DNA from: Acidisarcina sp.
Lineage (GTDB): Bacteria > Acidobacteriota > Terriglobia > Terriglobales > Acidobacteriaceae
Reading direction: 5' to 3'
Assembly (NCBI GenBank): GCA_035539175.1
Contig: DATLIY010000008.1
Span: forward strand, 186,001-250,000
Length of the DNA stretch: 64,000 bases
Below, piece after piece: positions 1 to 64,000 of this stretch (within the stretch, counting starts at the first letter, position 1; every line of letters begins with the position of its first letter). The translations under genes were made by a program, and so were the position numbers. The notes beneath the pieces are model-generated. The model ran no database searches. It had not been told where the DNA came from and saw only the letters and a list, made by a program, of their open reading frames with translations.

Positions 1-1
1 G

Positions 2-1261
2 AAGCCGCACGATCAGCGGAGCAGCAGCGCATCTGACGTCATCCGCAGGCTGCAGCCGCAGTTGGCGGCGGTGGAAGGAATCGTGTTGTACCTGCAACCG
101 ATGCAGGACCTGACGGTGGAAGATCGCGTGAGCCGCACCCAGTATCAATATTCGCTGGAAGATCCGAACACGGCGGAGTTGATGGACTTCACCCCGAGGC
201 TGATTGCAGAGCTGAGCAAGCAGCCTGAACTTCGCGATGTCGCCAGCGACCTGCAGGACCAGGGACTCGAAGCAAACCTGGTGATCGACCGCGATACCGC
301 TTCGCGTCTCGGCGTTACTGTGCAGGCCATCGACAATACTCTGTACGATGCGTTTGGCCAGCGCCAGATCTCCACCATGTTCACGCAGTTGAACCAGTAC
401 CACGTAGTGCTGGAGGTGCAGCCGGGATTTCAGGATCACCCGGACGACCTGAGCAAGATCTACGTGAAGTCAGCCTCAGGCGAACAGGTTCCGCTCAGCG
501 CCTTTACGCATTTTGAGCCGCGTACCGCAGCACTTGCTATCAATCATCAGGGCCAGTTCCCTGCCGTCACTGTCTCCTTTAACCTCGCACCCAACACATC
601 CCTGGGAGATGCGGTAAAGGCGATTCAGCGCGTGGAGCAGCAGATCGGGATGCCGGCTAGCATCAACGCCAGCTTCCAGGGAACAGCGCAGGCCTTCCAG
701 TCTTCTCTGACGAACGAACCCCTGCTGATTCTGGCTGCGCTCATCACGGTTTACATTGTGCTTGGCGTCCTCTATGAGAGCTACATCCACCCCATCACGA
801 TCATCTCCACGCTGCCTTCCGCTGGCGTGGGAGCGCTGCTGGCTCTGCTGATCTGCCACACGGACTTCGGCGTGATTGCGCTGATCGGCATTATTCTGCT
901 GATCGGCATTGTGAAGAAGAATGCAATCATGATGATCGACTTTGCACTGGAGGCGGAGCGCAAACATGGGAAGTCTCCGGAGGAGTCGATCTACGAGGCG
1001 TGCCTTCTGCGCTTCCGTCCCATCATGATGACGACAATGGCGGCGCTGCTCGGCGGGCTTCCTCTTGCGCTGGGCACCGGTGTCGGCTCGGAGCTGCGGC
1101 GGCCGTTGGGCATCACCATCGTGGGCGGCCTGATTGTTTCCCAACTGTTGACGCTCTACACCACGCCGGTGGTCTATCTATACTTCAGCCGGCTGGCGGA
1201 ACGGCTATCGAAGAAGACAACTCACACACTCTACGAGGAGCCCGCGGTTTCCGCGGATTAG
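2..1261 (+). CDS. RND multidrug efflux permease, C-terminal part (MdtB-like), cut by window edge
   Basis: The frame is open from the window edge to the stop, giving the last 419 residues of an inner-membrane proton-driven RND pump; a full-length family member has about 1,040 residues. The visible part holds the second periplasmic porter half (DTASRLGVTVQAIDNTLYDA, then GQRQISTMF) and the final membrane bundle, with YIVLGVLYESYIHPITI, GIVKKNAIMMIDFAL and LRRPLGITIVGG, all typical of the HAE-1 group. The next gene starts 15 bases downstream on the same strand and is a close paralog sharing long identical stretches. The pair therefore resembles the mdtB-mdtC arrangement, in which two different permeases assemble into one trimer. 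The adaptor is presumably upstream, outside the window. The substrate cannot be told from sequence. Confidence 0.93.
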   Translation, partial: KPHDQRSSSASDVIRRLQPQLAAVEGIVLYLQPMQDLTVEDRVSRTQYQYSLEDPNTAELMDFTPRLIAELSKQPELRDVASDLQDQGLEANLVIDRDTASRLGVTVQAIDNTLYDAFGQRQISTMFTQLNQYHVVLEVQPGFQDHPDDLSKIYVKSASGEQVPLSAFTHFEPRTAALAINHQGQFPAVTVSFNLAPNTSLGDAVKAIQRVEQQIGMPASINASFQGTAQAFQSSLTNEPLLILAALITVYIVLGVLYESYIHPITIISTLPSAGVGALLALLICHTDFGVIALIGIILLIGIVKKNAIMMIDFALEAERKHGKSPEESIYEACLLRFRPIMMTTMAALLGGLPLALGTGVGSELRRPLGITIVGGLIVSQLLTLYTTPVVYLYFSRLAERLSKKTTHTLYEEPAVSAD

Positions 1262-1276
1262 GGCAGGCACAGGACA

Positions 1277-4200
1277 ATGCATCTTTCCGCGCCATTTATC
1301 CGCCGGCCCGTCGCCACCTCGCTGCTGAGCATGGCTCTGCTGCTGGCTGGATCGGTAGCATATAACCTGCTGCCGGTAGCCTCTCTGCCGGAGATTGAGT
1401 TTCCCACGATCGGCGTAGGCGCGGGCCTGCCTGGCGCCAGCCCCGAAACCATGGCGTCCGCGGTGGCCACTCCGCTGGAGCGGCAGTTTGGACGCATCGC
1501 AGGCGTTACGCAGATGACCTCTGCCAGCTCCCTGGGCGGCACGTCCGTAACCTTGCAGTTCGATCTGAACCGTAATATCGACGCGGCAGCGCGAGACGTG
1601 CAGGCCTCCATCAATGCAGCACGCGGACAACTGCCATCGAACCTTCCATCGAATCCCAACTACCGCAAGGTGAACCCGGCCGACGCGCCGATCATGATTC
1701 TAACCATGACTTCGGACACGGTGCCGAAGGCGAATATCTACGATCTCGCCGATTCGATCCTGGCACAGAAGATCAGCCAGATTGCGGGCATTGGACAGGT
1801 GTTTGTCGGAGGCAGCTCGAGTCCCGCCGTACGTGTGGAGCTGAATCCGCTGCAGTTGAGCTCGTATGGGATAGGACTGGAATCACTGCGCACCGCACTG
1901 GGCTCGGTGAACTTCGACACGCCGAAGGGTTCGTTCAACAATCCGTCCACACGCTGGACCATCACCAACAATGACCAGCTATTCGGGGCCAAGTCCTATG
2001 CTCCGCTGATCGTGGCTTACAAAAATGGTGCTCCTGTCCGGCTGCAGGATCTGGGCACGGTAGTTGATGGTGTAGCCGATGAGCACACGGCAGGACTGGC
2101 CAACGGCAAGCCGGCGATCCTGATCGTCATCTTCAAATCTCCGGGAGCCAATGTAATCGACGCGGTGGATCGCGTGCGCGCGGAGCTTCCCACGCTGCAG
2201 GCGGCGATCCCTCCCACCATCCAACTCGGCGTCGCCATGGATCGCACGGTGACGATTCGCGCATCGGTGATCGACGTTGAGATTACGCTACTGATCTCAG
2301 TCCTGCTTGTCGTTCTGGTGGTGTTTCTGTTTCTGCGCGATGCCTGGGCAACGATCATTCCCAGCGTGGCCGTGCCGTTGTCGCTGGTGGGCACCTTTGG
2401 CGTCATGTACCTGCTGGGCTACACGCTGGATAACCTTTCTTTGATGGCGCTGACCATCTCCACCGGCTTTGTTGTGGACGATGCGATCGTGGTAATCGAG
2501 AACATCAGCCGCTATCTGGAGCAAGGTTTATCGCCCTACGAAGCGGCGATGCGCGGCTCGCGTGAGATTGGTTTCACTGTGCTCTCGATGAGCACTTCGC
2601 TGATCGCGGTGTTCATTCCCATCCTGCTGATGGGGGGAATCGTCGGACGGCTGTTTCGCGAGTTTGCCGTGACCCTGAGCGTGGCGATCGCCATCTCTCT
2701 GATGGTTTCGCTCACCACGACGCCCATGATGTGCGCGAAGTTTTTGAAGGGACGTGAAGAGAAGAAGCGCGGCCTTTTCCATCGGCTCGGCGAGCGGGCG
2801 CTGCAATGGATGCTCAGCGAGTATGACCATGCGCTGCGATGGGTTCTGCGCCACCAGGTGCCGGTGTTGCTGATCGCCATCGGAACCTTCCTGCTCAACA
2901 TCTATCTGTTCACCATTGTGCCGAAGGGCTTCTTCCCGCAGCAGGATACTGGCCGGATGGGCGGCTCCACGCGTGCGGCACAGGATATCTCCTTCGACGC
3001 AATGAAGGAGAAACAGCGGCAGCTTGCCGACATCGTGCAGCACGATCCGGCGGTAGATACGGTGGTTGCCTTTGCCGGCGGAAGCGGCGGCGGCGCAACG
3101 ACGAATACGGGCCGCATGTTCGTCAGCCTGAAGCCGCTGAGCGAACGCAAGGTCAGCTCCGACCAGGTGATCGCGCGGCTGCGAAAGCCGCTCTCCGCGG
3201 TGTCCGGAGCCAGCCTGTTTCTGCAGTCGGCGCAGGATCTTTCCGTGGGAGGACGCTTCAGCGATGCGCAGTATCAGTACACGCTATCGGCGGAGAACCT
3301 GACCGATCTGAATAGCTGGGCTCCCCGGCTGATGGCCAGGATGCGCACGATGCCGGAGCTGCGCGATGTTTCGTCCGACCAGCAGGATCAGGGTTTGCAG
3401 GCCGCCCTGGCGATCGATCGCGATACCGCGTCGCGGATGGGGATCACGCCCCAGATGATCGACAATACGCTCTACGACGCCTTTGGCCAGCGGCAGGTAT
3501 CCACCATGTACACGCCGCTGAATCAATACCACGTGGTGATGGAAGTGGCTCCGGATTTCCAGCGCGATCCGAGTGCCCTCAAGACGCTTTACGTTCAATC
3601 GAACACAGGTGCGCTGGTTCCGCTGAGCGCAATTGCACACTACGAGCGCAGCCGCACCTCGCTGGCGGTCAACCACCAGGGGCAATTCCCGGCAGTAACC
3701 CTCACCTTTAACCTGGCCCCGGACGTCTCCCTGGGACAGGCGGTAACCGCACTGCAGGCAGCCGCGCAGGACATCGGGATGCCAAGCACGGTGCACGCCA
3801 GCTTCCAGGGAACGGCACAGGCTTTTCAGTCCTCGCTGGCAAGCGAACCGTGGCTGATCCTGGCGGCGCTTGCTACGGTTTATATCGTGCTGGGCATGCT
3901 CTACGAAAGCTTTATCCATCCCATCACCATTCTCTCGACTCTGCCCTCAGCGGGAGTAGGTGCACTGCTGGCCCTGTTGATCACGCATACCGACCTGAGC
4001 GTGATTGCGATGGTAGGCATCATCCTGCTGATCGGGATTGTGAAGAAGAACGCGATCATGATGATCGACTTTGCGCTGGCCTCCGAGCGACAGGAGGGCA
4101 AGTCTCCGGAAGCCGCAATTTACCAGGCATGCCTGCTGCGCTTCCGCCCCATCATGATGACTACGATGGCAGCATTGCTTGGGGGTCTGCCGCTGGCTCT

Positions 4201-4411
4201 GGGGCAAGGCACAGGTTCCGAACTGCGCCGTCCGCTGGGCATTGCGATTGTTGGCGGCCTGATCGTCTCGCAGATGCTGACGCTCTTTACCACGCCAGTC
4301 GTCTACCTTTTCTTCGACAAACTGCAGACAAAGCTGCGCAGTCTGACCGGCCGTAAGCGGAGGCTCGCGGGAGTGGGCGGAGTGGGAATCGAGGGAGGAA
4401 TCGGAGATTGA
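1277..4411 (+). CDS. RND multidrug efflux permease (MdtC-like)
   Basis: A complete 1,044-residue RND permease. The N-terminus (PFIRRPVATSLLSMALLLAG) is the usual first helix. The proton-relay segment VDDAIVVIENI lies near residue 400, with two periplasmic porter domains and two six-helix bundles. The second half is nearly a copy of the preceding gene (for example ASFQGTAQAFQSSL and the LYESFIHPITI and GIVKKNAIMMIDFAL blocks), so the two are tandem paralogs, probably forming a mixed trimer as MdtBC does. The family expels drugs, bile salts or secreted metabolites through an adaptor and a TolC channel. The C-terminus carries a short basic, glycine-rich tail. Transcription probably ends at the hairpin 24 bases downstream. 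Confidence 0.96.
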   Translation: MHLSAPFIRRPVATSLLSMALLLAGSVAYNLLPVASLPEIEFPTIGVGAGLPGASPETMASAVATPLERQFGRIAGVTQMTSASSLGGTSVTLQFDLNRNIDAAARDVQASINAARGQLPSNLPSNPNYRKVNPADAPIMILTMTSDTVPKANIYDLADSILAQKISQIAGIGQVFVGGSSSPAVRVELNPLQLSSYGIGLESLRTALGSVNFDTPKGSFNNPSTRWTITNNDQLFGAKSYAPLIVAYKNGAPVRLQDLGTVVDGVADEHTAGLANGKPAILIVIFKSPGANVIDAVDRVRAELPTLQAAIPPTIQLGVAMDRTVTIRASVIDVEITLLISVLLVVLVVFLFLRDAWATIIPSVAVPLSLVGTFGVMYLLGYTLDNLSLMALTISTGFVVDDAIVVIENISRYLEQGLSPYEAAMRGSREIGFTVLSMSTSLIAVFIPILLMGGIVGRLFREFAVTLSVAIAISLMVSLTTTPMMCAKFLKGREEKKRGLFHRLGERALQWMLSEYDHALRWVLRHQVPVLLIAIGTFLLNIYLFTIVPKGFFPQQDTGRMGGSTRAAQDISFDAMKEKQRQLADIVQHDPAVDTVVAFAGGSGGGATTNTGRMFVSLKPLSERKVSSDQVIARLRKPLSAVSGASLFLQSAQDLSVGGRFSDAQYQYTLSAENLTDLNSWAPRLMARMRTMPELRDVSSDQQDQGLQAALAIDRDTASRMGITPQMIDNTLYDAFGQRQVSTMYTPLNQYHVVMEVAPDFQRDPSALKTLYVQSNTGALVPLSAIAHYERSRTSLAVNHQGQFPAVTLTFNLAPDVSLGQAVTALQAAAQDIGMPSTVHASFQGTAQAFQSSLASEPWLILAALATVYIVLGMLYESFIHPITILSTLPSAGVGALLALLITHTDLSVIAMVGIILLIGIVKKNAIMMIDFALASERQEGKSPEAAIYQACLLRFRPIMMTTMAALLGGLPLALGQGTGSELRRPLGIAIVGGLIVSQMLTLFTTPVVYLFFDKLQTKLRSLTGRKRRLAGVGGVGIEGGIGD

Positions 4412-4434
4412 CAGAATCTCCGCCGGAAACAGCA

Positions 4435-4464
4435 GAGGAGGGCTCGAAGGCCCTCCTCTTTTTT
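4435..4464 (+). terminator. Rho-independent terminator after the RND pair
   Basis: A perfect 9-bp GC-rich stem (GAGGAGGGC / GCCCTCCTC) with loop TCGAAG is followed directly by six T residues. It lies between the convergent RND gene and glucan phosphorylase gene. The T tract serves the plus strand. Confidence 0.92.
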
Positions 4465-4478
4465 AATCAGAGCTGGCT

Positions 4479-6251
4479 TTACTTCGCCAGGACTGGCTCC
4501 AGCACGGGAGCAGAACAGGCCACACCCTTGTCAGGATAGTAGGCGTTCTGGATGTACTGCTGCAGCATGCGATTGGTATTGAAGAAGGACCCGTTAAGCG
4601 CGATCGAACTGCGCATAACCTTTTGCCATTGCAGGGGCTGCTCGTAGTACAGGGGCAAGATCTTCTGCTCCAGCTTCTCATAGAGAGACGCGGCTTCCTC
4701 CTGCTCGGTATCGCGGTCTTCAATCGCCCATCCCGTAAAGCCTTCGATGCAGCCCTCGATCCACCAGCCATCGAGCACGCTAAGGCTGGGCACACCGTTC
4801 AGTGCCGCCTTCATGCCGCTGGTGCCGGACGCCTCATAGGGGCGCTGGGGAGTATTGAGCCACAGGTCGACGCCGCTGGTGAGCTGTGCGCCCAGTTCCC
4901 ATCCATAGTTCTCGAGATAGACGATGCGCAGAAACTCGGAGTTCAGCCTTGCGGCAACGTCAAAAACGTGATGGATGATGGCCTTGCCGGGCTCGTCATG
5001 GGGATGCGCCTTGCCGCTATAGAGGATCTGCAGGCCGCCGAAATGCCTGGCGATGTTGAGCAGCCTCTCCGGATCGTGGAAGAGCAGATCGGCACGCTTG
5101 TAGGTAGCTGCGCGCCGCGCAAAGCCAAGAGTGAAGATCCCCGGATTGAAGTTGCTTCCAGTACGATCAGCAACCGTATTGAAGAGCACCCGCTTGGATT
5201 CGGCGTGAGCCGCGGCAATCTCTGTTTCAGGAATCGCGATGGCATTGCGAAGAAAGAGATTATCCGTGCGCCAGTGGGGAATGGAGCGATCAAAGAGCGC
5301 CTGCATCGCGGAAGAAGTCCACGTGATGGCATGCACGCCGTTGGTAATGGAATCGATGGTGTAGTTGGGGAACATCTGCCTCGAAACCTTGCCATGCTGC
5401 ATGGCGACGCCGTTCACAAATCGCGAGAAGCGCAGCGCGATGTAGGTAACGTTCAACAGGCCATCGTGATAGCAGCCCAGCCGCTCCAGGACCCCAGCGC
5501 GATCCGGACCGAGGATGCGAATCGCCTGCTCCCGGGAGAAGCGATCGTGGCCCGCAGGCACGGGAGTATGCGTGGTAAAGACGCAGCGTTGGCGCACCGC
5601 CTCGACATCCTGCTCGTTGGCATCGGTCAGGTCCCGGCCCTTAAGCTGCTGCTCCAGCAACGGCAGGGTGAGGAGAGCGGCGTGGCCCTCATTCATGTGG
5701 TAGACGGCGGGCGTGAGTTCGAGAGCATCGAGGATGCGCGCCCCGGCAATGCCAAGAATCGCCTCCTGTCCCAGGCGGTAGTCGTTATCGCCGCCATAGA
5801 GATGATCGGTTAAGGCGCGGTCCCGCGAATCATTTTCTTCCAGATTTGTATCGAGGAAGTAGATGGGAATGCTGTGTCCGGTAACTCCTTCCAGGTCATA
5901 GCGCCATGCGCGCACCACTACCGGACGATTTTCCACCATGACGGTGACGCGAGGCTCTTCCGGAATCAGAACTTCTTCGGGATTCCAAGGCTGATTCTCT
6001 TCCGTCTGTACGCCAGCGGCGTCCAGATGCTGTCTGAAGTACCCTTTGCGATGCATCAGAGTCACAGCGGCGAGGGACAGGCCGAGGTCGGCCGCAGAGC
6101 GCAGAGTATCGCCCGCCAGCACGCCCAGACCGCCGCTATACGTGGGCATGCCGGGTGTAACGGCGATCTCCATTGAGAAATATGCAACTAAGTTGTCAGT
6201 ATTTGGAATATCCACAGATGGGTGGTCCCCGTTTCGAATTGAAAAATGCAT
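4479..6251 (-). CDS. glgP: Alpha-glucan phosphorylase, short form
   Basis: A 590-residue PLP enzyme of the glycogen/maltodextrin phosphorylase family (GT35), which releases glucose 1-phosphate from alpha-1,4-glucans in the cytoplasm. Visible family landmarks are YFSMEIAVTPGMPTYSGGLGVLAGD near the N-terminus, the FTTHTPVPAGHD block, YSGKAHPHDEPGK, and the PLP-lysine block GTSGMKAALNGVPSLSVLDG. The length fits the shorter bacterial subfamily rather than the roughly 800-residue classical enzymes. The start at 6251 is chosen because AGGA lies five bases upstream; an ATG five codons earlier has no good ribosome site. The gene lies downstream of galactokinase on the same strand, but 335 bases and a hairpin separate them, so it probably has its own promoter. 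With galactokinase it fits storage and sugar-phosphate metabolism. Confidence 0.93.
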   Translation of the reverse strand: MHFSIRNGDHPSVDIPNTDNLVAYFSMEIAVTPGMPTYSGGLGVLAGDTLRSAADLGLSLAAVTLMHRKGYFRQHLDAAGVQTEENQPWNPEEVLIPEEPRVTVMVENRPVVVRAWRYDLEGVTGHSIPIYFLDTNLEENDSRDRALTDHLYGGDNDYRLGQEAILGIAGARILDALELTPAVYHMNEGHAALLTLPLLEQQLKGRDLTDANEQDVEAVRQRCVFTTHTPVPAGHDRFSREQAIRILGPDRAGVLERLGCYHDGLLNVTYIALRFSRFVNGVAMQHGKVSRQMFPNYTIDSITNGVHAITWTSSAMQALFDRSIPHWRTDNLFLRNAIAIPETEIAAAHAESKRVLFNTVADRTGSNFNPGIFTLGFARRAATYKRADLLFHDPERLLNIARHFGGLQILYSGKAHPHDEPGKAIIHHVFDVAARLNSEFLRIVYLENYGWELGAQLTSGVDLWLNTPQRPYEASGTSGMKAALNGVPSLSVLDGWWIEGCIEGFTGWAIEDRDTEQEEAASLYEKLEQKILPLYYEQPLQWQKVMRSSIALNGSFFNTNRMLQQYIQNAYYPDKGVACSAPVLEPVLAK

Positions 6252-6586
6252 GCCTATCCTATTCACGATCTTCGCGATGTCTGGTCATCTCAGGATATGG
6301 CGCGTAAAAATCCCGCCGCCGCAGTCCTGGATCCGATACTTCCTGCTGATACCCGGGCCCATTCCGATTGGGTTATCGGCTTGCGATGCGCGACGGAATA
6401 GCAAAAACCAATGTTTTCTATCTTACCAAGGTATGACTGGACACGGCTGTGTACGGCTGTGAGTCCTCTGGAAAACGCGTACCACTTTCATTGCAGACCT
6501 AGAGCCGTGGACATCGGGCCAGATCAAGATTCCAGCCCGATGTCCAATCATCCCCGGACGTTCCGGAAGGTTCAGCGCCCTTTATT
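6252..6586. other. Intergenic region between galK and glgP
   Basis: 335 bases without a convincing gene. It contains a perfect 12-bp inverted repeat at 6508-6546 just after the galK stop, annotated separately. The glgP promoter must lie here, but no clear -35/-10 pair could be chosen by eye. Confidence 0.6.
6508..6546 (-). terminator. Long perfect hairpin after galK, no U tract
   Basis: TGGACATCGGGC at 6508-6519 pairs perfectly with GCCCGATGTCCA at 6535-6546 around a 15-base loop, about 40 bases past the galK stop. No T run follows on the minus strand, so it may be a transcript-stabilising 3' hairpin or a U-less terminator rather than a canonical one. Confidence 0.5.
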
Positions 6587-7738
6587 TCAAAGGGCCCTTG
6601 CCGCTGCCGAGGCGTGACATAAATACACATCAGCATCGATGCCAGTCGCCGCTTTGTAGGATGCCTGAAGGGATGTTGCGAAGGTTGCAGCCTGGCTGCT
6701 CGCCACGAGATTGACGGTACAGCCGCCGAACCCACCACCGGTCAGCCTGGCTCCGATCAGGCCGGGAAGCTTGTTCGCAAGCTCTACCATCAGGTCGGCC
6801 TCTTTAACGCTGCCTTCAAAGTCATCCCTATAACTGGCGTGCGCCTCCGCCATCAACCGGCCCAGATCCTTCAGATCGCCGCGCTCCAGGGCATCGGCGG
6901 CAGCCACAGTGCGGGCATTTTCCGTCACCACGTGGCGGCAGCGCTTGAGCACATTGGGACGCATCTCGCTTCCCCACCTGGTGAGATCGTCGATCGTGGC
7001 ATCCCGCAGTACGCGAATCTCTGGCCGGTGCTTGCGCAGAACCTCCACTCCCTCTTCCACCTCGGCGCGGCGCGTGTTGTATTCGCCCCCTGCATGGGAG
7101 TGCTTGATCATGGTGTTGGCAATCACGAGGCTGACGTCCTCTGGAATCGGCGCAAGGCGAAAACTCAAGTCACGGCAGTCCAGCAGCAGAGCGTGATTCT
7201 CCGCTCCGCAGCAGGCGATGAACTGATCCATGATGCCGCTCTTGGTGCCTACAAATCCATTCTCCGCTCGCTGGCAGAGCCGGGCGACATCGGGCGGCGC
7301 GAACTGCCTGGAGCTGAGGCTCTGAACGGCAAGAAACGTGGCAACCTCAACGGAGGCGGAGGAGCTGAGACCAGCGCCCAGAGGAACGTCGCCTGACAAG
7401 GTCATGCTGAAGGCGCGAGGGTGAGCATTGAGGCTCTTTAGCACGGTAACCACACCGATGGGATAGTCGCTCCAGTGATGCGACGGCCCAGCCGGAAGAG
7501 CGGCGAGATCGAATGCAGCCTCTTCTCCAAAGTTGAGAGAGTAGATCACGACGCGCCCATCCGTGCGAGGGCTGATGCCGGCCACGGTGGTGAAGTCGAT
7601 GGCCGCAGGCATGACGAAGCCTTCAGCGTAATCAGTATGTTCTCCGATGATGTTGACTCGACCCGGAGCGGCGAAGAGAGAGGGCTCTGCCTGAAAATGC
7701 TCCGAGTGAAACTTGCGAACTACATTTGGATCCTGCAT
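6587..7738 (-). CDS. galK: Galactokinase
   Basis: A 383-residue GHMP-family kinase that phosphorylates galactose at C1 with ATP, the first committed step of the Leloir pathway. The signature APGRVNIIGEHTDYAEG is near residue 30. The ATP-binding block PLGAGLSSSASVEV, the SGIMDQF segment carrying the catalytic-base Asp, and the C-terminal TGGGFGGCTVNLV follow in canonical order. The same frame stays open 78 codons upstream, but that part overlaps the mutarotase gene and has no family similarity. The ATG at 7738 is preceded by AGGA at suitable spacing and gives the usual family length. The gene lies 58 bases after the sugar mutarotase gene, consistent with one operon. Confidence 0.96.
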   Translation of the reverse strand: MQDPNVVRKFHSEHFQAEPSLFAAPGRVNIIGEHTDYAEGFVMPAAIDFTTVAGISPRTDGRVVIYSLNFGEEAAFDLAALPAGPSHHWSDYPIGVVTVLKSLNAHPRAFSMTLSGDVPLGAGLSSSASVEVATFLAVQSLSSRQFAPPDVARLCQRAENGFVGTKSGIMDQFIACCGAENHALLLDCRDLSFRLAPIPEDVSLVIANTMIKHSHAGGEYNTRRAEVEEGVEVLRKHRPEIRVLRDATIDDLTRWGSEMRPNVLKRCRHVVTENARTVAAADALERGDLKDLGRLMAEAHASYRDDFEGSVKEADLMVELANKLPGLIGARLTGGGFGGCTVNLVASSQAATFATSLQASYKAATGIDADVYLCHASAAARAL

Positions 7739-7796
7739 CTGTCCTGAACTCCGATTCTTTTTCCCAATTGAACAACAAGACTGCAATGCATCCCGC

Positions 7797-8732
7797 CTAA
7801 ACGCCGGTCGGCTGGATGCGGATAGAAATGGACCATGCGTACTTCTGCTGCGCTTCCAACTTGCGGGTATAGCCCTTTGCGGAGGCGACCGCCAACGAAT
7901 CCATGGGGGCCATGCAGGGCTCAAGCGCCACGCACTGCTGGCGATTGGGGCGGCCCTCCGGCCAGCCTCCATAACAGAGCCAGAGGCCGAGGAACGGAGA
8001 CTCCTGAGGATTGAAGCGCATCTCGACGCGGGTCTTGAGCTTCACCCGGTCCAGCGCGCACCAGCCTTCCTGCGGCGCGCGGGTGTAGAGCTTGTCTCCC
8101 ACGCCGCTCTCGATGGCTCCGCACTCGCTGAGATCGATGGACGTGCCACTCTCCAGCTTGGCGACAGGCCAGTCGTACCGCTTTCCCGCAGCGCCCAGGC
8201 GGTTGCCGCCCGAGCCCTCTACCTGTACGAAGGTTACCGATGCAGGCAGCACGACGCGGTCACCGGCCTCTGCGGTAAAGAGAGGATGCGCCGACCAGGA
8301 GAACTCCGTCGTCGCCTCTCCCACGTTGCGGATGGTGTAGTGCATGGTGAGCTCGTTGCCCTCCAGCCGCAGAGTTTTTGTGAACTCCAGCGGCAGGGAG
8401 AAGCCCGTAGCCTGCATCTCCACTTCGTGGCCTGTCTGCTTGCTGGTCCATGGAATACGCCAGAAATCGCCATGATCCGGCACCTGGACGCGGCCCTTGC
8501 CGGTATCGAACTTGCAGCCGGAGACGGTCGGGAGGCACTCATCGAAGCCGCTCGCATCGCCTTCGTCGAAGGCCATGGTGCGGGTGCGCTCCGCATAGGG
8601 CAGCAGCGGCTGCTGCAGCATCTCTACTCCGCTGGGCAGCATTTTTAGAGAAGCGATCTTCGCGCCCAGCTCAGGAATTATCTCCACCTGGAGCAATTCA
8701 TTTTTGAGGATGACACGTTCGAACTCTTTCAA
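7797..8732 (-). CDS. Aldose 1-epimerase (mutarotase)-like protein
   Basis: A 311-residue beta-sandwich epimerase-like protein of the galactose mutarotase superfamily, which interconverts sugar anomers or binds sugars in the cytoplasm. The N-terminal FERVILKNELLQVEIIPELGA and GFDECLPT, and the central SWSAHPLFTAEAGDRV with a likely catalytic His, are family-like; the C-terminal SPFLGLWLCYGGWPEG is the block before the active-site region. The start is unusual: no ATG fits the family N-terminus, but a TTG at 8732 has AGGAG five bases upstream and overlaps the preceding stop in a TTGA junction, so I choose it. The ATG at 8783 would add 17 residues inside the upstream gene. With galK next door, galactose or a related aldose is the likely substrate. 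Confidence 0.85.
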   Translation of the reverse strand: MKEFERVILKNELLQVEIIPELGAKIASLKMLPSGVEMLQQPLLPYAERTRTMAFDEGDASGFDECLPTVSGCKFDTGKGRVQVPDHGDFWRIPWTSKQTGHEVEMQATGFSLPLEFTKTLRLEGNELTMHYTIRNVGEATTEFSWSAHPLFTAEAGDRVVLPASVTFVQVEGSGGNRLGAAGKRYDWPVAKLESGTSIDLSECGAIESGVGDKLYTRAPQEGWCALDRVKLKTRVEMRFNPQESPFLGLWLCYGGWPEGRPNRQQCVALEPCMAPMDSLAVASAKGYTRKLEAQQKYAWSISIRIQPTGV

Positions 8733-10075
8733 GATGACTCCTGCGTGGCTCGATCGAGTTTTTGAAAGATGGTCTCGATCCATGCGAGATGTTCGGGCTT
8801 CATAAGGACGGAGCGAAGGCAGGTAACCTTCGCCTCAGAATTTTCAGGGCAACCGGGCCATGTCCCTGGAGGGAAGAACGCCACAGGTAATTGCGCCAGC
8901 GCAAGATGGAGATCGAGTTGGGCAGCCCGTTGAAACACAGTTGTCGCTCGGCGTGAGGATTCTTCTGGTGAAACCGATTTCACTGACCATATAACAATAT
9001 CTAACTCCGGTGGAAACGGGGCGAGAAACCTGCAATCTTCTTTTATTAGCCCATGCAATTTGCGTGCCGCAGCGCAGGATTGTGCCAGCGATGCGGCAAA
9101 CTCACCTTCCGGCACAAGAGGAAGCAGTTGCTGGGTGGCCCACAGGGCAACCGCAGCCGCTCCGGCACGGGAGCACTCCAGACTGATCTCGCCCAGGTGG
9201 AGCTGCTCCGATGTGAAGTAAGTATAGGGCGAGTCGTGCTTGTAAAAGCGGCCCACCGACGGGTCGCGGAAGAGGATGCAGCCGCAGCCAAAGGGCTGAA
9301 GCCCGTGTTTGTGCGGGTCAACCACGATGGAGTCGGCTTCTGCCATCGCCTGAAATGCGCTGCGGGCCTCTGCCTCTAAAGTGGGCGCGATGAGGCGGAA
9401 GTAGCCTCCGTAGGCAGCATCCACATGCACGCGAAAGCCATACTTCCGGCGCAATTCAAGAACCCGGTCCAGGGGATCGACCGATCCAGTGGCTGTTGTT
9501 CCCAGGGTTACGACGACGGTGCCGACATCCCCCTTCTTCAATTCTTCTTCGAGGGCCGCCAGGTCCATGCGCCCACGGGAATCCACTGCGATGGAGCTGA
9601 AGCCGAGGCGCAGCACGCCGCTGATGCGGGAATGCGTGTAATGGGCCTGCTCCGATGCGACAATGCGCTTGCCAGGCGCCTGTTGACCGGCAACCCACAA
9701 CGCCTCAAGGTTCGCGAAGGTGCCTCCGCTGGTGAGATGACCGAGAGGATTCTGATATCCGAAAATCGTGGCGATCTCACGTACGGCCTCCATCTCCATC
9801 TGGGAACTGGCGCGGCCTCCATCCAGAGCATGATTGTTCGGATTGAGCCACATGGCCATCGCATACGCGGCACGGGCCACGGGGTGCGGAGGTTTGAGCA
9901 TCTGGCCGGCATAGAGCGGGTGGAAATAAGGGTAGTTATCCGCCATGCGCTCGGATGCGCGCTCGAGGACCGCCGCCATCTTCTGCACAGACTCGGCGTC
10001 TGGACCCGGCAGTGCGGGGAGCGCCGCAAACTTCTCCTGCAAGCGTGTGAGTGCGGGAGCCAATAGGTCGAACAT
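8729..10075 (-). CDS. Pyridoxal-dependent amino acid decarboxylase (group II)
   Basis: A 448-residue fold-type I PLP enzyme of the group II decarboxylases (glutamate, tyrosine, aspartate or aromatic amino acid decarboxylases). Visible landmarks are HLTSGGTFANLEAL, the substrate-side SEQAHYTHSRISGVLRLG, the cofactor Asp in HVDAAYGGYFRL, and the PLP-lysine motif VVDPHKHGLQPFGCGC. Specificity cannot be read from sequence; aspartate or tyrosine are both possible. The start at 10075 is preferred because AGGA lies five bases upstream; another ATG five codons earlier lacks one. Its stop overlaps the mutarotase start, so the two are translationally coupled, an unexpected link between amino acid decarboxylation and galactose metabolism. 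Confidence 0.9.
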   Translation of the reverse strand: MFDLLAPALTRLQEKFAALPALPGPDAESVQKMAAVLERASERMADNYPYFHPLYAGQMLKPPHPVARAAYAMAMWLNPNNHALDGGRASSQMEMEAVREIATIFGYQNPLGHLTSGGTFANLEALWVAGQQAPGKRIVASEQAHYTHSRISGVLRLGFSSIAVDSRGRMDLAALEEELKKGDVGTVVVTLGTTATGSVDPLDRVLELRRKYGFRVHVDAAYGGYFRLIAPTLEAEARSAFQAMAEADSIVVDPHKHGLQPFGCGCILFRDPSVGRFYKHDSPYTYFTSEQLHLGEISLECSRAGAAAVALWATQQLLPLVPEGEFAASLAQSCAAARKLHGLIKEDCRFLAPFPPELDIVIWSVKSVSPEESSRRATTVFQRAAQLDLHLALAQLPVAFFPPGTWPGCPENSEAKVTCLRSVLMKPEHLAWIETIFQKLDRATQESS

Positions 10076-10251
10076 GGGATCCTGTGGCATGACTGCAAGA
10101 ATATAACGACGGGAAAAGGGTCAGCCTTCGCGACGAAATCGCGACGGGAGAAATGGGCCGCACGCGCTGCCGCCAGGTTAGTACCGGCGCGTACCAGGAC
10201 GGCGGTCATCAACATGAAGATGAGGCAGAGTGTGTATCGAGGGACCCAAAA

Positions 10252-10269
10252 TTAGCAAAAAGGTGCTAA
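10252..10269. promoter_or_regulatory. Inverted repeat upstream of the cold-shock gene
   Basis: TTAGCA and TGCTAA flank six bases, 108 bases before the cold-shock start. The leader between here and the start codon is long, as is usual for cold-shock mRNAs. It could be an operator or part of the promoter region; there is no direct proof. Confidence 0.3.
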
Positions 10270-10376
10270 ACTGCTGTCGCGTTTGCAAGAACCGGTAAGA
10301 GCAGTCCTTCGCCTGTAGCAAGTTTCTGCCAGTAGTTCCGATTCGACCGGCGCAATTCAATCCAGGAATAGCAACA

Positions 10377-10577
10377 ATGGAACAGGGAACAGTGAAGTGG
10401 TTTAACGATGCCAAAGGATATGGGTTTATCTCGCGGCAGAACGGCGAAGACGTGTTCGTGCATTACTCTGCCATTAACTCCAATGGCTTCAAAAGCTTGC
10501 AGGAAGGCCAGGCGGTACAGTTCACCGTTGTGAAGGGACCGAAGGGTTGGCAGGCGGCTGACGTTCAGCCCCTGTAA
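10377..10577 (+). CDS. Cold-shock protein, CspA family
   Basis: A 66-residue single OB-fold cold-shock domain that binds single-stranded RNA and DNA and melts mRNA structure. The RNP1 motif KGYGFI and RNP2 motif VFVHYSAI are both present, after the near-invariant [20 protein letters not shown]. Length and composition are standard for the family. It stands alone, with divergent or converging genes on either side, and has a long leader that could hold a temperature-responsive RNA structure; this last point is inference from the family. Several paralogs normally exist per genome, so no specific csp name is given. Confidence 0.97.
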
Positions 10578-10638
10578 ATCCCCTGTAGTTTGTACATAAA
10601 CTGTGGCCGGGGCCAGAACCGGGGCCGGATGCTGCTTG

Positions 10639-10670
10639 GCAAAGGCGGATGTGAAATTCTCCGCCCTTGC
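10639..10670. terminator. Stem-loop between cold-shock and glycosyltransferase genes
   Basis: GCAAAGGCGGA and TCCGCCCTTGC form an 11-bp stem with one mismatch and a 10-base loop between two convergent genes. No T tract follows on either side, so terminator function is tentative. Confidence 0.45.
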
Positions 10671-10696
10671 TACATCCCTATTGAAGTCCGGCCCTC

Positions 10697-12079
10697 CTAA
10701 TGAGATTGCGTCTCCGATTTCGGGGAATCGAACCCGTGCGTTGGCGACGCAGGGAGTGCCAGCGCTTCCAGCGCGTCACAGGCCTGCTTCAAGCCGTCTT
10801 CCTCTAACAAACGGCTGCGGATAGCCGCGGCTTCCCGCTGATAGGCGGGATCGGCAAGCATTTTGGCAATGAGCCGGGCTGCGCGTTCCGCGGTATAGTC
10901 CTTGCGCTGGATGATCTCAGCCACTCCCAGTCTTTTTACGCGACGGGCATTGTCCGGTTGGTCGTGGCTATAGGGCATGACCAGCATGGGCTTCCCTGCC
11001 TGCAGGGCCTGCGCTGTGGTGCCCACCCCACCCTGATGCACCACCAGGGAAGCATGGGGGAAGAGTTGCGAGTAGGGCGCATACTGAGCGACACATAAGT
11101 TAGGAGAGTAGGGCTGCGGGGGAAGATTGCGCGGATCCGAGCCGACCAGCAGCACCGCCCGCTGGCCTAGGATGTCCGCCGCCTGCGCGCTTTGTTGGAA
11201 GAAATCTCCTGCGTTATGGACCGCGGCAGAGCCCAGCGTGAAGACGAGCGGAGGTGGGCCGGCTTGAAGGAAGCTCTCCAGCTCCGGAGCCAGGCCGCTT
11301 TTGCCCCCGTCGCTGTCGTAAAAGACAAAGCCGGTGATCTTTGTGCTGGCGGGCCAGTCCGGCTGAGTGGAGCCCAGAACCGAAGAAAAAAGCGCCAGCA
11401 CCAGGCGAGGAGAGTGCTTGGCATCGAAGATGGGATTGGGGCCGCGCTCCAGGCCAAGCTCCGCGCGCAAGGCATAGACCGGTTCCGCCCAGTTACGCGT
11501 CACCCATCGCGCGAAGTGAGCGACGATGTGCCCCATTCCCGGCAGAAATGGTTCCAGCCGCGCGAGCGTCGGGTAAGGAGGTAGCACTGGCGGGTCATAG
11601 GCGGAGAAGAACGAGAGAGGCGCCAGCACATAGGAGGCCCAGGGGGTTCCTGTAACCTCGGCAACAATGGGCGCGGCGTAGGCAAGTTCGCCCGCAAGCA
11701 GGAGGTCTGCACCTCCATCGGCGCGCACAGCCGACAGCAGATCGTCATAACTCTGCCGCAGCACGGGGAAGAGGAAATCGCGGAGGCCTCGCTCGGTTCC
11801 CTTCTTCAAGTCGTAGACCATTGCGGCCAGGCGATTATCATCCGGATCGATGTCGGGACGCAGGGGCGAGAACCCGAGGCCGAGCGGCTCTATTTTGCGG
11901 CGATAGAGCTCCGGCACGGCGAGTACAGGATGATGCCCCCGGCGCTGCAGCTCCAGCGCAAGAGCGATAAGCGGATTAATATCCCCGAACGTTCCGATGT
12001 TGGTCAGCACAATTCGCAGACGGCGGCGTGAGAGCGTGTCGCCGAAGAGGGAGGAAGCTCCTGAGGGATGTGTCGTCAT
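10697..12079 (-). CDS. UDP-glycosyltransferase-like protein (GT1/MGT family)
   Basis: A 460-residue GT-B fold glycosyltransferase. The N-terminal Rossmann domain begins RIVLTNIGTFGDINPLIALA, as in macrolide and sterol glucosyltransferases. The C-terminal donor-binding block has HASLVVHQGGVGTTAQALQA, then GKPMLVMPYSHDQPDNARRV, the nucleotide-sugar motif of the family. The acceptor could be a lipid, carotenoid, natural product or xenobiotic; nothing nearby settles it. It has its own transcription unit, is divergent from nhaA across a 229-base gap and converges on the cold-shock gene. No signal peptide is visible, so it should act at the cytoplasmic face. Confidence 0.9.
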   Translation of the reverse strand: MTTHPSGASSLFGDTLSRRRLRIVLTNIGTFGDINPLIALALELQRRGHHPVLAVPELYRRKIEPLGLGFSPLRPDIDPDDNRLAAMVYDLKKGTERGLRDFLFPVLRQSYDDLLSAVRADGGADLLLAGELAYAAPIVAEVTGTPWASYVLAPLSFFSAYDPPVLPPYPTLARLEPFLPGMGHIVAHFARWVTRNWAEPVYALRAELGLERGPNPIFDAKHSPRLVLALFSSVLGSTQPDWPASTKITGFVFYDSDGGKSGLAPELESFLQAGPPPLVFTLGSAAVHNAGDFFQQSAQAADILGQRAVLLVGSDPRNLPPQPYSPNLCVAQYAPYSQLFPHASLVVHQGGVGTTAQALQAGKPMLVMPYSHDQPDNARRVKRLGVAEIIQRKDYTAERAARLIAKMLADPAYQREAAAIRSRLLEEDGLKQACDALEALALPASPTHGFDSPKSETQSH

Positions 12080-12308
12080 ATACCCCGGTTGATCTTTTCC
12101 AACAATTCCACTTTACCTGTGTTCAGATGAGAGCAGTGATGCGCGGTTTTCTTCGTGAAGATCCGCATGGCCTCAACTATATCGTGCGAATGGAGATGCT
12201 TCAGAACCTCAGGCTAATCCTACGCGACTCATTGTCTGTAAGCACAACTCAATTCCATAGGGATCGATGCCGCACGAGTGATTCGGTTCGACTCCACGCA
12301 CAGCCAAT

Positions 12309-13694
12309 ATGAGAGTTCCTCCGAGAAACCGCGCGCTGCTGGAAGTTCAGACACACAACGCTCCCCTGTTACGCGGGGTGCTGTTGCCTGCGCAGGATTT
12401 TCTGCACACTGCAGGCCTGAGCGGCATTGCGCTGATGGTGGCCGCGGCGATTGCGCTGTGCTGGGCGAACTCTCCCTTGCGCGAGAGCTACCAGAATCTC
12501 TGGCATGCGCAGATCGGATTCCGCGTCTTCCACTACGAAGCTGCCGAGGATCTACGCCACCTGGTGAACGATGTTCTGATGGTGGTGTTCTTCTACGTTG
12601 CCGGTCTTGAGATCAAGCGAGCCCTGGTGACGGGAGAACTCGCAGACCGCAGAAACGCCGCACTGCCGATCCTCGCCGCATTGGGAGGAATGGTGGTTCC
12701 GGCAACGATCTACCTACTGGTCAATCGGTACTCGCCATCGATGAGGCACGGCTGGGGCGTGCCGATGGCCACGGATATCGCCTTTGCAATGGGCGTGCTG
12801 GCGCTGTTGGGGAACCGTGTCAGCACCCAGCTACGGCTGTTTCTGCTGACGCTGGCCATTGTCGACGATATTGGCGCAATCGCGGTGATCGCCATCTTCT
12901 ACACTCCGCATCTTTACATTCCAGCGTTGCTGATTGCTGCGACGTGCCTGGCCATCATGGGCGGACTGGTGAAGATCGGGGTGAAGCAAAGTATTCCCTA
13001 CATCCTGCTGTCGATTGGCTTCACTGCTGCGGTCGGGTCCGCCGGGATCCATACGACGATTGCCGGAGTCATTTTAGGTCTGCTGACGCCACGAACTCCG
13101 GGCTTTCGTTTTGATGAGTTCGCAGGGTTTCTCAACCAGCACAAGGCACAGCTCGACCCGGAACAGGCCGCAATTCATCCTTATGAGACGGAGCTTTTTC
13201 TTGCGAAGGCGCAGGAGATTGCGTTCGACACTGAGGGTGTTGCCGACAGGCTGGAGCGCAGCTTGCGCACCTGGACGGACTTCGTAATCGTTCCCTTGTT
13301 TGCACTGGCAAATGCGGGTGTCGCCTTTGCGCCTGATTTGCTCCAGCTCGCCCTGCACAGCACGGTGACATGGGGAGTGCTGCTGGGCCTGTTGATCGGC
13401 AAGCCAATCGGCATCTTGCTGGCGTGCTGGGCAGGAGTGCGCCTTGGGATCGCCAGGTTGCCAGGCTCCACAAAATGGCGCGAGATGGCTGGAGTAGGGC
13501 TGGTGGCAGGCGTAGGCTTCACCATGTCGCTATTCATTGCGGATCTGGCATTCGAGCAGGAGCCACTGGTGGATGCGGCGAAGCTGGGGACCTTCACAGC
13601 TTCCCTACTGGCAGGGCTCGCCGGCTACTGCGTGCTTCGGCTGGTGAGCCGCACGGCTTCGCCGGAACATGACACCATCACGGATACAAATTAA
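12309..13694 (+). CDS. nhaA: Na+/H+ antiporter NhaA
   Basis: A 461-residue inner-membrane sodium/proton antiporter that exports Na+ in exchange for protons and helps with pH and salt homeostasis. The paired aspartates of the transport site are at residues 186-187 in AIVDDIGAIAVIAIFY, and the other essential Asp is in MATDIAFAMGVLALLG near residue 155. The C-terminal GVGFTMSLFIADLAF is also typical. It is longer than the roughly 390-residue E. coli protein because of an extended N-terminus and a central loop near residues 270-300. No strong ribosome site precedes the ATG. The stop overlaps that of the convergent deaminase gene at the tetranucleotide TTAA. Confidence 0.95.
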   Translation: MRVPPRNRALLEVQTHNAPLLRGVLLPAQDFLHTAGLSGIALMVAAAIALCWANSPLRESYQNLWHAQIGFRVFHYEAAEDLRHLVNDVLMVVFFYVAGLEIKRALVTGELADRRNAALPILAALGGMVVPATIYLLVNRYSPSMRHGWGVPMATDIAFAMGVLALLGNRVSTQLRLFLLTLAIVDDIGAIAVIAIFYTPHLYIPALLIAATCLAIMGGLVKIGVKQSIPYILLSIGFTAAVGSAGIHTTIAGVILGLLTPRTPGFRFDEFAGFLNQHKAQLDPEQAAIHPYETELFLAKAQEIAFDTEGVADRLERSLRTWTDFVIVPLFALANAGVAFAPDLLQLALHSTVTWGVLLGLLIGKPIGILLACWAGVRLGIARLPGSTKWREMAGVGLVAGVGFTMSLFIADLAFEQEPLVDAAKLGTFTASLLAGLAGYCVLRLVSRTASPEHDTITDTN

Positions 13695-15304
13695 TTCTGC
13701 CGCCCGGATTCAAAGGCGCTGAAGCGCTGCTCCAGCTCCCACTGCTGCTGCGCCCTTTCGCTCGATTGCAGAAACTCACGGCATGCTAGCGACGGAGGAG
13801 TACCCAAGGCCTGAGCCATGCAAGGCTGAACTACTTGCGTGAATCCATCCCCGTTTCGCCAGAGGCTTTGCCCGGGAAGAAAACTATGCTCGATGCCAGC
13901 GCGCACCATCGTCTTCAGGTCATGGTACGTGAGCGGATAGGTCAAGGCTGCTCTGACGTATTCATGAGTGAGGTCAATCCGCGACACTCCCTCGTCGTCG
14001 GTTGAGAGCGCAACAGGCACGCCATATCTCCGATAGAGAAGGAATGGATGGTCCACGCCGCGAACACCGAGGATGACATCGTTGCTCGTCAAGTTGACTT
14101 CGACAAGAACGTGGCGTGCAGCCATCTCCTTCAATAGCCGGTAGGGCTGCTGCTCATACATTAAATCGACACCGTGCCCGATGCGCTCGGCATGACCCTG
14201 CTCGATTGCCGAACGGATGTGGAACGTCAAGCCATCGGGGGGAACGAGGCCGGGTGCAAGCTCGCCGGCGTGAAGGGCGATGTGCACTTTGGGATAGAGG
14301 CCATGCAAATAATCCAGCATGTGCATCTGCAGGCGGTAGTCGGCCATGGAGCGATATCCATCCTCCGGCATAACGAAGTTGATGCCGACAACCATGGGGT
14401 AGGCGGAGGCAATCTCAAAGCCTAGCAGCGTCTGCGCGAAGACCCGCGCGGGAGGAAAGCCCCGCAAAACCTGGTATAGGAATCGGATCTCCACCTTGCA
14501 GGCAGGAGCAGCATCTGCCGCGCCACACTTCTCCATCTGGTTGCGGCGGTCGAGCGCGTTCTGCAAGTGCTCGCGAGCTACGGCGACATCGTCCCGCAGA
14601 CCATGCGCCAGCAAATCTTCGCGAAGTTTCGCCAGATCGGGATTCCACCCCAATTCATGGGCGAGCGCCGCGGTGTGCTGAAATTTGGGCGTCTCCATCA
14701 ACTCGATGTATTGCTCGTTCTGCGCCGCAGCACGGGTGGCAACTTCATCCAGCCATTCCGCAGTATGGGTGGGCGAGGTCCCCCGAAACTTCTCGAAGGT
14801 TTCAAAGAAGTGATCGTGGCCGGATACACCGGCGGAAGGTACAAAGCTCCTCATCGAGAATGAGTCAATCAAGGAATCATAGAGAGCGGAGTTGGCAGGG
14901 ACGCGGCTGGCGGGGGTCTGCCCTTCACCGCATATAGTCTGGCCCGAGGTGCTGTTTGCCGCCGCCGCAGGCACAAAGCTGAGGGAAACGGTATTCACGC
15001 AGAGCCCGTCCTCGCCCGCTGCACGGATCCACGACTCGGCGTACACCGCGCCCGAAAGGTGATTGTGAAGGTCGGCGCCCTTAGGCATGTTCAGCAGAAA
15101 GGCCCGGAGTGTGAGTGGCCCGTCTTTGCGAGCCTGCTCAAAGGCTCGGGAAGTACGGACCTCTGCCGGCGAGGCTGTGGAACGTTGCGCGCCATCCGCC
15201 GTGGGAAGAAAGACGCACCAGGCAACCGCGCAGAGAATCGCTCCTGCGAATCGCCGCGAATGCATTAGGGAGCCTGGGTGAGTTAGAAATTCGCGGGATG
15301 TCAT
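13691..15304 (-). CDS. Exported adenosine deaminase-like amidohydrolase
   Basis: A member of the adenosine/AMP deaminase metallohydrolase family carrying a secretion signal. Zinc-site and catalytic landmarks are KGADLHNHLSGAVY (HxH), IALHAGEL, ERIGHGVDL and ALSTDDEGVSRIDL. The family hydrolyses adenosine to inosine; an exported form would act on nucleosides in the periplasm or outside the cell. Three starts are possible: TTG at 15334, ATG at 15304 and ATG at 15265. The last gives the most compact signal peptide (MHSRRFAGAILCAVAW, then ADGA before Q) but has no ribosome site; 15304 has AGAGGA at long spacing. The 537-residue length exceeds cytoplasmic Add enzymes by about 200 because of an N-terminal helical region before the barrel, resembling secreted ADGF-type deaminases. 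Confidence 0.88.
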   Translation of the reverse strand: MTSREFLTHPGSLMHSRRFAGAILCAVAWCVFLPTADGAQRSTASPAEVRTSRAFEQARKDGPLTLRAFLLNMPKGADLHNHLSGAVYAESWIRAAGEDGLCVNTVSLSFVPAAAANSTSGQTICGEGQTPASRVPANSALYDSLIDSFSMRSFVPSAGVSGHDHFFETFEKFRGTSPTHTAEWLDEVATRAAAQNEQYIELMETPKFQHTAALAHELGWNPDLAKLREDLLAHGLRDDVAVAREHLQNALDRRNQMEKCGAADAAPACKVEIRFLYQVLRGFPPARVFAQTLLGFEIASAYPMVVGINFVMPEDGYRSMADYRLQMHMLDYLHGLYPKVHIALHAGELAPGLVPPDGLTFHIRSAIEQGHAERIGHGVDLMYEQQPYRLLKEMAARHVLVEVNLTSNDVILGVRGVDHPFLLYRRYGVPVALSTDDEGVSRIDLTHEYVRAALTYPLTYHDLKTMVRAGIEHSFLPGQSLWRNGDGFTQVVQPCMAQALGTPPSLACREFLQSSERAQQQWELEQRFSAFESGRQN

Positions 15305-15444
15305 CTTGACCGGCAGATCCTCTGGCAGAACCAATCGCTAACAGTGTAAGGCAGGCCGCCCCGTAATCCTGTGGATCCGGCGCATCCGGAACGAGCGGCG
15401 CTATGAGATGGCGGGGTAGAAAGCTGGGAGGTTTGGAGAAGGGT

Positions 15445-15473
15445 TTGGCGCAGGACAAAGCTGTTGCTATACT
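15445..15473 (+). promoter_or_regulatory. Candidate sigma-70 promoter upstream of tRNA-Phe
   Basis: TTGGCG and TATACT are separated by 17 bases. The predicted transcription start is about 120 bases before the tRNA, which would imply a processed leader. The motif match is decent but unproven. Confidence 0.35.
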
Positions 15474-15600
15474 GTCTGAGGTTGTTTGACGTAGCACTGT
15501 GGACATGCCCAGGCATCGCCCTGACGCTCTTCTCAGGCGGGAGATTCCTCCCCGCAACTCAGACAGACCCAGCGCTTCCAAAGCGCCCTTGGGATTCCAA

Positions 15601-15675
15601 GGCCAGATAGCTCAGTGGTAGAGCGCGGCCCTGAAAAGGCCGGCGTCGGCGGTTCGATCCCGTCTCTGGCCACCA
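15601..15675 (+). tRNA. tRNA-Phe (GAA)
   Basis: A full cloverleaf can be drawn: acceptor GGCCAGA pairs perfectly with TCTGGCC, D stem GCTC/GAGC, anticodon stem CGGCC/GGCCG around loop CTGAAAA with anticodon GAA, T stem GGCGG/CCGTC with loop TTCGATC, discriminator A, and an encoded CCA end. Confidence 0.98.
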
Positions 15676-15709
15676 TTTAGAATCAGTAGTTTACAGGAAA
15701 CAGTCAACG

Positions 15710-15735
15710 GCCTCCGCAATTCGGAGGCTTTTCTT
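15710..15735 (+). terminator. Rho-independent terminator after tRNA-Phe
   Basis: A 7-bp stem GCCTCCG / CGGAGGC with a five-base loop is followed by TTTTCTTATTT, 34 bases past the tRNA end. Confidence 0.9.
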
Positions 15736-15846
15736 ATTTCTTCTAGGGTATTTTCAGCTCTTTATAAGTGGAAACAATGATGGCCGCAAAAATGTTCGGC
15801 CTACCGGGGGCGAGGTCGATTTCCTTGAAAATCATTCATCCAGAAT

Positions 15847-16761
15847 CTATTTGACTTGTGGCTTTTGTGAGTTCGTTTCATCAAGCGCTGCGCGAAGTCC
15901 CTGCGCCAACTCAATGGCATCGTCGTTAGCCCAAAAATGCATGAAATAAAGGTGCGGCTGATCGTTGAGCATGTGATTGTGCACGGCCTCGACTTCAATC
16001 CCATGCGTCCGCAAAGCCCGGATTACCGGATTGACTTCACTTGCGAGCAGAACAAAATCTCCTGAGATCGCCGCTTTGCCTCCACCAGTAGGTTGAAAGT
16101 TGATGGCGGTGGCAGTACCCATCGCCGGGGGAACCTCCATGCCACTGTCGGTTATCTTCTCCACGCGCGAAACGGAGAACTGTAGAATGCCTCCGTTTAC
16201 TTTGCCGGCATAACCGAGAGCTTGTTCGACCTCCTTGGTATTGAGATCGATCGCTTGTTGCGCGGCGGCTGGCGTAGCGGTTGTTGTGGGTGGCGGAGTC
16301 TTGGTCAGAGCAATTGCAGAGGCGAGCGAACGCGCCAATGCAACAGGATCGCCATGTCCTTCAATATGCATGTAGATCACGCGCGGCGATTCGCCCAGCA
16401 GGTGATTGTGAATTGAGGTCTGCTCGATTCCTTGCTGCTGGAGCTTCAACATGACGGGTTCGATTTCTTCGTCCGTCAAGACGAGGTCGCCCATCACCAT
16501 CGCCTCATTCCCCATTTTCTTGAAGGCTACCCAGGAGCCCAACGCTAGTCCAGGGGCTACGGTCACACCGTCTTTCACAACCTTCATGTCTCTGCGTGGC
16601 AGAGCGAACTTATAAACATCCCCCGGCTGCATCTGGCCGGATCGGCCCAGCACAGCCTCTACCGGTTTCCAGGTTGCAGTGGAATCGTCTTGTGCTGTAG
16701 CGAAAGTCCAGTTACATGCGAGCAAACATAAGCTGGCAAAGCATACTATTTGTCTTTTCAT
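15847..16761 (-). CDS. Exported protein with two DUF1259 (LppY/LpqO) repeats
   Basis: A 304-residue protein with a clear Sec signal (MKRQIVCFASLCLLACNWTF, cleavage after ATAQ likely). The mature part is an internal duplication: each half has a VEAVLGRSGQ- or VEQALGYAGK-type opening, a GSWVAFKK- or GTATAINF-type strand, a GDLVL/GDFVL strand and a signature HNHLLGESPRVIYMHIEGHGD or HNHMLNDQPHLYFMHFWAND. This matches the DUF1259/LppY-LpqO family, whose function is unknown. The conserved histidines in both halves suggest metal or small-ligand binding, which is inference. It starts 14 bases after chrB with a strong GGAGGG site, so the two form an operon. Confidence 0.85.
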   Translation of the reverse strand: MKRQIVCFASLCLLACNWTFATAQDDSTATWKPVEAVLGRSGQMQPGDVYKFALPRRDMKVVKDGVTVAPGLALGSWVAFKKMGNEAMVMGDLVLTDEEIEPVMLKLQQQGIEQTSIHNHLLGESPRVIYMHIEGHGDPVALARSLASAIALTKTPPPTTTATPAAAQQAIDLNTKEVEQALGYAGKVNGGILQFSVSRVEKITDSGMEVPPAMGTATAINFQPTGGGKAAISGDFVLLASEVNPVIRALRTHGIEVEAVHNHMLNDQPHLYFMHFWANDDAIELAQGLRAALDETNSQKPQVK

Positions 16762-16775
16762 TGGACCCTCCGTTT

Positions 16776-17705
16776 CTATGCGATCGAGTGATAGAGCCCT
16801 TCGATCAGGTCCATCCCTCGGCGTAACAGTTCGTCATCGGGGATGCCCTGCTTGGCCCATCCATTCAGAATCTGGTTGATGGTAATGCCCTCGCTGCGAC
16901 CGAACTTCTCATCGTCGAGGTCGGCATCGTGGATAGCCTGCCCGATCAGTCGCACTTTCTTGTCCGTGAGACCGAAGCGCGCACAAAGAGTTTCAAACGT
17001 GCAATTCTCGCCTTCATGACCAAAGCCACCGGCCTGATACATATCGAACGGAACGGCTTCAGGATGAGCTGTTGGATTGTTGTCAAAGAGGAAGGAGGCC
17101 TTGGTATCAACGAATCGCCTTATAAGCCAGGCAGAGGAGACACGATCGATTCCTGGCCGTGGACGTGTGATCCAGGCACGGTTTTGATATTCCATCTTGG
17201 ATACCCTGCCTTTCGCAGGCCGCTCCTGCGCGGTCAGGGGATGTTCTGCCTTGTAGAGGGCTTCTCCAGCTTTTGCCTTGAGCGGACTTTCGAAAAAGTC
17301 AATCTCTACAATCTCTTCAAATTGTCGTTTCAGTCGAGCCAACTGCGTCGAGAATCCCTGCGTGGAAGGTTTGAGTTGTTGAACCTCCCGGATGAGCGCG
17401 ATGTAGTCGGGTTTGCGCTCTTCGCGGAACTTCTCCTTGAGCACCTCGGATGGAAGGTCATCGATTGCCAGGACCTGAAGCACAGAGGCTTCTCCCTTGA
17501 ATCCGCGTATCGCCGTAGCCAGCCACTCAAGCCGCTCCTGATTCGCTGGCGTATTTGGCAACACGTAGCCGGAATTGCGCAGTGCGAGCGTCCCGTATTT
17601 CTGGAGCTTTCGCCATACCCGCACCCTCTCGCTGGTTCTCTTTGAGGGCAGGCTGAAGATCAGCAGCAGCCAGGGCACGGTCTCTCGACGTGATGTAATA
17701 TTCAT
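16776..17705 (-). CDS. chrB: Chromate resistance protein ChrB
   Basis: A 309-residue protein with the two usual ChrB parts. The N-terminal region (VPWLLLIFSLPSKRTSERVR through LPNTPANQERLEWL) resembles the regulatory/ChrB N domain. The C-terminal domain has AWITRPRPGIDRVSSAWLIR, FGHEGENCTFETLCARFGL and the IGQAIHDADLDDEKFGRSEG segment. ChrB proteins act as chromate-responsive regulators and are required for full resistance. The transporter ChrA, its normal partner, is not in this window; instead the gene is followed by a DUF1259 protein and diverges from a TolC-RND-adaptor efflux operon. A 13-bp palindrome sits five bases before the ATG, and no Shine-Dalgarno is evident. Confidence 0.87.
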   Translation of the reverse strand: MNITSRRETVPWLLLIFSLPSKRTSERVRVWRKLQKYGTLALRNSGYVLPNTPANQERLEWLATAIRGFKGEASVLQVLAIDDLPSEVLKEKFREERKPDYIALIREVQQLKPSTQGFSTQLARLKRQFEEIVEIDFFESPLKAKAGEALYKAEHPLTAQERPAKGRVSKMEYQNRAWITRPRPGIDRVSSAWLIRRFVDTKASFLFDNNPTAHPEAVPFDMYQAGGFGHEGENCTFETLCARFGLTDKKVRLIGQAIHDADLDDEKFGRSEGITINQILNGWAKQGIPDDELLRRGMDLIEGLYHSIA

Positions 17706-17709
17706 TACG

Positions 17710-17722
17710 TGTAAATGTTACA
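17710..17722. promoter_or_regulatory. Palindromic operator candidate between chrB and efflux operon
   Basis: TGTAA-ATG-TTACA is a perfect 5-bp inverted repeat in the 40-base AT-rich gap between divergent start codons. Its position suits a site controlling both genes; ChrB itself is a possible ligand-responsive regulator. Confidence 0.5.
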
Positions 17723-17745
17723 GTATTTGCGTGGAGTTTGAAACT

Positions 17746-19188
17746 ATGCACCAGCGCGCAAAGGCGATCCGATACAGTTGCGCAGGAGCGCTTCTTTCGG
17801 TCGTGTTCGTTGGAACAACGTCGGTGATAGCTGCACAAGCCAGCGTCACGAAGACGTCACCCAACTCTGGTGGTGCGGTGACCATGACGGAGGTGGTTCA
17901 GTCTGCCCTACGCGAGTATCCGTTAATCCACGTCACACAGGAAGAGCTCAACGCATCTGCGGCCAACATCCGCCTTGCGCGAACAGCTTACCTTCCACGC
18001 GCGGATGGGCTGGTGCAGGTCAACCGTGCGACCCGCAATAACGTTTTCGGAACCCTGCTTCCACAGAGCACTCTCCCTTCCATGTCCGGCCCCGTAATTG
18101 GCACCAACAATGGTGGGTCCGTTTGGGGCAGTGCGACCGGGATGCTGGTCAGTTGGCAACCCTTTGATTTTGGGCTGCGCCACGCCAATGTAGAGGCAGC
18201 TCGCGCAGCCAGAGACAAGGCGTACGCAACTTCGCAGCGGAGTCAACTTGAAGTAGCGACGGCATCAGCCGATTCCTTTCTGACTTTGGTTGCAGCAGGA
18301 CAGACAAAGAAGGCGGCTGCAGCGGCGGTAGACAATTGGGATGTCCTGCTGCGAAGCATCCATGCGCTGGCCTCCGCCCAGCTACGGCCGGGTGCTGACG
18401 AATCGCGTATCGAGGCAGAACGTGCGATCGCCAGAACTCAGCTTGTCTATGCCGAGCAAGCCGTAGAGTCAGAAAGGGCCACGTTGGCGAAGTTTCTGCC
18501 TCGTTCGCTCAACGCTGGAACCACTCTCGATGCCAGTCGATTATTGGAAGAGTTACCTCCGCCCGGAGAGGAAGAGATACCGTTCCAAAGTACAAATCAT
18601 CCTGTAATGGAAGAGCAGAGGGCGACGGTAGCCCAGTCTGCCGCGCAGCTTCATGCGACGGAACGTAGTTGGGTGCCACAATTTGACATAGAGGCTGCGG
18701 GGTATGCACGCGGTACAGGCGCTGAGACCACAGGACAACGTCTCGCTGGAGCAAACGGGCTGGCGCCTAACGTGCAAAACTACGCTGCCGGAGTGAACAT
18801 CACATTTCCGTTCATGGACTTCGCCAGTATCCACGCTCGCGAGGCTGCTCAGTCGGCAACGCTCCGGGCAAACCAAGCAAATGAGCAACTGGCGGACAAG
18901 CTCTTGCGGGAGCAGTTCGCAAGAGCCAAGGCCGCCTTGCACGCGGCGCGAGAGGTTGCGGCGAATACACCCATTGAAGTGAGGTCGGCCCATATAGCCT
19001 TCGATCAGGCGAAGGCTCGTTATCAGGCCGGCCTTGTGCCGATCGATGATCTAGCGCAGGCACAGCGGCTTGTTGTCCAGGCCGAGATCGATGACTCTAT
19101 CGCGCGTCTGAACGTGTGGCGTGCTCTTCTTCAGATTGGAGCGGTTCGCGGCGACATTCAACCGTTCCTGCAGGCTGTCACCAAGTGA
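17746..19188 (+). CDS. TolC-family outer membrane efflux protein
   Basis: A 480-residue outer-membrane channel of the TolC family, with a signal peptide (basic start, hydrophobic core CAGALLSVVFVGTTSVIA, Ala-rich cleavage region) and two long alpha-helical repeats. The first begins TMTEVVQSALREYPLIHVTQ, and in the second AKARYQAGLVPIDDLAQAQR is the typical C-terminal helix. The start at 17746 is chosen for GGAG nine bases upstream and the proper signal peptide; the longer open frame overlaps divergent chrB. It is the first gene of a three-gene TolC - RND permease - adaptor operon, and the channel should connect the pump to the outside. Confidence 0.92.
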   Translation: MHQRAKAIRYSCAGALLSVVFVGTTSVIAAQASVTKTSPNSGGAVTMTEVVQSALREYPLIHVTQEELNASAANIRLARTAYLPRADGLVQVNRATRNNVFGTLLPQSTLPSMSGPVIGTNNGGSVWGSATGMLVSWQPFDFGLRHANVEAARAARDKAYATSQRSQLEVATASADSFLTLVAAGQTKKAAAAAVDNWDVLLRSIHALASAQLRPGADESRIEAERAIARTQLVYAEQAVESERATLAKFLPRSLNAGTTLDASRLLEELPPPGEEEIPFQSTNHPVMEEQRATVAQSAAQLHATERSWVPQFDIEAAGYARGTGAETTGQRLAGANGLAPNVQNYAAGVNITFPFMDFASIHAREAAQSATLRANQANEQLADKLLREQFARAKAALHAAREVAANTPIEVRSAHIAFDQAKARYQAGLVPIDDLAQAQRLVVQAEIDDSIARLNVWRALLQIGAVRGDIQPFLQAVTK

Positions 19189-19207
19189 GTCTTAGGTCAA
19201 GGAAACG

Positions 19208-22200
19208 ATGCGCCTTGTTCTAGCAGCTTTAACCCGCCCGCTTGCTGTCATCGTCGCGTTGATCGCGATCCTGGCTGGATTCATCATGTCTCTGGGTCGA
19301 ATGCGCACGGATATCTTCCCGGAGGTGGGCAATCCCGTCATCTATGTAGCGCAGCCGTACGGCGGCATGACTCCGGCACAAATGGAAGGCTTCCTCACTT
19401 ATTACTACGAATACCATTTCCTCTACATTACGGGTATTCAGTCGGTCGATAGCAAGAGCGTTCAAGGGGCCGCACTGATGAAGCTGACCTTCCGCGAAGG
19501 AAGCAACATGCAGCAGGCCATGGCGGAGACAGTCGGCTACGTCACGCGTGCGCGGGCCTTCATGCCTCCCGGCACGGTGCCTCCGTTCATCACCCGTTTC
19601 GATCCTGGGAGCGTAGCCGTAGGCTTACTGCTCTTTACAAGTTCGACACATACCCAGGGCGAACTACAGAACTACGCCCTCAATCAGGTGAGGCCGCTAT
19701 TTGCGACTTTGCCAGGAGTCTCCGCACCTCCACCTTTCGGCGGCAATCAAAGGACCATCGTCGTCACGCTTGACCCTGACAAGCTGAAACAGTACCGCAT
19801 CTCCCCTGAGCAGGCCATCTCCGCCGTGAGTAGCGGCTCGGTCGTAGCGCCATCCGGCAATCTATATGACGGCTCCCTCAATCGCATCGTACGCACCAAC
19901 GCAACGCTTGGGCCGGAGCTGGGCGACCTGATGAATACACCGGTCCATCCCGGATCGGGCACTAGCGTCTATCTTCGGGATATTGGGTCGGTAGAGAACG
20001 GAACCGACATTGTGACGGCTTACGCCCATGTCGATGGCCGGCGCACTGTCTATATACCAGTAACCAAGCGTGCGGATGCTTCCACGATCGCCGTCATCAG
20101 TGCTGTGAAGGCAGCTTTACCCGTATTCAAGAAGGCGATCCCCGAGGATGTGGATGTACAGCTAGCCTTTGATCAGTCTAGATATGTGTCGAACGCTATC
20201 AGCGGCCTCGTCCGGGAAGCGCTTCTAGGCGCTGTCCTGACGGGACTCGTCGTACTGCTTTTTCTCCGGGACTGGCGAGGCGCACTTATTGTGGTTGCGA
20301 ACATCCCTTTCGCTCTCGCAACTGCGGTACTTCTTCTCTGGGCGACAGGGCAGACCATCAATATTATGACCTTGGGCGGTTTGGCGCTGGCTGTCGGCGT
20401 CCTCGTCGATGAAGCTACGGTAGAGATTGAGAACATCCACACTCAACTCTTACCTGGAATATCCCGCGCCAGAGCCGTCCTTGAAGCCTGCAAACGGACG
20501 GTGATTGCACGTCTGCTCTCCATGTTGTGCGTGCTTGCCGTTTTTGTTCCCTCCTTCTTCATGAGTGGGGTCGGACGGCAACTGTTTGTTCCGCTTTCAC
20601 TCGCAGTTGGCTTCGCGATGATCGCCTCCTATTTGCTCTCCAGCTCCCTGGTTCCCGTCTTCGCCACGTGGATGATGAAGGAGTCGCATCGCCGAGAGGA
20701 GATGGAAGGAGCCTTCGGTCGGCTAAGGGCCCGCTACGAGCGGCTGCTAGAGATTGTTCTCAGACGTAGATGGTCCGTCATCCTCGGCTACTTCGCTATC
20801 TCGGCAATCATCCTTCTTCTTGTTGCGCCACGGCTGGGAACTGAGATATTCCCAGACTCCAACGGTCCGGTACTGCGGATGCGCCTCAAGGCTCCCATCG
20901 GAACGCGCATCGAAGAGACCGAGCCGATGGTGTTGCACGCACTCGATCTCATCGGCAAAACCATAGGCAAGCAGTATGTTGAGATTACGTCCGACTATGT
21001 TGGCGTGCAGCCATCAAGCTACCCGGTAAACCTAATTCACCTTTTCACCAGCGGGCCAGAAGAAGCGCTGGTGCAGGTGCAGCTTCGACCTGGACATCCA
21101 GATGATGAACGCCTACGCGAAGAGCTGCGAGCCGCCTTTAGCAAAGATCTGCCGAATCTGAAGCTCTCGTTCGAAGCAGGTGACATCATCTCGCAGGTGA
21201 TGAGCTTCGGTTCGCCAACTCCGGTGCAGATCGACGTGCAGGGAGTCGACCTCGATCAGAACTACGCCTATCTCGCCAAGATAGAGACGGAACTTCGCAA
21301 GCTGAGCTTTCTGCGCGATATCTCAGTGGTGCAGTCGCAGAAGTATCCGACGGTCGATATAAATATCGACCGTCAGTATGCGGGGCAGTTTGGCCTCACC
21401 ATGGCTGATATCACCGCCTCCATGGTTCCTGCGACAGGCTCTTCACGCTTCATTGCTCCAAACTACTGGCGCGATCCCCGCACAGGTAACGCGTTCCAGA
21501 TTCAGGTGCAGATCCCACCGAACCGTGCGCAAGGTCTCCCAGCTTTGTCATCTCTTCCGTTGATGCGCGATGGCCTGTCACAACCTCAGCTCGATCAGGT
21601 CGCAAGCCTGCGGTACAGCACCATGCCGGAGATGATCGAGCGTCTGAGCGGCCAGCGCGTCGTGAGCCTGACAGCCAATCTGCACGGCATAACGCTAGGT
21701 GAGGCACAGAAGAAGATTCAGGCTGCGCTCAAGAACATCGCGGCGCCTCCCAAGGGTTCTACGGTAACGGTTCGGGGGGAAATTCCCGCTCTTGACGAGA
21801 CTATATCGGGCTTGCAAATAGGCCTTCTACTCGCGATCGCATCCATCTTTCTCCTTCTCATGGCGAACTTTCAGTCGCTACGACTGCCACTGGCCATCTT
21901 GAGCACGATACCGGGCGTGCTCTGTGGCGTGGTGCTGATGCTGCTTCTTACCGGAACTACGCTTAACATCCAGTCGTTTATGGGAGCGATTATGGCGGCA
22001 GGAATCTCGGTTGCTAATTCCATCCTTCTGGTGAGCTTTGCTGAGCAGGCTCGGCATGAAGAAGGTGCAGAGGCTGCCGCACGCACGGGCGCGATTGGTC
22101 GCCTTCGCGCGATTCTGATGACTGCCACGGCCATGGTCTGTGGCATGATTCCGATGGCCATCGGTTTCGGAGAAGGTGGAGCGCAAGCCGCGCCTCTTGG

Positions 22201-22351
22201 TCGCGCCGTGATCGGCGGCCTCATCTTCTCGACTTTCACGACTCTGGCGGTCCTGCCGGCAATCTACGCCCTTCTGCAGCGACGCGCCTCTGTCACTTCA
22301 AATTCACTGAACCCACTGGATCCCGCGAGCCGCTATTATGTACAGCCGTAA
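19208..22351 (+). CDS. RND efflux permease
   Basis: A 1,047-residue inner-membrane RND pump. Near residue 400 the proton-relay helix reads GVLVDEATVEIENIHTQL, where the second relay acidic residue is Glu rather than Asp. The N-terminus (LAALTRPLAVIVALIAILAG), two porter halves and a C-terminal membrane bundle (SFMGAIMAAGISVANSILLV) are standard. The DEATVEIEN variant marks a subgroup common in Acidobacteria and Proteobacteria, usually encoded with its own adaptor and TolC protein as here. A good AAGGA site lies before the ATG. The adaptor gene overlaps its last 14 bases. Substrate unknown; chromate-gene proximity hints at stress or metal-related export, without proof. Confidence 0.94.
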   Translation: MRLVLAALTRPLAVIVALIAILAGFIMSLGRMRTDIFPEVGNPVIYVAQPYGGMTPAQMEGFLTYYYEYHFLYITGIQSVDSKSVQGAALMKLTFREGSNMQQAMAETVGYVTRARAFMPPGTVPPFITRFDPGSVAVGLLLFTSSTHTQGELQNYALNQVRPLFATLPGVSAPPPFGGNQRTIVVTLDPDKLKQYRISPEQAISAVSSGSVVAPSGNLYDGSLNRIVRTNATLGPELGDLMNTPVHPGSGTSVYLRDIGSVENGTDIVTAYAHVDGRRTVYIPVTKRADASTIAVISAVKAALPVFKKAIPEDVDVQLAFDQSRYVSNAISGLVREALLGAVLTGLVVLLFLRDWRGALIVVANIPFALATAVLLLWATGQTINIMTLGGLALAVGVLVDEATVEIENIHTQLLPGISRARAVLEACKRTVIARLLSMLCVLAVFVPSFFMSGVGRQLFVPLSLAVGFAMIASYLLSSSLVPVFATWMMKESHRREEMEGAFGRLRARYERLLEIVLRRRWSVILGYFAISAIILLLVAPRLGTEIFPDSNGPVLRMRLKAPIGTRIEETEPMVLHALDLIGKTIGKQYVEITSDYVGVQPSSYPVNLIHLFTSGPEEALVQVQLRPGHPDDERLREELRAAFSKDLPNLKLSFEAGDIISQVMSFGSPTPVQIDVQGVDLDQNYAYLAKIETELRKLSFLRDISVVQSQKYPTVDINIDRQYAGQFGLTMADITASMVPATGSSRFIAPNYWRDPRTGNAFQIQVQIPPNRAQGLPALSSLPLMRDGLSQPQLDQVASLRYSTMPEMIERLSGQRVVSLTANLHGITLGEAQKKIQAALKNIAAPPKGSTVTVRGEIPALDETISGLQIGLLLAIASIFLLLMANFQSLRLPLAILSTIPGVLCGVVLMLLLTGTTLNIQSFMGAIMAAGISVANSILLVSFAEQARHEEGAEAAARTGAIGRLRAILMTATAMVCGMIPMAIGFGEGGAQAAPLGRAVIGGLIFSTFTTLAVLPAIYALLQRRASVTSNSLNPLDPASRYYVQP

Positions 22352-23423
22352 GACAGTTGCCCTCCTGACCTTCGCCTTCTGCCTGCCAGCTATCGCGCAG
22401 ACTCCTGCCCACGTAGAGTTTGCGACGGTAGAAGGCCGCAATCCATCACGAACCATCTCTCTACCTGCGGAACTTGCACCCTTTCTGCAGGCCGATATCG
22501 AGGCCCGCGTCCCCGGCTATATCGAGCGCGTGCTAGTGGATCGCGGCAGTAATGTGCGGCGTGGCCAATTGCTGGTCGAGCTCTCCGCACCCGAACTAAA
22601 GGCCCAGACTGCAGCCGCCGAGTCGACTCTTCATCAGGCAGAAGCCGATCAAAGCCAGGCGGAGGCTCAGGCAGCAGCTGTCGAGAGCACCTTTGTCCGG
22701 CTACAGGAAGCGTCGAAGACGCCTGGAGCAATCGCGGGCAACGAACTTGTTCAGACAGAGAAGCAACTCGATGCAGCACGATCGGGCGTCGAGAGCAGAA
22801 AGGCGGCCACACGGGCAGCCCAGGAGAGATTCCGTGCGACCCAGGAGACAGAGGCTTATCTCCGCGTCGCGGCGCCTTTCGACGGTACTATCACGGACCG
22901 GTTTGTTCATCCGGGGATGCTGGTTCAAGCAAATGCCCATATGCCTTTGCTCAAACTCCAGCAGACTGGGCATCTTCGTCTGACCGTTCCAGTGCCGGAG
23001 ACCTACGTGGGCCATGTGGTACGTGGTGTATCCGTTAGCTTCCACATTGCAGCGCAACCGGGCAAGACATATACAGCGAAGATCGCTAGGGTCTCCAGCG
23101 CTCTAGATCCTCAGAGCCGGACGATGATGGTGGAGCTCGACGCCTACAACAAGGACGGCACTTTGGCTCCTGGCATGTATCCATCCGTCGATTGGCCTGT
23201 TAGTTCAGCCGAGCCGCTCCTGCTGGTGCCATCGACGAGTGTCGTCTCAACAACGGAACGCACCTTCGTGATCACTTCAGTCAATGGACATGCGCATTGG
23301 GTCGACGTTCGCAAGGGTGCGGCTTTTGGGGAACAAGTCGCGATCCGTGGAAATGTCAAACAAGGCGAAAAGGTTCTAAAGCGTGCGTCCGATGAGATTC
23401 GAGAGGGAGCGCCATTGCTTTGA
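22338..23423 (+). CDS. RND periplasmic adaptor (membrane fusion protein)
   Basis: A 361-residue adaptor of the HlyD/AcrA type, bridging the RND pump and TolC channel. It has an N-terminal signal (SRKTVALLTFAFCLPAIAQ), a lipoyl-like half-motif RVPGYIERVLVDRGSNVRRG, a long Ala/Gln/Glu-rich coiled-coil hairpin at about residues 95-170, the returning lipoyl half RVAAPFDGTITDRFVHPGML, and a beta-barrel domain. It lacks a lipobox, so it is held by complex formation or an uncleaved signal. Its start overlaps the end of the permease gene by 14 bases, indicating coupled translation. It is the last recognisable gene of the operon. Confidence 0.93.
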   Translation: MYSRKTVALLTFAFCLPAIAQTPAHVEFATVEGRNPSRTISLPAELAPFLQADIEARVPGYIERVLVDRGSNVRRGQLLVELSAPELKAQTAAAESTLHQAEADQSQAEAQAAAVESTFVRLQEASKTPGAIAGNELVQTEKQLDAARSGVESRKAATRAAQERFRATQETEAYLRVAAPFDGTITDRFVHPGMLVQANAHMPLLKLQQTGHLRLTVPVPETYVGHVVRGVSVSFHIAAQPGKTYTAKIARVSSALDPQSRTMMVELDAYNKDGTLAPGMYPSVDWPVSSAEPLLLVPSTSVVSTTERTFVITSVNGHAHWVDVRKGAAFGEQVAIRGNVKQGEKVLKRASDEIREGAPLL

Positions 23424-23942
23424 AGTCTTCCTGATCGGAGGTAAACGAACATGCGATTGCGCGCTAACCATTGAGGATGACATGATTACAGCGACGACTT
23501 GGTTTGTGCTACCCACCGGCCCACGCCTGCATCACGCCTTTGGACTTCCACCGAGCATCACGAACGCCACGAGTGCCGAATTGCCCTCCATGCCGCACCA
23601 CAGCTAAGACATGCGACTTTGCCGAGCCCACCTGACGCGAGCATGCAGGGCCTCTACTGCTCTACGCTCGCGAAGAGGACCGAGAATCTCAATGAGGCCT
23701 CATCTCCGAATATCAAATCGACGGGCTCAGGCTGGAAACATGCTTCGGGATGTTCCTTACAGTTGAAGATGCCTTGATTTGTAATCTGCATCACAATATT
23801 GCTCTCATTTGTGACTTGCATCCCACTGCGCGGGCTCTATGTCACATCAGATAGTGCACTGAATCACAGAGCGTCGAGTATTCATTCCTGTATCAATGGG
23901 GGATAGGTCTGCTTGCTGACTGGCCGTTCGTGAGGTGTTACG
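23424..23942. other. 519-base intergenic region before the fused cytochrome-porin gene
   Basis: No convincing gene. A strong GGAGG site at 23437-23441 leads only to a seven-codon frame (ATG at 23451, stop TGA), followed by a second SD-led 42-codon frame at 23481-23607 with no recognisable similarity. These may be chance, a leader peptide, or remains of a decayed gene. A spaced direct repeat lies at 23777-23822. The promoter of the downstream gene should be within the last 120 bases. Confidence 0.5.
23777..23822. repeat. Direct repeat with 30-base spacing upstream of the cytochrome-porin
   Basis: ATTTGTAATCTGCATC at 23777-23792 recurs as ATTTGTGACTTGCATC at 23807-23822, 13 of 16 bases identical. 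The repeat-to-repeat distance of 30 bases is close to three helical turns, as expected for two regulator dimers on one DNA face. It lies about 120 bases before the gene. Confidence 0.5.
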
Positions 23943-26900
23943 TTGTCGCTCAAAAAGATTGCTTTCCACATCTGGCCGCTTATTTTCCTGGCCATAGCAT
24001 TGTGGCCACATTCACCACAGGCCGTATATGCGAATCAACGAAAGAACCTGAGCGAAGCACATCCGAGTGGCTCCACAGGTGCGGCAAACACGCGAGTGGG
24101 AGCCGAGGTCTGCTCCACGTGTCACACCGATCAGGCAAACGACTTTCGCCACGCATTTCATGCTCAGCAGGGCCTGACGTGCGAGGACTGTCACGGTGCG
24201 GGCGGTCTTCACGTGGAGGGCGGTGGCGATACTTCGAAGATCATTAGTTTCTCGAAGATGAAGGCTCGCGAAGCGAACGCGGCCTGTCTTAATTGCCACG
24301 CAAAGAGCGAACACACGCAGAACTGGCTTGCTGGAGCCCACGCGCGGAACGGTGTACGATGCTCCGACTGCCACCAGATGCACGCGGAGGCACGAAGCAA
24401 AGATGCTGCCTACCGCTTCAAGCTGGGCACGCTTACCCCGCAGAAGTCAGCAAGCCCCGAGAACCTGGTGGGCGAGAGCAGGCGCTCTACCGAGAGCCTC
24501 GCGGATTCCAACGAGACTTGTCTGCGTTGCCATCAAGCAGAGCGGGCACAAATGAACCAGCCCTATCATCATCCGCTGCGCGAAGGTAAGGTTGGCTGCA
24601 AGGATTGCCACAATCCACATGGTGGGCCTGGTGGAACCAATTTGCGTACTTCAACTCCGAACGAGCTTTGCCTCAAGTGTCACGCGCAGTATCGCGGACC
24701 ATTTGCCTATCAGCACGCTCCAGTGACGGAGAACTGTCTCACCTGCCATTCACCGCATGGCTCGCCGAATGCGGGAATGGTGAACGTCAGCCTGCCCGCA
24801 CTGTGCCTCCAGTGCCACAATGCGCATGACAACATGGGCGCCGCGCCAACACTCGACCGCTGCACCAACTGCCACAGTTCCATTCACGGAACCGATGTTG
24901 CCTCGAAGACAGGAGGAAGCTACTTTCTAGATGCTTCCCCTTATGGCGCGCCAATCCTGCCTTCTCAGAGTTCCCTTACGGTGCCCAGCCAGGCTACCAG
25001 GTCCCATGCAACGGCGTTGCCGGCGATGGCAGCCAGCATCACTGGACTGGCTACCATCGTGCCGGAGATTTATGGCATAAGGGCGCACAGCCAGCATGCG
25101 GGTGCGATGCCCGGAGCTGAGTCAGTTGCCACCGCAACTCATGATTCGGCCATATCCACCGCAACTTCGTATCGCATCCTGAGTTCCACGGGATTCCGCG
25201 GCCGAGTTGGAGAGTACGACAGCCTGGAAGAATATGCGGGTGCGGACTTCAAGCAAGCCTCTGTCTTCTTGAACAAGCACACCGCCTTAACATCACATGC
25301 AAAGATCATCAGCTCGGATGACTACAACATCGGCGCTGAACTCACTGCATCGAACCGTGCGCAAGTACGCTTCAATACACGAGGCCTGGTACAGCAGCAG
25401 GACACGCGCCGCCTGCAGCAACTCATCAATACCTACCCCTTTCCTGACCCGGCAGGAATCCACATCATCGATGGAATCCCTGAAGGCTCCGTCTATGGCA
25501 TCAAGCGTCGTTTGGGCGACGTATCCGGCCGACTCAAACTGCCGAAGCAATATCTTGAGTTGTTTGTCAATGGCAACTGGCAAGCCCGTGTGGGCACTAC
25601 GCAGCTGCACTATTTCGATCAGAACGCGGCGGGGCCCTATAACTCGGGCTGTATCGTGTGCCACTGGAGTTCGCAGTATCAGCCGGTCAACCAGACAACG
25701 CGAGGCGTGTCTGGCGGGGCACGCTTGAATCTCAAGCAAGCTTCGGTTACCTGGCAGCATGGCTACAGCAGCTTTAATGACCGGATGCAGTTTCCGGTGG
25801 GCAGCTTTGGCGCAATGGATACGACTGGCCTGAGCGTGCCGGACACATCCCCCGTCGCGGATGGGAACTACTACATTCAGATTCCTTCGCCGAACAGCAG
25901 TTCGTCCGACTCCGTGAATGCCAACTGGAGCATCGCCCATAACCTGTCTGCGAATGGCGACGTGTCGTACGTGCGCTTTCTGGACCGCTATCTGAAGCAC
26001 AAGTCGAACTCCGTCAATGCGAACGCAACCGTCAGCTGGCTGCCCAACGCACGCATAGGCGTGATCGCCGACTATCACGAACAAAGCTTCGTCAACGACT
26101 TTGTGCCGTACTTTTCATTGTTCGGGAATGTGTCGCATCACAAACATTGGGAAGGAATCAAGACGACCCTGGATCTGACGCAACATTTGAATGCGGACCT
26201 GTACTACAAACATAGCGGCATTACACGGTCCAACGCTGCAAAGTGGCCGCAAGCCTACTCCATCGACAATACCGACTGGATGCTGGTAGTTCCCGTGACC
26301 ACGGACAACACAGGCGGATTGGCGCTGCGCTACAACAGAGCGATGCTGGGTACGCGCGTTGGCTACGAGTACACGAACACACATCAGCCCGGCTATATTG
26401 TTACGCCGGGAAGTGAAAGCCGCGTGTTTCTGCGCAACACGTTCACGCCCACGAGATTCCTGACACTGACCAATGACTTCAACGCCAGGGTTCAGAATGC
26501 ATTCCCCTCTGCGGGGCACTACACATCGCTGGCTCCCTTCCCCGGCGATACGACCGTGGCGAGCGAGAGCATTCTCCGCCAGAGGAGAGACCGCTTCTAC
26601 AATGAGACCCTCTCTCTTGCGGTGCCTCTTGAGCAACACGGTAATGTGTCTGTCGGCTACTCCTATCAGCAGAACAAGCTCAAGACGTTCATGGACTTTA
26701 ATGAATATCAGTTCCTGAACATGGATTACCTGCTACGCGAGCCTCTGGTGCCATACAACCAACTGAGCCAAACCTACTGGGGACAGGTCACCACGACGTT
26801 CCTGCAGCATCGGCTCGGGGTTGACGGCAAAGTAACCTATAACTCGGCGCGCAGCCATATGAGTCCGGATGTCAATCCGAATCACGCAGTGAAGTTTGGC

Positions 26901-27212
26901 AATGGCTCTCTGATTCAGCAAGGCTATTGCGATGACTCCGCATGGGGAGGAAATTACTACGTACCTGGCACGAATTCGTGCTTCAGCCAGAATAACATCC
27001 TGCTTGCGCTGCAAGAAGCCACTGTTTCAAGCACAAAGATCTCGGCAGTGAATGTGCCGCAGTGGATTGGTCACGGGAAGGTATTTTATCGGCTGCCGCT
27101 AAATTTCAGTGCTGGGCTGGACGTCGACTACGGCAGCTATCGTGACTATTGGAACCCCGAGCTAAACGGTGATCTACGTTCGTTTACGCTATACGTTGGG
27201 CGCTCCTGGTAG
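23943..27212 (+). CDS. Fused decaheme cytochrome c (MtrA/DmsE-like) and outer-membrane barrel (MtrB/PioB-like)
   Basis: A 1,089-residue exported protein with two parts. After a signal peptide (IAFHIWPLIFLAIALWPHS), residues 57-311 hold ten CxxCH heme motifs (Cys at 57, 80, 115, 140, 193, 219, 243, 265, 288, 307), with HNPHGG and HSPHGS stretches as in DmsE/MtrA decahemes. A Ser/Ala-rich linker (about 330-410) leads to GFRGRVGEYDSLEEYAGADF, the kind of opening seen in MtrB/PioB barrels, and a roughly 670-residue beta-rich C-terminus ending in SFTLYVGRSW with a terminal aromatic. An eleventh CxxCH is at 570-574 inside the barrel. In known systems MtrA and MtrB are separate proteins moving electrons across the outer membrane; here they appear as one chain. 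The start is TTG with GAGGTG upstream. Confidence 0.85.
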   Translation: MSLKKIAFHIWPLIFLAIALWPHSPQAVYANQRKNLSEAHPSGSTGAANTRVGAEVCSTCHTDQANDFRHAFHAQQGLTCEDCHGAGGLHVEGGGDTSKIISFSKMKAREANAACLNCHAKSEHTQNWLAGAHARNGVRCSDCHQMHAEARSKDAAYRFKLGTLTPQKSASPENLVGESRRSTESLADSNETCLRCHQAERAQMNQPYHHPLREGKVGCKDCHNPHGGPGGTNLRTSTPNELCLKCHAQYRGPFAYQHAPVTENCLTCHSPHGSPNAGMVNVSLPALCLQCHNAHDNMGAAPTLDRCTNCHSSIHGTDVASKTGGSYFLDASPYGAPILPSQSSLTVPSQATRSHATALPAMAASITGLATIVPEIYGIRAHSQHAGAMPGAESVATATHDSAISTATSYRILSSTGFRGRVGEYDSLEEYAGADFKQASVFLNKHTALTSHAKIISSDDYNIGAELTASNRAQVRFNTRGLVQQQDTRRLQQLINTYPFPDPAGIHIIDGIPEGSVYGIKRRLGDVSGRLKLPKQYLELFVNGNWQARVGTTQLHYFDQNAAGPYNSGCIVCHWSSQYQPVNQTTRGVSGGARLNLKQASVTWQHGYSSFNDRMQFPVGSFGAMDTTGLSVPDTSPVADGNYYIQIPSPNSSSSDSVNANWSIAHNLSANGDVSYVRFLDRYLKHKSNSVNANATVSWLPNARIGVIADYHEQSFVNDFVPYFSLFGNVSHHKHWEGIKTTLDLTQHLNADLYYKHSGITRSNAAKWPQAYSIDNTDWMLVVPVTTDNTGGLALRYNRAMLGTRVGYEYTNTHQPGYIVTPGSESRVFLRNTFTPTRFLTLTNDFNARVQNAFPSAGHYTSLAPFPGDTTVASESILRQRRDRFYNETLSLAVPLEQHGNVSVGYSYQQNKLKTFMDFNEYQFLNMDYLLREPLVPYNQLSQTYWGQVTTTFLQHRLGVDGKVTYNSARSHMSPDVNPNHAVKFGNGSLIQQGYCDDSAWGGNYYVPGTNSCFSQNNILLALQEATVSSTKISAVNVPQWIGHGKVFYRLPLNFSAGLDVDYGSYRDYWNPELNGDLRSFTLYVGRSW

Positions 27213-27568
27213 CCGAGCCTCAACCATGCAACATAAGTGGTTCAGGCTGAATGCTAAGTAGTTTGCCTGAACCACGGTGGGCTTAACTTCCAGATGTGCG
27301 GCTATGCGAACGTTGCATATTCGATTGGGTTTGCACCGATGAATGACACGAATTCGTAGGTCCTTACAGTCTTCAGCTTTTCTGTGTGGACTTATAACCT
27401 GTTCATCATGCACATATCACACTATTCTGCGCTGGTGAGCATGCTAGTGGCAGTGCCTTCGGCGATCAAGGTTTTCAACTGGTCCCTAACTATGCAGAAA
27501 GGTTCGATCTCTTGCATTGCGACAATGACCAGCAGTGATCACGACAATATCTGCCGCAGCTATGCGCT
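27213..27568. other. 356-base intergenic region between convergent genes
   Basis: No gene recognised. It holds a perfect 11-bp inverted repeat at 27237-27275 (annotated separately). The remainder has no obvious repeat, RNA gene or second terminator. Confidence 0.6.
27237..27275. terminator. Perfect 11-bp hairpin after the cytochrome-porin gene
   Basis: GTGGTTCAGGC pairs with GCCTGAACCAC across a 17-base loop, 25 bases past the stop. No T tract follows, so it may stabilise the 3' end or terminate weakly. Confidence 0.5.
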
Positions 27569-28345
27569 CTATAAACGGCTCATTGTCAGGCCGCCATCCA
27601 GTGTAAGAACGGACCCGGTGGCATAAGGCAAATCTCCTCTGGCAAGCATGGCGGCGGCCGTGCCTACATCTTCCGGAGTTCCCCAACGCTTTTCAAGCAG
27701 CAGCCCGTCCTCGATAAGCGCATCATATTTCGCCTTGGCTCCTTCGGTCATATCCGTGGCAATGAGACCTGGCCGGAGCTCGAAGACGCTGATGTTGTAC
27801 TCTGCCAGACGAGTCGCCCAGAGGCGCGTTGCCATAGCGACGCCGGCCTTTGAGATACAGTAGTCTCCTCGATTCGTACTCACCACTGCCGCAGAGATAG
27901 AGCAGATATTCAGGACGCATCCAGCAAACCCTTCGTCCGTTTTGCGCTGAGAGATCATCCGGCGCGCAACATCTCGCGTAAGGAAGTATGGTCCCTTCAG
28001 ATTTACCGACATAATTTCATCGAAGCTATCCTCGTCAGCATCCAGAATGTCTGCGCGAACCCGCGGAGCGATACCGGCATTGTTGACCAGGACATCCAGC
28101 CTGCCGAAGGTGGTATCTATTTCGGTCAGCAGATGCTCACGAGCGGACGAATCTGCAACATCTGAGGTGATATATCGCGCTGCCACACCGAAGCGCTCGA
28201 GTTCGGACATTGCGGCAGCGACGGACTCCATCGGCCTGCGTCCAGTGATGAGGAGGTCAAAGCCGCTCTTCGCAAGTTCCATTGCGATGCCAAGTCCGAT
28301 TCCACGTGAGCCCCCCGTAACGAGCGCAACTCTTCGCTGTGCCAT
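27569..28345 (-). CDS. SDR-family oxidoreductase
   Basis: A 258-residue short-chain dehydrogenase/reductase. The cofactor motif is TGGSRGIGLGIA near residue 10, followed by DVADSS, the NNAGIAPR motif, catalytic Ser in ICSISAAVV, and YCISK carrying the catalytic Tyr and Lys. The Arg after the first glycine motif suggests NADP(H) preference, an inference. It is similar in layout to the first gene of the operon (32948-33739), including the PGLIATDMT and VLTLDGGLTMSRL ending, so the two are paralogs that may act on successive intermediates. It is the last gene of the minus-strand catabolic operon. The substrate is unknown, probably a sugar- or polyol-derived alcohol. Confidence 0.93.
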   Translation of the reverse strand: MAQRRVALVTGGSRGIGLGIAMELAKSGFDLLITGRRPMESVAAAMSELERFGVAARYITSDVADSSAREHLLTEIDTTFGRLDVLVNNAGIAPRVRADILDADEDSFDEIMSVNLKGPYFLTRDVARRMISQRKTDEGFAGCVLNICSISAAVVSTNRGDYCISKAGVAMATRLWATRLAEYNISVFELRPGLIATDMTEGAKAKYDALIEDGLLLEKRWGTPEDVGTAAAMLARGDLPYATGSVLTLDGGLTMSRL

Positions 28346-28360
28346 AACTCTGCTTTGCTC

Positions 28361-29743
28361 CTATTTCCGGTCCAGCTGAAAGAAGGTGTAGTAGTCTCCC
28401 TCTGCGAGGCGATGCAGCAGCAGGGCAAGCTCCAGCAGATGGTAGTCACCCCACATGCTCGATTCTCCGCAGGGTATGGATCGACCGGGCGGAATGTAAT
28501 CCCAGCCATTCGGACGATGGTAGACGCTGTGAAGCAAGATGCCTTCATGTTGAGGATTGGTTGAGAGGTAAGGCTCGTTCAGCAAGGTCTTCGCAACATT
28601 GAGACCTGCGGCGGTGTATTGCTCGCCTGCTTTACCGAGATAATGCCCGAGGCGCAACAGGCCTTGCGCGGCAATCGCGCTTGCGGTGGAGTCGACTGGC
28701 TCGAATGCGTTCAACGGATCGGCCGGGCGGCTTTGCCAGCTTTCAAGATGATGCAGTCCCGGCGCTCCTGTATCCCAATAGCAGATGCCATCGCTACAGG
28801 CGGCCTGATGAATGTAGAAGTCGCAGGTTGCACGAGCTACTTTTTCAAAAAGACCAAGGACTGCCGTTTTGGCAGGCACACCGCTGTCCCCGAAGTGATG
28901 AGCCGGCAGCAATGCGAGTAACTCCAACTCTTCCGCGTACCCAAGCATTGCCCAACCCAGACCTCGAGTCCAGGTTGAGAATGGCGAATATCCCTGTTGC
29001 GAGGATGGTGCACGATAGACTCCATTCGCAGTATTGAAGAGAGTCTCGTGGGTTGTGCGTCCACGGAGTTCGGGTTTATCGTACGCGTCGCGTCCTTCAC
29101 CCCAAAAAATGTTGTATCGCGCGGTGGTTGCTGCGTGGGTACAAACGCGCTCAAGCAGATTAATGCGCTGCTCCTGCTCCGCGAGCAACGTGTGCCCCAG
29201 GACATGCGCCGCAACACAAACCCGCAGCGTACGGATGGTGTCGATGAAGAGGGATTGCGGGCCATTAAAGGAGTGAATAAATCCGCTACCATCCGCGAGC
29301 CTCGTCCAGCGGGATGCCTGCACTGCGCCGCTCACCTTGATTGCAAGATCAAGGTATTGCATCTTCCACGGATCATATTCGATTCGGTTTTCCAGTATCA
29401 ACCGTCGAAGCTGGCCGTAAGTGGACATCGTGTTGAAACCGTGGTCGTGAACACCGGTATGAGTAAGATGCTCCGTCATGTGGTCGCGCGTGTGTTCCAG
29501 CCCCACACGCAACAGTTCAGGGTCATCGACAACATCGAAGGCGAGAAGCGCGTTCCCATACTGGAAGCCTTGAGTCCATTGCGTCCAGCCACGCATGGTG
29601 TACCTGCCATCCACAGTGAACACAGGCGCACCATCTACAGGTTGCCAACGCCGATCGAGTCGCAGAGTCTTTTCTGCAGCAATCGAGAAGGTGCGCGCTA
29701 CGGCGCCTTGCAGGTCTGCTGGGGTCACGGCTTCGATTCGCAT
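28361..29743 (-). CDS. GH88-like glycoside hydrolase (unsaturated uronyl hydrolase family)
   Basis: A 460-residue alpha/alpha-barrel protein resembling family GH88/UGL enzymes, which remove unsaturated uronic acids from lyase products by hydrating the double bond. Matching landmarks are HDHGFNTMSTYGQ with Asp100 and SLFIDTIRTL with Asp168 (positions of the two key acids of UGL), QGYSPFSTWTRGLGWAMLGY, and DSTASAIAAQGLLRLG. No signal peptide is seen, so it should be cytoplasmic and act on imported oligosaccharides. AAGGAAC lies at good spacing before the ATG. It lies 14 bases after the TIM-barrel gene in an operon with CoA-ester enzymes, which is unusual for this family. Exact linkage specificity is not readable. 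Confidence 0.75.
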   Translation of the reverse strand: MRIEAVTPADLQGAVARTFSIAAEKTLRLDRRWQPVDGAPVFTVDGRYTMRGWTQWTQGFQYGNALLAFDVVDDPELLRVGLEHTRDHMTEHLTHTGVHDHGFNTMSTYGQLRRLILENRIEYDPWKMQYLDLAIKVSGAVQASRWTRLADGSGFIHSFNGPQSLFIDTIRTLRVCVAAHVLGHTLLAEQEQRINLLERVCTHAATTARYNIFWGEGRDAYDKPELRGRTTHETLFNTANGVYRAPSSQQGYSPFSTWTRGLGWAMLGYAEELELLALLPAHHFGDSGVPAKTAVLGLFEKVARATCDFYIHQAACSDGICYWDTGAPGLHHLESWQSRPADPLNAFEPVDSTASAIAAQGLLRLGHYLGKAGEQYTAAGLNVAKTLLNEPYLSTNPQHEGILLHSVYHRPNGWDYIPPGRSIPCGESSMWGDYHLLELALLLHRLAEGDYYTFFQLDRK

Positions 29744-29757
29744 CTCTGTTCCTTTTG

Positions 29758-30570
29758 CTACACAAGCTTTTCAAATCGGTCCCGCATCGTGCGCACGACC
29801 TCATCGCCCGGTGTATCCCATATCTTCTGGTTCAGTATCTCGACCTCGATGGGTCCGTTGTATCCTGCGGCATCCACTGCCAACCGCAGGCTGCGGATAT
29901 CGATTACACCATCTCCTATCATTCCGCGGCATTTCAAAATATCTGGAGTGGGCACCAGCCAATCCGACACATGAAAGCCAACGATGCGGCCGGCACAGCG
30001 TTGAATAAGCGCAAATACGCGAGGATCCCACCAGATGTGGATGACATCGAGAACCACACCTGCCACGGAAGCGGGGTAGAGCTCTGCAATGTCCAGCGCC
30101 TGGTCAATGGTGTTCACCACCGAGCGATCGCCCGCGAACATAGGATGAAGCGGTTCCACACCGAGGCAGACACCAAGCTTCTCCGCGTAAGAAGCGATAG
30201 CTGCAATTCCGTCTTTGACCATCTCTCGTGCATCCGCAAGCTTTACACGCGGATCTGCGCCTGTAACCAGAACCAGGCAATCTGCCTTCAGTTCCGCAGC
30301 TTCTTCGATCGCCCGCAGATTGTCCTGAATGCGCTTGCGCCATTCGGTAATAGTGGGCGCCGGAAACATTCCGCCGCGACACACACTAGAGACGTGCAGG
30401 CCTGCATCTTGAACAAGGCGAGCGGCCTTCTCTAGTCCCGTTTCCGCCAGGCGATGCCGCCACAAGGCAACCGAGGGTATGCCGTAGCGTACGCAAGCTG
30501 CCACAGTCTGCTCGACGGTCCAGCGCTCGGTCGTAATTTGATTGAGACTGATTCTCTTTTGGTCTGCCAT
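29758..30570 (-). CDS. Sugar phosphate isomerase/epimerase-like TIM-barrel protein
   Basis: A 270-residue AP-endonuclease-2/xylose-isomerase-like TIM barrel. Features are TVEQTVAACVRYGIPSVALW at the N-terminus, ADCLVLVTGADPRVK, GVCLGVEPLHPMFAGDRSVV carrying the metal-binding Glu, VVLDVIHIWWDP with metal-site Asp/His, and a C-terminal GPIEVEILNQKIWD Glu strand. The family includes inosose dehydratases, hydroxypyruvate isomerase and keto-sugar epimerases; the sequence does not choose between them. ATG at 30570 is used; an in-frame TTG at 30582 would overlap the CoA-transferase stop as TTGA and is an alternative. The gene is cotranscribed with CoA-transferase and GH88-like genes. Confidence 0.85.
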   Translation of the reverse strand: MADQKRISLNQITTERWTVEQTVAACVRYGIPSVALWRHRLAETGLEKAARLVQDAGLHVSSVCRGGMFPAPTITEWRKRIQDNLRAIEEAAELKADCLVLVTGADPRVKLADAREMVKDGIAAIASYAEKLGVCLGVEPLHPMFAGDRSVVNTIDQALDIAELYPASVAGVVLDVIHIWWDPRVFALIQRCAGRIVGFHVSDWLVPTPDILKCRGMIGDGVIDIRSLRLAVDAAGYNGPIEVEILNQKIWDTPGDEVVRTMRDRFEKLV

Positions 30571-30578
30571 AGCGTTGC

Positions 30579-32108
30579 TCAAACAAATACGGAGTTGTCC
30601 ATCGTGGCGACAGTGCCGACGAGAGGCTTGAAGTCCATAAACGGTATCAGGTCGCGCTCGATGGTCATTCCCGGAGCAATCTCGATGAGGCGCACTCCTT
30701 CGGCTTCCAGGCGGAAGACCGCGCGCTCCGTAATGTAGAGCACCTCCTGACCATGGCGCTTGGCATACTCAGCGGCAAAGGTGATGCGCCCGACGCGGTT
30801 CACTAGTTTGTGGATGCTGCCAGGCTTCACAATACGCAGCATGCCATCCTCCCAGGCTATCTTGCTTCCCTGCGCGTCGAATGTTCCGCAGAAAACCACT
30901 TTCTTTGCGTTCTGAGCGATCTCCATAAATCCGCCTGGGCCAATGAGGCTGCCACCAAGATGAGATACGTTTACGTTTCCTGCTGCATCCATTTCCCCCA
31001 TGCCAAGGAAAGTGATATCAATACCGCCGCCACTGTAGTAATCGAACTGCTCGGCTGAGGAGATAAGGACTTCTGCGTTTCGTGCCGCCCCGAAGAGCCT
31101 GTCATCAAGCATCCTGCCATTGTGGACACCTTGCTCCACACTGAGCCATAGCTGATTCGAAAGACATTGCTCCGCGATGACGCCGAAGATGCCGCCCGGG
31201 ATGCCGAAGCCGAAGTTGAGCGATGCGCCGGGGCGCAACTCCATAGCAGCTCGCCGCGCGATGATGCGACGGTCAAGCTTAGTAGGTATCTCTGCCGCGA
31301 TGGTGCCGAGATGCGCACGCTTTGATCCAGCAATCGTAGGATCGTAGTCGAGCCCATAAAATTGCTGCTGCTGGCTGTCTTCAACAATTGCATCGGTCAT
31401 GATGCCTGGAATTCGAATACTGCGGGGATGAAGCGTTCCCGGCTCCACAATTTGCCGGACTTGCGCCAATACTTTGCCTCCGCTGTTTCGAGCAGCCAGC
31501 GCAATCGTCTGCACATCCAGATCAAGCGCTTCCTCTTCGGTCGAAATGTTTCCCCGCGTATCAGCGTAGGTGCCGCGAACGATCGCAACATCCACGCGAA
31601 AGGGCTTATACCGAAGCACCTCCTGCCCGTCAATCTCCAGCAGTTCGACAACTTCACCCTGACTTATCCGATTACAGCGTCCGCCATCTTGACGCGGGTC
31701 AATGAAGGTACCGAGTCCAGAGTGGGTAAACAATCCTGGCCTTCCTGCGCCAATCTCTCGAAGTAGATGTTGAACGACGCCGCCTGGTAAGCAGTAGGCT
31801 TCGATCTTTTCGTCCCGGATCATCTCCTGGATGCGAATCGACCATGTGAAATGCGATGCGATAACCTTGCGGATAAGTCCTTCGTGAGCAAAACGGTTCG
31901 TTCCCATTTCGCCGCGGTCTCCCAAGCCCAGTGAATGAACCAGGGTCAGGTTTCGAGGATGACCGGTCTCAAGAAAGCTGCGCTCTATGGCCGCGAAGAT
32001 CGCCTCAGCCGAGGTCATTCCTGCGCCGTTGCCGCTGATCGCCACCGTGTCGCCATCGTTGATGAGTGCTGCGGCTGCCTCGGCGCTTACTTGCTTATTG
32101 AAACTCAT
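30579..32108 (-). CDS. Acyl-CoA:carboxylate CoA-transferase (propionate/acetate CoA-transferase-like)
   Basis: A 509-residue protein that fuses the alpha and beta halves of class I CoA-transferases, as in propionate CoA-transferase and YdiF. The N-terminal half has INDGDTVAISGNGAGM and RNLTLVHSLGLGDRGEMG. The C-terminal half has GASLNFGFGIPGGIFGVIAE and the catalytic-Glu motif in LWLSVEQGVHNGRML, then GNVNVSHLGGSLIGPGGFM. The enzyme moves CoA between a carboxylic acid and acetyl- or succinyl-CoA in the cytoplasm. The start at 32108 has AAGGACG upstream; the frame stays open 121 codons further, but that overlaps the enoyl-CoA hydratase gene and is not homologous. It probably activates the acid produced by the pathway. 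Confidence 0.92.
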   Translation of the reverse strand: MSFNKQVSAEAAAALINDGDTVAISGNGAGMTSAEAIFAAIERSFLETGHPRNLTLVHSLGLGDRGEMGTNRFAHEGLIRKVIASHFTWSIRIQEMIRDEKIEAYCLPGGVVQHLLREIGAGRPGLFTHSGLGTFIDPRQDGGRCNRISQGEVVELLEIDGQEVLRYKPFRVDVAIVRGTYADTRGNISTEEEALDLDVQTIALAARNSGGKVLAQVRQIVEPGTLHPRSIRIPGIMTDAIVEDSQQQQFYGLDYDPTIAGSKRAHLGTIAAEIPTKLDRRIIARRAAMELRPGASLNFGFGIPGGIFGVIAEQCLSNQLWLSVEQGVHNGRMLDDRLFGAARNAEVLISSAEQFDYYSGGGIDITFLGMGEMDAAGNVNVSHLGGSLIGPGGFMEIAQNAKKVVFCGTFDAQGSKIAWEDGMLRIVKPGSIHKLVNRVGRITFAAEYAKRHGQEVLYITERAVFRLEAEGVRLIEIAPGMTIERDLIPFMDFKPLVGTVATMDNSVFV

Positions 32109-32122
32109 AACGGTCGTCCTTA

Positions 32123-32905
32123 TTAATGATTTTGGAAAGAGGGTTTGCGTTTCTCGAGGAAAGCAAGTACACCCTCCTTGCAGTCCTCGGTACCGGCTAC
32201 CCGTGCAACGGATGAGGCATGCAAGTGGCGGAGATCCGCATGCATGGACGACAGCACACTCTTCGTCACCGCCATGGCAATGGGTGCATTCGTCAGTAGC
32301 GTCGCTAAGAGTATTTCCAAATGCTCGTCGAGTCCTTCGGTTGTCTCTGCTACATCGGTGACAAGACCCCACGCAAGAGCATCGGAGGCTGTTACCAACG
32401 AACCTGTAAGCGTCATCTGCCGCGCTCGCCCAACGCCAATCAACTCCGCCAGGCTGCGGATACCGTGCCAACCGGCGATCATGCCGAGAGTTACCTCGGG
32501 TGTTCCGAACTTTGCAGGAGCCGCAGCAATGCGGAAATCAGCAGTAAGTGCCAGCTCAAGTCCGCCGCCAAGCGTATGTCCCTGAAGGAGAGCGATCACC
32601 GGCTGAGGCAGTTGCGCTATCCTTTCAAACACTTCAATTCCAGGCAGGATCCATTTCTGGGCCATATCATCCGGCGAGAGACTTCCCCACTCAGCGATAT
32701 CGCCTCCAGTACAAAAGAAGCGCCCATTCGCCCGAAGCACAACCGCACGAACCGCGGAATCCGCTGCTATCTCATCAACGATTCGGCCGAGCTCATCCAG
32801 CATTGGCCGCGTTAGAGCGTTGCCTTTTTCCGGGCGATTGAGTGTTATCTCCGCCCAGGTCTTTCCGTGGCTTTCTTTGCGTGAATACAAAATTTCAGGA
32901 ATCAT
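32123..32905 (-). CDS. Enoyl-CoA hydratase/isomerase family protein
   Basis: A 260-residue crotonase-fold protein. It shows ITLNRPEKGNALTRPMLDEL at the start, the oxyanion-hole segments RFFCTGGDIAEWG and HTLGGGLELALTADFRIA, and GTPEVTLGMIAGWHGIRSLAELIG, where the catalytic Glu normally sits. The family hydrates, isomerises or cleaves CoA thioesters. With a CoA-transferase 14 bases downstream and an SDR upstream, it fits a small beta-oxidation-like or acyl-CoA side pathway. The substrate is unknown; the neighbouring GH88-like and TIM-barrel genes suggest a carbohydrate-derived acid rather than a fatty acid, which is inference. Confidence 0.93.
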   Translation of the reverse strand: MIPEILYSRKESHGKTWAEITLNRPEKGNALTRPMLDELGRIVDEIAADSAVRAVVLRANGRFFCTGGDIAEWGSLSPDDMAQKWILPGIEVFERIAQLPQPVIALLQGHTLGGGLELALTADFRIAAAPAKFGTPEVTLGMIAGWHGIRSLAELIGVGRARQMTLTGSLVTASDALAWGLVTDVAETTEGLDEHLEILLATLLTNAPIAMAVTKSVLSSMHADLRHLHASSVARVAGTEDCKEGVLAFLEKRKPSFQNH

Positions 32906-32947
32906 GAAGGCCTTTATCTCTCGAGCAGCTACAGGACATTTGTATAG

Positions 32948-33739
32948 TTAGAATCGCGGCATGATTAACCCGCCATCGACGGTAACAACCTGACCAACGG
33001 TGTAGCGGAGCTGGCCTTTCGCCATACTCACCACGGTCGAAGCAACATCCTCAGGCGTTCCCCAGCGCTCTGCAGGAACCAGGTGATCTCGAATCAGAGC
33101 ATCGTACTTCCCTTTGACCGGACGAGTCATATCCGTGGCAATGATTCCGGGTCTCACCTCGTAGACGCCAATGCCAGCATTGGCTAACCGCACACCAAAC
33201 AACTTTGTCGCCATCGATGCGCCTATCTTGGATATGCAGTATTCGCCGCGCAGGATGGACACTGCTTCCGCGTTACTAGAGGTGATATTGATGATGCTGC
33301 GATGGCACTCCTGCGGAGGCTGATGCAGCATACGCTTGGCAGCCGCCTGTGTAAGGAAAAACACGGCCCGCGTGTTTACTCGTATGGAGTCGTCAAAGCT
33401 CTCGGGGGAAACTTCCAGCAGGTCTCCACGCTGGCGTGGGGCAATGCCCGCATTGTTTACCAGGCAATCCAATCGGCCCCATTGTTGCAACACGGTTTCG
33501 ATCATCGCGGAATGCCGGGTAAGATCACCAACGTCACATGGAAAGTACGCGCAATCCGCACCAATGGCATCAAACTCACATTTGATAGCCGTATAGAGAT
33601 TGAGGTTCTCCGGCACATCCCGGTCATTGAGGAGAACGTTAAACCCCGCCTGCGCCAATCCAAGCGCACAAGCTCGACCAATGCCTCTAAGGCCACCTGT
33701 AACGATTGCCGCTGATCGTAAACTGGCGTCTTTCGGCAT
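32948..33739 (-). CDS. SDR-family oxidoreductase, first gene of the catabolic operon
   Basis: A 263-residue classical SDR with TGGLRGIGRACALGLAQAG (dinucleotide binding), CDVGDLTRH, NNAGIAPRQRGDLL, catalytic Ser in NITSSNAEAVS, YCISKIGAS with Tyr and Lys, and PGIIATDMTRPVKG. It is the paralog of the SDR at 27569-28345. A strong GGGAGGGGA ribosome site precedes the ATG. A perfect 16-bp palindrome lies 37 bases upstream of the start codon, in the position of a promoter-overlapping operator, so this gene probably begins a six-gene operon running to 27569. Cofactor and substrate are not determined from sequence. Confidence 0.94.
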   Translation of the reverse strand: MPKDASLRSAAIVTGGLRGIGRACALGLAQAGFNVLLNDRDVPENLNLYTAIKCEFDAIGADCAYFPCDVGDLTRHSAMIETVLQQWGRLDCLVNNAGIAPRQRGDLLEVSPESFDDSIRVNTRAVFFLTQAAAKRMLHQPPQECHRSIINITSSNAEAVSILRGEYCISKIGASMATKLFGVRLANAGIGVYEVRPGIIATDMTRPVKGKYDALIRDHLVPAERWGTPEDVASTVVSMAKGQLRYTVGQVVTVDGGLIMPRF

Positions 33740-33776
33740 AACATCCCCTCCCTTGAATCAGAATGGAGGCAATAAT

Positions 33777-33792
33777 AACCAACCGGTTGGTT
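33777..33792. promoter_or_regulatory. Perfect 16-bp palindrome, TetR-type operator candidate
   Basis: AACCAACCGGTTGGTT is exactly self-complementary. It lies between the TetR gene's stop and the start of the first SDR gene, so binding would control the six-gene catabolic operon. Size and symmetry are typical of TetR-family operators. Confidence 0.75.
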
Positions 33793-33849
33793 GATATGCA
33801 AGCGATTCCTTGAACAAATCCAAAATCAGCACGGGAATGATAGCGCCGC

Positions 33850-34512
33850 TTACGGCCTAATCCACCGGCTGATCAGGTCTTTCATTCCTTCAAGACGTTT
33901 CGCTAAATGTCTTGGAGACGTTAGGTCCCGCTCAAATACGGTCGAGAGCGTATGACGATTCATAAGGTAGAAGAACCCCAATGCAGAGATGTTGATGCTT
34001 AGCTGCATCGGCTCCAGATCCGGGCGGATCCTCTTCTCCTTTTTTCCCCTTGCAATAAGGGATTCCATCAAGACCATGTGGCTCTTATTGATAGAGCGAG
34101 TGTTTGGCGACCCTTTCAAGTGGCGTGCTTCCAGCTGATTTTCGCTATTCAGCAGGCGGATGAAATCAGGATTAGCTAAATAGTATTTCCAGGTGAATTC
34201 AACCAGCGAGAGCACTGCTTCATCTGCATGCAGTCCTGAAAGGTCAAGCGCTGCCTCTTGCTCCCGAATGCTGCGGTAGGCCTGCTCCAATACAGCAGTG
34301 AAGAGCTTGTCCTTGTTGCCGAAGTGGTGATAGATGAGCTGTTTGTTGATCTTGGCTGCTTTGGCGATTTCGTCAACGCGAGCCCCATCGAACCCACTCT
34401 TTGCAAACAGCTTGGTTGCCGCACGCAGGATGCGTTCCTTGCTATCTTCGGCATTACGAGTTCGAGTCGTGCGCGGCTGTCTCATTCTATATTTGTACGT
34501 TGTAGGAATCAT
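33850..34512 (-). CDS. TetR/AcrR-family transcriptional regulator
   Basis: A regulator of about 220 residues with an N-terminal helix-turn-helix: ERILRAATKLFAKSGFDGAR, then VDEIAKAAKINKQLIYHHFG, NKDKLFTAVLEQAY. The C-terminal ligand domain is variable and does not reveal the effector; it resembles the CerR/RutR-like C-terminal region by eye (HMVLMESLIARGKKEKRIRPDLE). ATG at 34512 is used; there are further in-frame starts at 34539 (TTG) and 34485, and none has a good ribosome site. It is followed on the same strand by the 16-bp palindrome and the catabolic operon, the likely target. It also lies directly after an RND permease gene, so efflux control is an alternative. Confidence 0.9.
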   Translation of the reverse strand: MIPTTYKYRMRQPRTTRTRNAEDSKERILRAATKLFAKSGFDGARVDEIAKAAKINKQLIYHHFGNKDKLFTAVLEQAYRSIREQEAALDLSGLHADEAVLSLVEFTWKYYLANPDFIRLLNSENQLEARHLKGSPNTRSINKSHMVLMESLIARGKKEKRIRPDLEPMQLSINISALGFFYLMNRHTLSTVFERDLTSPRHLAKRLEGMKDLISRWIRP

Positions 34513-34580
34513 TTTGTGTAGACTGTGCCTTCCGCGCAACCTGGCATGGTCGAACCTCGATGAAGCAACTAGAAAGAAAG

Positions 34581-37500
34581 CTATCTTTCATCCGATTGTT
34601 TTTCGAATCGTCCGTAGCGTAACGCCAGCGTCGGTAGCACGAGCAGGTTGAGTGCAGTTGAGGTCACGAGTCCCCCAAGAATTACGATGGCCAGCGGCCC
34701 CTCGATCTCCTGTCCCGGCGCGCTGCTTCCGATTGCCAATGGAAGCAACCCGAGCGCGGCCACCAACGCAGTCATCAGAATGGGGGCAAGCCGCTCCGAC
34801 GCACCGCGAATTGCTGCGGGATATCCCCATTCCATGCCTTCAACGCCGACCAGATGCTCGTAGTGGGAGATCAACATGATGGAGTTACGAAGCGTGATTC
34901 CGAAGAGCGTCACGAATCCGACCATTGCGCCGAGAGAGAGCACGCCTCCTTGTGCAAATACCGCAAGGACTCCGCCGACCAGCGCAAATGGAAGATTGAC
35001 GAGTACGAGGAGAAGATTCCGCCGATTCGCCAGCACGATAGACAAGAGCAGCACGATGCCCAGGGAAGCCAATGCAGAGTGAACTAGGAGGTCTCGAAGC
35101 GATTGCTCCTGAGCCTCGGCCGTGCCGCCAAATTGGATGTAGTTTCCGGGAGCAAGCGCGACCTTCGCAGCAATCTGCTGCTGAGCTTTCTTGACGAACG
35201 CATCGACGTTGTTGCCAGCCACGTTGAGGGTAATGGTCTGAACACGACGGGCGCCATCATGCAGAATCACATACCGTCCAGACGTCTCATAAACATTTGC
35301 CAGCTGCCCGAGCGGGACATAGACGCCTTCTGAATTCTTGATCGGCAAAACAGAGAGAGAATCCATGCGAGTCCGCGCATTCGGCGGCAGAATCACCGTT
35401 ACAGGAAAGACGCGATTCCCCTCATAGATGTCAGCAACCTTTTCCCCTTCGTATGCCGTGTGGACATCGTTAAGCACGCTGACCGGATCGAAGCCCCAGT
35501 GCAAAAGCTCCGGCGTGCGCAGCGCGACGGCAACCTCCGGCGTCCCAGGTGGAGACTGCATCTGCACCTCGACTGCTCCGGGAATGCTACCGAGCACGCG
35601 CGCCACCTGCTGCGCTTCGAGATCCAACTTATCAAGATCGGGGCCGTAGATGTTTACAACCACTGACGCGGTATAGCCCGACAGTGTTTCCTGAATGCGC
35701 TCGGTCAAGAAAGTCATCAAGGAAAAGGAAAGCCCTGAAAACTGCGCCAGAGTCTTGCGAATCTCTCCCTGCGCGGCCTCTTCCTCTTCTCCGCCCATCG
35801 GCTTCAGGTCGATCTCGAGTTCGCTGTAGTGCGGTCCCCATGTGTCGTCCGACAATTCCGCGCGACCGACCCGTTGAGCCACTGTTCTTACAGCAGGCAG
35901 TTTTAAAAGTGCAGCAGAAACCTCGCGGCCAATTCGCAACGACTCTTCGAGAGAAGTGCCCGGCACTGCCTGCATATGCAGGATGTAGTGACCTTCGTGT
36001 AATTCGGGAAGAAAGCTTGTACTAAAGAAAGGCAAAGCCGCGATGCCGCAAACCGTGGCTATCGCCATACCGCCAATCACCAGCCTGGGCACACGTTCTA
36101 TCCGTTCGAGCAGAGAAACATAACGTGCCTTCAGCCAATGCACGAAGGGAGGCTCGTCCTTGCGAGGGGGGCGATCGCCAAAGATCAACATAGATAGCGC
36201 AGGAGTCAGCGTGAGCGCAACTACAAGCGACGCCAGTATCGACAGGATGTAGGCGACGCCGAGAGGGGCGAAGAGCCTTCCTGCAATTCCTGAAAGCGTC
36301 AAAATGGGCGTAAAGATGAGCGCCACAGCAAAGGTGGCATAGACCACTGCGCTTCTGACTTCGATGGAGGCGTCGAGCACGACATGAAAGGATGACCGTG
36401 GGCGTTCCCGAGCAGCGTTCTCGCGCAATCTACGAAGGATATTCTCGACGTCGATCACCGCGTCATCTACGACTTCACCGATCGCGATGGCAAGGCCACC
36501 CAGCGTCATCGTGTTGAGCGTGAACCCCATCCGATCCATGACGGCTACGGCCGCGAGCAACGACAGCGGAATAGCGGTGCAGGATATGGCTGCAGTGCGA
36601 ATGTCGAAGAGGAATAAGAAGAGGACGACAATGACAAGGATAGCTCCGAGCAGAAGAGAGCTTCGAATATTATGAATTGCAGTAGTAATGAAGTTTGCCG
36701 GCCTGAAGAGATCCGGCCGCATATCAATTCCTTCCTGTCGAAGCACAGGTGTCACTTCCTGAAGAGCCTTCTCGACCTGGCTGGTGACGTCCAGGGTGTT
36801 GGTCCCATACTGCGCGGAAACTACCAGGACTACTCCTGTCTTCCCTTCTACCGAAGCCGCACCAAACGGCGGCGCCGCACCTTCCCTTACGTCAGCCACC
36901 TGCCCGAGGGTGACATTGGCTCCGTTCTGCCGCACAAGCACAGTGGAGGCGATCTGTTCTGGAGTTATTGATTGTCCTTCGGATTGCAGGATGAGCCGCT
37001 GATTGCTGTTCTCGATGAATCCAGCGCCCTGTATACCCGTGGCTTTCTGCGCCGCAGCAACGACATCGTTGAGCGATAGATTGAACTGCACCAGCTTTTC
37101 CGGATGGAACTGAACCTGTATCTGTCTGGCCTCTCCGCCGAAAACGTTGACGCTGGCCACGCCGGGAACAGCGAGCAGACGGGGCCGGAGAGTCCAGTCG
37201 GCGGCCGTCCGCAGCTGCATAAGCGACTGCTTGCCGGACGTAAGCCCCAGCACAAGAACACTGCTTGTCGAGGATGTCAGCGGCGTCATGATGGGTGGTT
37301 GGACACCTGAAGGCAACTGTCCTGCCAGCGTCGAAAGACGCTCCGCTACAAGCTGGCGCTCGAGATAAATGTCTTTCCCTGTCTGGAAGACCACGTTGAT
37401 AATGGACAGCCCCTGAATAGAGCTTGAGCGAAGAGACTCAATGCCAGTCACGCCGTTGATTGCGTTTTCAATCGGCTGGGTCACCAATAGTTCCACTTGC

Positions 37501-37676
37501 TCGGGCGAGAGCCCCGGAGCCTCGGTTTGAATGGAAACGCGTGGGGGTGCAAATTCCGGGAAGACCACATATTTCGCCTGTGTCAGCGTATAAACGCCAT
37601 ATCCCAGTGACGCCAGAGACAGAGCAAGAATGACCCCGCGAAATCGAAGCGAAAAGCGAACAATGGCATTCAACAT
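34581..37676 (-). CDS. RND heavy-metal efflux-like permease (CzcA/CusA-like)
   Basis: A 1,031-residue RND pump of the heavy-metal type. The relay helix reads GEVVDDAVIDVENILRRLRE near residue 405, and the N-terminus LNAIVRFSLRFRGVILALSL and FPEFAPPRVSIQTEAPGLSP are CzcA-like, as are FVTLFGITLRNSIMLISHYE and the C-terminal ILGGLVTSTALNLLVLPTLA. The start ATG at 37676 lies five bases after the adaptor stop and has AGGA upstream; the frame is open further but would overlap the adaptor gene. It forms a TolC - adaptor - RND operon. The divergent multicopper oxidase suggests copper or a similar metal, as an inference. Metal-binding methionines were not located with certainty. Confidence 0.92.
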   Translation of the reverse strand: MLNAIVRFSLRFRGVILALSLASLGYGVYTLTQAKYVVFPEFAPPRVSIQTEAPGLSPEQVELLVTQPIENAINGVTGIESLRSSSIQGLSIINVVFQTGKDIYLERQLVAERLSTLAGQLPSGVQPPIMTPLTSSTSSVLVLGLTSGKQSLMQLRTAADWTLRPRLLAVPGVASVNVFGGEARQIQVQFHPEKLVQFNLSLNDVVAAAQKATGIQGAGFIENSNQRLILQSEGQSITPEQIASTVLVRQNGANVTLGQVADVREGAAPPFGAASVEGKTGVVLVVSAQYGTNTLDVTSQVEKALQEVTPVLRQEGIDMRPDLFRPANFITTAIHNIRSSLLLGAILVIVVLFLFLFDIRTAAISCTAIPLSLLAAVAVMDRMGFTLNTMTLGGLAIAIGEVVDDAVIDVENILRRLRENAARERPRSSFHVVLDASIEVRSAVVYATFAVALIFTPILTLSGIAGRLFAPLGVAYILSILASLVVALTLTPALSMLIFGDRPPRKDEPPFVHWLKARYVSLLERIERVPRLVIGGMAIATVCGIAALPFFSTSFLPELHEGHYILHMQAVPGTSLEESLRIGREVSAALLKLPAVRTVAQRVGRAELSDDTWGPHYSELEIDLKPMGGEEEEAAQGEIRKTLAQFSGLSFSLMTFLTERIQETLSGYTASVVVNIYGPDLDKLDLEAQQVARVLGSIPGAVEVQMQSPPGTPEVAVALRTPELLHWGFDPVSVLNDVHTAYEGEKVADIYEGNRVFPVTVILPPNARTRMDSLSVLPIKNSEGVYVPLGQLANVYETSGRYVILHDGARRVQTITLNVAGNNVDAFVKKAQQQIAAKVALAPGNYIQFGGTAEAQEQSLRDLLVHSALASLGIVLLLSIVLANRRNLLLVLVNLPFALVGGVLAVFAQGGVLSLGAMVGFVTLFGITLRNSIMLISHYEHLVGVEGMEWGYPAAIRGASERLAPILMTALVAALGLLPLAIGSSAPGQEIEGPLAIVILGGLVTSTALNLLVLPTLALRYGRFEKQSDER

Positions 37677-37680
37677 GCGA

Positions 37681-38727
37681 TCAGTCCTGGTCTTGCTGAA
37701 TCTGGGAACGGAATTCTTCCGAAAGAAGCGTCTGTGCACCGACGATGACTACACGCGCGTCGCGATCCATCCCTTCGGTCACGAACCATCCATTGACTAC
37801 CGGGTTCGAGGTAGCGATGGCTTTGCGCGTAAACTTGCCCGGTGATTCCTCGACATAGCACCATGCCTTGCCCTGCCACCACACAACCGCGCTGCTGGGG
37901 ACAAGCCACCCATCCTGCTCTGGACCGGACGGTAAAAAGACAACAAGGTTGATTCCCGGAATGAGGGCCGGTCGTGCAGCGATGCTATATAGCAAGCTTG
38001 GTGCTTGCAGCCGCGGATCGAGTTGGGGAAGTATCGAGATCAGGTGCGCCGATCCGTGTGTTCCATCCGCGTATTGCACCGTCGCTTGTTGTGGAGCGGC
38101 GAAGCTTCCGGAGGTTGTACTGATCACCTGCAGCAACAACATGCGCTGCATCAGCAACTCGTCCAACTTCGAGGAGCCGTGTTCCAGCCAGTTTGCTAGA
38201 ATCGGCCCCCAATGCAGCCGGGTAGAGTTTTTAACGATGGCCAGGGATTGCTCTGCATTCCTGGCCACTGCAGCATCATTCTCTGAAGTTGCACGTGCCG
38301 CTTCGACAGCCTTATCCGAAGCATTTTTGCCATCCTGATTCAGTTGTCGCAGGCGCTCATATTCGGTCAGTGATGCCTGCGCCATCGCCCGCGCCTTGGC
38401 AAGATCCGTGGAAGCACTGTTGTAGCTCGCCTTGAGGTCGAGCAGTGGCTGGAGTTGGAGAACGATACCGGTAGCCTGCACTTCCGCGCTTTGCCGGTTG
38501 CGGAGAAGTGTGGCGGTGACAATGCCATTTCTCTTTTGTGCAGATTCGTCGAAGGTGAGGACCGTCTCTCCATTCTGAGATGCAACTCGCGATGGCGCCT
38601 TCATCGGAGCTTCGGTTTCAGCCTCTGCCGACTGCTCCTTCTGCCTCGAACGAAATCCCCAGATCAGCCCGCCAGCAAGAATGATGACGGCAGCAACAGC
38701 AACGATGATGCGCAGCATGGATTTCAT
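37681..38727 (-). CDS. RND efflux adaptor (CzcB-like membrane fusion protein)
   Basis: A 348-residue periplasmic adaptor with an N-terminal membrane anchor (LRIIVAVAAVIILAGGLIWG), a beta domain (VLTFDESAQKRNGIVTATLL), a helical stretch rich in Ala, Glu and Lys (about residues 100-170), and a C-terminal barrel (GWLVPSSAVVWWQGKAWCYV). It is shorter than usual, and the lipoyl-like motifs are weakly conserved, so it may represent a compact subfamily. It sits between the TolC-like gene (16 bases upstream) and the permease gene (four bases after its stop), supporting a single CzcCBA-type complex spanning both membranes. Confidence 0.88.
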   Translation of the reverse strand: MKSMLRIIVAVAAVIILAGGLIWGFRSRQKEQSAEAETEAPMKAPSRVASQNGETVLTFDESAQKRNGIVTATLLRNRQSAEVQATGIVLQLQPLLDLKASYNSASTDLAKARAMAQASLTEYERLRQLNQDGKNASDKAVEAARATSENDAAVARNAEQSLAIVKNSTRLHWGPILANWLEHGSSKLDELLMQRMLLLQVISTTSGSFAAPQQATVQYADGTHGSAHLISILPQLDPRLQAPSLLYSIAARPALIPGINLVVFLPSGPEQDGWLVPSSAVVWWQGKAWCYVEESPGKFTRKAIATSNPVVNGWFVTEGMDRDARVVIVGAQTLLSEEFRSQIQQDQD

Positions 38728-38743
38728 CCTGTAAACCTTTCAG

Positions 38744-40138
38744 CTAGCGTGGTGCGCTCGTGGGAAGTGAGGGCGTGCTTGTGGGATCAATGGGCCTCTG
38801 CAACGCATCTTCCAATAGCCCTATAGAAAGCTGTGCCTTATGCAGCGCGTCAAGGTGAGCACGCTCCGCGGCGGCGGTTTGCACTTCGGCGGCAATCGCA
38901 GTGAATTGTTCTGTTTCTCCCGACCGCAACATGCGTTCCGCTGCCCGTTGCTGCTCTTCAAGCTGAGCGACCGAGCGTGAGGCTTCCTGTAGCGTGGCGA
39001 ACGCGGCGGCATACTGGGCAAGAGCCTTGTCGCTCTCCGCAAGAACAATGCTCTGTATCGAAAGGAAGTATGCGCCCGCAGCCTTGCGCTGAGCTTCCGC
39101 TTCAGCAATTGGGCCTTCGTTGTGATTGCGCAGAGGCAGCACAGCCGACAAATTCAGAGCAATAGCATGGATGCCTTGCTGGTAGCTGTATCCCGGGCCG
39201 AGATTGATGTCTGGATACTGCCGTGCAACCTCCAACTGCAGGCTGGATTGTGCAGCTTCGTATTGCTCAAGGGCGCGTCGTACATCCAGGCGATTGAGTA
39301 CGGCGGCTTCGCGAACTGCCTGCGACGAAAGCGATGCTGGAGCTGGGGGCGCATCGATCCCTGGCCACTGCAGCGATTTCGTCGCCAAGGCCGAGTCAGG
39401 GATTCCAATGGACGCCGCGAGCGCTGTGTGGCTTACATTCATCTGCCCTTCAGCCGCACGAAGCGCCTGACGAAGTGTCGTCAGGTCGATACGCGCAGCG
39501 GTCACCTCTGGTAAAGCTATTTCCCCAGCATGAAAGCGGCGTTCGATCTGGTCTGCATATTTGCCCTGTAGCGATACCTGTCTCCGCAACTGAGCAGACG
39601 CTTGCACTGCAAACAGGTAGTCCACAAATGCTGACCGAACCCGGCTGCGCACTGTCCACGCGGTTTCAGCTAATTGGAGACGACTGGCCCGGCTCAGGTG
39701 AGTTGCATTCGCAATGCGATAACCGCGTTTTCCGGCAGTCTCAATCGGCAGATCAAAGTTGAAGGCCATGATGAAGGGCGACGTCGGATCGGACTCGTAG
39801 CCTGGGCCAGCACTCACGAGTGGATTGGGCTTCATCGCAGCAGTTCGAATCGCCGCTTCTGCAGAAGCCACGTTCGCACGGGCAACATCAAGATCCGGGT
39901 TGAAGTAATACGCAGCGAGCGTGAGCGCATTCAGGTCCCAGTTCTCTAGCGGCCATGAGGAAGGCTGGAAATCCGCGCTCTGCCGCATCCAGAGACGCAG
40001 GTCAGGATCGTCAAGACTGCGGCTATAGAGACTCTGGGCCAGAGCCGGAGGCGAGATGGGCGCTGCATGGTAGGAATATCTGGCGCAGCCCGCACCAAGT
40101 CCAAGGGGCAGAAGCAAAAGCGCTGCGATATGTTTCAT
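38744..40138 (-). CDS. TolC-family outer membrane lipoprotein (CzcC-like)
   Basis: A 464-residue outer-membrane channel protein with a lipoprotein signal: HIAALLLLPLGLGAGC, where LGAGC is a lipobox. The body contains the two helical repeats of TolC proteins, such as LTLAAYYFNPDLDVARANVA and AVREAAVLNRLDVRRALEQY, and ends in a proline/serine-rich tail. In CzcCBA-type systems this component exports metal ions delivered by the pump. An ideal CAGGAG site lies five bases before the ATG. It is probably preceded in the operon by the small membrane protein gene at 40223. Substrate assignment rests on neighbours only. Confidence 0.9.
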   Translation of the reverse strand: MKHIAALLLLPLGLGAGCARYSYHAAPISPPALAQSLYSRSLDDPDLRLWMRQSADFQPSSWPLENWDLNALTLAAYYFNPDLDVARANVASAEAAIRTAAMKPNPLVSAGPGYESDPTSPFIMAFNFDLPIETAGKRGYRIANATHLSRASRLQLAETAWTVRSRVRSAFVDYLFAVQASAQLRRQVSLQGKYADQIERRFHAGEIALPEVTAARIDLTTLRQALRAAEGQMNVSHTALAASIGIPDSALATKSLQWPGIDAPPAPASLSSQAVREAAVLNRLDVRRALEQYEAAQSSLQLEVARQYPDINLGPGYSYQQGIHAIALNLSAVLPLRNHNEGPIAEAEAQRKAAGAYFLSIQSIVLAESDKALAQYAAAFATLQEASRSVAQLEEQQRAAERMLRSGETEQFTAIAAEVQTAAAERAHLDALHKAQLSIGLLEDALQRPIDPTSTPSLPTSAPR

Positions 40139-40222
40139 AAAAACTCCTGAGAGCCAGGTTCGAAAGCGCGCGAACAGACAACCGTCCGCGAAGGAACTGG
40201 AATCAGTATCAGGAGAACGAGA

Positions 40223-40552
40223 CTAGATGCGGAGGGAGACCACGTCTGGAGGCGACGAGAGGAGGATGCGTTCAACGTCAAATGTCTGGTATCGACGCCA
40301 AAAGCCATTGGTCAATTCCAGCGAGCCATGGGATAGCAGTTCAAAGAACAACAAGCAAAAGCCAAGTAGGCGGATGGCCAGCATGGTACCGAGACACAGT
40401 GCCAGCAATCCGCTGCACATCATAAGTAGAAATTCTGGATCAATGGGAAAAGGTTTCGGGTCGTGTATATCGAAGGCCTCATAGATTAACGCGCCAACCA
40501 TGACCAGGAGGATGGCAACGGCAACCAGGGCGACGATATACCTTCGCGACAT
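40223..40552 (-). CDS. Small membrane protein of unknown function
   Basis: A roughly 109-residue protein with two hydrophobic segments (YIVALVAVAILLVMVGALIY and LLMMCSGLLALCLGTMLAIR), a hydrophilic loop DIHDPKPFPIDPE between them and a soluble C-terminal tail. I do not recognise the family. The start at 40552 is chosen because it places the first helix just after a short basic N-terminus (MSRR); upstream in-frame starts at 40567 and 40717 exist, and none has a strong ribosome site. It lies 84 bases before the TolC-like gene, and its start region faces the divergent multicopper oxidase. It may belong to the metal-efflux operon, but a chance open frame cannot be fully excluded. Confidence 0.55.
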   Translation of the reverse strand: MSRRYIVALVAVAILLVMVGALIYEAFDIHDPKPFPIDPEFLLMMCSGLLALCLGTMLAIRLLGFCLLFFELLSHGSLELTNGFWRRYQTFDVERILLSSPPDVVSLRI

Positions 40553-40639
40553 AGCGCAATTGTACATCGATGGTTTCTGCTGACGTCGCGGCATAGCTGG
40601 GGAATATGAGCGTTGGCTATTATCTGGCTTCAAAGGGAC

Positions 40640-40656
40640 TATCCATATCATGGATA
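40640..40656. promoter_or_regulatory. Inverted repeat in the divergent efflux/multicopper oxidase promoter
   Basis: TATCCAT-ATC-ATGGATA is a perfect 7-bp inverted repeat with a three-base centre, in the 197 bases between divergent starts. It is a plausible site for a metal-responsive regulator acting on both sides. Confidence 0.5.
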
Positions 40657-40749
40657 CCTTAATTTCGCTTCGATTTCCGGGATCAGATGACAAAAAGACA
40701 TTTCTCTGCGAAATCAATTTCTTTGGGCTAAGCTAGCGTGGCAAGGTGA

Positions 40750-42243
40750 ATGCGCATGACTTTATTTCAGCCTTCTCGCCGAGACTTCCTTAGAACTGGC
40801 AGTGCGGTGGCGGGCATCTCGCTGTTGCGATCAAAGTATCTGCTGGGTCAATCCGCAGCTAATAGGGACGTCGTGAAAGCGGATTACACCCTGACGATTG
40901 CCACTTCCCCAGTAGAATTAGCGCCCAACCGCATCATCTCCGTTACGACCTACAATGGACAATTCCCCGGCCCCTTACTGCGCTTCAAAGAAGGACAGCG
41001 GGTAACTATCGATCTCCAAAATGAGACCGATACGCCTGAACAACTGCATTGGCACGGCCAGTTTGTCTCGACGGATGTAGATGGATCTGCGGAAGAGGGC
41101 ACGCCCTTCATTCCGCCTCATGGCAGCCGCCGCATCTCCTTTGTGCCGAAACCATCCGGATTCCGCTTCTATCACACACACGTCCGAGCTGGTGCGGATC
41201 TGGCAGCAGGTCAGTACAGCGGTCTGGTTGGCCCCGTTTATATCGAGCCAAAGGTCAATCCCGGGCACTACGACCGCGAAGTATTTCTCACGATGAAAGA
41301 ATTTCAGCCAACGCTCAGCCGCGGCGGCGATATGGCGATGAACTTTCTTTCACCCGCCCAGACGGTGCCAGCGCTCAAGCGTGCCGGCGAAACTGCGATG
41401 AACGCCTCGCTCGCCAAAGGAATGCCCCAGGGCTATGAAGTTGGTTACGAGTCCTTCACGATCAACGGGCGGATGCTCGGCCACGGCGAACCTGTGCGCG
41501 TGAAGCAAGGCGAGCGCGTTCTGTTTCACATTCTCAACGGAAGCGCGGGTGAGATTCGCAGTCTTGCTCTACCGGGACATACGTTCACCATCATTGCAAT
41601 GGATGGTAACCCGCTGCCAAGACCTGTGCGCGTTCCCGCCCTCTGGCTGGGCACTGCGGAGCGAATCTCCGCAATCGTCGAGATGCATCATCCCGGCGTC
41701 TGGATCATGGGCGATCTCTCCGATGAGGATCGGAGGCACGGCATGGGAATAGTCCTTGAATATGCGGGTTCCAAAGGAAGACCGCAGTGGATCGCACCAA
41801 AGCCTTTCAAGTGGAACTATGCACACTTTGGGAACTCCACCACAGTTGCTGCTCAACCGGATGAAGTCTTTGAGATGATCTTCGAGAAGCAGAACGCCGC
41901 GCAAGATGGCTTCAATCTATGGACCATCAATGGCGTGTCGTACCCAATGGAACAAATGATGGCGAAGCCTCTTTTCCATCTCCACGAGGGAAAGCGCTAT
42001 CGCATTCGCCTGAAGAACGCCAGTGACGATATTCACCCGATACACCTGCACCGGCACAGTTTTGAGGTCACGCGGATCGCAGGTCAAGCGACCGCGGGAC
42101 TGATAAAGGACGTCGTGATGGTCGGTGGATATCAGGAAGCCGAAATTGATTTCGTTGCCGACAATCCCGGCGCAACACTGTTCCATTGCCACCAGCAGCT
42201 CCACATGGATTTCGGTTTCATGGCCTTATTCGACTACGTGTAA
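40750..42243 (+). CDS. Multicopper oxidase, Tat-exported
   Basis: A 497-residue laccase-type oxidase. The Tat signal contains SRRDFLRTGSAVAGISLL. All four copper-binding His clusters are visible: LHWHGQFVSTDVDG, FYHTHVRAG, HPIHLHRHSFEV and FHCHQQLHMDFGFM, the last carrying the type 1 Cys. Family members (CueO, CopA, laccases) oxidise Cu(I) or phenols in the periplasm with oxygen as acceptor. A start two codons later (40756) is equally possible. It is divergent from the CzcCBA-like operon across a shared promoter with an inverted repeat, consistent with copper or metal detoxification; Fe(II) or Mn(II) oxidation is also possible. Confidence 0.93.
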   Translation: MRMTLFQPSRRDFLRTGSAVAGISLLRSKYLLGQSAANRDVVKADYTLTIATSPVELAPNRIISVTTYNGQFPGPLLRFKEGQRVTIDLQNETDTPEQLHWHGQFVSTDVDGSAEEGTPFIPPHGSRRISFVPKPSGFRFYHTHVRAGADLAAGQYSGLVGPVYIEPKVNPGHYDREVFLTMKEFQPTLSRGGDMAMNFLSPAQTVPALKRAGETAMNASLAKGMPQGYEVGYESFTINGRMLGHGEPVRVKQGERVLFHILNGSAGEIRSLALPGHTFTIIAMDGNPLPRPVRVPALWLGTAERISAIVEMHHPGVWIMGDLSDEDRRHGMGIVLEYAGSKGRPQWIAPKPFKWNYAHFGNSTTVAAQPDEVFEMIFEKQNAAQDGFNLWTINGVSYPMEQMMAKPLFHLHEGKRYRIRLKNASDDIHPIHLHRHSFEVTRIAGQATAGLIKDVVMVGGYQEAEIDFVADNPGATLFHCHQQLHMDFGFMALFDYV

Positions 42244-42648
42244 TGACGCGGTTACCCTGAAAAGATCAGTTGAGCAGTTCGATACCGCTGCTTCCCTCCA
42301 GGCGGGTCAGCGTCGGCTTCGATCCTCCGCCCCTACCGTTCCGCACCGATTTCGTCTCTGATTGCGAATCGACTGGTTCCAAGGCGGCCAGGCTATGGTC
42401 GATATCGACTTTTCTGCGACTGCGCTTGATCGTGTATTTCCTCTTTCCAGGCTGCTGCTGCCTTCCTGCTAACCCCCTTGATTGCAATGTATTACGTTTC
42501 TGATCGCGCATTTTCTGGAGCGTATAGGTGATATGTCTCACGTCAAAATTAGTTATAGCGCGTGACGCCCATCACATCTTCTTCCATATCTGTCCATTCA
42601 CAATTCTCGCCACTTTCGCAGCAAATGATTCATCGTTTGGAGGAACGT
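42244..42648. other. 405-base intergenic region before the Cyc2-like gene
   Basis: No convincing gene is seen. A perfect 12-bp palindrome GTCGATATCGAC lies at 42398-42409, about 240 bases before the Cyc2-like start codon. The promoter of the electron-transfer operon must be here; AT-rich stretches occur around 42480-42560, but no pair of boxes is convincing. Confidence 0.5.
42398..42409. promoter_or_regulatory. 12-bp palindrome upstream of the Cyc2-like operon
   Basis: GTCGATATCGAC is perfectly self-complementary and lies in the only long gap before the operon. It could be an operator; a 12-base palindrome can also arise by chance. Confidence 0.3.
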
Positions 42649-44235
42649 ATGACGACGCGACTTTGGCTATTTATGACTCTGGTTATAGCGGGGCTTGTAG
42701 GTTTGGTGTTTCCGTCGAGAAGCTACGCGATTCCAGCGTTCTCGCGTCAATATGGTACGTCTTGCAGCACCTGCCACCTGGACTTTCCCAAGCTCAACGA
42801 CTTTGGAAAGGCCTTCAAGGATGCGGGCTTCAAGTTTCCCAAAGATGATGAGAGCTTCCTGAAGGCTCCTCCCATCATGTTGGGAGCGCCTGCACAGGCG
42901 GAGCTGTGGCCGCAGGTCATTTATCCGGGCACGATACCCGGCCTGCCGCCGATTGGGCTGCGTTTCAACACTTTCTTCCAGACCGTAAGCGGCAATCGAA
43001 ACAACTTCAACGCCCAGTTACCTGCTGGAACCCCGGGCACCTTTATCCCCAGAACCGACTTTCAGCCTGGCTACTTCAGCATCTTTACCGCGGGCAATTT
43101 TGGCGGAGGGATCGCTTTCTGGGCAGACGACGATATCAGTGTCGCAGGCGCCAACTCCAATGGCGGCTTAGGGGATGGCTATCTTAAGTTCTACAACCTG
43201 GGCCGCGTGCTCAAGCTGCCCACCGATTCTCTGAATTTACGCGTAGGCCAATTCGAACTTGACCTGCCGTTCAGTCCCGCACGCAGTTGGAACCTGAGTG
43301 GGTGGGACATCTTTGATGAAGCCAGTGTCGGCGTCCTCAATGGCTTATCTCCTCAGCAGAACGTGAACAATGGGTTTGCCTTCACCTCTCCCGCGGTGGG
43401 AGCGGAGTTCAGCGGTGGGCACAACTACGGTGGGTACCATTACTCCGTGGCGATCGTCGACCAGAATACAACCGGCGCCTCCGCCTCGCCTGCAAACATC
43501 GCACCCGCTAACGGCGTGGCATTTGTCTCGGACTCGAACTTCAAAGACGTGTATGGACGAGTCTCGTACCGCTTCAACCTGGAGCGGGATCCAGCGAGTC
43601 GCAACGAGGTTCAGGCGGCCGGGGCATCGGGTCCGCGCGATCACACATATCTGCAGTTCGGAACGATGTACTTCTATGGCCGTTCTGTGCAGCGGTTCAG
43701 CGGCGCACTTGCCGATGGAGTAACACCGACGGTCATCACCGCACGCGAACCGTTCTACCGAGTGGGAGGCGACATCAACTTCAACTACCGGAATTTCAAT
43801 GTGTTCGGTGTCTATCTCACGGGACGGGATCAGAATCTGCTGCCTTTCACTCCGGCAAACGGCAGCCTGCCAACTGGCTTTACCGCATCCAGAGCCGCCA
43901 CCTTCGGCGGTGGCTTTGTGGAAGCAGACTATCTGGCGCGGCCCTGGATTATGGCGATCATGCGGTGGGATCGGGTCAGTTCAACGGCGGACCGAGTCAA
44001 CGCACTTCAGTTCGACCCGGCAAATCTACCGCCATCGTCCTTCTTCTCTCCATACTCGGCTACGCGGAACCGTTTTACTCCGGGAATCCAGTTCTTGATC
44101 CACGCCAACATCAAAGCATCGTTTGAATATCAGGTCCGGCCGCAGCAGATCGTATACGACCCGGCTAGCGGTGAGCGGCTCACCGGTCCGTTCCGCACGA
44201 ATACTGCGGTAGCAGGGCTGGAGTGGGTTTATTAG
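42649..44235 (+). CDS. Cyc2-like outer-membrane porin with N-terminal monoheme cytochrome c
   Basis: A 528-residue protein with a Sec signal (LWLFMTLVIAGLVGLVFPSR, cleavage near SYA), one heme motif CSTCH at residues 39-43, and a long beta-rich domain with alternating aromatic strands ending in AVAGLEWVY, the terminal aromatic expected of a barrel. The heme block FSRQYGTSCSTCH, then FPKLNDFGKAFKDAGF, closely matches the fused cytochrome segment of Cyc2, the outer-membrane iron oxidase of acidophilic and neutrophilic Fe(II) oxidisers. Cyc2 passes electrons from outside through one heme in the barrel plug. Homologs of unknown role also exist in non-iron oxidisers, so substrate is open. GGAGGAA lies just before the ATG. 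It begins the electron-transfer gene run. Confidence 0.83.
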   Translation: MTTRLWLFMTLVIAGLVGLVFPSRSYAIPAFSRQYGTSCSTCHLDFPKLNDFGKAFKDAGFKFPKDDESFLKAPPIMLGAPAQAELWPQVIYPGTIPGLPPIGLRFNTFFQTVSGNRNNFNAQLPAGTPGTFIPRTDFQPGYFSIFTAGNFGGGIAFWADDDISVAGANSNGGLGDGYLKFYNLGRVLKLPTDSLNLRVGQFELDLPFSPARSWNLSGWDIFDEASVGVLNGLSPQQNVNNGFAFTSPAVGAEFSGGHNYGGYHYSVAIVDQNTTGASASPANIAPANGVAFVSDSNFKDVYGRVSYRFNLERDPASRNEVQAAGASGPRDHTYLQFGTMYFYGRSVQRFSGALADGVTPTVITAREPFYRVGGDINFNYRNFNVFGVYLTGRDQNLLPFTPANGSLPTGFTASRAATFGGGFVEADYLARPWIMAIMRWDRVSSTADRVNALQFDPANLPPSSFFSPYSATRNRFTPGIQFLIHANIKASFEYQVRPQQIVYDPASGERLTGPFRTNTAVAGLEWVY

Positions 44236-44273
44236 GCATCGACATTTCACAATTTCGCAAACAGGAGAAAGAA

Positions 44274-44855
44274 ATGACGCACAAAGTTCTTGGAGTCTTA
44301 GCGACAAGCATCTTCCTAAGCGCGGCGGCATACGCCGGATCAATCCACGGAAAAGTCTCCGGAGTCGCCGGGGAGTCCGTAGTCTATGTCGAATCGGTGG
44401 CCGGCAAGACGTTTCCCGCCCCCACACAACAGCCGGTGATGGACCAGAAAGGCCTGATGTTTATGCCTCATCTGATGGCGGTACAACAGGGCACCACGGT
44501 GGAGTTTCTGAACAGTGACAGCGTCGCGCATAACGTCTTCTGGATCTCGGTCGGCGGCAATAAAAAGCTTGGCCACAATATGGGGACATGGCCGAAGGGA
44601 CAAAAGAAGTCTTTCAAATTTGACAATCCCGGAGCTGTACCGCTGCTGTGCAACGTGCATCCAGAGATGACTGCATACATCGTTGTGTCGCCCACTCCTT
44701 ACTTCGCGGTTACGGACAAGTCTGGAAACTACAAGATCGAGAATGTTCCGGATGGCAGCTACACCGTTACCGCGTGGCATGAAGGCGCAAAAAACAAATC
44801 CACTCCAGTGAAGGTTGCCGGCGACACAGCGGCCGAATTCACACTGAGCAAGTGA
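44274..44855 (+). CDS. Exported cupredoxin (plastocyanin-like) with C-terminal transthyretin-like domain
   Basis: A 193-residue periplasmic blue-copper protein candidate. After a signal peptide (VLGVLATSIFLSAAAYA) comes a cupredoxin with the full type 1 site: His86 in DSVAHNVFW, then Cys126, His129 and Met132 in LLCNVHPEM (C-x2-H-x2-M). The last 60 residues (FAVTDKSGNYKIENVPDGSY) are a carboxypeptidase-regulatory/transthyretin-like sandwich. It lies 38 bases after the Cyc2-like gene with an AGGAGAAAG site. A small soluble copper protein next to a Cyc2-type oxidase plays the part that rusticyanin plays in Acidithiobacillus, shuttling electrons in the periplasm; this is inference. A hairpin terminator follows. 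Confidence 0.88.
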   Translation: MTHKVLGVLATSIFLSAAAYAGSIHGKVSGVAGESVVYVESVAGKTFPAPTQQPVMDQKGLMFMPHLMAVQQGTTVEFLNSDSVAHNVFWISVGGNKKLGHNMGTWPKGQKKSFKFDNPGAVPLLCNVHPEMTAYIVVSPTPYFAVTDKSGNYKIENVPDGSYTVTAWHEGAKNKSTPVKVAGDTAAEFTLSK

Positions 44856-44858
44856 GCG

Positions 44859-44901
44859 ATGGGGGAGCGGGTCACTCTAGCCGCTCCCCATACTTTTCTT
44901 T
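44859..44901 (+). terminator. Intra-operon terminator or attenuator after the cupredoxin gene
   Basis: ATGGGGGAGCGG pairs with CCGCTCCCCAT (one bulged G) around a 10-base loop and is followed by ACTTTTCTTT. It would separate a highly expressed porin-cupredoxin pair from the downstream bc-type genes if read-through is partial. Confidence 0.75.
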
Positions 44902-44926
44902 ACAGGTACGTAGCAGAGGGGCACTT

Positions 44927-46912
44927 ATGCTGCAGCGTTATAACGACAAGAAGGTCGACAAGGAATGGCTGAACACTAACTTTCCTTGCATGATGGCTTG
45001 TCCTGCCCATACGAATGCGGGCCGCTACGTGGCACTCATCGCCGAAGAGAAATTTGAAGAGGCTTACAAGATTGCCCGCGAACCCAACCCTCTGGCGAGT
45101 ATCTGCGGACGGGTATGCGCGCATCCCTGCGAGACTGCCTGCCGCCGTGGAGCGATCGACAAACCGATCTCGATCCGCGCGTTGAAGCGCTTTCTTACCG
45201 AGCGCCATGGTCCGGAGTCGCGGCATCCTGTCGATGTAAACGCCGGCCGCAGACAAGAGAAGCTTCCCTTCAAAGTAGCCATCGTTGGAGGTGGGCCCGT
45301 TGGCCTATCGGCAGCGCACGATCTCGCATTGATGGGCTACTCGGTCACCATCTTTGAAGCGGCACAGGTCGCAGGTGGAATGCTCTATCTCGGAATTCCC
45401 GAGTATCGTCTGCCGCGCGATGTTGTCGAAGCGCAGGTACGCGAGATTCTTGAAACTGGGGATATTGACCTGCGGCTGAATCAGGCTGCCGGACGCGACT
45501 TTGCGATCTCCGATCTTCGCAACCACGGCTTTGATGCTGTGCTGATCGCAGTTGGCGCACAGCGCAGCCGCGACCTCACCATTCCCGGCGTCGATCTCGA
45601 TGGCGTTTACAAAGGGATTGATTTTCTGCTGAACGTGAACCTGGGCTACAAGTTCACCATCGGCAAAAAGGTGATCGTGATCGGCGGAGGCAACGTCGCC
45701 ATGGACGTAGCACGCTCCGCCGCGCGTGAGGTGATTCGTCAACACCCGGGTGGAGTGGAAAATGCCGAGCCGTCGAGCGAGAACGTGAGCGCCGTGGCAA
45801 CCCGTGAGATGGTCGACATCTCCCTCTCAGCAATGCGTCTGGGAGCGCAGGAGGTGCATCTTGTCTGCCTGGAAAATCGCGAGGAGATGCCTGCCGCGCT
45901 AGATGAGATCGAGGAGGCAGAAGCAGAAGGTATCCTTATCCATCCCGGCTTGGGCCCAAATCGGATGATTGGCGAAGGCGGTAAGGTCGTAGCCCTGGAA
46001 GCGCTGAAAACAAAATCGGTCTTCGACGAAAACAGGCGCTTCCATCCCACGTTTTATGAAAACAGTGAGACGCGGCTGGAATGCGACACAATCATCATGG
46101 CGATCGGCCAATCGCCCCAACTTGATTTTCTAAAACCGGAAGATCAGGTTGAGATTTCCCCACGCGGTTTAATCGCGGTGAATCCGCAAACACTGATGAC
46201 TTCAGCCGCAGGCATCTTTGCCGGGGGCGACTGCGTCTTCGGCCCCCGGCTGATCATCGACAGCGTAGCGGATGGAAAACGAGCCGCCGTGGGCATCGAC
46301 GAGTACCTGCGCGGCGAAAAACATCCTGACCCGCTTATCGATGTAGAGGTAATGAAGCGGTATTCGATGCCATTACAGTTGCTGGATCTGATACGGCAGC
46401 CCGTTCCCATGCTTCCCTTGGAGCGCCGCACCGGTGTCACCGAAGTTGAAATTGGATACGACGAAGCAACTGCGATCGAGGAAGCGCAACGATGCCTGCA
46501 CTGCTGGGTAAATACCGTCTTTGAAGGCAACCCGCTCGATGGCAGCCTGTGTATCCTTTGCGGCGGGTGCGTCGATGTGTGTCCGGAAAACTGCCTGGAT
46601 CTTGTCTCGATGAATCGCGTTGAATTTGAGCCGGAGGTGGTTCAGCACCTTCGCGAGCAGCAAGAGCTTTTCGGCGTGGAGCTGGATGAGGTGAAGGCGG
46701 ATGAACTGGGAATCGTGGCCGGCTCCGTAATGCTGAAAGACGAGACGCGCTGCATTCGTTGCGGACTCTGTGCCGCACGTTGCCCGGTAGGGACCATCAC
46801 GATGGAGTCCTACAACCTTATACCCGCCGAGCCGACTGGCCTCATCTCTATCGAAACTATCGATGGACCATTCCGAACGAAAGCGCCCGCTATGGGCAGG
46901 AGTCCGAGGTAA
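44927..46912 (+). CDS. FAD/NAD(P)-dependent iron-sulfur oxidoreductase (GltD-like with C-terminal ferredoxin domain)
   Basis: A 661-residue cytoplasmic flavoprotein. The N-terminal cysteine cluster (CMMACPAHTN, then ICGRVCAHPCETACRRG) is that of glutamate synthase small subunit and dihydropyrimidine dehydrogenase, binding 4Fe-4S centres. It is followed by FAD motif VAIVGGGPVGLSAAHDLALM, NAD(P) motif VIVIGGGNVAMDVARSAA, and a C-terminal pair of ferredoxin motifs (CILCGGCVDVCPENC and CIRCGLCAARCP). No glutamate synthase large subunit is near. Its stop abuts the Rieske start, so it belongs to the quinol-oxidising complex and may exchange electrons between NAD(P)H and the cytochrome b or quinone pool. 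The start at 44927 follows GAGGGG. Confidence 0.88.
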   Translation: MLQRYNDKKVDKEWLNTNFPCMMACPAHTNAGRYVALIAEEKFEEAYKIAREPNPLASICGRVCAHPCETACRRGAIDKPISIRALKRFLTERHGPESRHPVDVNAGRRQEKLPFKVAIVGGGPVGLSAAHDLALMGYSVTIFEAAQVAGGMLYLGIPEYRLPRDVVEAQVREILETGDIDLRLNQAAGRDFAISDLRNHGFDAVLIAVGAQRSRDLTIPGVDLDGVYKGIDFLLNVNLGYKFTIGKKVIVIGGGNVAMDVARSAAREVIRQHPGGVENAEPSSENVSAVATREMVDISLSAMRLGAQEVHLVCLENREEMPAALDEIEEAEAEGILIHPGLGPNRMIGEGGKVVALEALKTKSVFDENRRFHPTFYENSETRLECDTIIMAIGQSPQLDFLKPEDQVEISPRGLIAVNPQTLMTSAAGIFAGGDCVFGPRLIIDSVADGKRAAVGIDEYLRGEKHPDPLIDVEVMKRYSMPLQLLDLIRQPVPMLPLERRTGVTEVEIGYDEATAIEEAQRCLHCWVNTVFEGNPLDGSLCILCGGCVDVCPENCLDLVSMNRVEFEPEVVQHLREQQELFGVELDEVKADELGIVAGSVMLKDETRCIRCGLCAARCPVGTITMESYNLIPAEPTGLISIETIDGPFRTKAPAMGRSPR

Positions 46913-47407
46913 ATGATGACAGAAGCGAAGCGAAACGTTACCGCAGTGTCGGCCGAAGAATTTGACCGTCGCGCATTCTTCGCCAAACTTGGCCTTGGAT
47001 CTCTGGGCATTGCAGCCGTAGGCACGGCGGCCTTTGCGTATGAGTTCCTCTCGCCCAATGTGCTGTATGAGCCTTCGCCGATTATCAATGCGGGCAAACC
47101 GGAAAACTACGCGCTGAACTCCGTCACGCTCGATGTGAATTCCGCGATTTACCTGGTCCATTCCGACGAAGGATTCTTCGCGTTGAATGCGGTATGCACG
47201 CACCTTGGCTGCCTGACGGCGTGGAAGCCGGAACTCGGCATCATTGCCTGTCCGTGCCATGGCAGCAAGTTCAATCGGGAAGGCGCAAAGATCGCTGGCC
47301 CCGCCCCGGCGCCTCTTCCCTGGCTCCGGACATGGATAAGCGATGATGGCGATCTGATGGTGGACCGCTCGACGAACATTCGTTCCATGCAGTTTTTGAG
47401 GGTGTAG
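46913..47407 (+). CDS. Rieske iron-sulfur protein
   Basis: A 164-residue Rieske subunit of a cytochrome bc-type complex. It has one N-terminal anchor ([20 protein letters not shown]), possibly a Tat-like signal preceded by RRAFFAKL. The cluster motifs are CTHLGC (residues 95-100) and CPCHGSKF (from 113), so the 2Fe-2S ligands are Cys95, His97, Cys113 and His116, with Cys100 and Cys115 forming the disulfide. It takes one electron from quinol at the periplasmic side and passes it to a cytochrome c. It lies directly between the flavoprotein and cytochrome b genes with no gap. ATG at 46916 is an alternative start. Confidence 0.95.
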
Positions 47408-47408
47408 G

Positions 47409-48197
47409 ATGGCCAGCAGAATCGATAAATATCTCGACGAGTTCAGCGGCACACGGGTGTGGCGCTCGGTGTTTCGCAGTGGAGCGGGCACCAGCACCTT
47501 GCACCGCGCTCTCGCGATTCAGCAGAACCTCTTCCTGCACCTCTTCTCCACCAAGGTGCGAAAGCGGATGCTCACCTTTCGCTCAACATGGTTCCTTGGC
47601 ACTCTAACGCTGGGCACACTTTTTATTCTGATCAGTACGGGCATCCTGTTAATGCTCTATTACCACCCGTCCGTACCGCAGGCTTATGACGATATCAAGG
47701 ATCTGCAATTCGTCGTCTCCTCTGGCTTGTTTTTGCGTAACCTGCATCGCTGGTCGGCGCATGCGATGGTCTTTCTGGTATTTGCCCACATGTTCAAGGT
47801 CTTTTACCGGGGCGCCTATCGTCCGCCTCGCGAATTCAACTGGGTGATTGGAGTCATGCTGCTTCTGATCACGCTACTGCTTAGCTATACAGGCTATCTG
47901 CTGCCATGGGATCAACTGGCCTTCTGGGCAATCACCGTCGGTTCGAACATCTCCGCGGTAGTCCCGCTGGTGGGCAAGAAAGTGCACTTCCTGATGCTGG
48001 GCGGAAACCTGGTGAACGCCAACGCACTGCTCCGGTTCTATGTGCTGCACTGCGTCATTCTGCCGCTGGCAGCCATCTTCTTTGTCGCGATTCACTTCTG
48101 GAGGATTCGCAAAGATGGCGGGCTCTACGTGCAACAAAGCGAACCTGCGCGGATGACTACCGAAGAAGCAACAGTGGCCGCGAAGGAGACGAGATGA
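47409..48197 (+). CDS. Cytochrome b, N-terminal part (b6-type)
   Basis: A 262-residue four-helix membrane subunit that holds both b hemes of the quinol-oxidising complex. The ligand pairs are His113/His127 (in [20 protein letters not shown]) and His214/His229 (in [20 protein letters not shown]). The 15-residue spacing in the second pair is that of cytochrome b6 rather than mitochondrial-type cytochrome b, and fits the split gene layout, as the remaining helices are encoded by the next gene. [20 protein letters not shown] is the conserved Qo-side helix. The stop overlaps the subunit IV start as ATGA. Confidence 0.95.
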
Positions 48198-48898
48198 GCG
48201 AGCCAAAGGATTTCGTTGCGGGATTAGGATCGGACGTCCGCAAAGCGCCTCGGCGTGTCGTCTTTGTCACACGTCGCACGTCGGCGCAGGTAAAGGCCAG
48301 CGACGAAGATCAGGTACAGACATATCCCGAGGCACTGATCCGTGCCCTTCTGGCCATTGAACTCTTAACCGTCGTGCTGGTCATAATCTCTCTTCTGTTC
48401 AATGCGCCTCTTGAGGGCCTCGCAGATCCTTCACATACGCCCAATCCTGCCAAAGCGCCGTGGTATTTTCTCGGGCTGCAGGAGATGCTGCACTACTTTC
48501 CGCCGGTAGTTGCCGGGGTCCTGATTCCCACGCTGCTGGTGATTGCGCTGGTCGTCATTCCCTACTTCAACATCAATATCGAGGCCGAGGGTCTGTTCTT
48601 GAAGGACCGTAGCCGGCGTCTCAGTATTTTCTATGCCGTGGCAGTCGTCCTGTCTCTCTTCTTATGGTTCTTTGGTGTATATGTGGCGCTCGTGCCCACG
48701 CTGATTATGGTTGCGCTGATGTTTCTTGCGGCACATAGCTCGCCACAATCCCTGTCTCCTTTTCGTCGTTATCTTGCATCGAAGCCGCTCTCTTATTGGG
48801 TGATGACATGGTTTTTGTTTGAAATGATCGTGCTCACCGCTGTGGGTACTTTTTTTCGCGGTCCAGGCTGGTCCTGGGTATGGCCCTGGAGGAGTTAA
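48194..48898 (+). CDS. Cytochrome b C-terminal part (subunit IV-like)
   Basis: A 234-residue membrane protein completing the split cytochrome b. Helices include [40 protein letters not shown] and [20 protein letters not shown], and more hydrophobic segments follow, more than the three helices of plant subunit IV. The Qo-site motif, PEWY in classical complexes, here reads APWY within [19 protein letters not shown], so the usual proton-accepting Glu is replaced. Such variants are known in bacterial complexes. ATG at 48194 overlaps the previous stop; the frame is open upstream only as a shadow of cytochrome b. The next gene starts at a GTG immediately after. Confidence 0.93.
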
Positions 48899-50959
48899 GT
48901 GCAACCGTCTAGGAACAGATTGGTCTCAGCTTGGCAAACATTTTTTGCGAATCCGCTCCGCGCATTTGGCGTAGTCAGCGTATTGCTGGTGATCGTTCTT
49001 GCAATAGCGCCGGCGAAGAACCACTTCAGTGAGTGGCGTCATTACCAGAAGAAGTATCTTGCGCTCATCCACGGACGCGGCGACGCTGTTACGCTGCAAC
49101 GCCATTTCCACCCGGACATACAACAGATATGGCTTCCTGAAGTGGGTGCCGTGGATCGCTGCACGACATGCCATGAAGGCTTGAAGGAAGCCAGCCTGGC
49201 AGGCGTAACGCAACAACCGTTCCGCCGTCATCCCGTGATCCCTCACTCCGCAGAGCAGTTTGGATGCGTGCTATGCCATCGTGGACAAGGTGCGGCAACA
49301 ACGGTTGCAGAGGCACACTACAGCACGCTGGCATGGGAGCAACCCATGCTTCCCGCACGCTACATGGAGTCATCCTGCGGCCAATGCCATCACACTCCGC
49401 TCACCGGCACACCCCAATTGAATCGCGGCAGAGAACTGCTGGCGCGCAATGGATGCGTTCGTTGCCATACACTGCGGCTGCCCGATGGAAGCACGATGAC
49501 GGCCACGGATGATCCCCCCTCGCTACTTCATGTCGCGGACAAGACGACACGCGAATGGATCTATGCCTGGCTCAAAGATCCGCAGTCCTACTCGGTTTCG
49601 GCAACCATGCCAAACTTCAACTTGAGCGATGCAGATGCACGGGATATATCGGCATTTTTGATCAGCAGCAGCACGCCCGCCGAGGGAGACACAGTCCCGG
49701 TGGCAGCAGCATCGTCCCAGGCATCAACCGATCCAGTCGCTGGGCAGAGCCTGTATGGCGAGTCCTTCTGCGCCTCATGCCACGCGATACAGAACGCCGC
49801 GGGGAATGTTGTCGGTGGCGATATCGGACCAGAGTTGACGCATATCGGCAACAAGGTCAAGCCGGAATGGATGCAGGCGTGGCTGCGCAACCCGCGCATC
49901 TACGATCCCACTACGCTGATGCCGCACTATCGCTTTACAGCGCAGCAAGTTGCACTGTTGAGCAACTTCCTCGCGAGCAAGAGCGATTCCAGCCTGCTCG
50001 CCAATGTTCACCTGAGCACGGCCACTCCTGTGGAGATAGCTCATGGCAAAGTACTGGTGACCGAATACGGATGCGCATCGTGCCATGCAATCAACGGAGT
50101 GAAGAAGCCAGACAACTTTGCCCCGGAGTTGAGCCGCATAGGGAGCAAGCCGATTGCACAGCTCGTCTTTATCTCGGGTATGCCACATACTCTGCCGGAT
50201 TACATCTCGGGAAAGGTTCGGCAGCCTCGAGCCTTTGGCGCGGGGTTGAAGATGCCGCAATATACCTTCACACCGGCGCAGGTAGATGCCATCACGACGG
50301 CTCTGCTCTCCTACACCGATCAAAGCCACAACCTGCCGCGCAAGCTTACCGTGGCCTCAACGCCGACTTCGAGTTACCGCCCCGCAGGGAGCGCAGGGAG
50401 GTTGATGGAGGAGCTTGCGTGCCAGAGTTGTCATCGCATCAACGGCCGTGGCGGAGATATGGCGCCTGACCTGAGCATGGAAGGAAGCTCCGTGCAGCGA
50501 GCGTGGTTGAATAGCTTTCTCAAGAATCCGAATACGCTTCGTCCATCGTTGATTCGCCGCATGCCGCGCTTCAACCTGACGGATGCAGAGGCATCGGAGT
50601 TGACCGACTACATGATGACGGCTTACCAATCGCCAGCCATTGACCGCGAATCCATGCCCTCCGGTGGCTACCCGGCATCGCTGATAGAACAGGGTAGGCA
50701 GCTCTTCTACTCGAAGTACGCTTGCCAGTCCTGCCACATCGTCGATAGCAAGGCAGACAAGGGATATATAGGACCGACACTTACCCAGGTCGGTTCCCGC
50801 CTGAACGCCGCATGGATCTATGCGTGGCTGATGAATCCTCAAACGCTGCGGCCAGATACTGCGCAGCCAAACTTCAACATGAGCGAGGAAGACGCGCGTG
50901 CGCTGACAGCGTTTCTGATGACCCAGAAAGGCACGGCCAGGCAGGAGGCAAAGCGATGA
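48899..50959 (+). CDS. Membrane-anchored octaheme cytochrome c with five tandem monoheme domains
   Basis: A 686-residue protein with an N-terminal anchor (FGVVSVLLVIVLAIAPAK) and eight CxxCH motifs, with first Cys at 88, 123, 160, 186, 291, 392, 508 and 609. The first three form a compact triheme segment. The last five are repeated class I cytochrome c units, each followed by a helix with a likely Met ligand: MPNFNL, MPHYRF, MPQYTF, MPRFNL. The fifth reads QPNFNM, with Gln at the usual Met position. It replaces cytochrome c1 or f as electron acceptor of the Rieske-cytochrome b complex, and its length suggests a periplasm-spanning wire. The start is GTG with GGAG upstream. Confidence 0.92.
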   Translation: MQPSRNRLVSAWQTFFANPLRAFGVVSVLLVIVLAIAPAKNHFSEWRHYQKKYLALIHGRGDAVTLQRHFHPDIQQIWLPEVGAVDRCTTCHEGLKEASLAGVTQQPFRRHPVIPHSAEQFGCVLCHRGQGAATTVAEAHYSTLAWEQPMLPARYMESSCGQCHHTPLTGTPQLNRGRELLARNGCVRCHTLRLPDGSTMTATDDPPSLLHVADKTTREWIYAWLKDPQSYSVSATMPNFNLSDADARDISAFLISSSTPAEGDTVPVAAASSQASTDPVAGQSLYGESFCASCHAIQNAAGNVVGGDIGPELTHIGNKVKPEWMQAWLRNPRIYDPTTLMPHYRFTAQQVALLSNFLASKSDSSLLANVHLSTATPVEIAHGKVLVTEYGCASCHAINGVKKPDNFAPELSRIGSKPIAQLVFISGMPHTLPDYISGKVRQPRAFGAGLKMPQYTFTPAQVDAITTALLSYTDQSHNLPRKLTVASTPTSSYRPAGSAGRLMEELACQSCHRINGRGGDMAPDLSMEGSSVQRAWLNSFLKNPNTLRPSLIRRMPRFNLTDAEASELTDYMMTAYQSPAIDRESMPSGGYPASLIEQGRQLFYSKYACQSCHIVDSKADKGYIGPTLTQVGSRLNAAWIYAWLMNPQTLRPDTAQPNFNMSEEDARALTAFLMTQKGTARQEAKR

Positions 50960-51687
50960 ACAGAACCCTGGCGACTGGCTTATTTCTATTTCCTCTGATT
51001 GCTATAGGCTGCTCGCACAAGCGGCCTTCTACAACGCTTCTGCACCCAACGGCCTATGGCTCTGCATTAATAGAGTCGAGCGGAGGAAAGCAGGAGGGCG
51101 CCGTTGGTACCACATTGAGTCAGCCTCTCGTGGTACAGGTAAATGATGAGCAGGATGCTGGCGTTGCTGGCGCGCTGGTGGAGTTCCAAGGCCCTTATGG
51201 AGCAAGCTTTGATCCGTCCATCGTGTTGACCGACTCCAGCGGCCAGGCGACTACCAACGTAACCATGGGAGGAATCGCCGCGCGATATCCAATAAAGGCG
51301 ATAACCAAGTCAAAAGCGCAAAAGGAGATTGCGCTCGACATAACCGAGATCGCTCTTGGATACCAGGAGGAGATGGGCTATCAATTGGGAGAGAGATATT
51401 GCGCACGATGCCACAATCCGGAGTCGTCTGCAGAGCGAGTCTCCAACTACGACAATCTGGAAGTAAAGCCACACACATTTTCCGACGGAGCAACGCTGAA
51501 CAAGATGAGTGACGCCGAACTGACATCCATCATCGATCATGGTGGCGTAGCCTTGAATAAGTCCGCACTGATGCCACCGTATGGCTACACTCTTAACAAT
51601 GCGGAAACCCAGGCTTTGGTCGCATATATTCGACTCATTTCGGAGCCGCCGTACCAGGCCCCGGGAATGGCGTATGCGCAAAAATAA
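50956..51687 (+). CDS. Lipoprotein cytochrome c with N-terminal Ig-like domain
   Basis: A 243-residue lipoprotein: LATGLFLFPLIAIGC gives a lipobox at IAIGC. Residues about 40-125 form an Ig-like beta domain (QPLVVQVNDEQDAGVAGALVEFQGP) similar to Big_1/carboxypeptidase-regulatory modules. The C-terminal half is a monoheme cytochrome c, with CARCH and a distal Met in LMPPYGYTLNNAETQALVAY. Its ATG overlaps the stop of the octaheme gene (ATGA). An outer- or inner-membrane-tethered carrier next to the bc complex could hand electrons to the octaheme protein or receive them from it. The domain combination is unusual. Confidence 0.87.
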   Translation: MNRTLATGLFLFPLIAIGCSHKRPSTTLLHPTAYGSALIESSGGKQEGAVGTTLSQPLVVQVNDEQDAGVAGALVEFQGPYGASFDPSIVLTDSSGQATTNVTMGGIAARYPIKAITKSKAQKEIALDITEIALGYQEEMGYQLGERYCARCHNPESSAERVSNYDNLEVKPHTFSDGATLNKMSDAELTSIIDHGGVALNKSALMPPYGYTLNNAETQALVAYIRLISEPPYQAPGMAYAQK

Positions 51688-52972
51688 AGCGCGATGGCTA
51701 TGCCTGATTTTGTTCTGCGCCGGCGTGTGTTCCGCGCAGGTCGTCCCGCCGATTGAGATCCAGGATCCTCAGTTGCAGATTCTGCAGCGACAGAACATGG
51801 GAAGTCTCAAGCTGGTGGGCCAGGAGATTCTCGCTCACCGCTTCGATTTTCCTTTTTATCTAAGCCGGAAGCTGGATATAGATGAGCCGTTGCAACTGCG
51901 GACAGCCCAGAGTTCGATCCGCTTCGATCGATATGATAACCAGGTTGTCCTGGCTATCTCCGGAAACTACTTCGCCGCCTACTCTCCAAAATTCGACGTG
52001 GAACAGCGCGCGAAGGATACTCTGCTCGAGGTGGTCTTACCCATTCTGAAGATCGCCGTCGCACACTTCGGAGAAAACTCCGCCGTGCAGGGTTACGCGG
52101 TTGAAGTCTCTCACCACATCGTACGGAAGACCATTGGCCTTACGATGGAGCGCCCGGAAAACATGATGACTTACCTCCCGCAACGTACCGCAATCGCCTT
52201 GGTAAAGGCGAAGAGCGAAGGCGAGCAGGAGGCTGCCATGCTGAATGCGCAGGTATTCCTCAATGCCGAGCCATTGAGCATCTGGCTGAGTGAAGGAGGG
52301 ACTCGAACCGCAACCGCAGCCCGCCACAAGCAGGCCCCCATTGTGCAGGAAGCTCCACTGGCACAGACCGAAGCAGCTCTTGTGCAAGCGGTGAATCCTT
52401 CTGTCGCAGCAATCAACCCTGTACCCGCTGCAATGACAGCACCGAAGCGCGAGGATAGTCCGGTAATTCCGCGAGATACATCGAAGCAGGCGCTCGCTGC
52501 TCTGCAGACCTCGAATGCGGATTTGATCAGCCGCATGACGAAGGACCTCAACGCGCAGGCCCACTTTGTCTCCTATGCGCCGCCTGCGTTTGTCGCCTTT
52601 CGTCAAGGCAGCTATCTTGAGCTTTCTGTGAATACTTCCCTGCCCGCAACTGCGGCTGGTTCGCACTATAAGTTGGCCGCTCTGGCCTTTGATGATCACA
52701 TCGCTCATCTGATTCGTCCTCTGCTTGGCTACTTCAAGGGCGAACAGGAATTTGACGGAATCGGCATCAGTACGACAGTTCACATAGAAGGAAGCAAAGG
52801 ATCTGCATCAACAGACTCCGAAGCGGTCGAATTCTTTTTTCCGTTTCGTGCGTTGCACTGCTATGAAAGCTACGACTGCACGGGGCAGCAGTTGATCGAT
52901 GCAGGATCGGTGCTCATCAACGGCGAGCGCGTTGGAGTGGATCTGCAAAGCGCCGAGGCCACGCCTCGTTAG
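51674..52972 (+). CDS. Exported protein of unknown function in the electron-transfer cluster
   Basis: A 432-residue protein with a signal peptide (KARWLCLILFCAGVCSA, cleavage before QVV). I do not recognise a family. The N-terminal half (SLKLVGQEILAHRFDFPFYL through VLPILKIAVAHFGENSAVQG) and the C-terminal part (LDAHIAHLIRPLLGY-like segment and STTVHIEG) are predicted mixed alpha/beta; a Pro/Ala-rich linker (about residues 235-290) lies between. There is no CxxCH. It starts inside the end of the cytochrome lipoprotein gene (14-base overlap), so it belongs to the operon. A role in assembly, stabilisation or anchoring of the complex is possible but not shown. Confidence 0.7.
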   Translation: MRKNKARWLCLILFCAGVCSAQVVPPIEIQDPQLQILQRQNMGSLKLVGQEILAHRFDFPFYLSRKLDIDEPLQLRTAQSSIRFDRYDNQVVLAISGNYFAAYSPKFDVEQRAKDTLLEVVLPILKIAVAHFGENSAVQGYAVEVSHHIVRKTIGLTMERPENMMTYLPQRTAIALVKAKSEGEQEAAMLNAQVFLNAEPLSIWLSEGGTRTATAARHKQAPIVQEAPLAQTEAALVQAVNPSVAAINPVPAAMTAPKREDSPVIPRDTSKQALAALQTSNADLISRMTKDLNAQAHFVSYAPPAFVAFRQGSYLELSVNTSLPATAAGSHYKLAALAFDDHIAHLIRPLLGYFKGEQEFDGIGISTTVHIEGSKGSASTDSEAVEFFFPFRALHCYESYDCTGQQLIDAGSVLINGERVGVDLQSAEATPR

Positions 52973-54177
52973 GGTTGCTTCGCTTTTTCCCGGAGCTTGA
53001 TGACCTCCTCCGTATGTTGTGCAGCGTCCGCCTGGGCCTTATCCTGCAGTGCAGTATAAATTTTCAACTCCGCATTGGCCTCCGCCGTCTTGCCCGTAGC
53101 ACGTAAGGCTTGCGCTAGAGAGAAATGAAGCCCAGGATCTGCAGGGTTCGCCTTAATTCCCTCTTGCAGATATGGCAATGCCTCATCCGCGCGCCGGAGC
53201 TTGAGCAGAATTTGTCCGCGATCCAGACGAGCCTCTGGCAGATCGGGACACACAGCGAGAGACTTATCAACCTCTGCGAGCGCCTCGTCAAACTGACTCT
53301 TCTGCTTCAGAATATTTCCTAATTTCCACTGTGCCATGCAGTGACGTGAATTATTCGCCAGTTCGGCCCGGAATTGGTCCCGGGCCTCGTCCCAGCGCGA
53401 GAGGCTCCAATACATATCGCCAAGCTTGTAATGAAGCCCGGCTTCCGAAGGCGCCATGCCGATCGCTTTCTGGTATTCGACCTCGGCTCCCTCATAGTTC
53501 TTCATTTCTTCCATCAGTTCGGCAGAGGTCACGTGTACCCATATTGAATTCGGATCCAGCGAATTCATCTTTGACAACGCTTGTTGGCCCAGTCGCGTAT
53601 AAATCTTGGCGAGGAGATACCACATTCGCGAATTGTCCGGATGGCTGCGTGTCACGTCCTGTAACTGAACCGCTGCGGCTTCGAAGTCGCCGAGTTTTGT
53701 AAGGTCATCCACCAAGAGCATGTGCAGGTCAACGTCTGCATTGTTTTCTCGAACCGCTGCCTCCAACCTTGGACGCGCGTCGGCATAGCGATTCTGATTG
53801 AACAACGCCATTCCAAGCAACGCAGAAGCGGAGTGCATATTGGGATTGATCTTGAGCCCTTGAGTTAGCACCTCGGTTGCTTTCGCGTATTCGCCTTTCT
53901 GAACGTACAAGGCGCCCAGGTTGTTGTAGGCCGCAGCAAGCTTTGGCTGGAGCTTAAGAATCTCTTCGTAGAGAGAAATCGCCGATGCATAATCGCCCTG
54001 GAGCTTCGCATTGCTCGCCTGCTGATAGAGTTGCTGCACACGCGCATCCGTACTGGATGTTTTTGTCTGCGCCAGTGGAGATGTCTCCAGGAATATAAGC
54101 AGCATGCCGATCACAATTGAAGCGATCCATCCTCTACCCGGAATGCGGTTCCTGCGATGGCCCTGATAACTACTCAT
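52969..54177 (-). CDS. TPR-repeat protein
   Basis: A 402-residue protein with an N-terminal membrane anchor or signal (GWIASIVIGMLLIFLETSPLA) and about nine tetratricopeptide repeats. Clear units include AAAYNNLGALYVQKGEYAKA, AEVLTQGLKINPNMHSAS-like and GDMYWSLSRWDEARDQF. TPR proteins mediate protein-protein contacts; the periplasmic location suits scaffolding. It lies after the CRTAC1 gene on the same strand with a 32-base gap, and converges on the electron-transfer operon with a 4-base stop overlap. This TPR plus CRTAC1 pairing is common in Acidobacteria and Planctomycetes, but its role is unknown. Confidence 0.88.
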   Translation of the reverse strand: MSSYQGHRRNRIPGRGWIASIVIGMLLIFLETSPLAQTKTSSTDARVQQLYQQASNAKLQGDYASAISLYEEILKLQPKLAAAYNNLGALYVQKGEYAKATEVLTQGLKINPNMHSASALLGMALFNQNRYADARPRLEAAVRENNADVDLHMLLVDDLTKLGDFEAAAVQLQDVTRSHPDNSRMWYLLAKIYTRLGQQALSKMNSLDPNSIWVHVTSAELMEEMKNYEGAEVEYQKAIGMAPSEAGLHYKLGDMYWSLSRWDEARDQFRAELANNSRHCMAQWKLGNILKQKSQFDEALAEVDKSLAVCPDLPEARLDRGQILLKLRRADEALPYLQEGIKANPADPGLHFSLAQALRATGKTAEANAELKIYTALQDKAQADAAQHTEEVIKLREKAKQP

Positions 54178-54209
54178 CGGTAGAAGCTCCCTTCTGCGTG
54201 CAACGAGGC

Positions 54210-55940
54210 TTATCTCCCCGACTCCTCGATTTTCACATATTTATTAATGGGAACGTCATGAATCAACTGGATCTTGCCACTCGGCCAGGTGATCTCAACG
54301 TCGTCGATTTTGGTACACGTGCCCAGCCCAAAATGGACTCGAGAATCGTTGTGAGACATGTAGCCGTCGCCATTCGTAATGTAGCTGAATTGTGTTTTTC
54401 CGCAGCTTTTGAGACGAATTGCAGAACCAATGGCGTCCCGGTTGCTGACCGTCCCGCGGAGTTGTAGACCGACCCATGAATTTTCGGCGAGGGTGCGGTT
54501 TTGCAGAAGAACAGGTTGGCCAACAATGGGAACGATGACGATATCCATCCTGCCATCATTATCAAAGTCACCAAGCGCCGCGCCGCGATAGGAATTATTT
54601 GGCACTTCGGGATAGCGATAGATGGGTGCATATCGTGTCTGCTGACGGAAAATCACAAAGGGTTGGTTGTATTGCGGCGACGTCGGATAGACATGGCCAT
54701 TCGCTGTCCAGAGGTATGTTCCCGTGCTGTTATCAAAGTCGGCGAAGCCGCACGCCCAGCCGAGATACGGCATCGACTCCGTCGCGAGCCCGCTCATAGG
54801 GGAGACATCTTCATACATGCCACTCTTGTCAGGTTTGAATATAGGGAAATAGTCTTGATGAAATGCGGTGGTGACGACGCTGGACTTTCCATCGCTGTCG
54901 TAGTCGCCAATCGCCACGCCCATATTGGACTGGGCTCTTCCGTCGTTGTTATAAGCAACACCTAAATCGGCCGCTGAATTTTTCAGCGTACCGTCTCCTT
55001 GATTGAGAAAAAGAAAGTTTGGATCCGAGTCGTTCGATACAAACAGGTCAATCTTTCCGTCGTGGTTGAAGTCATTGAAGACAGCCGTAAAGCTGTGCGA
55101 TGGCCTGACCTTGTCGACGCCAACCTGCTTCGTCTGGTCCGTGTAGGTTCCGTTACCGTTGTTATGGTAGAAGACGCCATGCCCTCCTTTTATTCCCATG
55201 GGTCCGCAAAACGCAGGTTTACCCTGAAAGCTGCAAACCGGGGCTGGCTCATCGAGCGGGAATGAATCGAGGTCGATATAGCTTGCGATGTAAAGATCGA
55301 GATTGCCATCTCCATCCACATCTCCAAAAGCACTTCCCGTATGCCACGCGAATTTCTGGCTTAGGCCCGCGGCTCTTCCTACTTCAGTAAACGTACCATT
55401 CCCATTATTTTTGTAGAGAAGATCGACGCCGATGTTCGTGATCAGGATATCCGTGTAGCCATCATTGTTGAAATCAACGGCATTCGCGCCGGTTCCCCAA
55501 TATGGATTCGAAAGACCTGCTTTCTTCGTTACGTCTTCAAAGTGGCCATTCCCGAGATTATGAAACAGATAAACGCCCTGGCTTGTCGGTGTAGGAATAC
55601 GGCCCGAGGCAGAAACACGAAGGTCATCCATTCCCGAACCGTTGACTATTAGTAGGTCCATCAGGCCGTCGTTGTCATAATCGAGCCACGCCGCTCCACT
55701 CCCATTAGCTTCGGGAATCCACTTCTTCTCCAGGCTACCGCAACGCATCTCGGCACGGATACCGGCAGCGGCTGTAACGTCCTCAAACTTAAGAGGCTTT
55801 TGCATGACCTGGCCGAAAAGAAGTGCTGGGAGAAGTGCTTGAGCCGCGACCGCGATGGACAGGCATCTTCGCAGTGCTTTCGCACGATATTGCCCAGCGG
55901 GCGCTGCCAAATATTTTAGAAAGAAGTCGATCACGCCCAT
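54210..55940 (-). CDS. CRTAC1/ASPIC-UnbV family FG-GAP protein
   Basis: A 576-residue exported protein with a signal region (LSIAVAAQALLPALLFGQ). The body is a seven-bladed beta-propeller with repeated calcium-binding FG-GAP/VCBS loops: DYDNDGLMDLL, DFNNDGYTDIL, DVDGDGNLDLY, DFNHDGKIDLF, DYDSDGKSSV, DFDNDGRMDIV. The C-terminus (WVGLQLRGTVSNRDAIGSAI) is the ASPIC/UnbV domain. The family is found outside cells in many bacteria and its function is not established; binding of sugars or surface proteins is often assumed. The TonB-dependent receptor gene lies upstream on the same strand, but a strong terminator separates the two. Confidence 0.93.
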   Translation of the reverse strand: MGVIDFFLKYLAAPAGQYRAKALRRCLSIAVAAQALLPALLFGQVMQKPLKFEDVTAAAGIRAEMRCGSLEKKWIPEANGSGAAWLDYDNDGLMDLLIVNGSGMDDLRVSASGRIPTPTSQGVYLFHNLGNGHFEDVTKKAGLSNPYWGTGANAVDFNNDGYTDILITNIGVDLLYKNNGNGTFTEVGRAAGLSQKFAWHTGSAFGDVDGDGNLDLYIASYIDLDSFPLDEPAPVCSFQGKPAFCGPMGIKGGHGVFYHNNGNGTYTDQTKQVGVDKVRPSHSFTAVFNDFNHDGKIDLFVSNDSDPNFLFLNQGDGTLKNSAADLGVAYNNDGRAQSNMGVAIGDYDSDGKSSVVTTAFHQDYFPIFKPDKSGMYEDVSPMSGLATESMPYLGWACGFADFDNSTGTYLWTANGHVYPTSPQYNQPFVIFRQQTRYAPIYRYPEVPNNSYRGAALGDFDNDGRMDIVIVPIVGQPVLLQNRTLAENSWVGLQLRGTVSNRDAIGSAIRLKSCGKTQFSYITNGDGYMSHNDSRVHFGLGTCTKIDDVEITWPSGKIQLIHDVPINKYVKIEESGR

Positions 55941-56011
55941 GGGACATACCTTGATAGGTGGCTACGTCTTATCTAGCTCGTCTGAGGCTGGGAATCCAAT
56001 CGAGCGGCCTG

Positions 56012-56069
56012 ATTACAAAGAAAAGCCGAACGAGCACTATGCATACAACTAGCATAGGCTCGTTCGGCT
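56012..56069 (-). terminator. Rho-independent terminator after the TonB receptor gene
   Basis: A perfect 12-bp stem AGCCGAACGAGC / GCTCGTTCGGCT extends inward, after one bulged A, through CTATGC / GCATAG. On the minus strand the stem is followed by TTTTCTTTG, a T-rich tail. Confidence 0.92.
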
Positions 56070-56084
56070 GTGAGTGGTAATGGT

Positions 56085-59000
56085 TTAGAAGTTCAACTTG
56101 AACTGCGCCATACCTCGTCGTTCCGTGTTGGCCATGTTCTTTATATCCGTGCCGAAGTTTGCATCCGTTATGGTTGTATCCGGCCCGCCATGGATCACAC
56201 GATTTAGAACGTTAAAGTAAGTCATCCTCAGTTCCAGGTTGGTCTTCTCGCCAAAGAAGAACTTTTTGGCGACAGCTACATCTTCATTGAAGCCCCAAGG
56301 GGTACGAAGCGACGGAATCTCGCGCGGCGAGTTTCCGAGAGCATAGTTACCTGGATCCTGGAATGCGGCTGGATTGAGAACGAGTGTACCTGCATCAAGA
56401 TTGTGATAGCCAAAGAACTGCTTGACGCCGGGGATGATATTTGCGCGATTTCCGCCACTCATCAGAGGATCTGAACTGGCACCGATCTGCATCGGTGTTC
56501 CTGAGTGGTAGGCAATCGTGGGACTGATCTGCCAGCCGCCCAGGACCTGACCGGCAACATTTTTCGTGTTCAGGAAGTGCTTCCCTGGACCGATCGGCAG
56601 TTCATAGGTACCAGCCAGCTTGAAGATGTGTGTCTGGTCGTTGTTGTCGACCGTCCACTCTGGAGACTGGTTGGCCTTATCGAGCGGCCGGGCCACGAAG
56701 GTAGTAAAGCCCGAGTTCGTGTTCGACATCATTCGGGAGAGGTTGTAACTGACAAGAGCGCTCAACCCGTTGCTGAAGCGGCGATCCAGTTCGATCTGCA
56801 TTGCGTTGTATCTGGATGCACCACTGTAATCGAAATCGTTCGTGATGTTTCCAAATTGCGGGTAAGGACGCAGCGCCTGCCGAACGGTAGCATTGTCGCC
56901 CCACAGGTTTGAAAAGCCTATAAACGGCTCCGACAATCCAGCAGCCTTCGCATCTGGAGAGTTAATACTCTCAGTCAAAAGGCTTCCCAGCGAGAGATAT
57001 TTCGAAGCCAGTTGGTTATAGGGGTTCATCTGACCGGAAAGATGAACACCACGGTTGGTGACGTACGCCACGTTCAAAAATAGGTTATGCGGAAGTTCGC
57101 GCTGCAAGCCTACGTTGAAGGCAAGCAGATATGGTGAACGTGTGCAGTTTTTGCAAAACGCATAAGCGTCCGTGCCATTTGCGATGTCGGCTGTAAATGT
57201 CTTGGCCGTAGGATAAGCCAGCACGTTGCCATCCCAGTTTCCATAGGTTGCCTTAGTGCTGCCTGAGCTGGGATCGGAAATGACGCCATTCAACAGGTTC
57301 CCGTAGTTCACGGCAACTTTGTTGGTTCCATACTCGTAACTTCCGCCATCCAGGTAGTTCTGTGAGAAGCCAGCGTTCAGCACCATCTTGTCGTTGATTT
57401 TGTAATCAAATCCAAGACGTGGGCTGAAGTGCGTCCATGTCGTATCGGCATGGTTCCAACCGACACAATTCGGGCATGTTCCCAGGCGGGAAGCAGCACC
57501 GGCAAGGTGACCCAAAGGATTCGGAACGGTTGGGTCGAAGAAGACAACGTTGTTGTTGTTTTCGGTAAAGGGCCGCATGATATCCCAGCGCACGCCCACA
57601 TTGATGGTCAGTTTTGGATTGAGCTTGACCGCGTCCTGGATGTAAGGGGACACGTCCAGGTTGCGCAGGCGAAGTTCCGTGGTAATCGCACGATAGCGAT
57701 GGTCCACCTGGCCGAGGAGGAAACTGGCAAATGAGCTTCCAGAAACGGGAGCATTTTGTTGACCAAAGGTGCTCGGGTCCTTGGTCGTATTTGCACTGAA
57801 CCACAGTTTGCCCAGGCAGCTGCGGCATTCGCCATCGTCCTGGTAGGTGCGGCGGAATTCCCAGCCAATGTTGAAGGTATGACGGCCTCTGGTCCAAAGC
57901 CAGTTATTCGCAAAAGAGAGGCCGAGCTTACGATTGGTCGAAGTGGTTTCGCCATTATCACCGGCTGCGCCAATATCGCCTATGTCGTAAGACCCGTCGC
58001 CGAAGTTGAATGCCGGCATCTGCCCATCCGAGGCAACTAATCCCGAGAAATTTCCCTTCGGTGCGATGTTCTGCTCATTGTTCAGTTCGCCCATCCAGCC
58101 GGCACCGGCAGTCATCACTAGGTTCGGCGAAATTGCGTATGAGTAGTTCAGGAAGAAGCCCGTACCAAGTTGCGGCTGGTACTTCTCTCCAACCAGGGGA
58201 TTCGTAGGAGCAAGTTGATTCTGATGGTAGTAAGAGGTGTACTTGTTTCTCCATTCGCTGTAGTGAATGGTCTGCCGGTTCGTAAGGGTCTGATCGATCG
58301 TGAACCCGAATTGATATTGCCGATTGGGGCTAACTCCGGCCTGGGAGTGCAGGTTGTTTGTGAAGGCTGCAACGCCAGTGGCTTGGATGTCCGGATTCGG
58401 GAAGTACTGCAGCAGCGAAGCGGAGTTCTTGCTGAAGCATGCCGTCGGAATCACGTTGTTGACAAATGGAGTTCCAGGCCGATTTCCGTTAGCCGTGCAA
58501 TTCGAATTGCTCGGATTGAAGATCGGTATGACTTTACCGTTCTGATCGATGAAATTGCTGAAATCACCAGCCTTCATCGCCGTGGTTGGCACCGTCATGG
58601 TGCCGCCAGCACCTTGATTTAGCCGATCCCATTCCGTGGTGAAGAAGAAGAATGTCTTGTCTCTGCCATTGTAGACTTTGGGGATCCGAACCGGGCCACC
58701 CACCGAGAAACCGTAGTTGTGTTCCTTATCGACAGGAACTGTTGCATTGTAGGGGCCCTTTGCATCGAACATGTCGTTGCGCAGGATCTCAAATGCATCG
58801 CCATGGAGATCGTTGGTGCCAGTAGCGAAGCGATAGTTCACGCCGCCGGCGGCGAGTCCATACTGCGCCGAGAAGGTATCACGGACCACACTGAATTCGG
58901 ACACCATTTCGAAAGGAGGATTGAGGATTGTCTGGTAGCCCTGGGTTTCAGATTGGGCAACCGGCACGCCGTTGAACAAAATTTCGTTCTGGAAATCCAC

Positions 59001-59597
59001 GCCGCCGTTAATGCGGTGGCTGAAGGTATCTCCTGTTACTCCCGGCGCCAGGAAGATGAAGGCGTCGATCTGACGGCCGCGGCCACCACTGATGATGTTC
59101 GGCAATGCCTGCTCAAGAACAGGTTCCAGGGTAGTTGCCTGAGTAGGTGCTTCAGTGTTGAGCGAGATCAGGTTCGATTGCACTACCACCTGCTCATTGA
59201 CCTGACCGGGATTGAGAGTGGCGTCTGCGTTTGAAACACGACTGGCTTCGACTCGCACACCCTGCTTGATCGAGGTCTGGAAGTTGGGCGCTGAGATCTT
59301 GACAGTGTAGGAGCCCGGATTCAAGTCACTCAGGTTGAAGGTGCCAGCTGCGCTGGTTGTTGTCGACTTCTCCACGTTGGTGTCAACGTTCGTCACCGTA
59401 ACATTTGCTCCCGGAAGCGCTGCTCCAGAAGAATCGGTAACGGTACCGGATATGCCGCTCAGCGCCTGAGCACTCAGACGTGAGGGCATCGCAAGAAAGA
59501 TGAGGGAACAAGTAAATACGACGAGTGCAAATCCAGAGACCAAAAGTCTGCAAGATTTGTACCGACGGTGTGGCTCGAATTGACGCCCGTTATCCAT
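56085..59597 (-). CDS. Oar-like TonB-dependent receptor with N-terminal carboxypeptidase-regulatory domain
   Basis: A 1,170-residue outer-membrane receptor of the acidobacterial Oar-like type. After the signal peptide (LLVSGFALVVFTCSLIFLAM) comes a transthyretin-like domain (SGISGTVTDSSGAALPGANV, then GSYTVKISAPNFQT), a plug with RGRQIDAFIFLAPGVTG, and a 22-strand-type barrel ending RRGMAQFKLNF with a terminal Phe. These receptors import oligosaccharides or other large solutes with energy from TonB. The start at 59597 is chosen because GGAG lies seven bases upstream; in-frame GTG 59633 and ATG 59621 have weaker context. It is divergent from a mannosidase gene across a gap with a LacI-type palindrome. 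Confidence 0.95.
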   Translation of the reverse strand: MDNGRQFEPHRRYKSCRLLVSGFALVVFTCSLIFLAMPSRLSAQALSGISGTVTDSSGAALPGANVTVTNVDTNVEKSTTTSAAGTFNLSDLNPGSYTVKISAPNFQTSIKQGVRVEASRVSNADATLNPGQVNEQVVVQSNLISLNTEAPTQATTLEPVLEQALPNIISGGRGRQIDAFIFLAPGVTGDTFSHRINGGVDFQNEILFNGVPVAQSETQGYQTILNPPFEMVSEFSVVRDTFSAQYGLAAGGVNYRFATGTNDLHGDAFEILRNDMFDAKGPYNATVPVDKEHNYGFSVGGPVRIPKVYNGRDKTFFFFTTEWDRLNQGAGGTMTVPTTAMKAGDFSNFIDQNGKVIPIFNPSNSNCTANGNRPGTPFVNNVIPTACFSKNSASLLQYFPNPDIQATGVAAFTNNLHSQAGVSPNRQYQFGFTIDQTLTNRQTIHYSEWRNKYTSYYHQNQLAPTNPLVGEKYQPQLGTGFFLNYSYAISPNLVMTAGAGWMGELNNEQNIAPKGNFSGLVASDGQMPAFNFGDGSYDIGDIGAAGDNGETTSTNRKLGLSFANNWLWTRGRHTFNIGWEFRRTYQDDGECRSCLGKLWFSANTTKDPSTFGQQNAPVSGSSFASFLLGQVDHRYRAITTELRLRNLDVSPYIQDAVKLNPKLTINVGVRWDIMRPFTENNNNVVFFDPTVPNPLGHLAGAASRLGTCPNCVGWNHADTTWTHFSPRLGFDYKINDKMVLNAGFSQNYLDGGSYEYGTNKVAVNYGNLLNGVISDPSSGSTKATYGNWDGNVLAYPTAKTFTADIANGTDAYAFCKNCTRSPYLLAFNVGLQRELPHNLFLNVAYVTNRGVHLSGQMNPYNQLASKYLSLGSLLTESINSPDAKAAGLSEPFIGFSNLWGDNATVRQALRPYPQFGNITNDFDYSGASRYNAMQIELDRRFSNGLSALVSYNLSRMMSNTNSGFTTFVARPLDKANQSPEWTVDNNDQTHIFKLAGTYELPIGPGKHFLNTKNVAGQVLGGWQISPTIAYHSGTPMQIGASSDPLMSGGNRANIIPGVKQFFGYHNLDAGTLVLNPAAFQDPGNYALGNSPREIPSLRTPWGFNEDVAVAKKFFFGEKTNLELRMTYFNVLNRVIHGGPDTTITDANFGTDIKNMANTERRGMAQFKLNF

Positions 59598-59921
59598 ATG
59601 TTGGCTCCAAAAAAACTTCATTTGTTTCTGCACGAGGTTCCTGTTGCTCTCTAGTTAAGGCTTGTCCGATCTACGTCAGTACTGGTATGGTTTTCCCCGG
59701 CGATGGTCACGATATCACTTATGGCAACGTTTCCACAAGAAGATATTCAAAGAGCGCGTTCAGGGGCTTTTTCAAGCTCCCGGGAACCCGGGCAGAGAGC
59801 AGTAGAGCCCATCGATTTCCAAGTGCTTCTGAAGCGCGATGTGACAGCAAACACATTTGTTTAGGCCTCGCAAACGTATCGTCACGCAGTATGCATGAGC
59901 AGGACTGGGAGAGCATCGAAG
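59598..59921. other. Divergent promoter region between TonB receptor and mannosidase genes
   Basis: 324 bases without a convincing gene, holding promoters for both directions. A LacI-like near-palindrome is at 59722-59735 (separate entry). No RNA gene was recognised. Confidence 0.6.
59722..59735. promoter_or_regulatory. LacI-family-type operator candidate
   Basis: TGGCAACGTTTCCA is one base pair from the symmetric TGGAAACGTTTCCA typical of LacI/GalR regulators with a central CG. Its location between the divergent uptake receptor and glycosidase genes suits sugar-responsive control. Confidence 0.5.
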
Positions 59922-62825
59922 ATGAAACGACGTGAAGTTCTGAAAGGATTATCGATTGTTGCGGGAAGCGCACTTTGCACGAATCCTGCGTGGTCGATAC
60001 TTGGGGCAGGGCAGCAACCAAAAGCAGGCGAGTCCTTTGCCGTACCGATTCGAGCACTGGCCAGGAAGGATGGCACGCTTTTGCAGCCGGTACAGCTGAC
60101 CATCGAACACTCCGGTCCGGACGCTACAGCGATCACCAAGTTGAACGGTAGAGAGGTGGACAGCAGAGTCGTGTCCGCGGGCAAACATACCTTCAACGTT
60201 TTTACCAATCCGGTGATCTCTCCACAGCATGCGACCGTTGAAGTTGATATTGCCGGAAAGATGACTTCAACCACCGTGGCCCTGCAACCAGTTCGCAAGT
60301 TGGCCGTCTACATACTGCCGCACTCACACCACGATCTTGGCTACACGGATCTACAGGCCAACGTCGAAGAAAAGCAGATGGCGAATATCACCCGAGGAAT
60401 TGAGCTGGCGCGCAAAACCGCCGCTTATCCAGAGGGCGCCAGATTTGTTTGGAATCTGGAAGTCCTCTGGGGTGCCGACCTCTTCATACGGCGCAAGTCG
60501 GCGGCGGAAAAGGCAGAGTTCCTCGAAGCGGTGAAAAAGGGATGGGTGAGCCTGAACGGCATGTATGCGAATGAGCTCACCGGCCTCTGCCGCCCGGAAG
60601 AACTTCTGCAGCTCTTTCGCTACTCATCCGAATTAGGCAACGAGTGCGGCATTCGAGTCGACTCCGCGATGATAAGCGATGTTCCCGGCTATACGTGGGG
60701 AACGGTGACGGCGATGGCGCAGGCGGGGATTCGCTATTTTTCCGCGGCGCCTAACTACTTCGATCGTATTGGCACGTTCATGGTGGAGTGGCAGGACAAG
60801 CCCTTCTGGTGGGTCTCTCCATCCGGCAAAGAGAAGGTACTTGTATGGGTGCCATGGACAGGCTACGCGATGTCGTCTGTGATGAAGATGAATCCGGAGT
60901 GGGTGGGCAAGTACCAGGATCGTCTCGATAGCGTTAAGTTCCCCTATGACATTTCCTACATTCGCTGGTCGGGCCATGGGGACAACGCCGAGCCGGATCC
61001 TGAAATCTCGGAGTTCGTTAAAGAGTGGAATTCAAATTACGAATGGCCGAGGCTTGAAATCTCTTCCACAAGCAAGGCGTTCTCCGAATTTGAGAGGAAG
61101 CACGGCAGTCAACTACCAGAATTCAGAGGCGACCTGACGCCTTATTGGGAGGACGGCGCTGGGTCCTCCGCGGTCGAAACTCGAATGAGCCGATTGGCCG
61201 CGGATCGCTTGAGCCAGGCAAGTGCGCTCTCCGCCATGCTGGCTCCTTCAGCGTACAAAGCCGCGAAGTTTAATGAGGCGTGGAGGAACGTTCTACTTTA
61301 CTCCGAACACACATGGGGCGCCTGGTGCAGCGTTTCGGACTCTGAGAATCCATTCACCACGAAGCAATGGGACTACAAGCGCGAATTTGCGGTGGTGGCA
61401 AAGAAGGACTCCGAAAGCCTGTTAAGCGAAGCCTGCCTCCCATCTACAGCGAACCACGATCCCTCCGCAATCGATGTGCACAACACTACTTCCTGGGCTC
61501 GAAAAGAAGTGATTGTTCTCTCAAAGGAGATGTCGACTGGAGGAGACCGCGTCAAGGACGAGCACGGACGATCCATACCATCGCAGCGGCTCTCGACAGG
61601 AGAACTCGCCTTTCTGGCGGATGTACCGCCATTTGGAACTGCGCGATACCGAGTCGTTGCTGGAAAATCCAGCGCTCCTGCGACCCATGTTGCATTCAGA
61701 AATGGAGTGCTGGAGAACGGCATCGTGAGGGCGGGAGTCGACCCAGCGACCGGCAACATTGTGGAGCTTGCCCTGAAGGGAAAGACCGGAAATCTGGTCA
61801 ACGTAAGCGGGGAAAAGGGAATTAACGAGTATCTGCTCCTTGAAGGAAAAGATCTCCAAAAGATTCAGAGCAGCGGTCCGGTCAAGATCAGTGTTGAGGA
61901 ACCAGGTCCGCTGGTCGCCACGATCCGAATCGAGTCCTCCGCACCCGGATGCGACAGCCTGGTTCGTAAGATTCGCCTGACTGCAGAAGCGGACTGGCTG
62001 GAGCTCATCAATGTTGTCGATAAGAAGCGCACAGCGATGAACCCCCATCCGGGTAAAGGTGGGCCGGGCGATGAGTTTGCCCAGCGCGGAGCAAAGGAGA
62101 GCGTGCAGTTTGCATTCCCCTTTGCTGTGCCGGAAGGCAAGATGCGCATGGACATTCCGCTCGGCATGATGCGGCCTGAGACTGACCAGCTTCCAGGATC
62201 ATGCAAGAACTGGCTGACCGTCGGTCGGTGGATCGATATCGCTAACACAAACCAGGGAGTCACGTGGGTATCGCTCGACGCGCCTCTGGTTGAAGTCGGC
62301 GGTATCACGGCAACCATGCTGGGCTCTCAAACGAACCCCACAATTTGGCGCGAGCATATCGAGCCTACTCAGAAGTTCTATTCATGGGTAATGAACAATC
62401 ATTGGGGAACCAACTATCGCGCTTATCAGGAAGGCGTAGTAGAGTTCCGCTACGCGCTGCGTCCGCACAACGGATACAATCCCTCCGCGTCTAGCTGCCT
62501 GGCCATTGGACTCACGCAACCACTCCTGGCTTCTCCAGCGAGTGAAAAGCCGCCAGCCCCCTCACTGCTGCGGATCGAACCTGCAGATGTCCTGGCCGTG
62601 ACATTCAAGCCCAGCGATGATGGCAAAGCCTGGATCGTAAAGTTGTTTGGCGCCTCAGGCGAGGATCGGAAGGCAAAGTTGACCTGGTCCACAAATACAG
62701 CTCCGGGTATGTGGATCAGCGATTCCAGTGAGCTGCCTCTGCATCCTGTTGAGCATGACAATGTCACGGTTGCTGCCTGGGACCTTGTGACTCTCCGCGC
62801 AGATCGCACCGCCTCGGAAGGATGA
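59922..62825 (+). CDS. Tat-exported GH38-like alpha-mannosidase
   Basis: A 967-residue hydrolase with a Tat signal (MKRREVLKGLSIVAGSAL). The catalytic core has PHSHHDLGYTDLQANVEEKQ, where the His and Asp are GH38 zinc ligands, WNLEVLWG, and DSAMISDVPGYTWGTVTAMA, whose Asp is the probable nucleophile/ligand. The large C-terminal beta region (GIVRAGVDPATGNIVELALK and TAEADWLELINVVDKKR) is that of GH38 and related mannosyl-hydrolases. The motif HSHHDLGYTD rather than PHSHNDPGW marks a divergent subgroup, so exact specificity is uncertain. GTG of the transporter gene follows three bases after its stop. The divergent TonB receptor probably imports its substrate. Confidence 0.85.
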   Translation: MKRREVLKGLSIVAGSALCTNPAWSILGAGQQPKAGESFAVPIRALARKDGTLLQPVQLTIEHSGPDATAITKLNGREVDSRVVSAGKHTFNVFTNPVISPQHATVEVDIAGKMTSTTVALQPVRKLAVYILPHSHHDLGYTDLQANVEEKQMANITRGIELARKTAAYPEGARFVWNLEVLWGADLFIRRKSAAEKAEFLEAVKKGWVSLNGMYANELTGLCRPEELLQLFRYSSELGNECGIRVDSAMISDVPGYTWGTVTAMAQAGIRYFSAAPNYFDRIGTFMVEWQDKPFWWVSPSGKEKVLVWVPWTGYAMSSVMKMNPEWVGKYQDRLDSVKFPYDISYIRWSGHGDNAEPDPEISEFVKEWNSNYEWPRLEISSTSKAFSEFERKHGSQLPEFRGDLTPYWEDGAGSSAVETRMSRLAADRLSQASALSAMLAPSAYKAAKFNEAWRNVLLYSEHTWGAWCSVSDSENPFTTKQWDYKREFAVVAKKDSESLLSEACLPSTANHDPSAIDVHNTTSWARKEVIVLSKEMSTGGDRVKDEHGRSIPSQRLSTGELAFLADVPPFGTARYRVVAGKSSAPATHVAFRNGVLENGIVRAGVDPATGNIVELALKGKTGNLVNVSGEKGINEYLLLEGKDLQKIQSSGPVKISVEEPGPLVATIRIESSAPGCDSLVRKIRLTAEADWLELINVVDKKRTAMNPHPGKGGPGDEFAQRGAKESVQFAFPFAVPEGKMRMDIPLGMMRPETDQLPGSCKNWLTVGRWIDIANTNQGVTWVSLDAPLVEVGGITATMLGSQTNPTIWREHIEPTQKFYSWVMNNHWGTNYRAYQEGVVEFRYALRPHNGYNPSASSCLAIGLTQPLLASPASEKPPAPSLLRIEPADVLAVTFKPSDDGKAWIVKLFGASGEDRKAKLTWSTNTAPGMWISDSSELPLHPVEHDNVTVAAWDLVTLRADRTASEG

Positions 62826-62828
62826 CCA

Positions 62829-63848
62829 GTGGACAGCACAGTATCGGGCTTCGCTCTGGTGACTCTCGCGGCCATTACCAACGCAACATTTACACTGCCA
62901 ATGAAGTTCACAAAGCGGTGGGCATGGGAGAATACATGGCTTGCCTGGACCATTTTTGCCCTGCTCGTACTGCCTCTGGTCGTTACAGTGCCTACAGTGC
63001 CGCAGCTCGGGTCGGTATACCGAGAGGTTGACCATTCCACCCTGCTGTCCGTCGCTGGGTTCGGATTTGGTTGGGGCATTGCCCAGGTCTTCTTCGGTCT
63101 CGCCGTAGAGTCGATTGGTATCGCACTCACCTTTTCGCTTGTTCTCGGCACTTCCGCTGCTGTGGGTACGCTGCTTCCTCTGGTTCGTTTGCATCCCGAG
63201 CGCCTGAATACTCCTGCGGGACACGGCCTGCTCAGCGGGGTGGGATTTTTGCTGATAGGCGTTGCGATCTGCGCTATCGCAGGGCGATACCGTGAGACGG
63301 CCCTGAAGATAGGCATGCCCTCGCAGCATACAGGGCACACCAAGGGTCTTGTACTTGCTATAGCCTGCGGGTTTGGCGCGTCGTTCATAAACTTCGGGCT
63401 AGCGTTTGGCGGTCCGCTTTTGTTGGCCGCACAGCGTCGGGGGGCCAGCGTCACAGACTCCGCAAACGCAGTATGGCTTCCCTTGATGGTCGCCGGCTCC
63501 ATTCCAAATCTGATGTACTGCATGTATCGAATGCGAAAAAACAACACAGCCGACAAACTCGCCGATGGAAGATTTACTTATTGGCTGCTCGCGGCGACGA
63601 TGGCCCTGCTCTGGTTCGGAAGCACGTGGCTATATGGAGCTGCGACGTCGCATCTTGGGGCTCTCGGTCCAATCCTCGGCTGGCCGCTTTTTATGTCTCT
63701 TATTGTGATCACCGCGAGTCTGCTGGGAGTGCTTACGGGAGAGTGGAAGCATGCGGGTCGAAAACCTCTGCTCATTCAACTAAGTGGTGTTGCAGTCCTG
63801 GTTGTTGCGGTTTTTATTCTTGCTGCAACCAGCAACAGGGTGTCCTGA
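62829..63848 (+). CDS. RhaT-like sugar/H+ symporter family protein
   Basis: A 339-residue membrane protein of the drug/metabolite transporter superfamily with about ten helices, resembling L-rhamnose-proton symporter RhaT. Similar features are AAITNATFTLPMKFTKRWAW at the N-terminus, VAGFGFGWGIAQVFFGLAVE, GVGFLLIGVAICAIAGRY, and GPILGWPLFMSLIVITASLL. It probably moves a monosaccharide released by the mannosidase across the inner membrane; the exact sugar is inferred only from context. The start is GTG with GGAAGG eight bases upstream. It is followed after 85 bases by a sugar kinase gene. Confidence 0.88.
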   Translation: MDSTVSGFALVTLAAITNATFTLPMKFTKRWAWENTWLAWTIFALLVLPLVVTVPTVPQLGSVYREVDHSTLLSVAGFGFGWGIAQVFFGLAVESIGIALTFSLVLGTSAAVGTLLPLVRLHPERLNTPAGHGLLSGVGFLLIGVAICAIAGRYRETALKIGMPSQHTGHTKGLVLAIACGFGASFINFGLAFGGPLLLAAQRRGASVTDSANAVWLPLMVAGSIPNLMYCMYRMRKNNTADKLADGRFTYWLLAATMALLWFGSTWLYGAATSHLGALGPILGWPLFMSLIVITASLLGVLTGEWKHAGRKPLLIQLSGVAVLVVAVFILAATSNRVS

Positions 63849-63933
63849 TGCTGTCCCTAAGTCATAACTCCAATTGTTATTGGAAATCATTATTTCTATA
63901 CCGCATTTCTATTCTGCAGATTGAGAGAAACAG

Positions 63934-64000
63934 ATGAAAGCACTCTCCCTCGACATGGGCGGGACACACATAGGATGTGCCCTCGTCGAAGATCGCAGGT
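63934..64000 (+). CDS. ROK-family sugar kinase, N-terminal fragment cut by window edge
   Basis: Only 22 codons lie in the window: MKALSLDMGGTHIGCALVED. The DxGGTxxxxALV pattern is the N-terminal phosphate-binding motif of ROK kinases (glucokinase, fructokinase, N-acetylmannosamine kinase) and related repressors. A GAGAGAAA ribosome site precedes the ATG. It fits a pathway of glycosidase, transporter and kinase converting an imported oligosaccharide to a sugar phosphate. Confidence 0.8.
   Translation, partial: MKALSLDMGGTHIGCALVEDRR

Follow-up and report, generated by a model that had tools for sequence, protein, structure and literature searches.

The open reading frame and its two halves

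The window, which is the whole 64,000-nucleotide stretch of DNA that was analysed, carries on its forward strand one open frame at 23943-27212, running from a TTG codon at 23943 to a stop at 27212 and encoding a chain of 1089 aa in which a decahaem cytochrome is fused to a barrel of 26 predicted strands, with full-length fused homologues in other genomes. The first-pass annotation had described this frame as single and uninterrupted, and its coordinates and frame are exact. A Shine-Dalgarno-like GAGGTG (23932..23937, +), recognised by direct reading of the sequence, lies 5 nt ahead of the TTG. No in-frame start codon precedes the TTG, as the open frame continues for just 3 codons upstream. The ORF listing also contains a 263-aa reverse frame inside the gene. 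In DNA shuffled 500 times the longest open frame had 290 codons, and in 20,000 shufflings of the protein the CxxCH motif occurred on average 0.024 times and at most 2 times, compared with the 11 occurrences observed. Coding on the opposite strand was rejected, reverse-complement frame 1 being full of stops.

The N-terminus (residues 1-31; 23943..24035, +) looks by eye like a putative Sec-type signal peptide, with a hydrophobic core and an AxA-like end that terminates in ...QAVYA/NQ. It is followed by an MtrA/DmsE-like decahaem domain at about residues 50-320 (24090..24902, +), in which the motif scan places, all on the same strand, CxxCH motifs at residues 57 (24111..24125), 80 (24180..24194), 115 (24285..24299), 140 (24360..24374), 193 (24519..24533), 219 (24597..24611), 243 (24669..24683), 265 (24735..24749), 288 (24804..24818), and 307 (24861..24875), the histidine of the last being residue 311. 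The ten motifs announced beforehand for residues 57-311 are thus all present, but an eleventh at residue 570 had been overlooked. The MtrA-like character ascribed to this half is borne out by TIGR03508, the NCBIfam model of DmsE-family decahaem cytochromes, which gives 215.5 bits on the whole chain and 222.1 on residues 1-321, above the cut-off of 192.2, and by the best PDB sequence match, chain A of the Mtr complex (6r2q_A, E 6.8e-37). The GSU2203 family model, NF041028, gives 222.8 bits on the cytochrome half, below its cut-off of 325.

The C-terminal half, at about residues 399-1089 and ending in a Trp (25137..27209, +), is predicted to be an MtrB-like barrel. Its model contains 26 strands at a moderate mean pLDDT of 61.4, with 12 turns of 2-5 residues on one side and, on the opposite side, 13 loops of which 11 span 9-67 residues. 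The top Foldseek match is MtrB, 6r2q_B (E 4.6e-13 vs 1.8e-7 for the next; TM 0.56/0.60), which also leads the structural comparison by 3.5 Z units (Z 18.9 over 500 residues vs 15.4 for the next) at an identity of only 11-12%. A profile search of the PDB with the barrel alignment returned four hits only, all with E of at least 1.8, and the link to MtrB therefore rests on structure. Neither Pfam MtrB_PioB (PF11854) nor TIGR03509 matches the window's barrel, and weak matches to them occur in 7 and 2, respectively, of 20 aligned barrels; PF11854 also found no match in the whole genome, a search without positive control since 14 control genomes equally remained below the cut-off. HMM searches had been proposed for both halves, and the model nearest to the barrel is NF041027, of the GSU2204 family, which gives 50.1 bits over residues 20-230 of the barrel segment (E 1.9e-13), below the cut-off of 350, and matches all 20 aligned barrels (best E 2.6e-24). 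The MtrB-like barrel of the first-pass annotation is therefore upheld in strand number and best structural match, whereas its sequence is nearer to GSU2204 than to PF11854 or TIGR03509. The full-chain prediction, also proposed there, does yield a C-terminal barrel but is poor (mean pLDDT 51), and the cytochrome half, mostly below 50, is not resolved.

Fused and split relatives

With the window's barrel as sole query, an initial scan of genomes brought up no relative; relatives emerged when an alignment was used as the query. Fused homologues are present in 4 of the first 61 genomes scanned, the organism's own included. Among 19 loci of the genome scan, 12 are uninterrupted fusions in other Acidobacteriota and 6 have these parts in unchanged order but on two adjoining genes; in the family survey, 20 of 30 loci inspected are fused, a set that overlaps with the former and includes the window's own copy. 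The single-chain fusion that had been claimed is hence found again in other genomes, and the survey of fused versus split homologues that had been called for finds both in Acidobacteriota. Several of the uncultured Acidobacteriota bearing the fusion are labelled as coming from peat or permafrost sites, according to our own reading of the site names. In sister lineages the cytochrome and the barrel are encoded by adjacent genes; all 6 close split homologues adjoin a decahaem-type gene, and in the phylum search a split barrel lies beside such a gene, again in the same gene order, at 14 of the 17 loci, duplicates among them.

Trees and an alignment of 33 barrels were built from 17 fusions and 16 split pairs (6 close and 10 distant), leaving out L054 (partly unread letters), L071 (cut), and copies of included loci. 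In these trees a long branch leads to the window's copy. A single origin of the fusion finds support in the barrel tree, while the cytochrome tree does not resolve it.

The segment joining the two halves is an Ala/Ser/Pro-rich linker of low model confidence at about residues 321-398 (24903..25136, +); by computed boundaries it measures 96 aa in the window's copy (residues 312-407) and 86-136 aa in the 17 fusions, the boundary in L063, whose boundary motif differs, being fixed by length. The maximum hydropathy over 17 residues is 0.88-1.62 in these linkers vs 2.25-3.35 in the N-termini of the 6 close split barrels, and by this measure none of the 17 linkers resembles a second signal peptide or a membrane helix.

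An additional haem motif in the barrel

The eleventh CxxCH (CIVCH, residue 570; 25650..25664, +; motif scan) sits within the barrel. According to the secondary structure of the model it belongs to the long hairpin of strands 7-8 (residues 538-596; 25554..25730, +), extracellular loop 4 by strand parity, and is predicted to lie at the hairpin tip outside the cell, a position derived from strand counting on secondary structure; in the barrel model, pLDDT falls below 50 at the motif and in the loop residues immediately ahead of it. MtrB is not known to carry a haem.

Both cysteines and the histidine of the motif are invariant in 20/20 aligned rows. The site is CX2CH or CX3CH in all 33 barrels of the larger alignment, a figure reached partly by choice, as the 10 distant split barrels were drawn from a listing restricted to frames with a CxxCH. 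A re-check by class and phylum searches without this condition found the site in 30 of 34 loci, the remaining ones being three fragments that start beyond it (L067, L068, and L073) and a short frame of 365 aa (L081); L081 aside, the sole exception among the complete barrels of this type examined is L131, which does not have the eleventh site. Six fusions with ten CxxCH could be read as having lost haem 11, a reading that was rejected because CX3CH occurs at the same place. His606, the candidate distal ligand of haem 11, is kept in 17/17 fusions and 6/6 close split barrels and in 1/10 distant ones. The same genome encodes two further pairs, both split, L099 and L100, in which a DmsE-family decahaem cytochrome stands beside a large putative membrane protein (782 and 809 aa, respectively) with a weak GSU2204 match; unlike the window's fusion they consist of two genes, their barrels have no eleventh motif when searched as CX2-3CH, and L100 adds a six-motif NapC/NrfH-like gene.

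A probable single-chain conduit and its alternatives

A decahaem wire and its sheathing barrel are normally separate proteins. The product of 23943-27212 is, with good probability, a single-chain porin-cytochrome conduit of the MtrAB-like type, whose closest known relation is the split GSU2203/GSU2204 pair of Geobacter. GSU2203 (OmcK) and GSU2204 of Geobacter and others (NF041028/NF041027) comprise the same two parts, a decahaem cytochrome and a barrel, and the NF041027 description is of a CXXCH-containing, MtrB/PioB-like barrel, as the window's barrel also has a CXXCH; they are nevertheless two genes, whereas the window's is one fused chain scoring far below both family cut-offs. L074, a distant split pair, belongs fully to the GSU2203 and the GSU2204 family alike (543 and 400 bits). 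Shewanella MtrA-MtrB (6r2q, chains A and B) and MtoAB/PioAB likewise combine a decahaem cytochrome with a barrel of 26 strands, the number described for known MtrAB-type complexes (PMC8406198), but MtrA and MtrB are separate chains with MtrC as partner in MtrCAB. In Cyc2, an N-terminal c-type cytochrome is covalently joined to an outer-membrane barrel; it has one haem and 16 strands, modelled on OprO/OprP (PMC8406198). The first-pass annotation had regarded the protein as a larger analogue of Cyc2, which is apt as to being fused, whereas with eleven motifs and 26 strands it is set apart from the one haem and 16-strand porin that define Cyc2. No report of an MtrA-MtrB fusion was found in what was searched of the CC-licensed PMC literature.

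In the proposed mechanism the chain would be exported and its haems attached, the N-terminal decahaem domain would occupy the inside of the C-terminal barrel and the space beneath it, in the manner of MtrA in MtrB, and electrons would pass between periplasmic carriers and the cell surface. MtrA is oriented with haem 10 outside; if this orientation holds, the linker must return to the periplasm, for which its length suffices, although such a course would be unusual. Haem 11, on its predicted extracellular loop, would extend the chain and would probably form its outermost end, standing in for a separate MtrC-like cytochrome. Assembly at 1:1 through the fusion may be inferred. The complete reading, namely a one-gene trans-outer-membrane wire with ten haems in the lumen and an eleventh outside that replaces the surface cytochrome, arisen by a single-origin fusion of an adjacent Acidobacteriota pair, has about even chances. 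The window contains no other frame with several CxxCH between 14001 and 37000; at the fused locus L045 a frame with 7 CxxCH lies directly upstream, so that a separate partner is possible there.

As to the direction of flow, the analogy with GSU2203 and GSU2204, listed among the genes up-regulated with haematite and magnetite (PMC4070692), slightly favours export of electrons to Fe(III) or humic substances over Fe(II) uptake. It is rather unlikely, although deserving of attention, that the conduit instead works for one particular extracellular reductase or oxidase, either of the DMSO type that the DmsE name suggests or for the oxidation of Fe(II) as in MtoAB/PioAB, and not for bulk mineral or humic reduction: the matching model TIGR03508 carries the DmsE name, and a cluster with multicopper oxidase, cupredoxin, Rieske/cytochrome b, and multihaem genes, 13-25 kb downstream, would also suit an oxidation chain, but no family apart from the conduit recurs in more than 3 of the 20 loci compared, whose flanks reach about 8 kb at the longest and in some cases stop at contig ends. 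Function from gene neighbourhood was dropped, as neighbours recur in only 2-3 of these 20 loci.

The chain could also be a precursor polyprotein that is exported whole and cut in the linker to give an ordinary two-protein complex of the MtrA-MtrB type. The linker, variable in composition as well as in length and with very low model confidence, fits a cleavable or a flexible tether alike; this option is however improbable, considering that by eye no conserved cleavage site is seen in the variable part of the 17 linkers, which are also devoid of the strongly hydrophobic stretch of the six close split-barrel N-termini. Still less likely is that the decahaem domain stays in the periplasm, where it would store electrons or hand them to other enzymes, with the barrel being just its anchor or a transporter unrelated to it. 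In the full-chain model the cytochrome is not seated inside the barrel, and the cytochrome half matches NrfB-like families, in all cases below their cut-offs; on the other hand, the two halves match two subunits of one solved complex (6r2q), a haem motif is conserved within the barrel, and the split homologues adjoin a decahaem-type gene in the close and phylum-search loci given above. A joining of two genes by sequencing, assembly, or frameshift error is scarcely credible and is rejected for the family: frames are broken in this part of the gene in L054/L109 (the L054 copy having unread letters near the junction) and L129, but the uninterrupted fused homologues in other assemblies (the overlapping sets of 12/19 and 20/30 loci) exclude it, and in the fusions the sequence that follows haem 10 includes a conserved segment and nothing like a second signal. 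Neither of the outcomes named beforehand as contrary to the fusion, a frameshift or misassembly and the lack of a C-terminal barrel, was obtained.

If the single-chain conduit is accepted, one gene may encode a complete electron path across the outer membrane, and Cyc2 would no longer be the only fused cytochrome-porin, being joined by a second and much larger class. With both parts in one chain, their ratio would be fixed at 1:1, which conduits made from several genes have to balance, and a single gene would be available to express for making cells electroactive. The fusion could also mark genomes capable of extracellular electron transfer, a sign to which the MtrB profile is blind in this genome, and the conserved haem motif of the barrel suggests that GSU2204-type barrels at large carry electrons and are not mere sheaths.

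The fused frame and its two halves

The frame at 23943-27212 on the forward strand starts with TTG and runs uninterrupted over 1089 aa with ten CxxCH motifs within residues 57-311, as read in the first-pass annotation, and it carries an eleventh motif (CIVCH, residue 570) in the region that had been called barrel. In 20,000 shuffles of the protein CxxCH occurred on average 0.024 times, with a maximum of 2, and in 500 trials with shuffled DNA the open frame never exceeded 290 codons. An insertion at about residues 1000-1020 (about 26940-27002) is present in this copy and absent from the other 19 rows of a 20-row alignment of barrels.

The N-terminal half is MtrA-like, as had been claimed: it passes the NCBIfam DmsE-family decahaem model (215.5 bits, cut-off 192.2), and a PDB sequence search puts 6r2q chain A, from the Mtr complex, first (E 6.8e-37, the second match at 3.7e-4). 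The NCBIfam model of GSU2203, a decahaem cytochrome family of Geobacter and others, gives 222.8 bits, below its cut-off of 325. In the PDB sequence table, 6r2q chain A carries the molecule name 'Cystathionine beta-synthase', yet it matches as the Mtr decahaem cytochrome. In profile searches no Pfam family matched the barrel half, and its sole NCBIfam match is GSU2204, the CXXCH-containing barrel family of Geobacter and others, at 50 bits, far under the cut-off of 350. GSU2204 is matched by all 20 aligned members (E up to 1; best 2.6e-24), Pfam MtrB_PioB by seven (best E 2e-5) and TIGR03509 by two.

Modelled alone from the 20-row alignment (mean pLDDT 61.4; pLDDT of at least 70 at 293 of 701 residues), the C-terminal domain is predicted to form 26 strands, counted by hand from the secondary structure with 15-17 merged with 19-28 and short strands within loops omitted. 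MtrB (6r2q_B) is the first Foldseek match (E 4.6e-13, runner-up 1.8e-7) and the best structural alignment (Z 18.9, 500 residues at 4.2 A; runner-up Z 15.4), in agreement with the barrel-like domain proposed at first reading. The full-chain model (mean pLDDT 51) upholds this likeness by E, with 6r2q_B again first (2.0e-10 vs 3.4e-6), but its Z score hardly separates MtrB from other barrels (17.3 vs 17.2), and it does not resolve the cytochrome half.

The eleventh haem site

In the barrel model, the 12 turns following even strands have 2-5 residues, and the 13 loops following odd strands have 9-67 residues in 11 cases and 4 and 5 in the remaining two; short turns on one side and long loops on the other are usual for outer-membrane barrels. 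With the N-terminus read as periplasmic, odd strands run outward and even strands inward. The CxxCH of haem 11 lies between strands 7 (538-561) and 8 (572-596), each of about 24 residues, and on this parity the long hairpin that they form would project outside the cell with the motif at its tip, a placement obtained by strand counting rather than from coordinates; pLDDT at this tip is below 50.

Both cysteines and the histidine of the site are invariant in the 20-row alignment. A scan of an 84,980-species collection gave 12 fused loci, six of which (L036, L037, L040, L041, L042 and L047) have CX3CH rather than CX2CH, as do 18 of the 20 fusions in a family survey; motif counters seeking only CxxCH therefore undercount. 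One or the other motif stands at the site in 33/33 aligned barrels (17 fused, 16 split), 10 distant split ones having been picked from a listing that demanded a motif; without this demand, the site is found in 30 of 34 loci from the class and phylum searches. Three exceptions (L067, L068, L073) are fragments beginning past the site, and the fourth (L081, genome G743) is a 365-aa barrel-like frame without haem motif, possibly broken, that adjoins a 7-motif cytochrome frame of 216 aa. In the family survey, the split pair L131 (genome G801), possibly a decayed or divergent type, combines a barrel without any CX2-3CH with an 8-motif cytochrome frame of 201 aa.

Distribution and origin of the fusion

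A frameshift or assembly error joining two genes, the reading that would make the fusion an artefact, is ruled out for the family by the recurrence of fused full-length homologues in other genomes, with 44-48% identity to the window's protein. Among the first 61 genomes, full-length fused frames occur in four (own genome counted) and a separate barrel gene in one; in the other 37 of 42 matched genomes the cytochrome half alone matches, among the matches listed. The survey of fused and split homologues that had been suggested found both forms: within the limits set by two seed patterns, the barrel-alignment scan of the 84,980-species collection yielded 19 loci, whose titles all point to Acidobacteriota: 12 are fused, six are split as adjacent genes, and in one the frame breaks next to unread letters. 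Whole-genome searches matched 16/399 genomes of the class, 19/396 of the phylum and 35/398 of the family, weak matches and fragments included. The 30 family loci inspected, from 41 match rows, are 20 fused (the window's own included; L130 and L108 are cut at an end of their sequences), seven split, two broken and one fragment; the scan, class, phylum and family sets overlap and their counts are not additive.

In the barrel tree (33 rows) the 17 fusions form one group (support 99/97, 98% of 200 bootstraps), and the cytochrome tree leaves a single origin unsettled (2 changes, reduced to 1 change in 16% of bootstraps). The window's barrel is among several long branches, for which the tree program cautions that long branches may be joined artificially. 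Of 17 loci from the phylum search, 14 (some of them copies) have a decahaem-type gene ahead of the barrel, and none of these is fused. The simplest reading is one fusion of an adjacent cytochrome-barrel pair accompanied by loss of the barrel signal peptide; hydropathy peaks at 0.88-1.62 in the fusion linkers vs 2.25-3.35 in the N-termini of six close split barrels.

Gene surroundings and the putative conduit

The fusion gene is isolated: on one side lie efflux genes (17575-23423, forward strand), of which outer-membrane, pump and adaptor genes were matched by family, and on the other convergent metabolic genes (from 27569, reverse strand); a second efflux set, with the pump alone matched by family, lies on the other side of the fusion region (34581-40138, reverse strand). 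Window positions 14001-37000 hold no further frame with multiple CxxCH, and the flanks of 20 loci (up to about 8 kb for 19 of them) hold no non-conduit family in more than three loci. A 391-aa frame with seven CxxCH lies just upstream of the fused gene of L045 (5008-6183), the sole such neighbour among the compared loci. A bc/b6f-like respiratory cluster 13-25 kb downstream of the fusion (40750-52972, forward strand) could be its partner; it includes a multicopper oxidase, a cupredoxin, a GltD-like FAD/Fe-S oxidoreductase, a Rieske protein, an 8-CxxCH cytochrome and two cytochrome b halves, one recognised solely by eye and the other through weak similarity to ExtQ. The same genome encodes two split decahaem-barrel pairs, L099 (4714-7942) and L100 (2922-8274), whose barrels have no CX2-3CH and escape detection with Pfam MtrB_PioB. 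One of the pairs is accompanied by a six-motif NapC/NrfH-like cytochrome gene. Judged from its relatives among named records, this genome would belong to the Acidobacteriota and probably to the Acidobacteriaceae.

The outer haem of MtrA is the tenth. If haem 10 is outermost here as well, the linker should therefore return from the outer side to the periplasm before strand 1, and its length, 96 aa in the window's copy, allows this.

The component parts are known already, and their covalent union is unreported in the literature searched: in the parts of the CC-licensed full texts consulted, no report was found of a decahaem cytochrome covalently joined to a 26-strand barrel, the mentions found of GSU2203 and GSU2204 are table entries, and Cyc2 is termed unique in being fused in PMC8406198. 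In the proposed mechanism, the decahaem cytochrome would be inserted in the barrel with its haems loaded, haem 11 may have a role in the conduit, and electrons would be directed through the fused protein.
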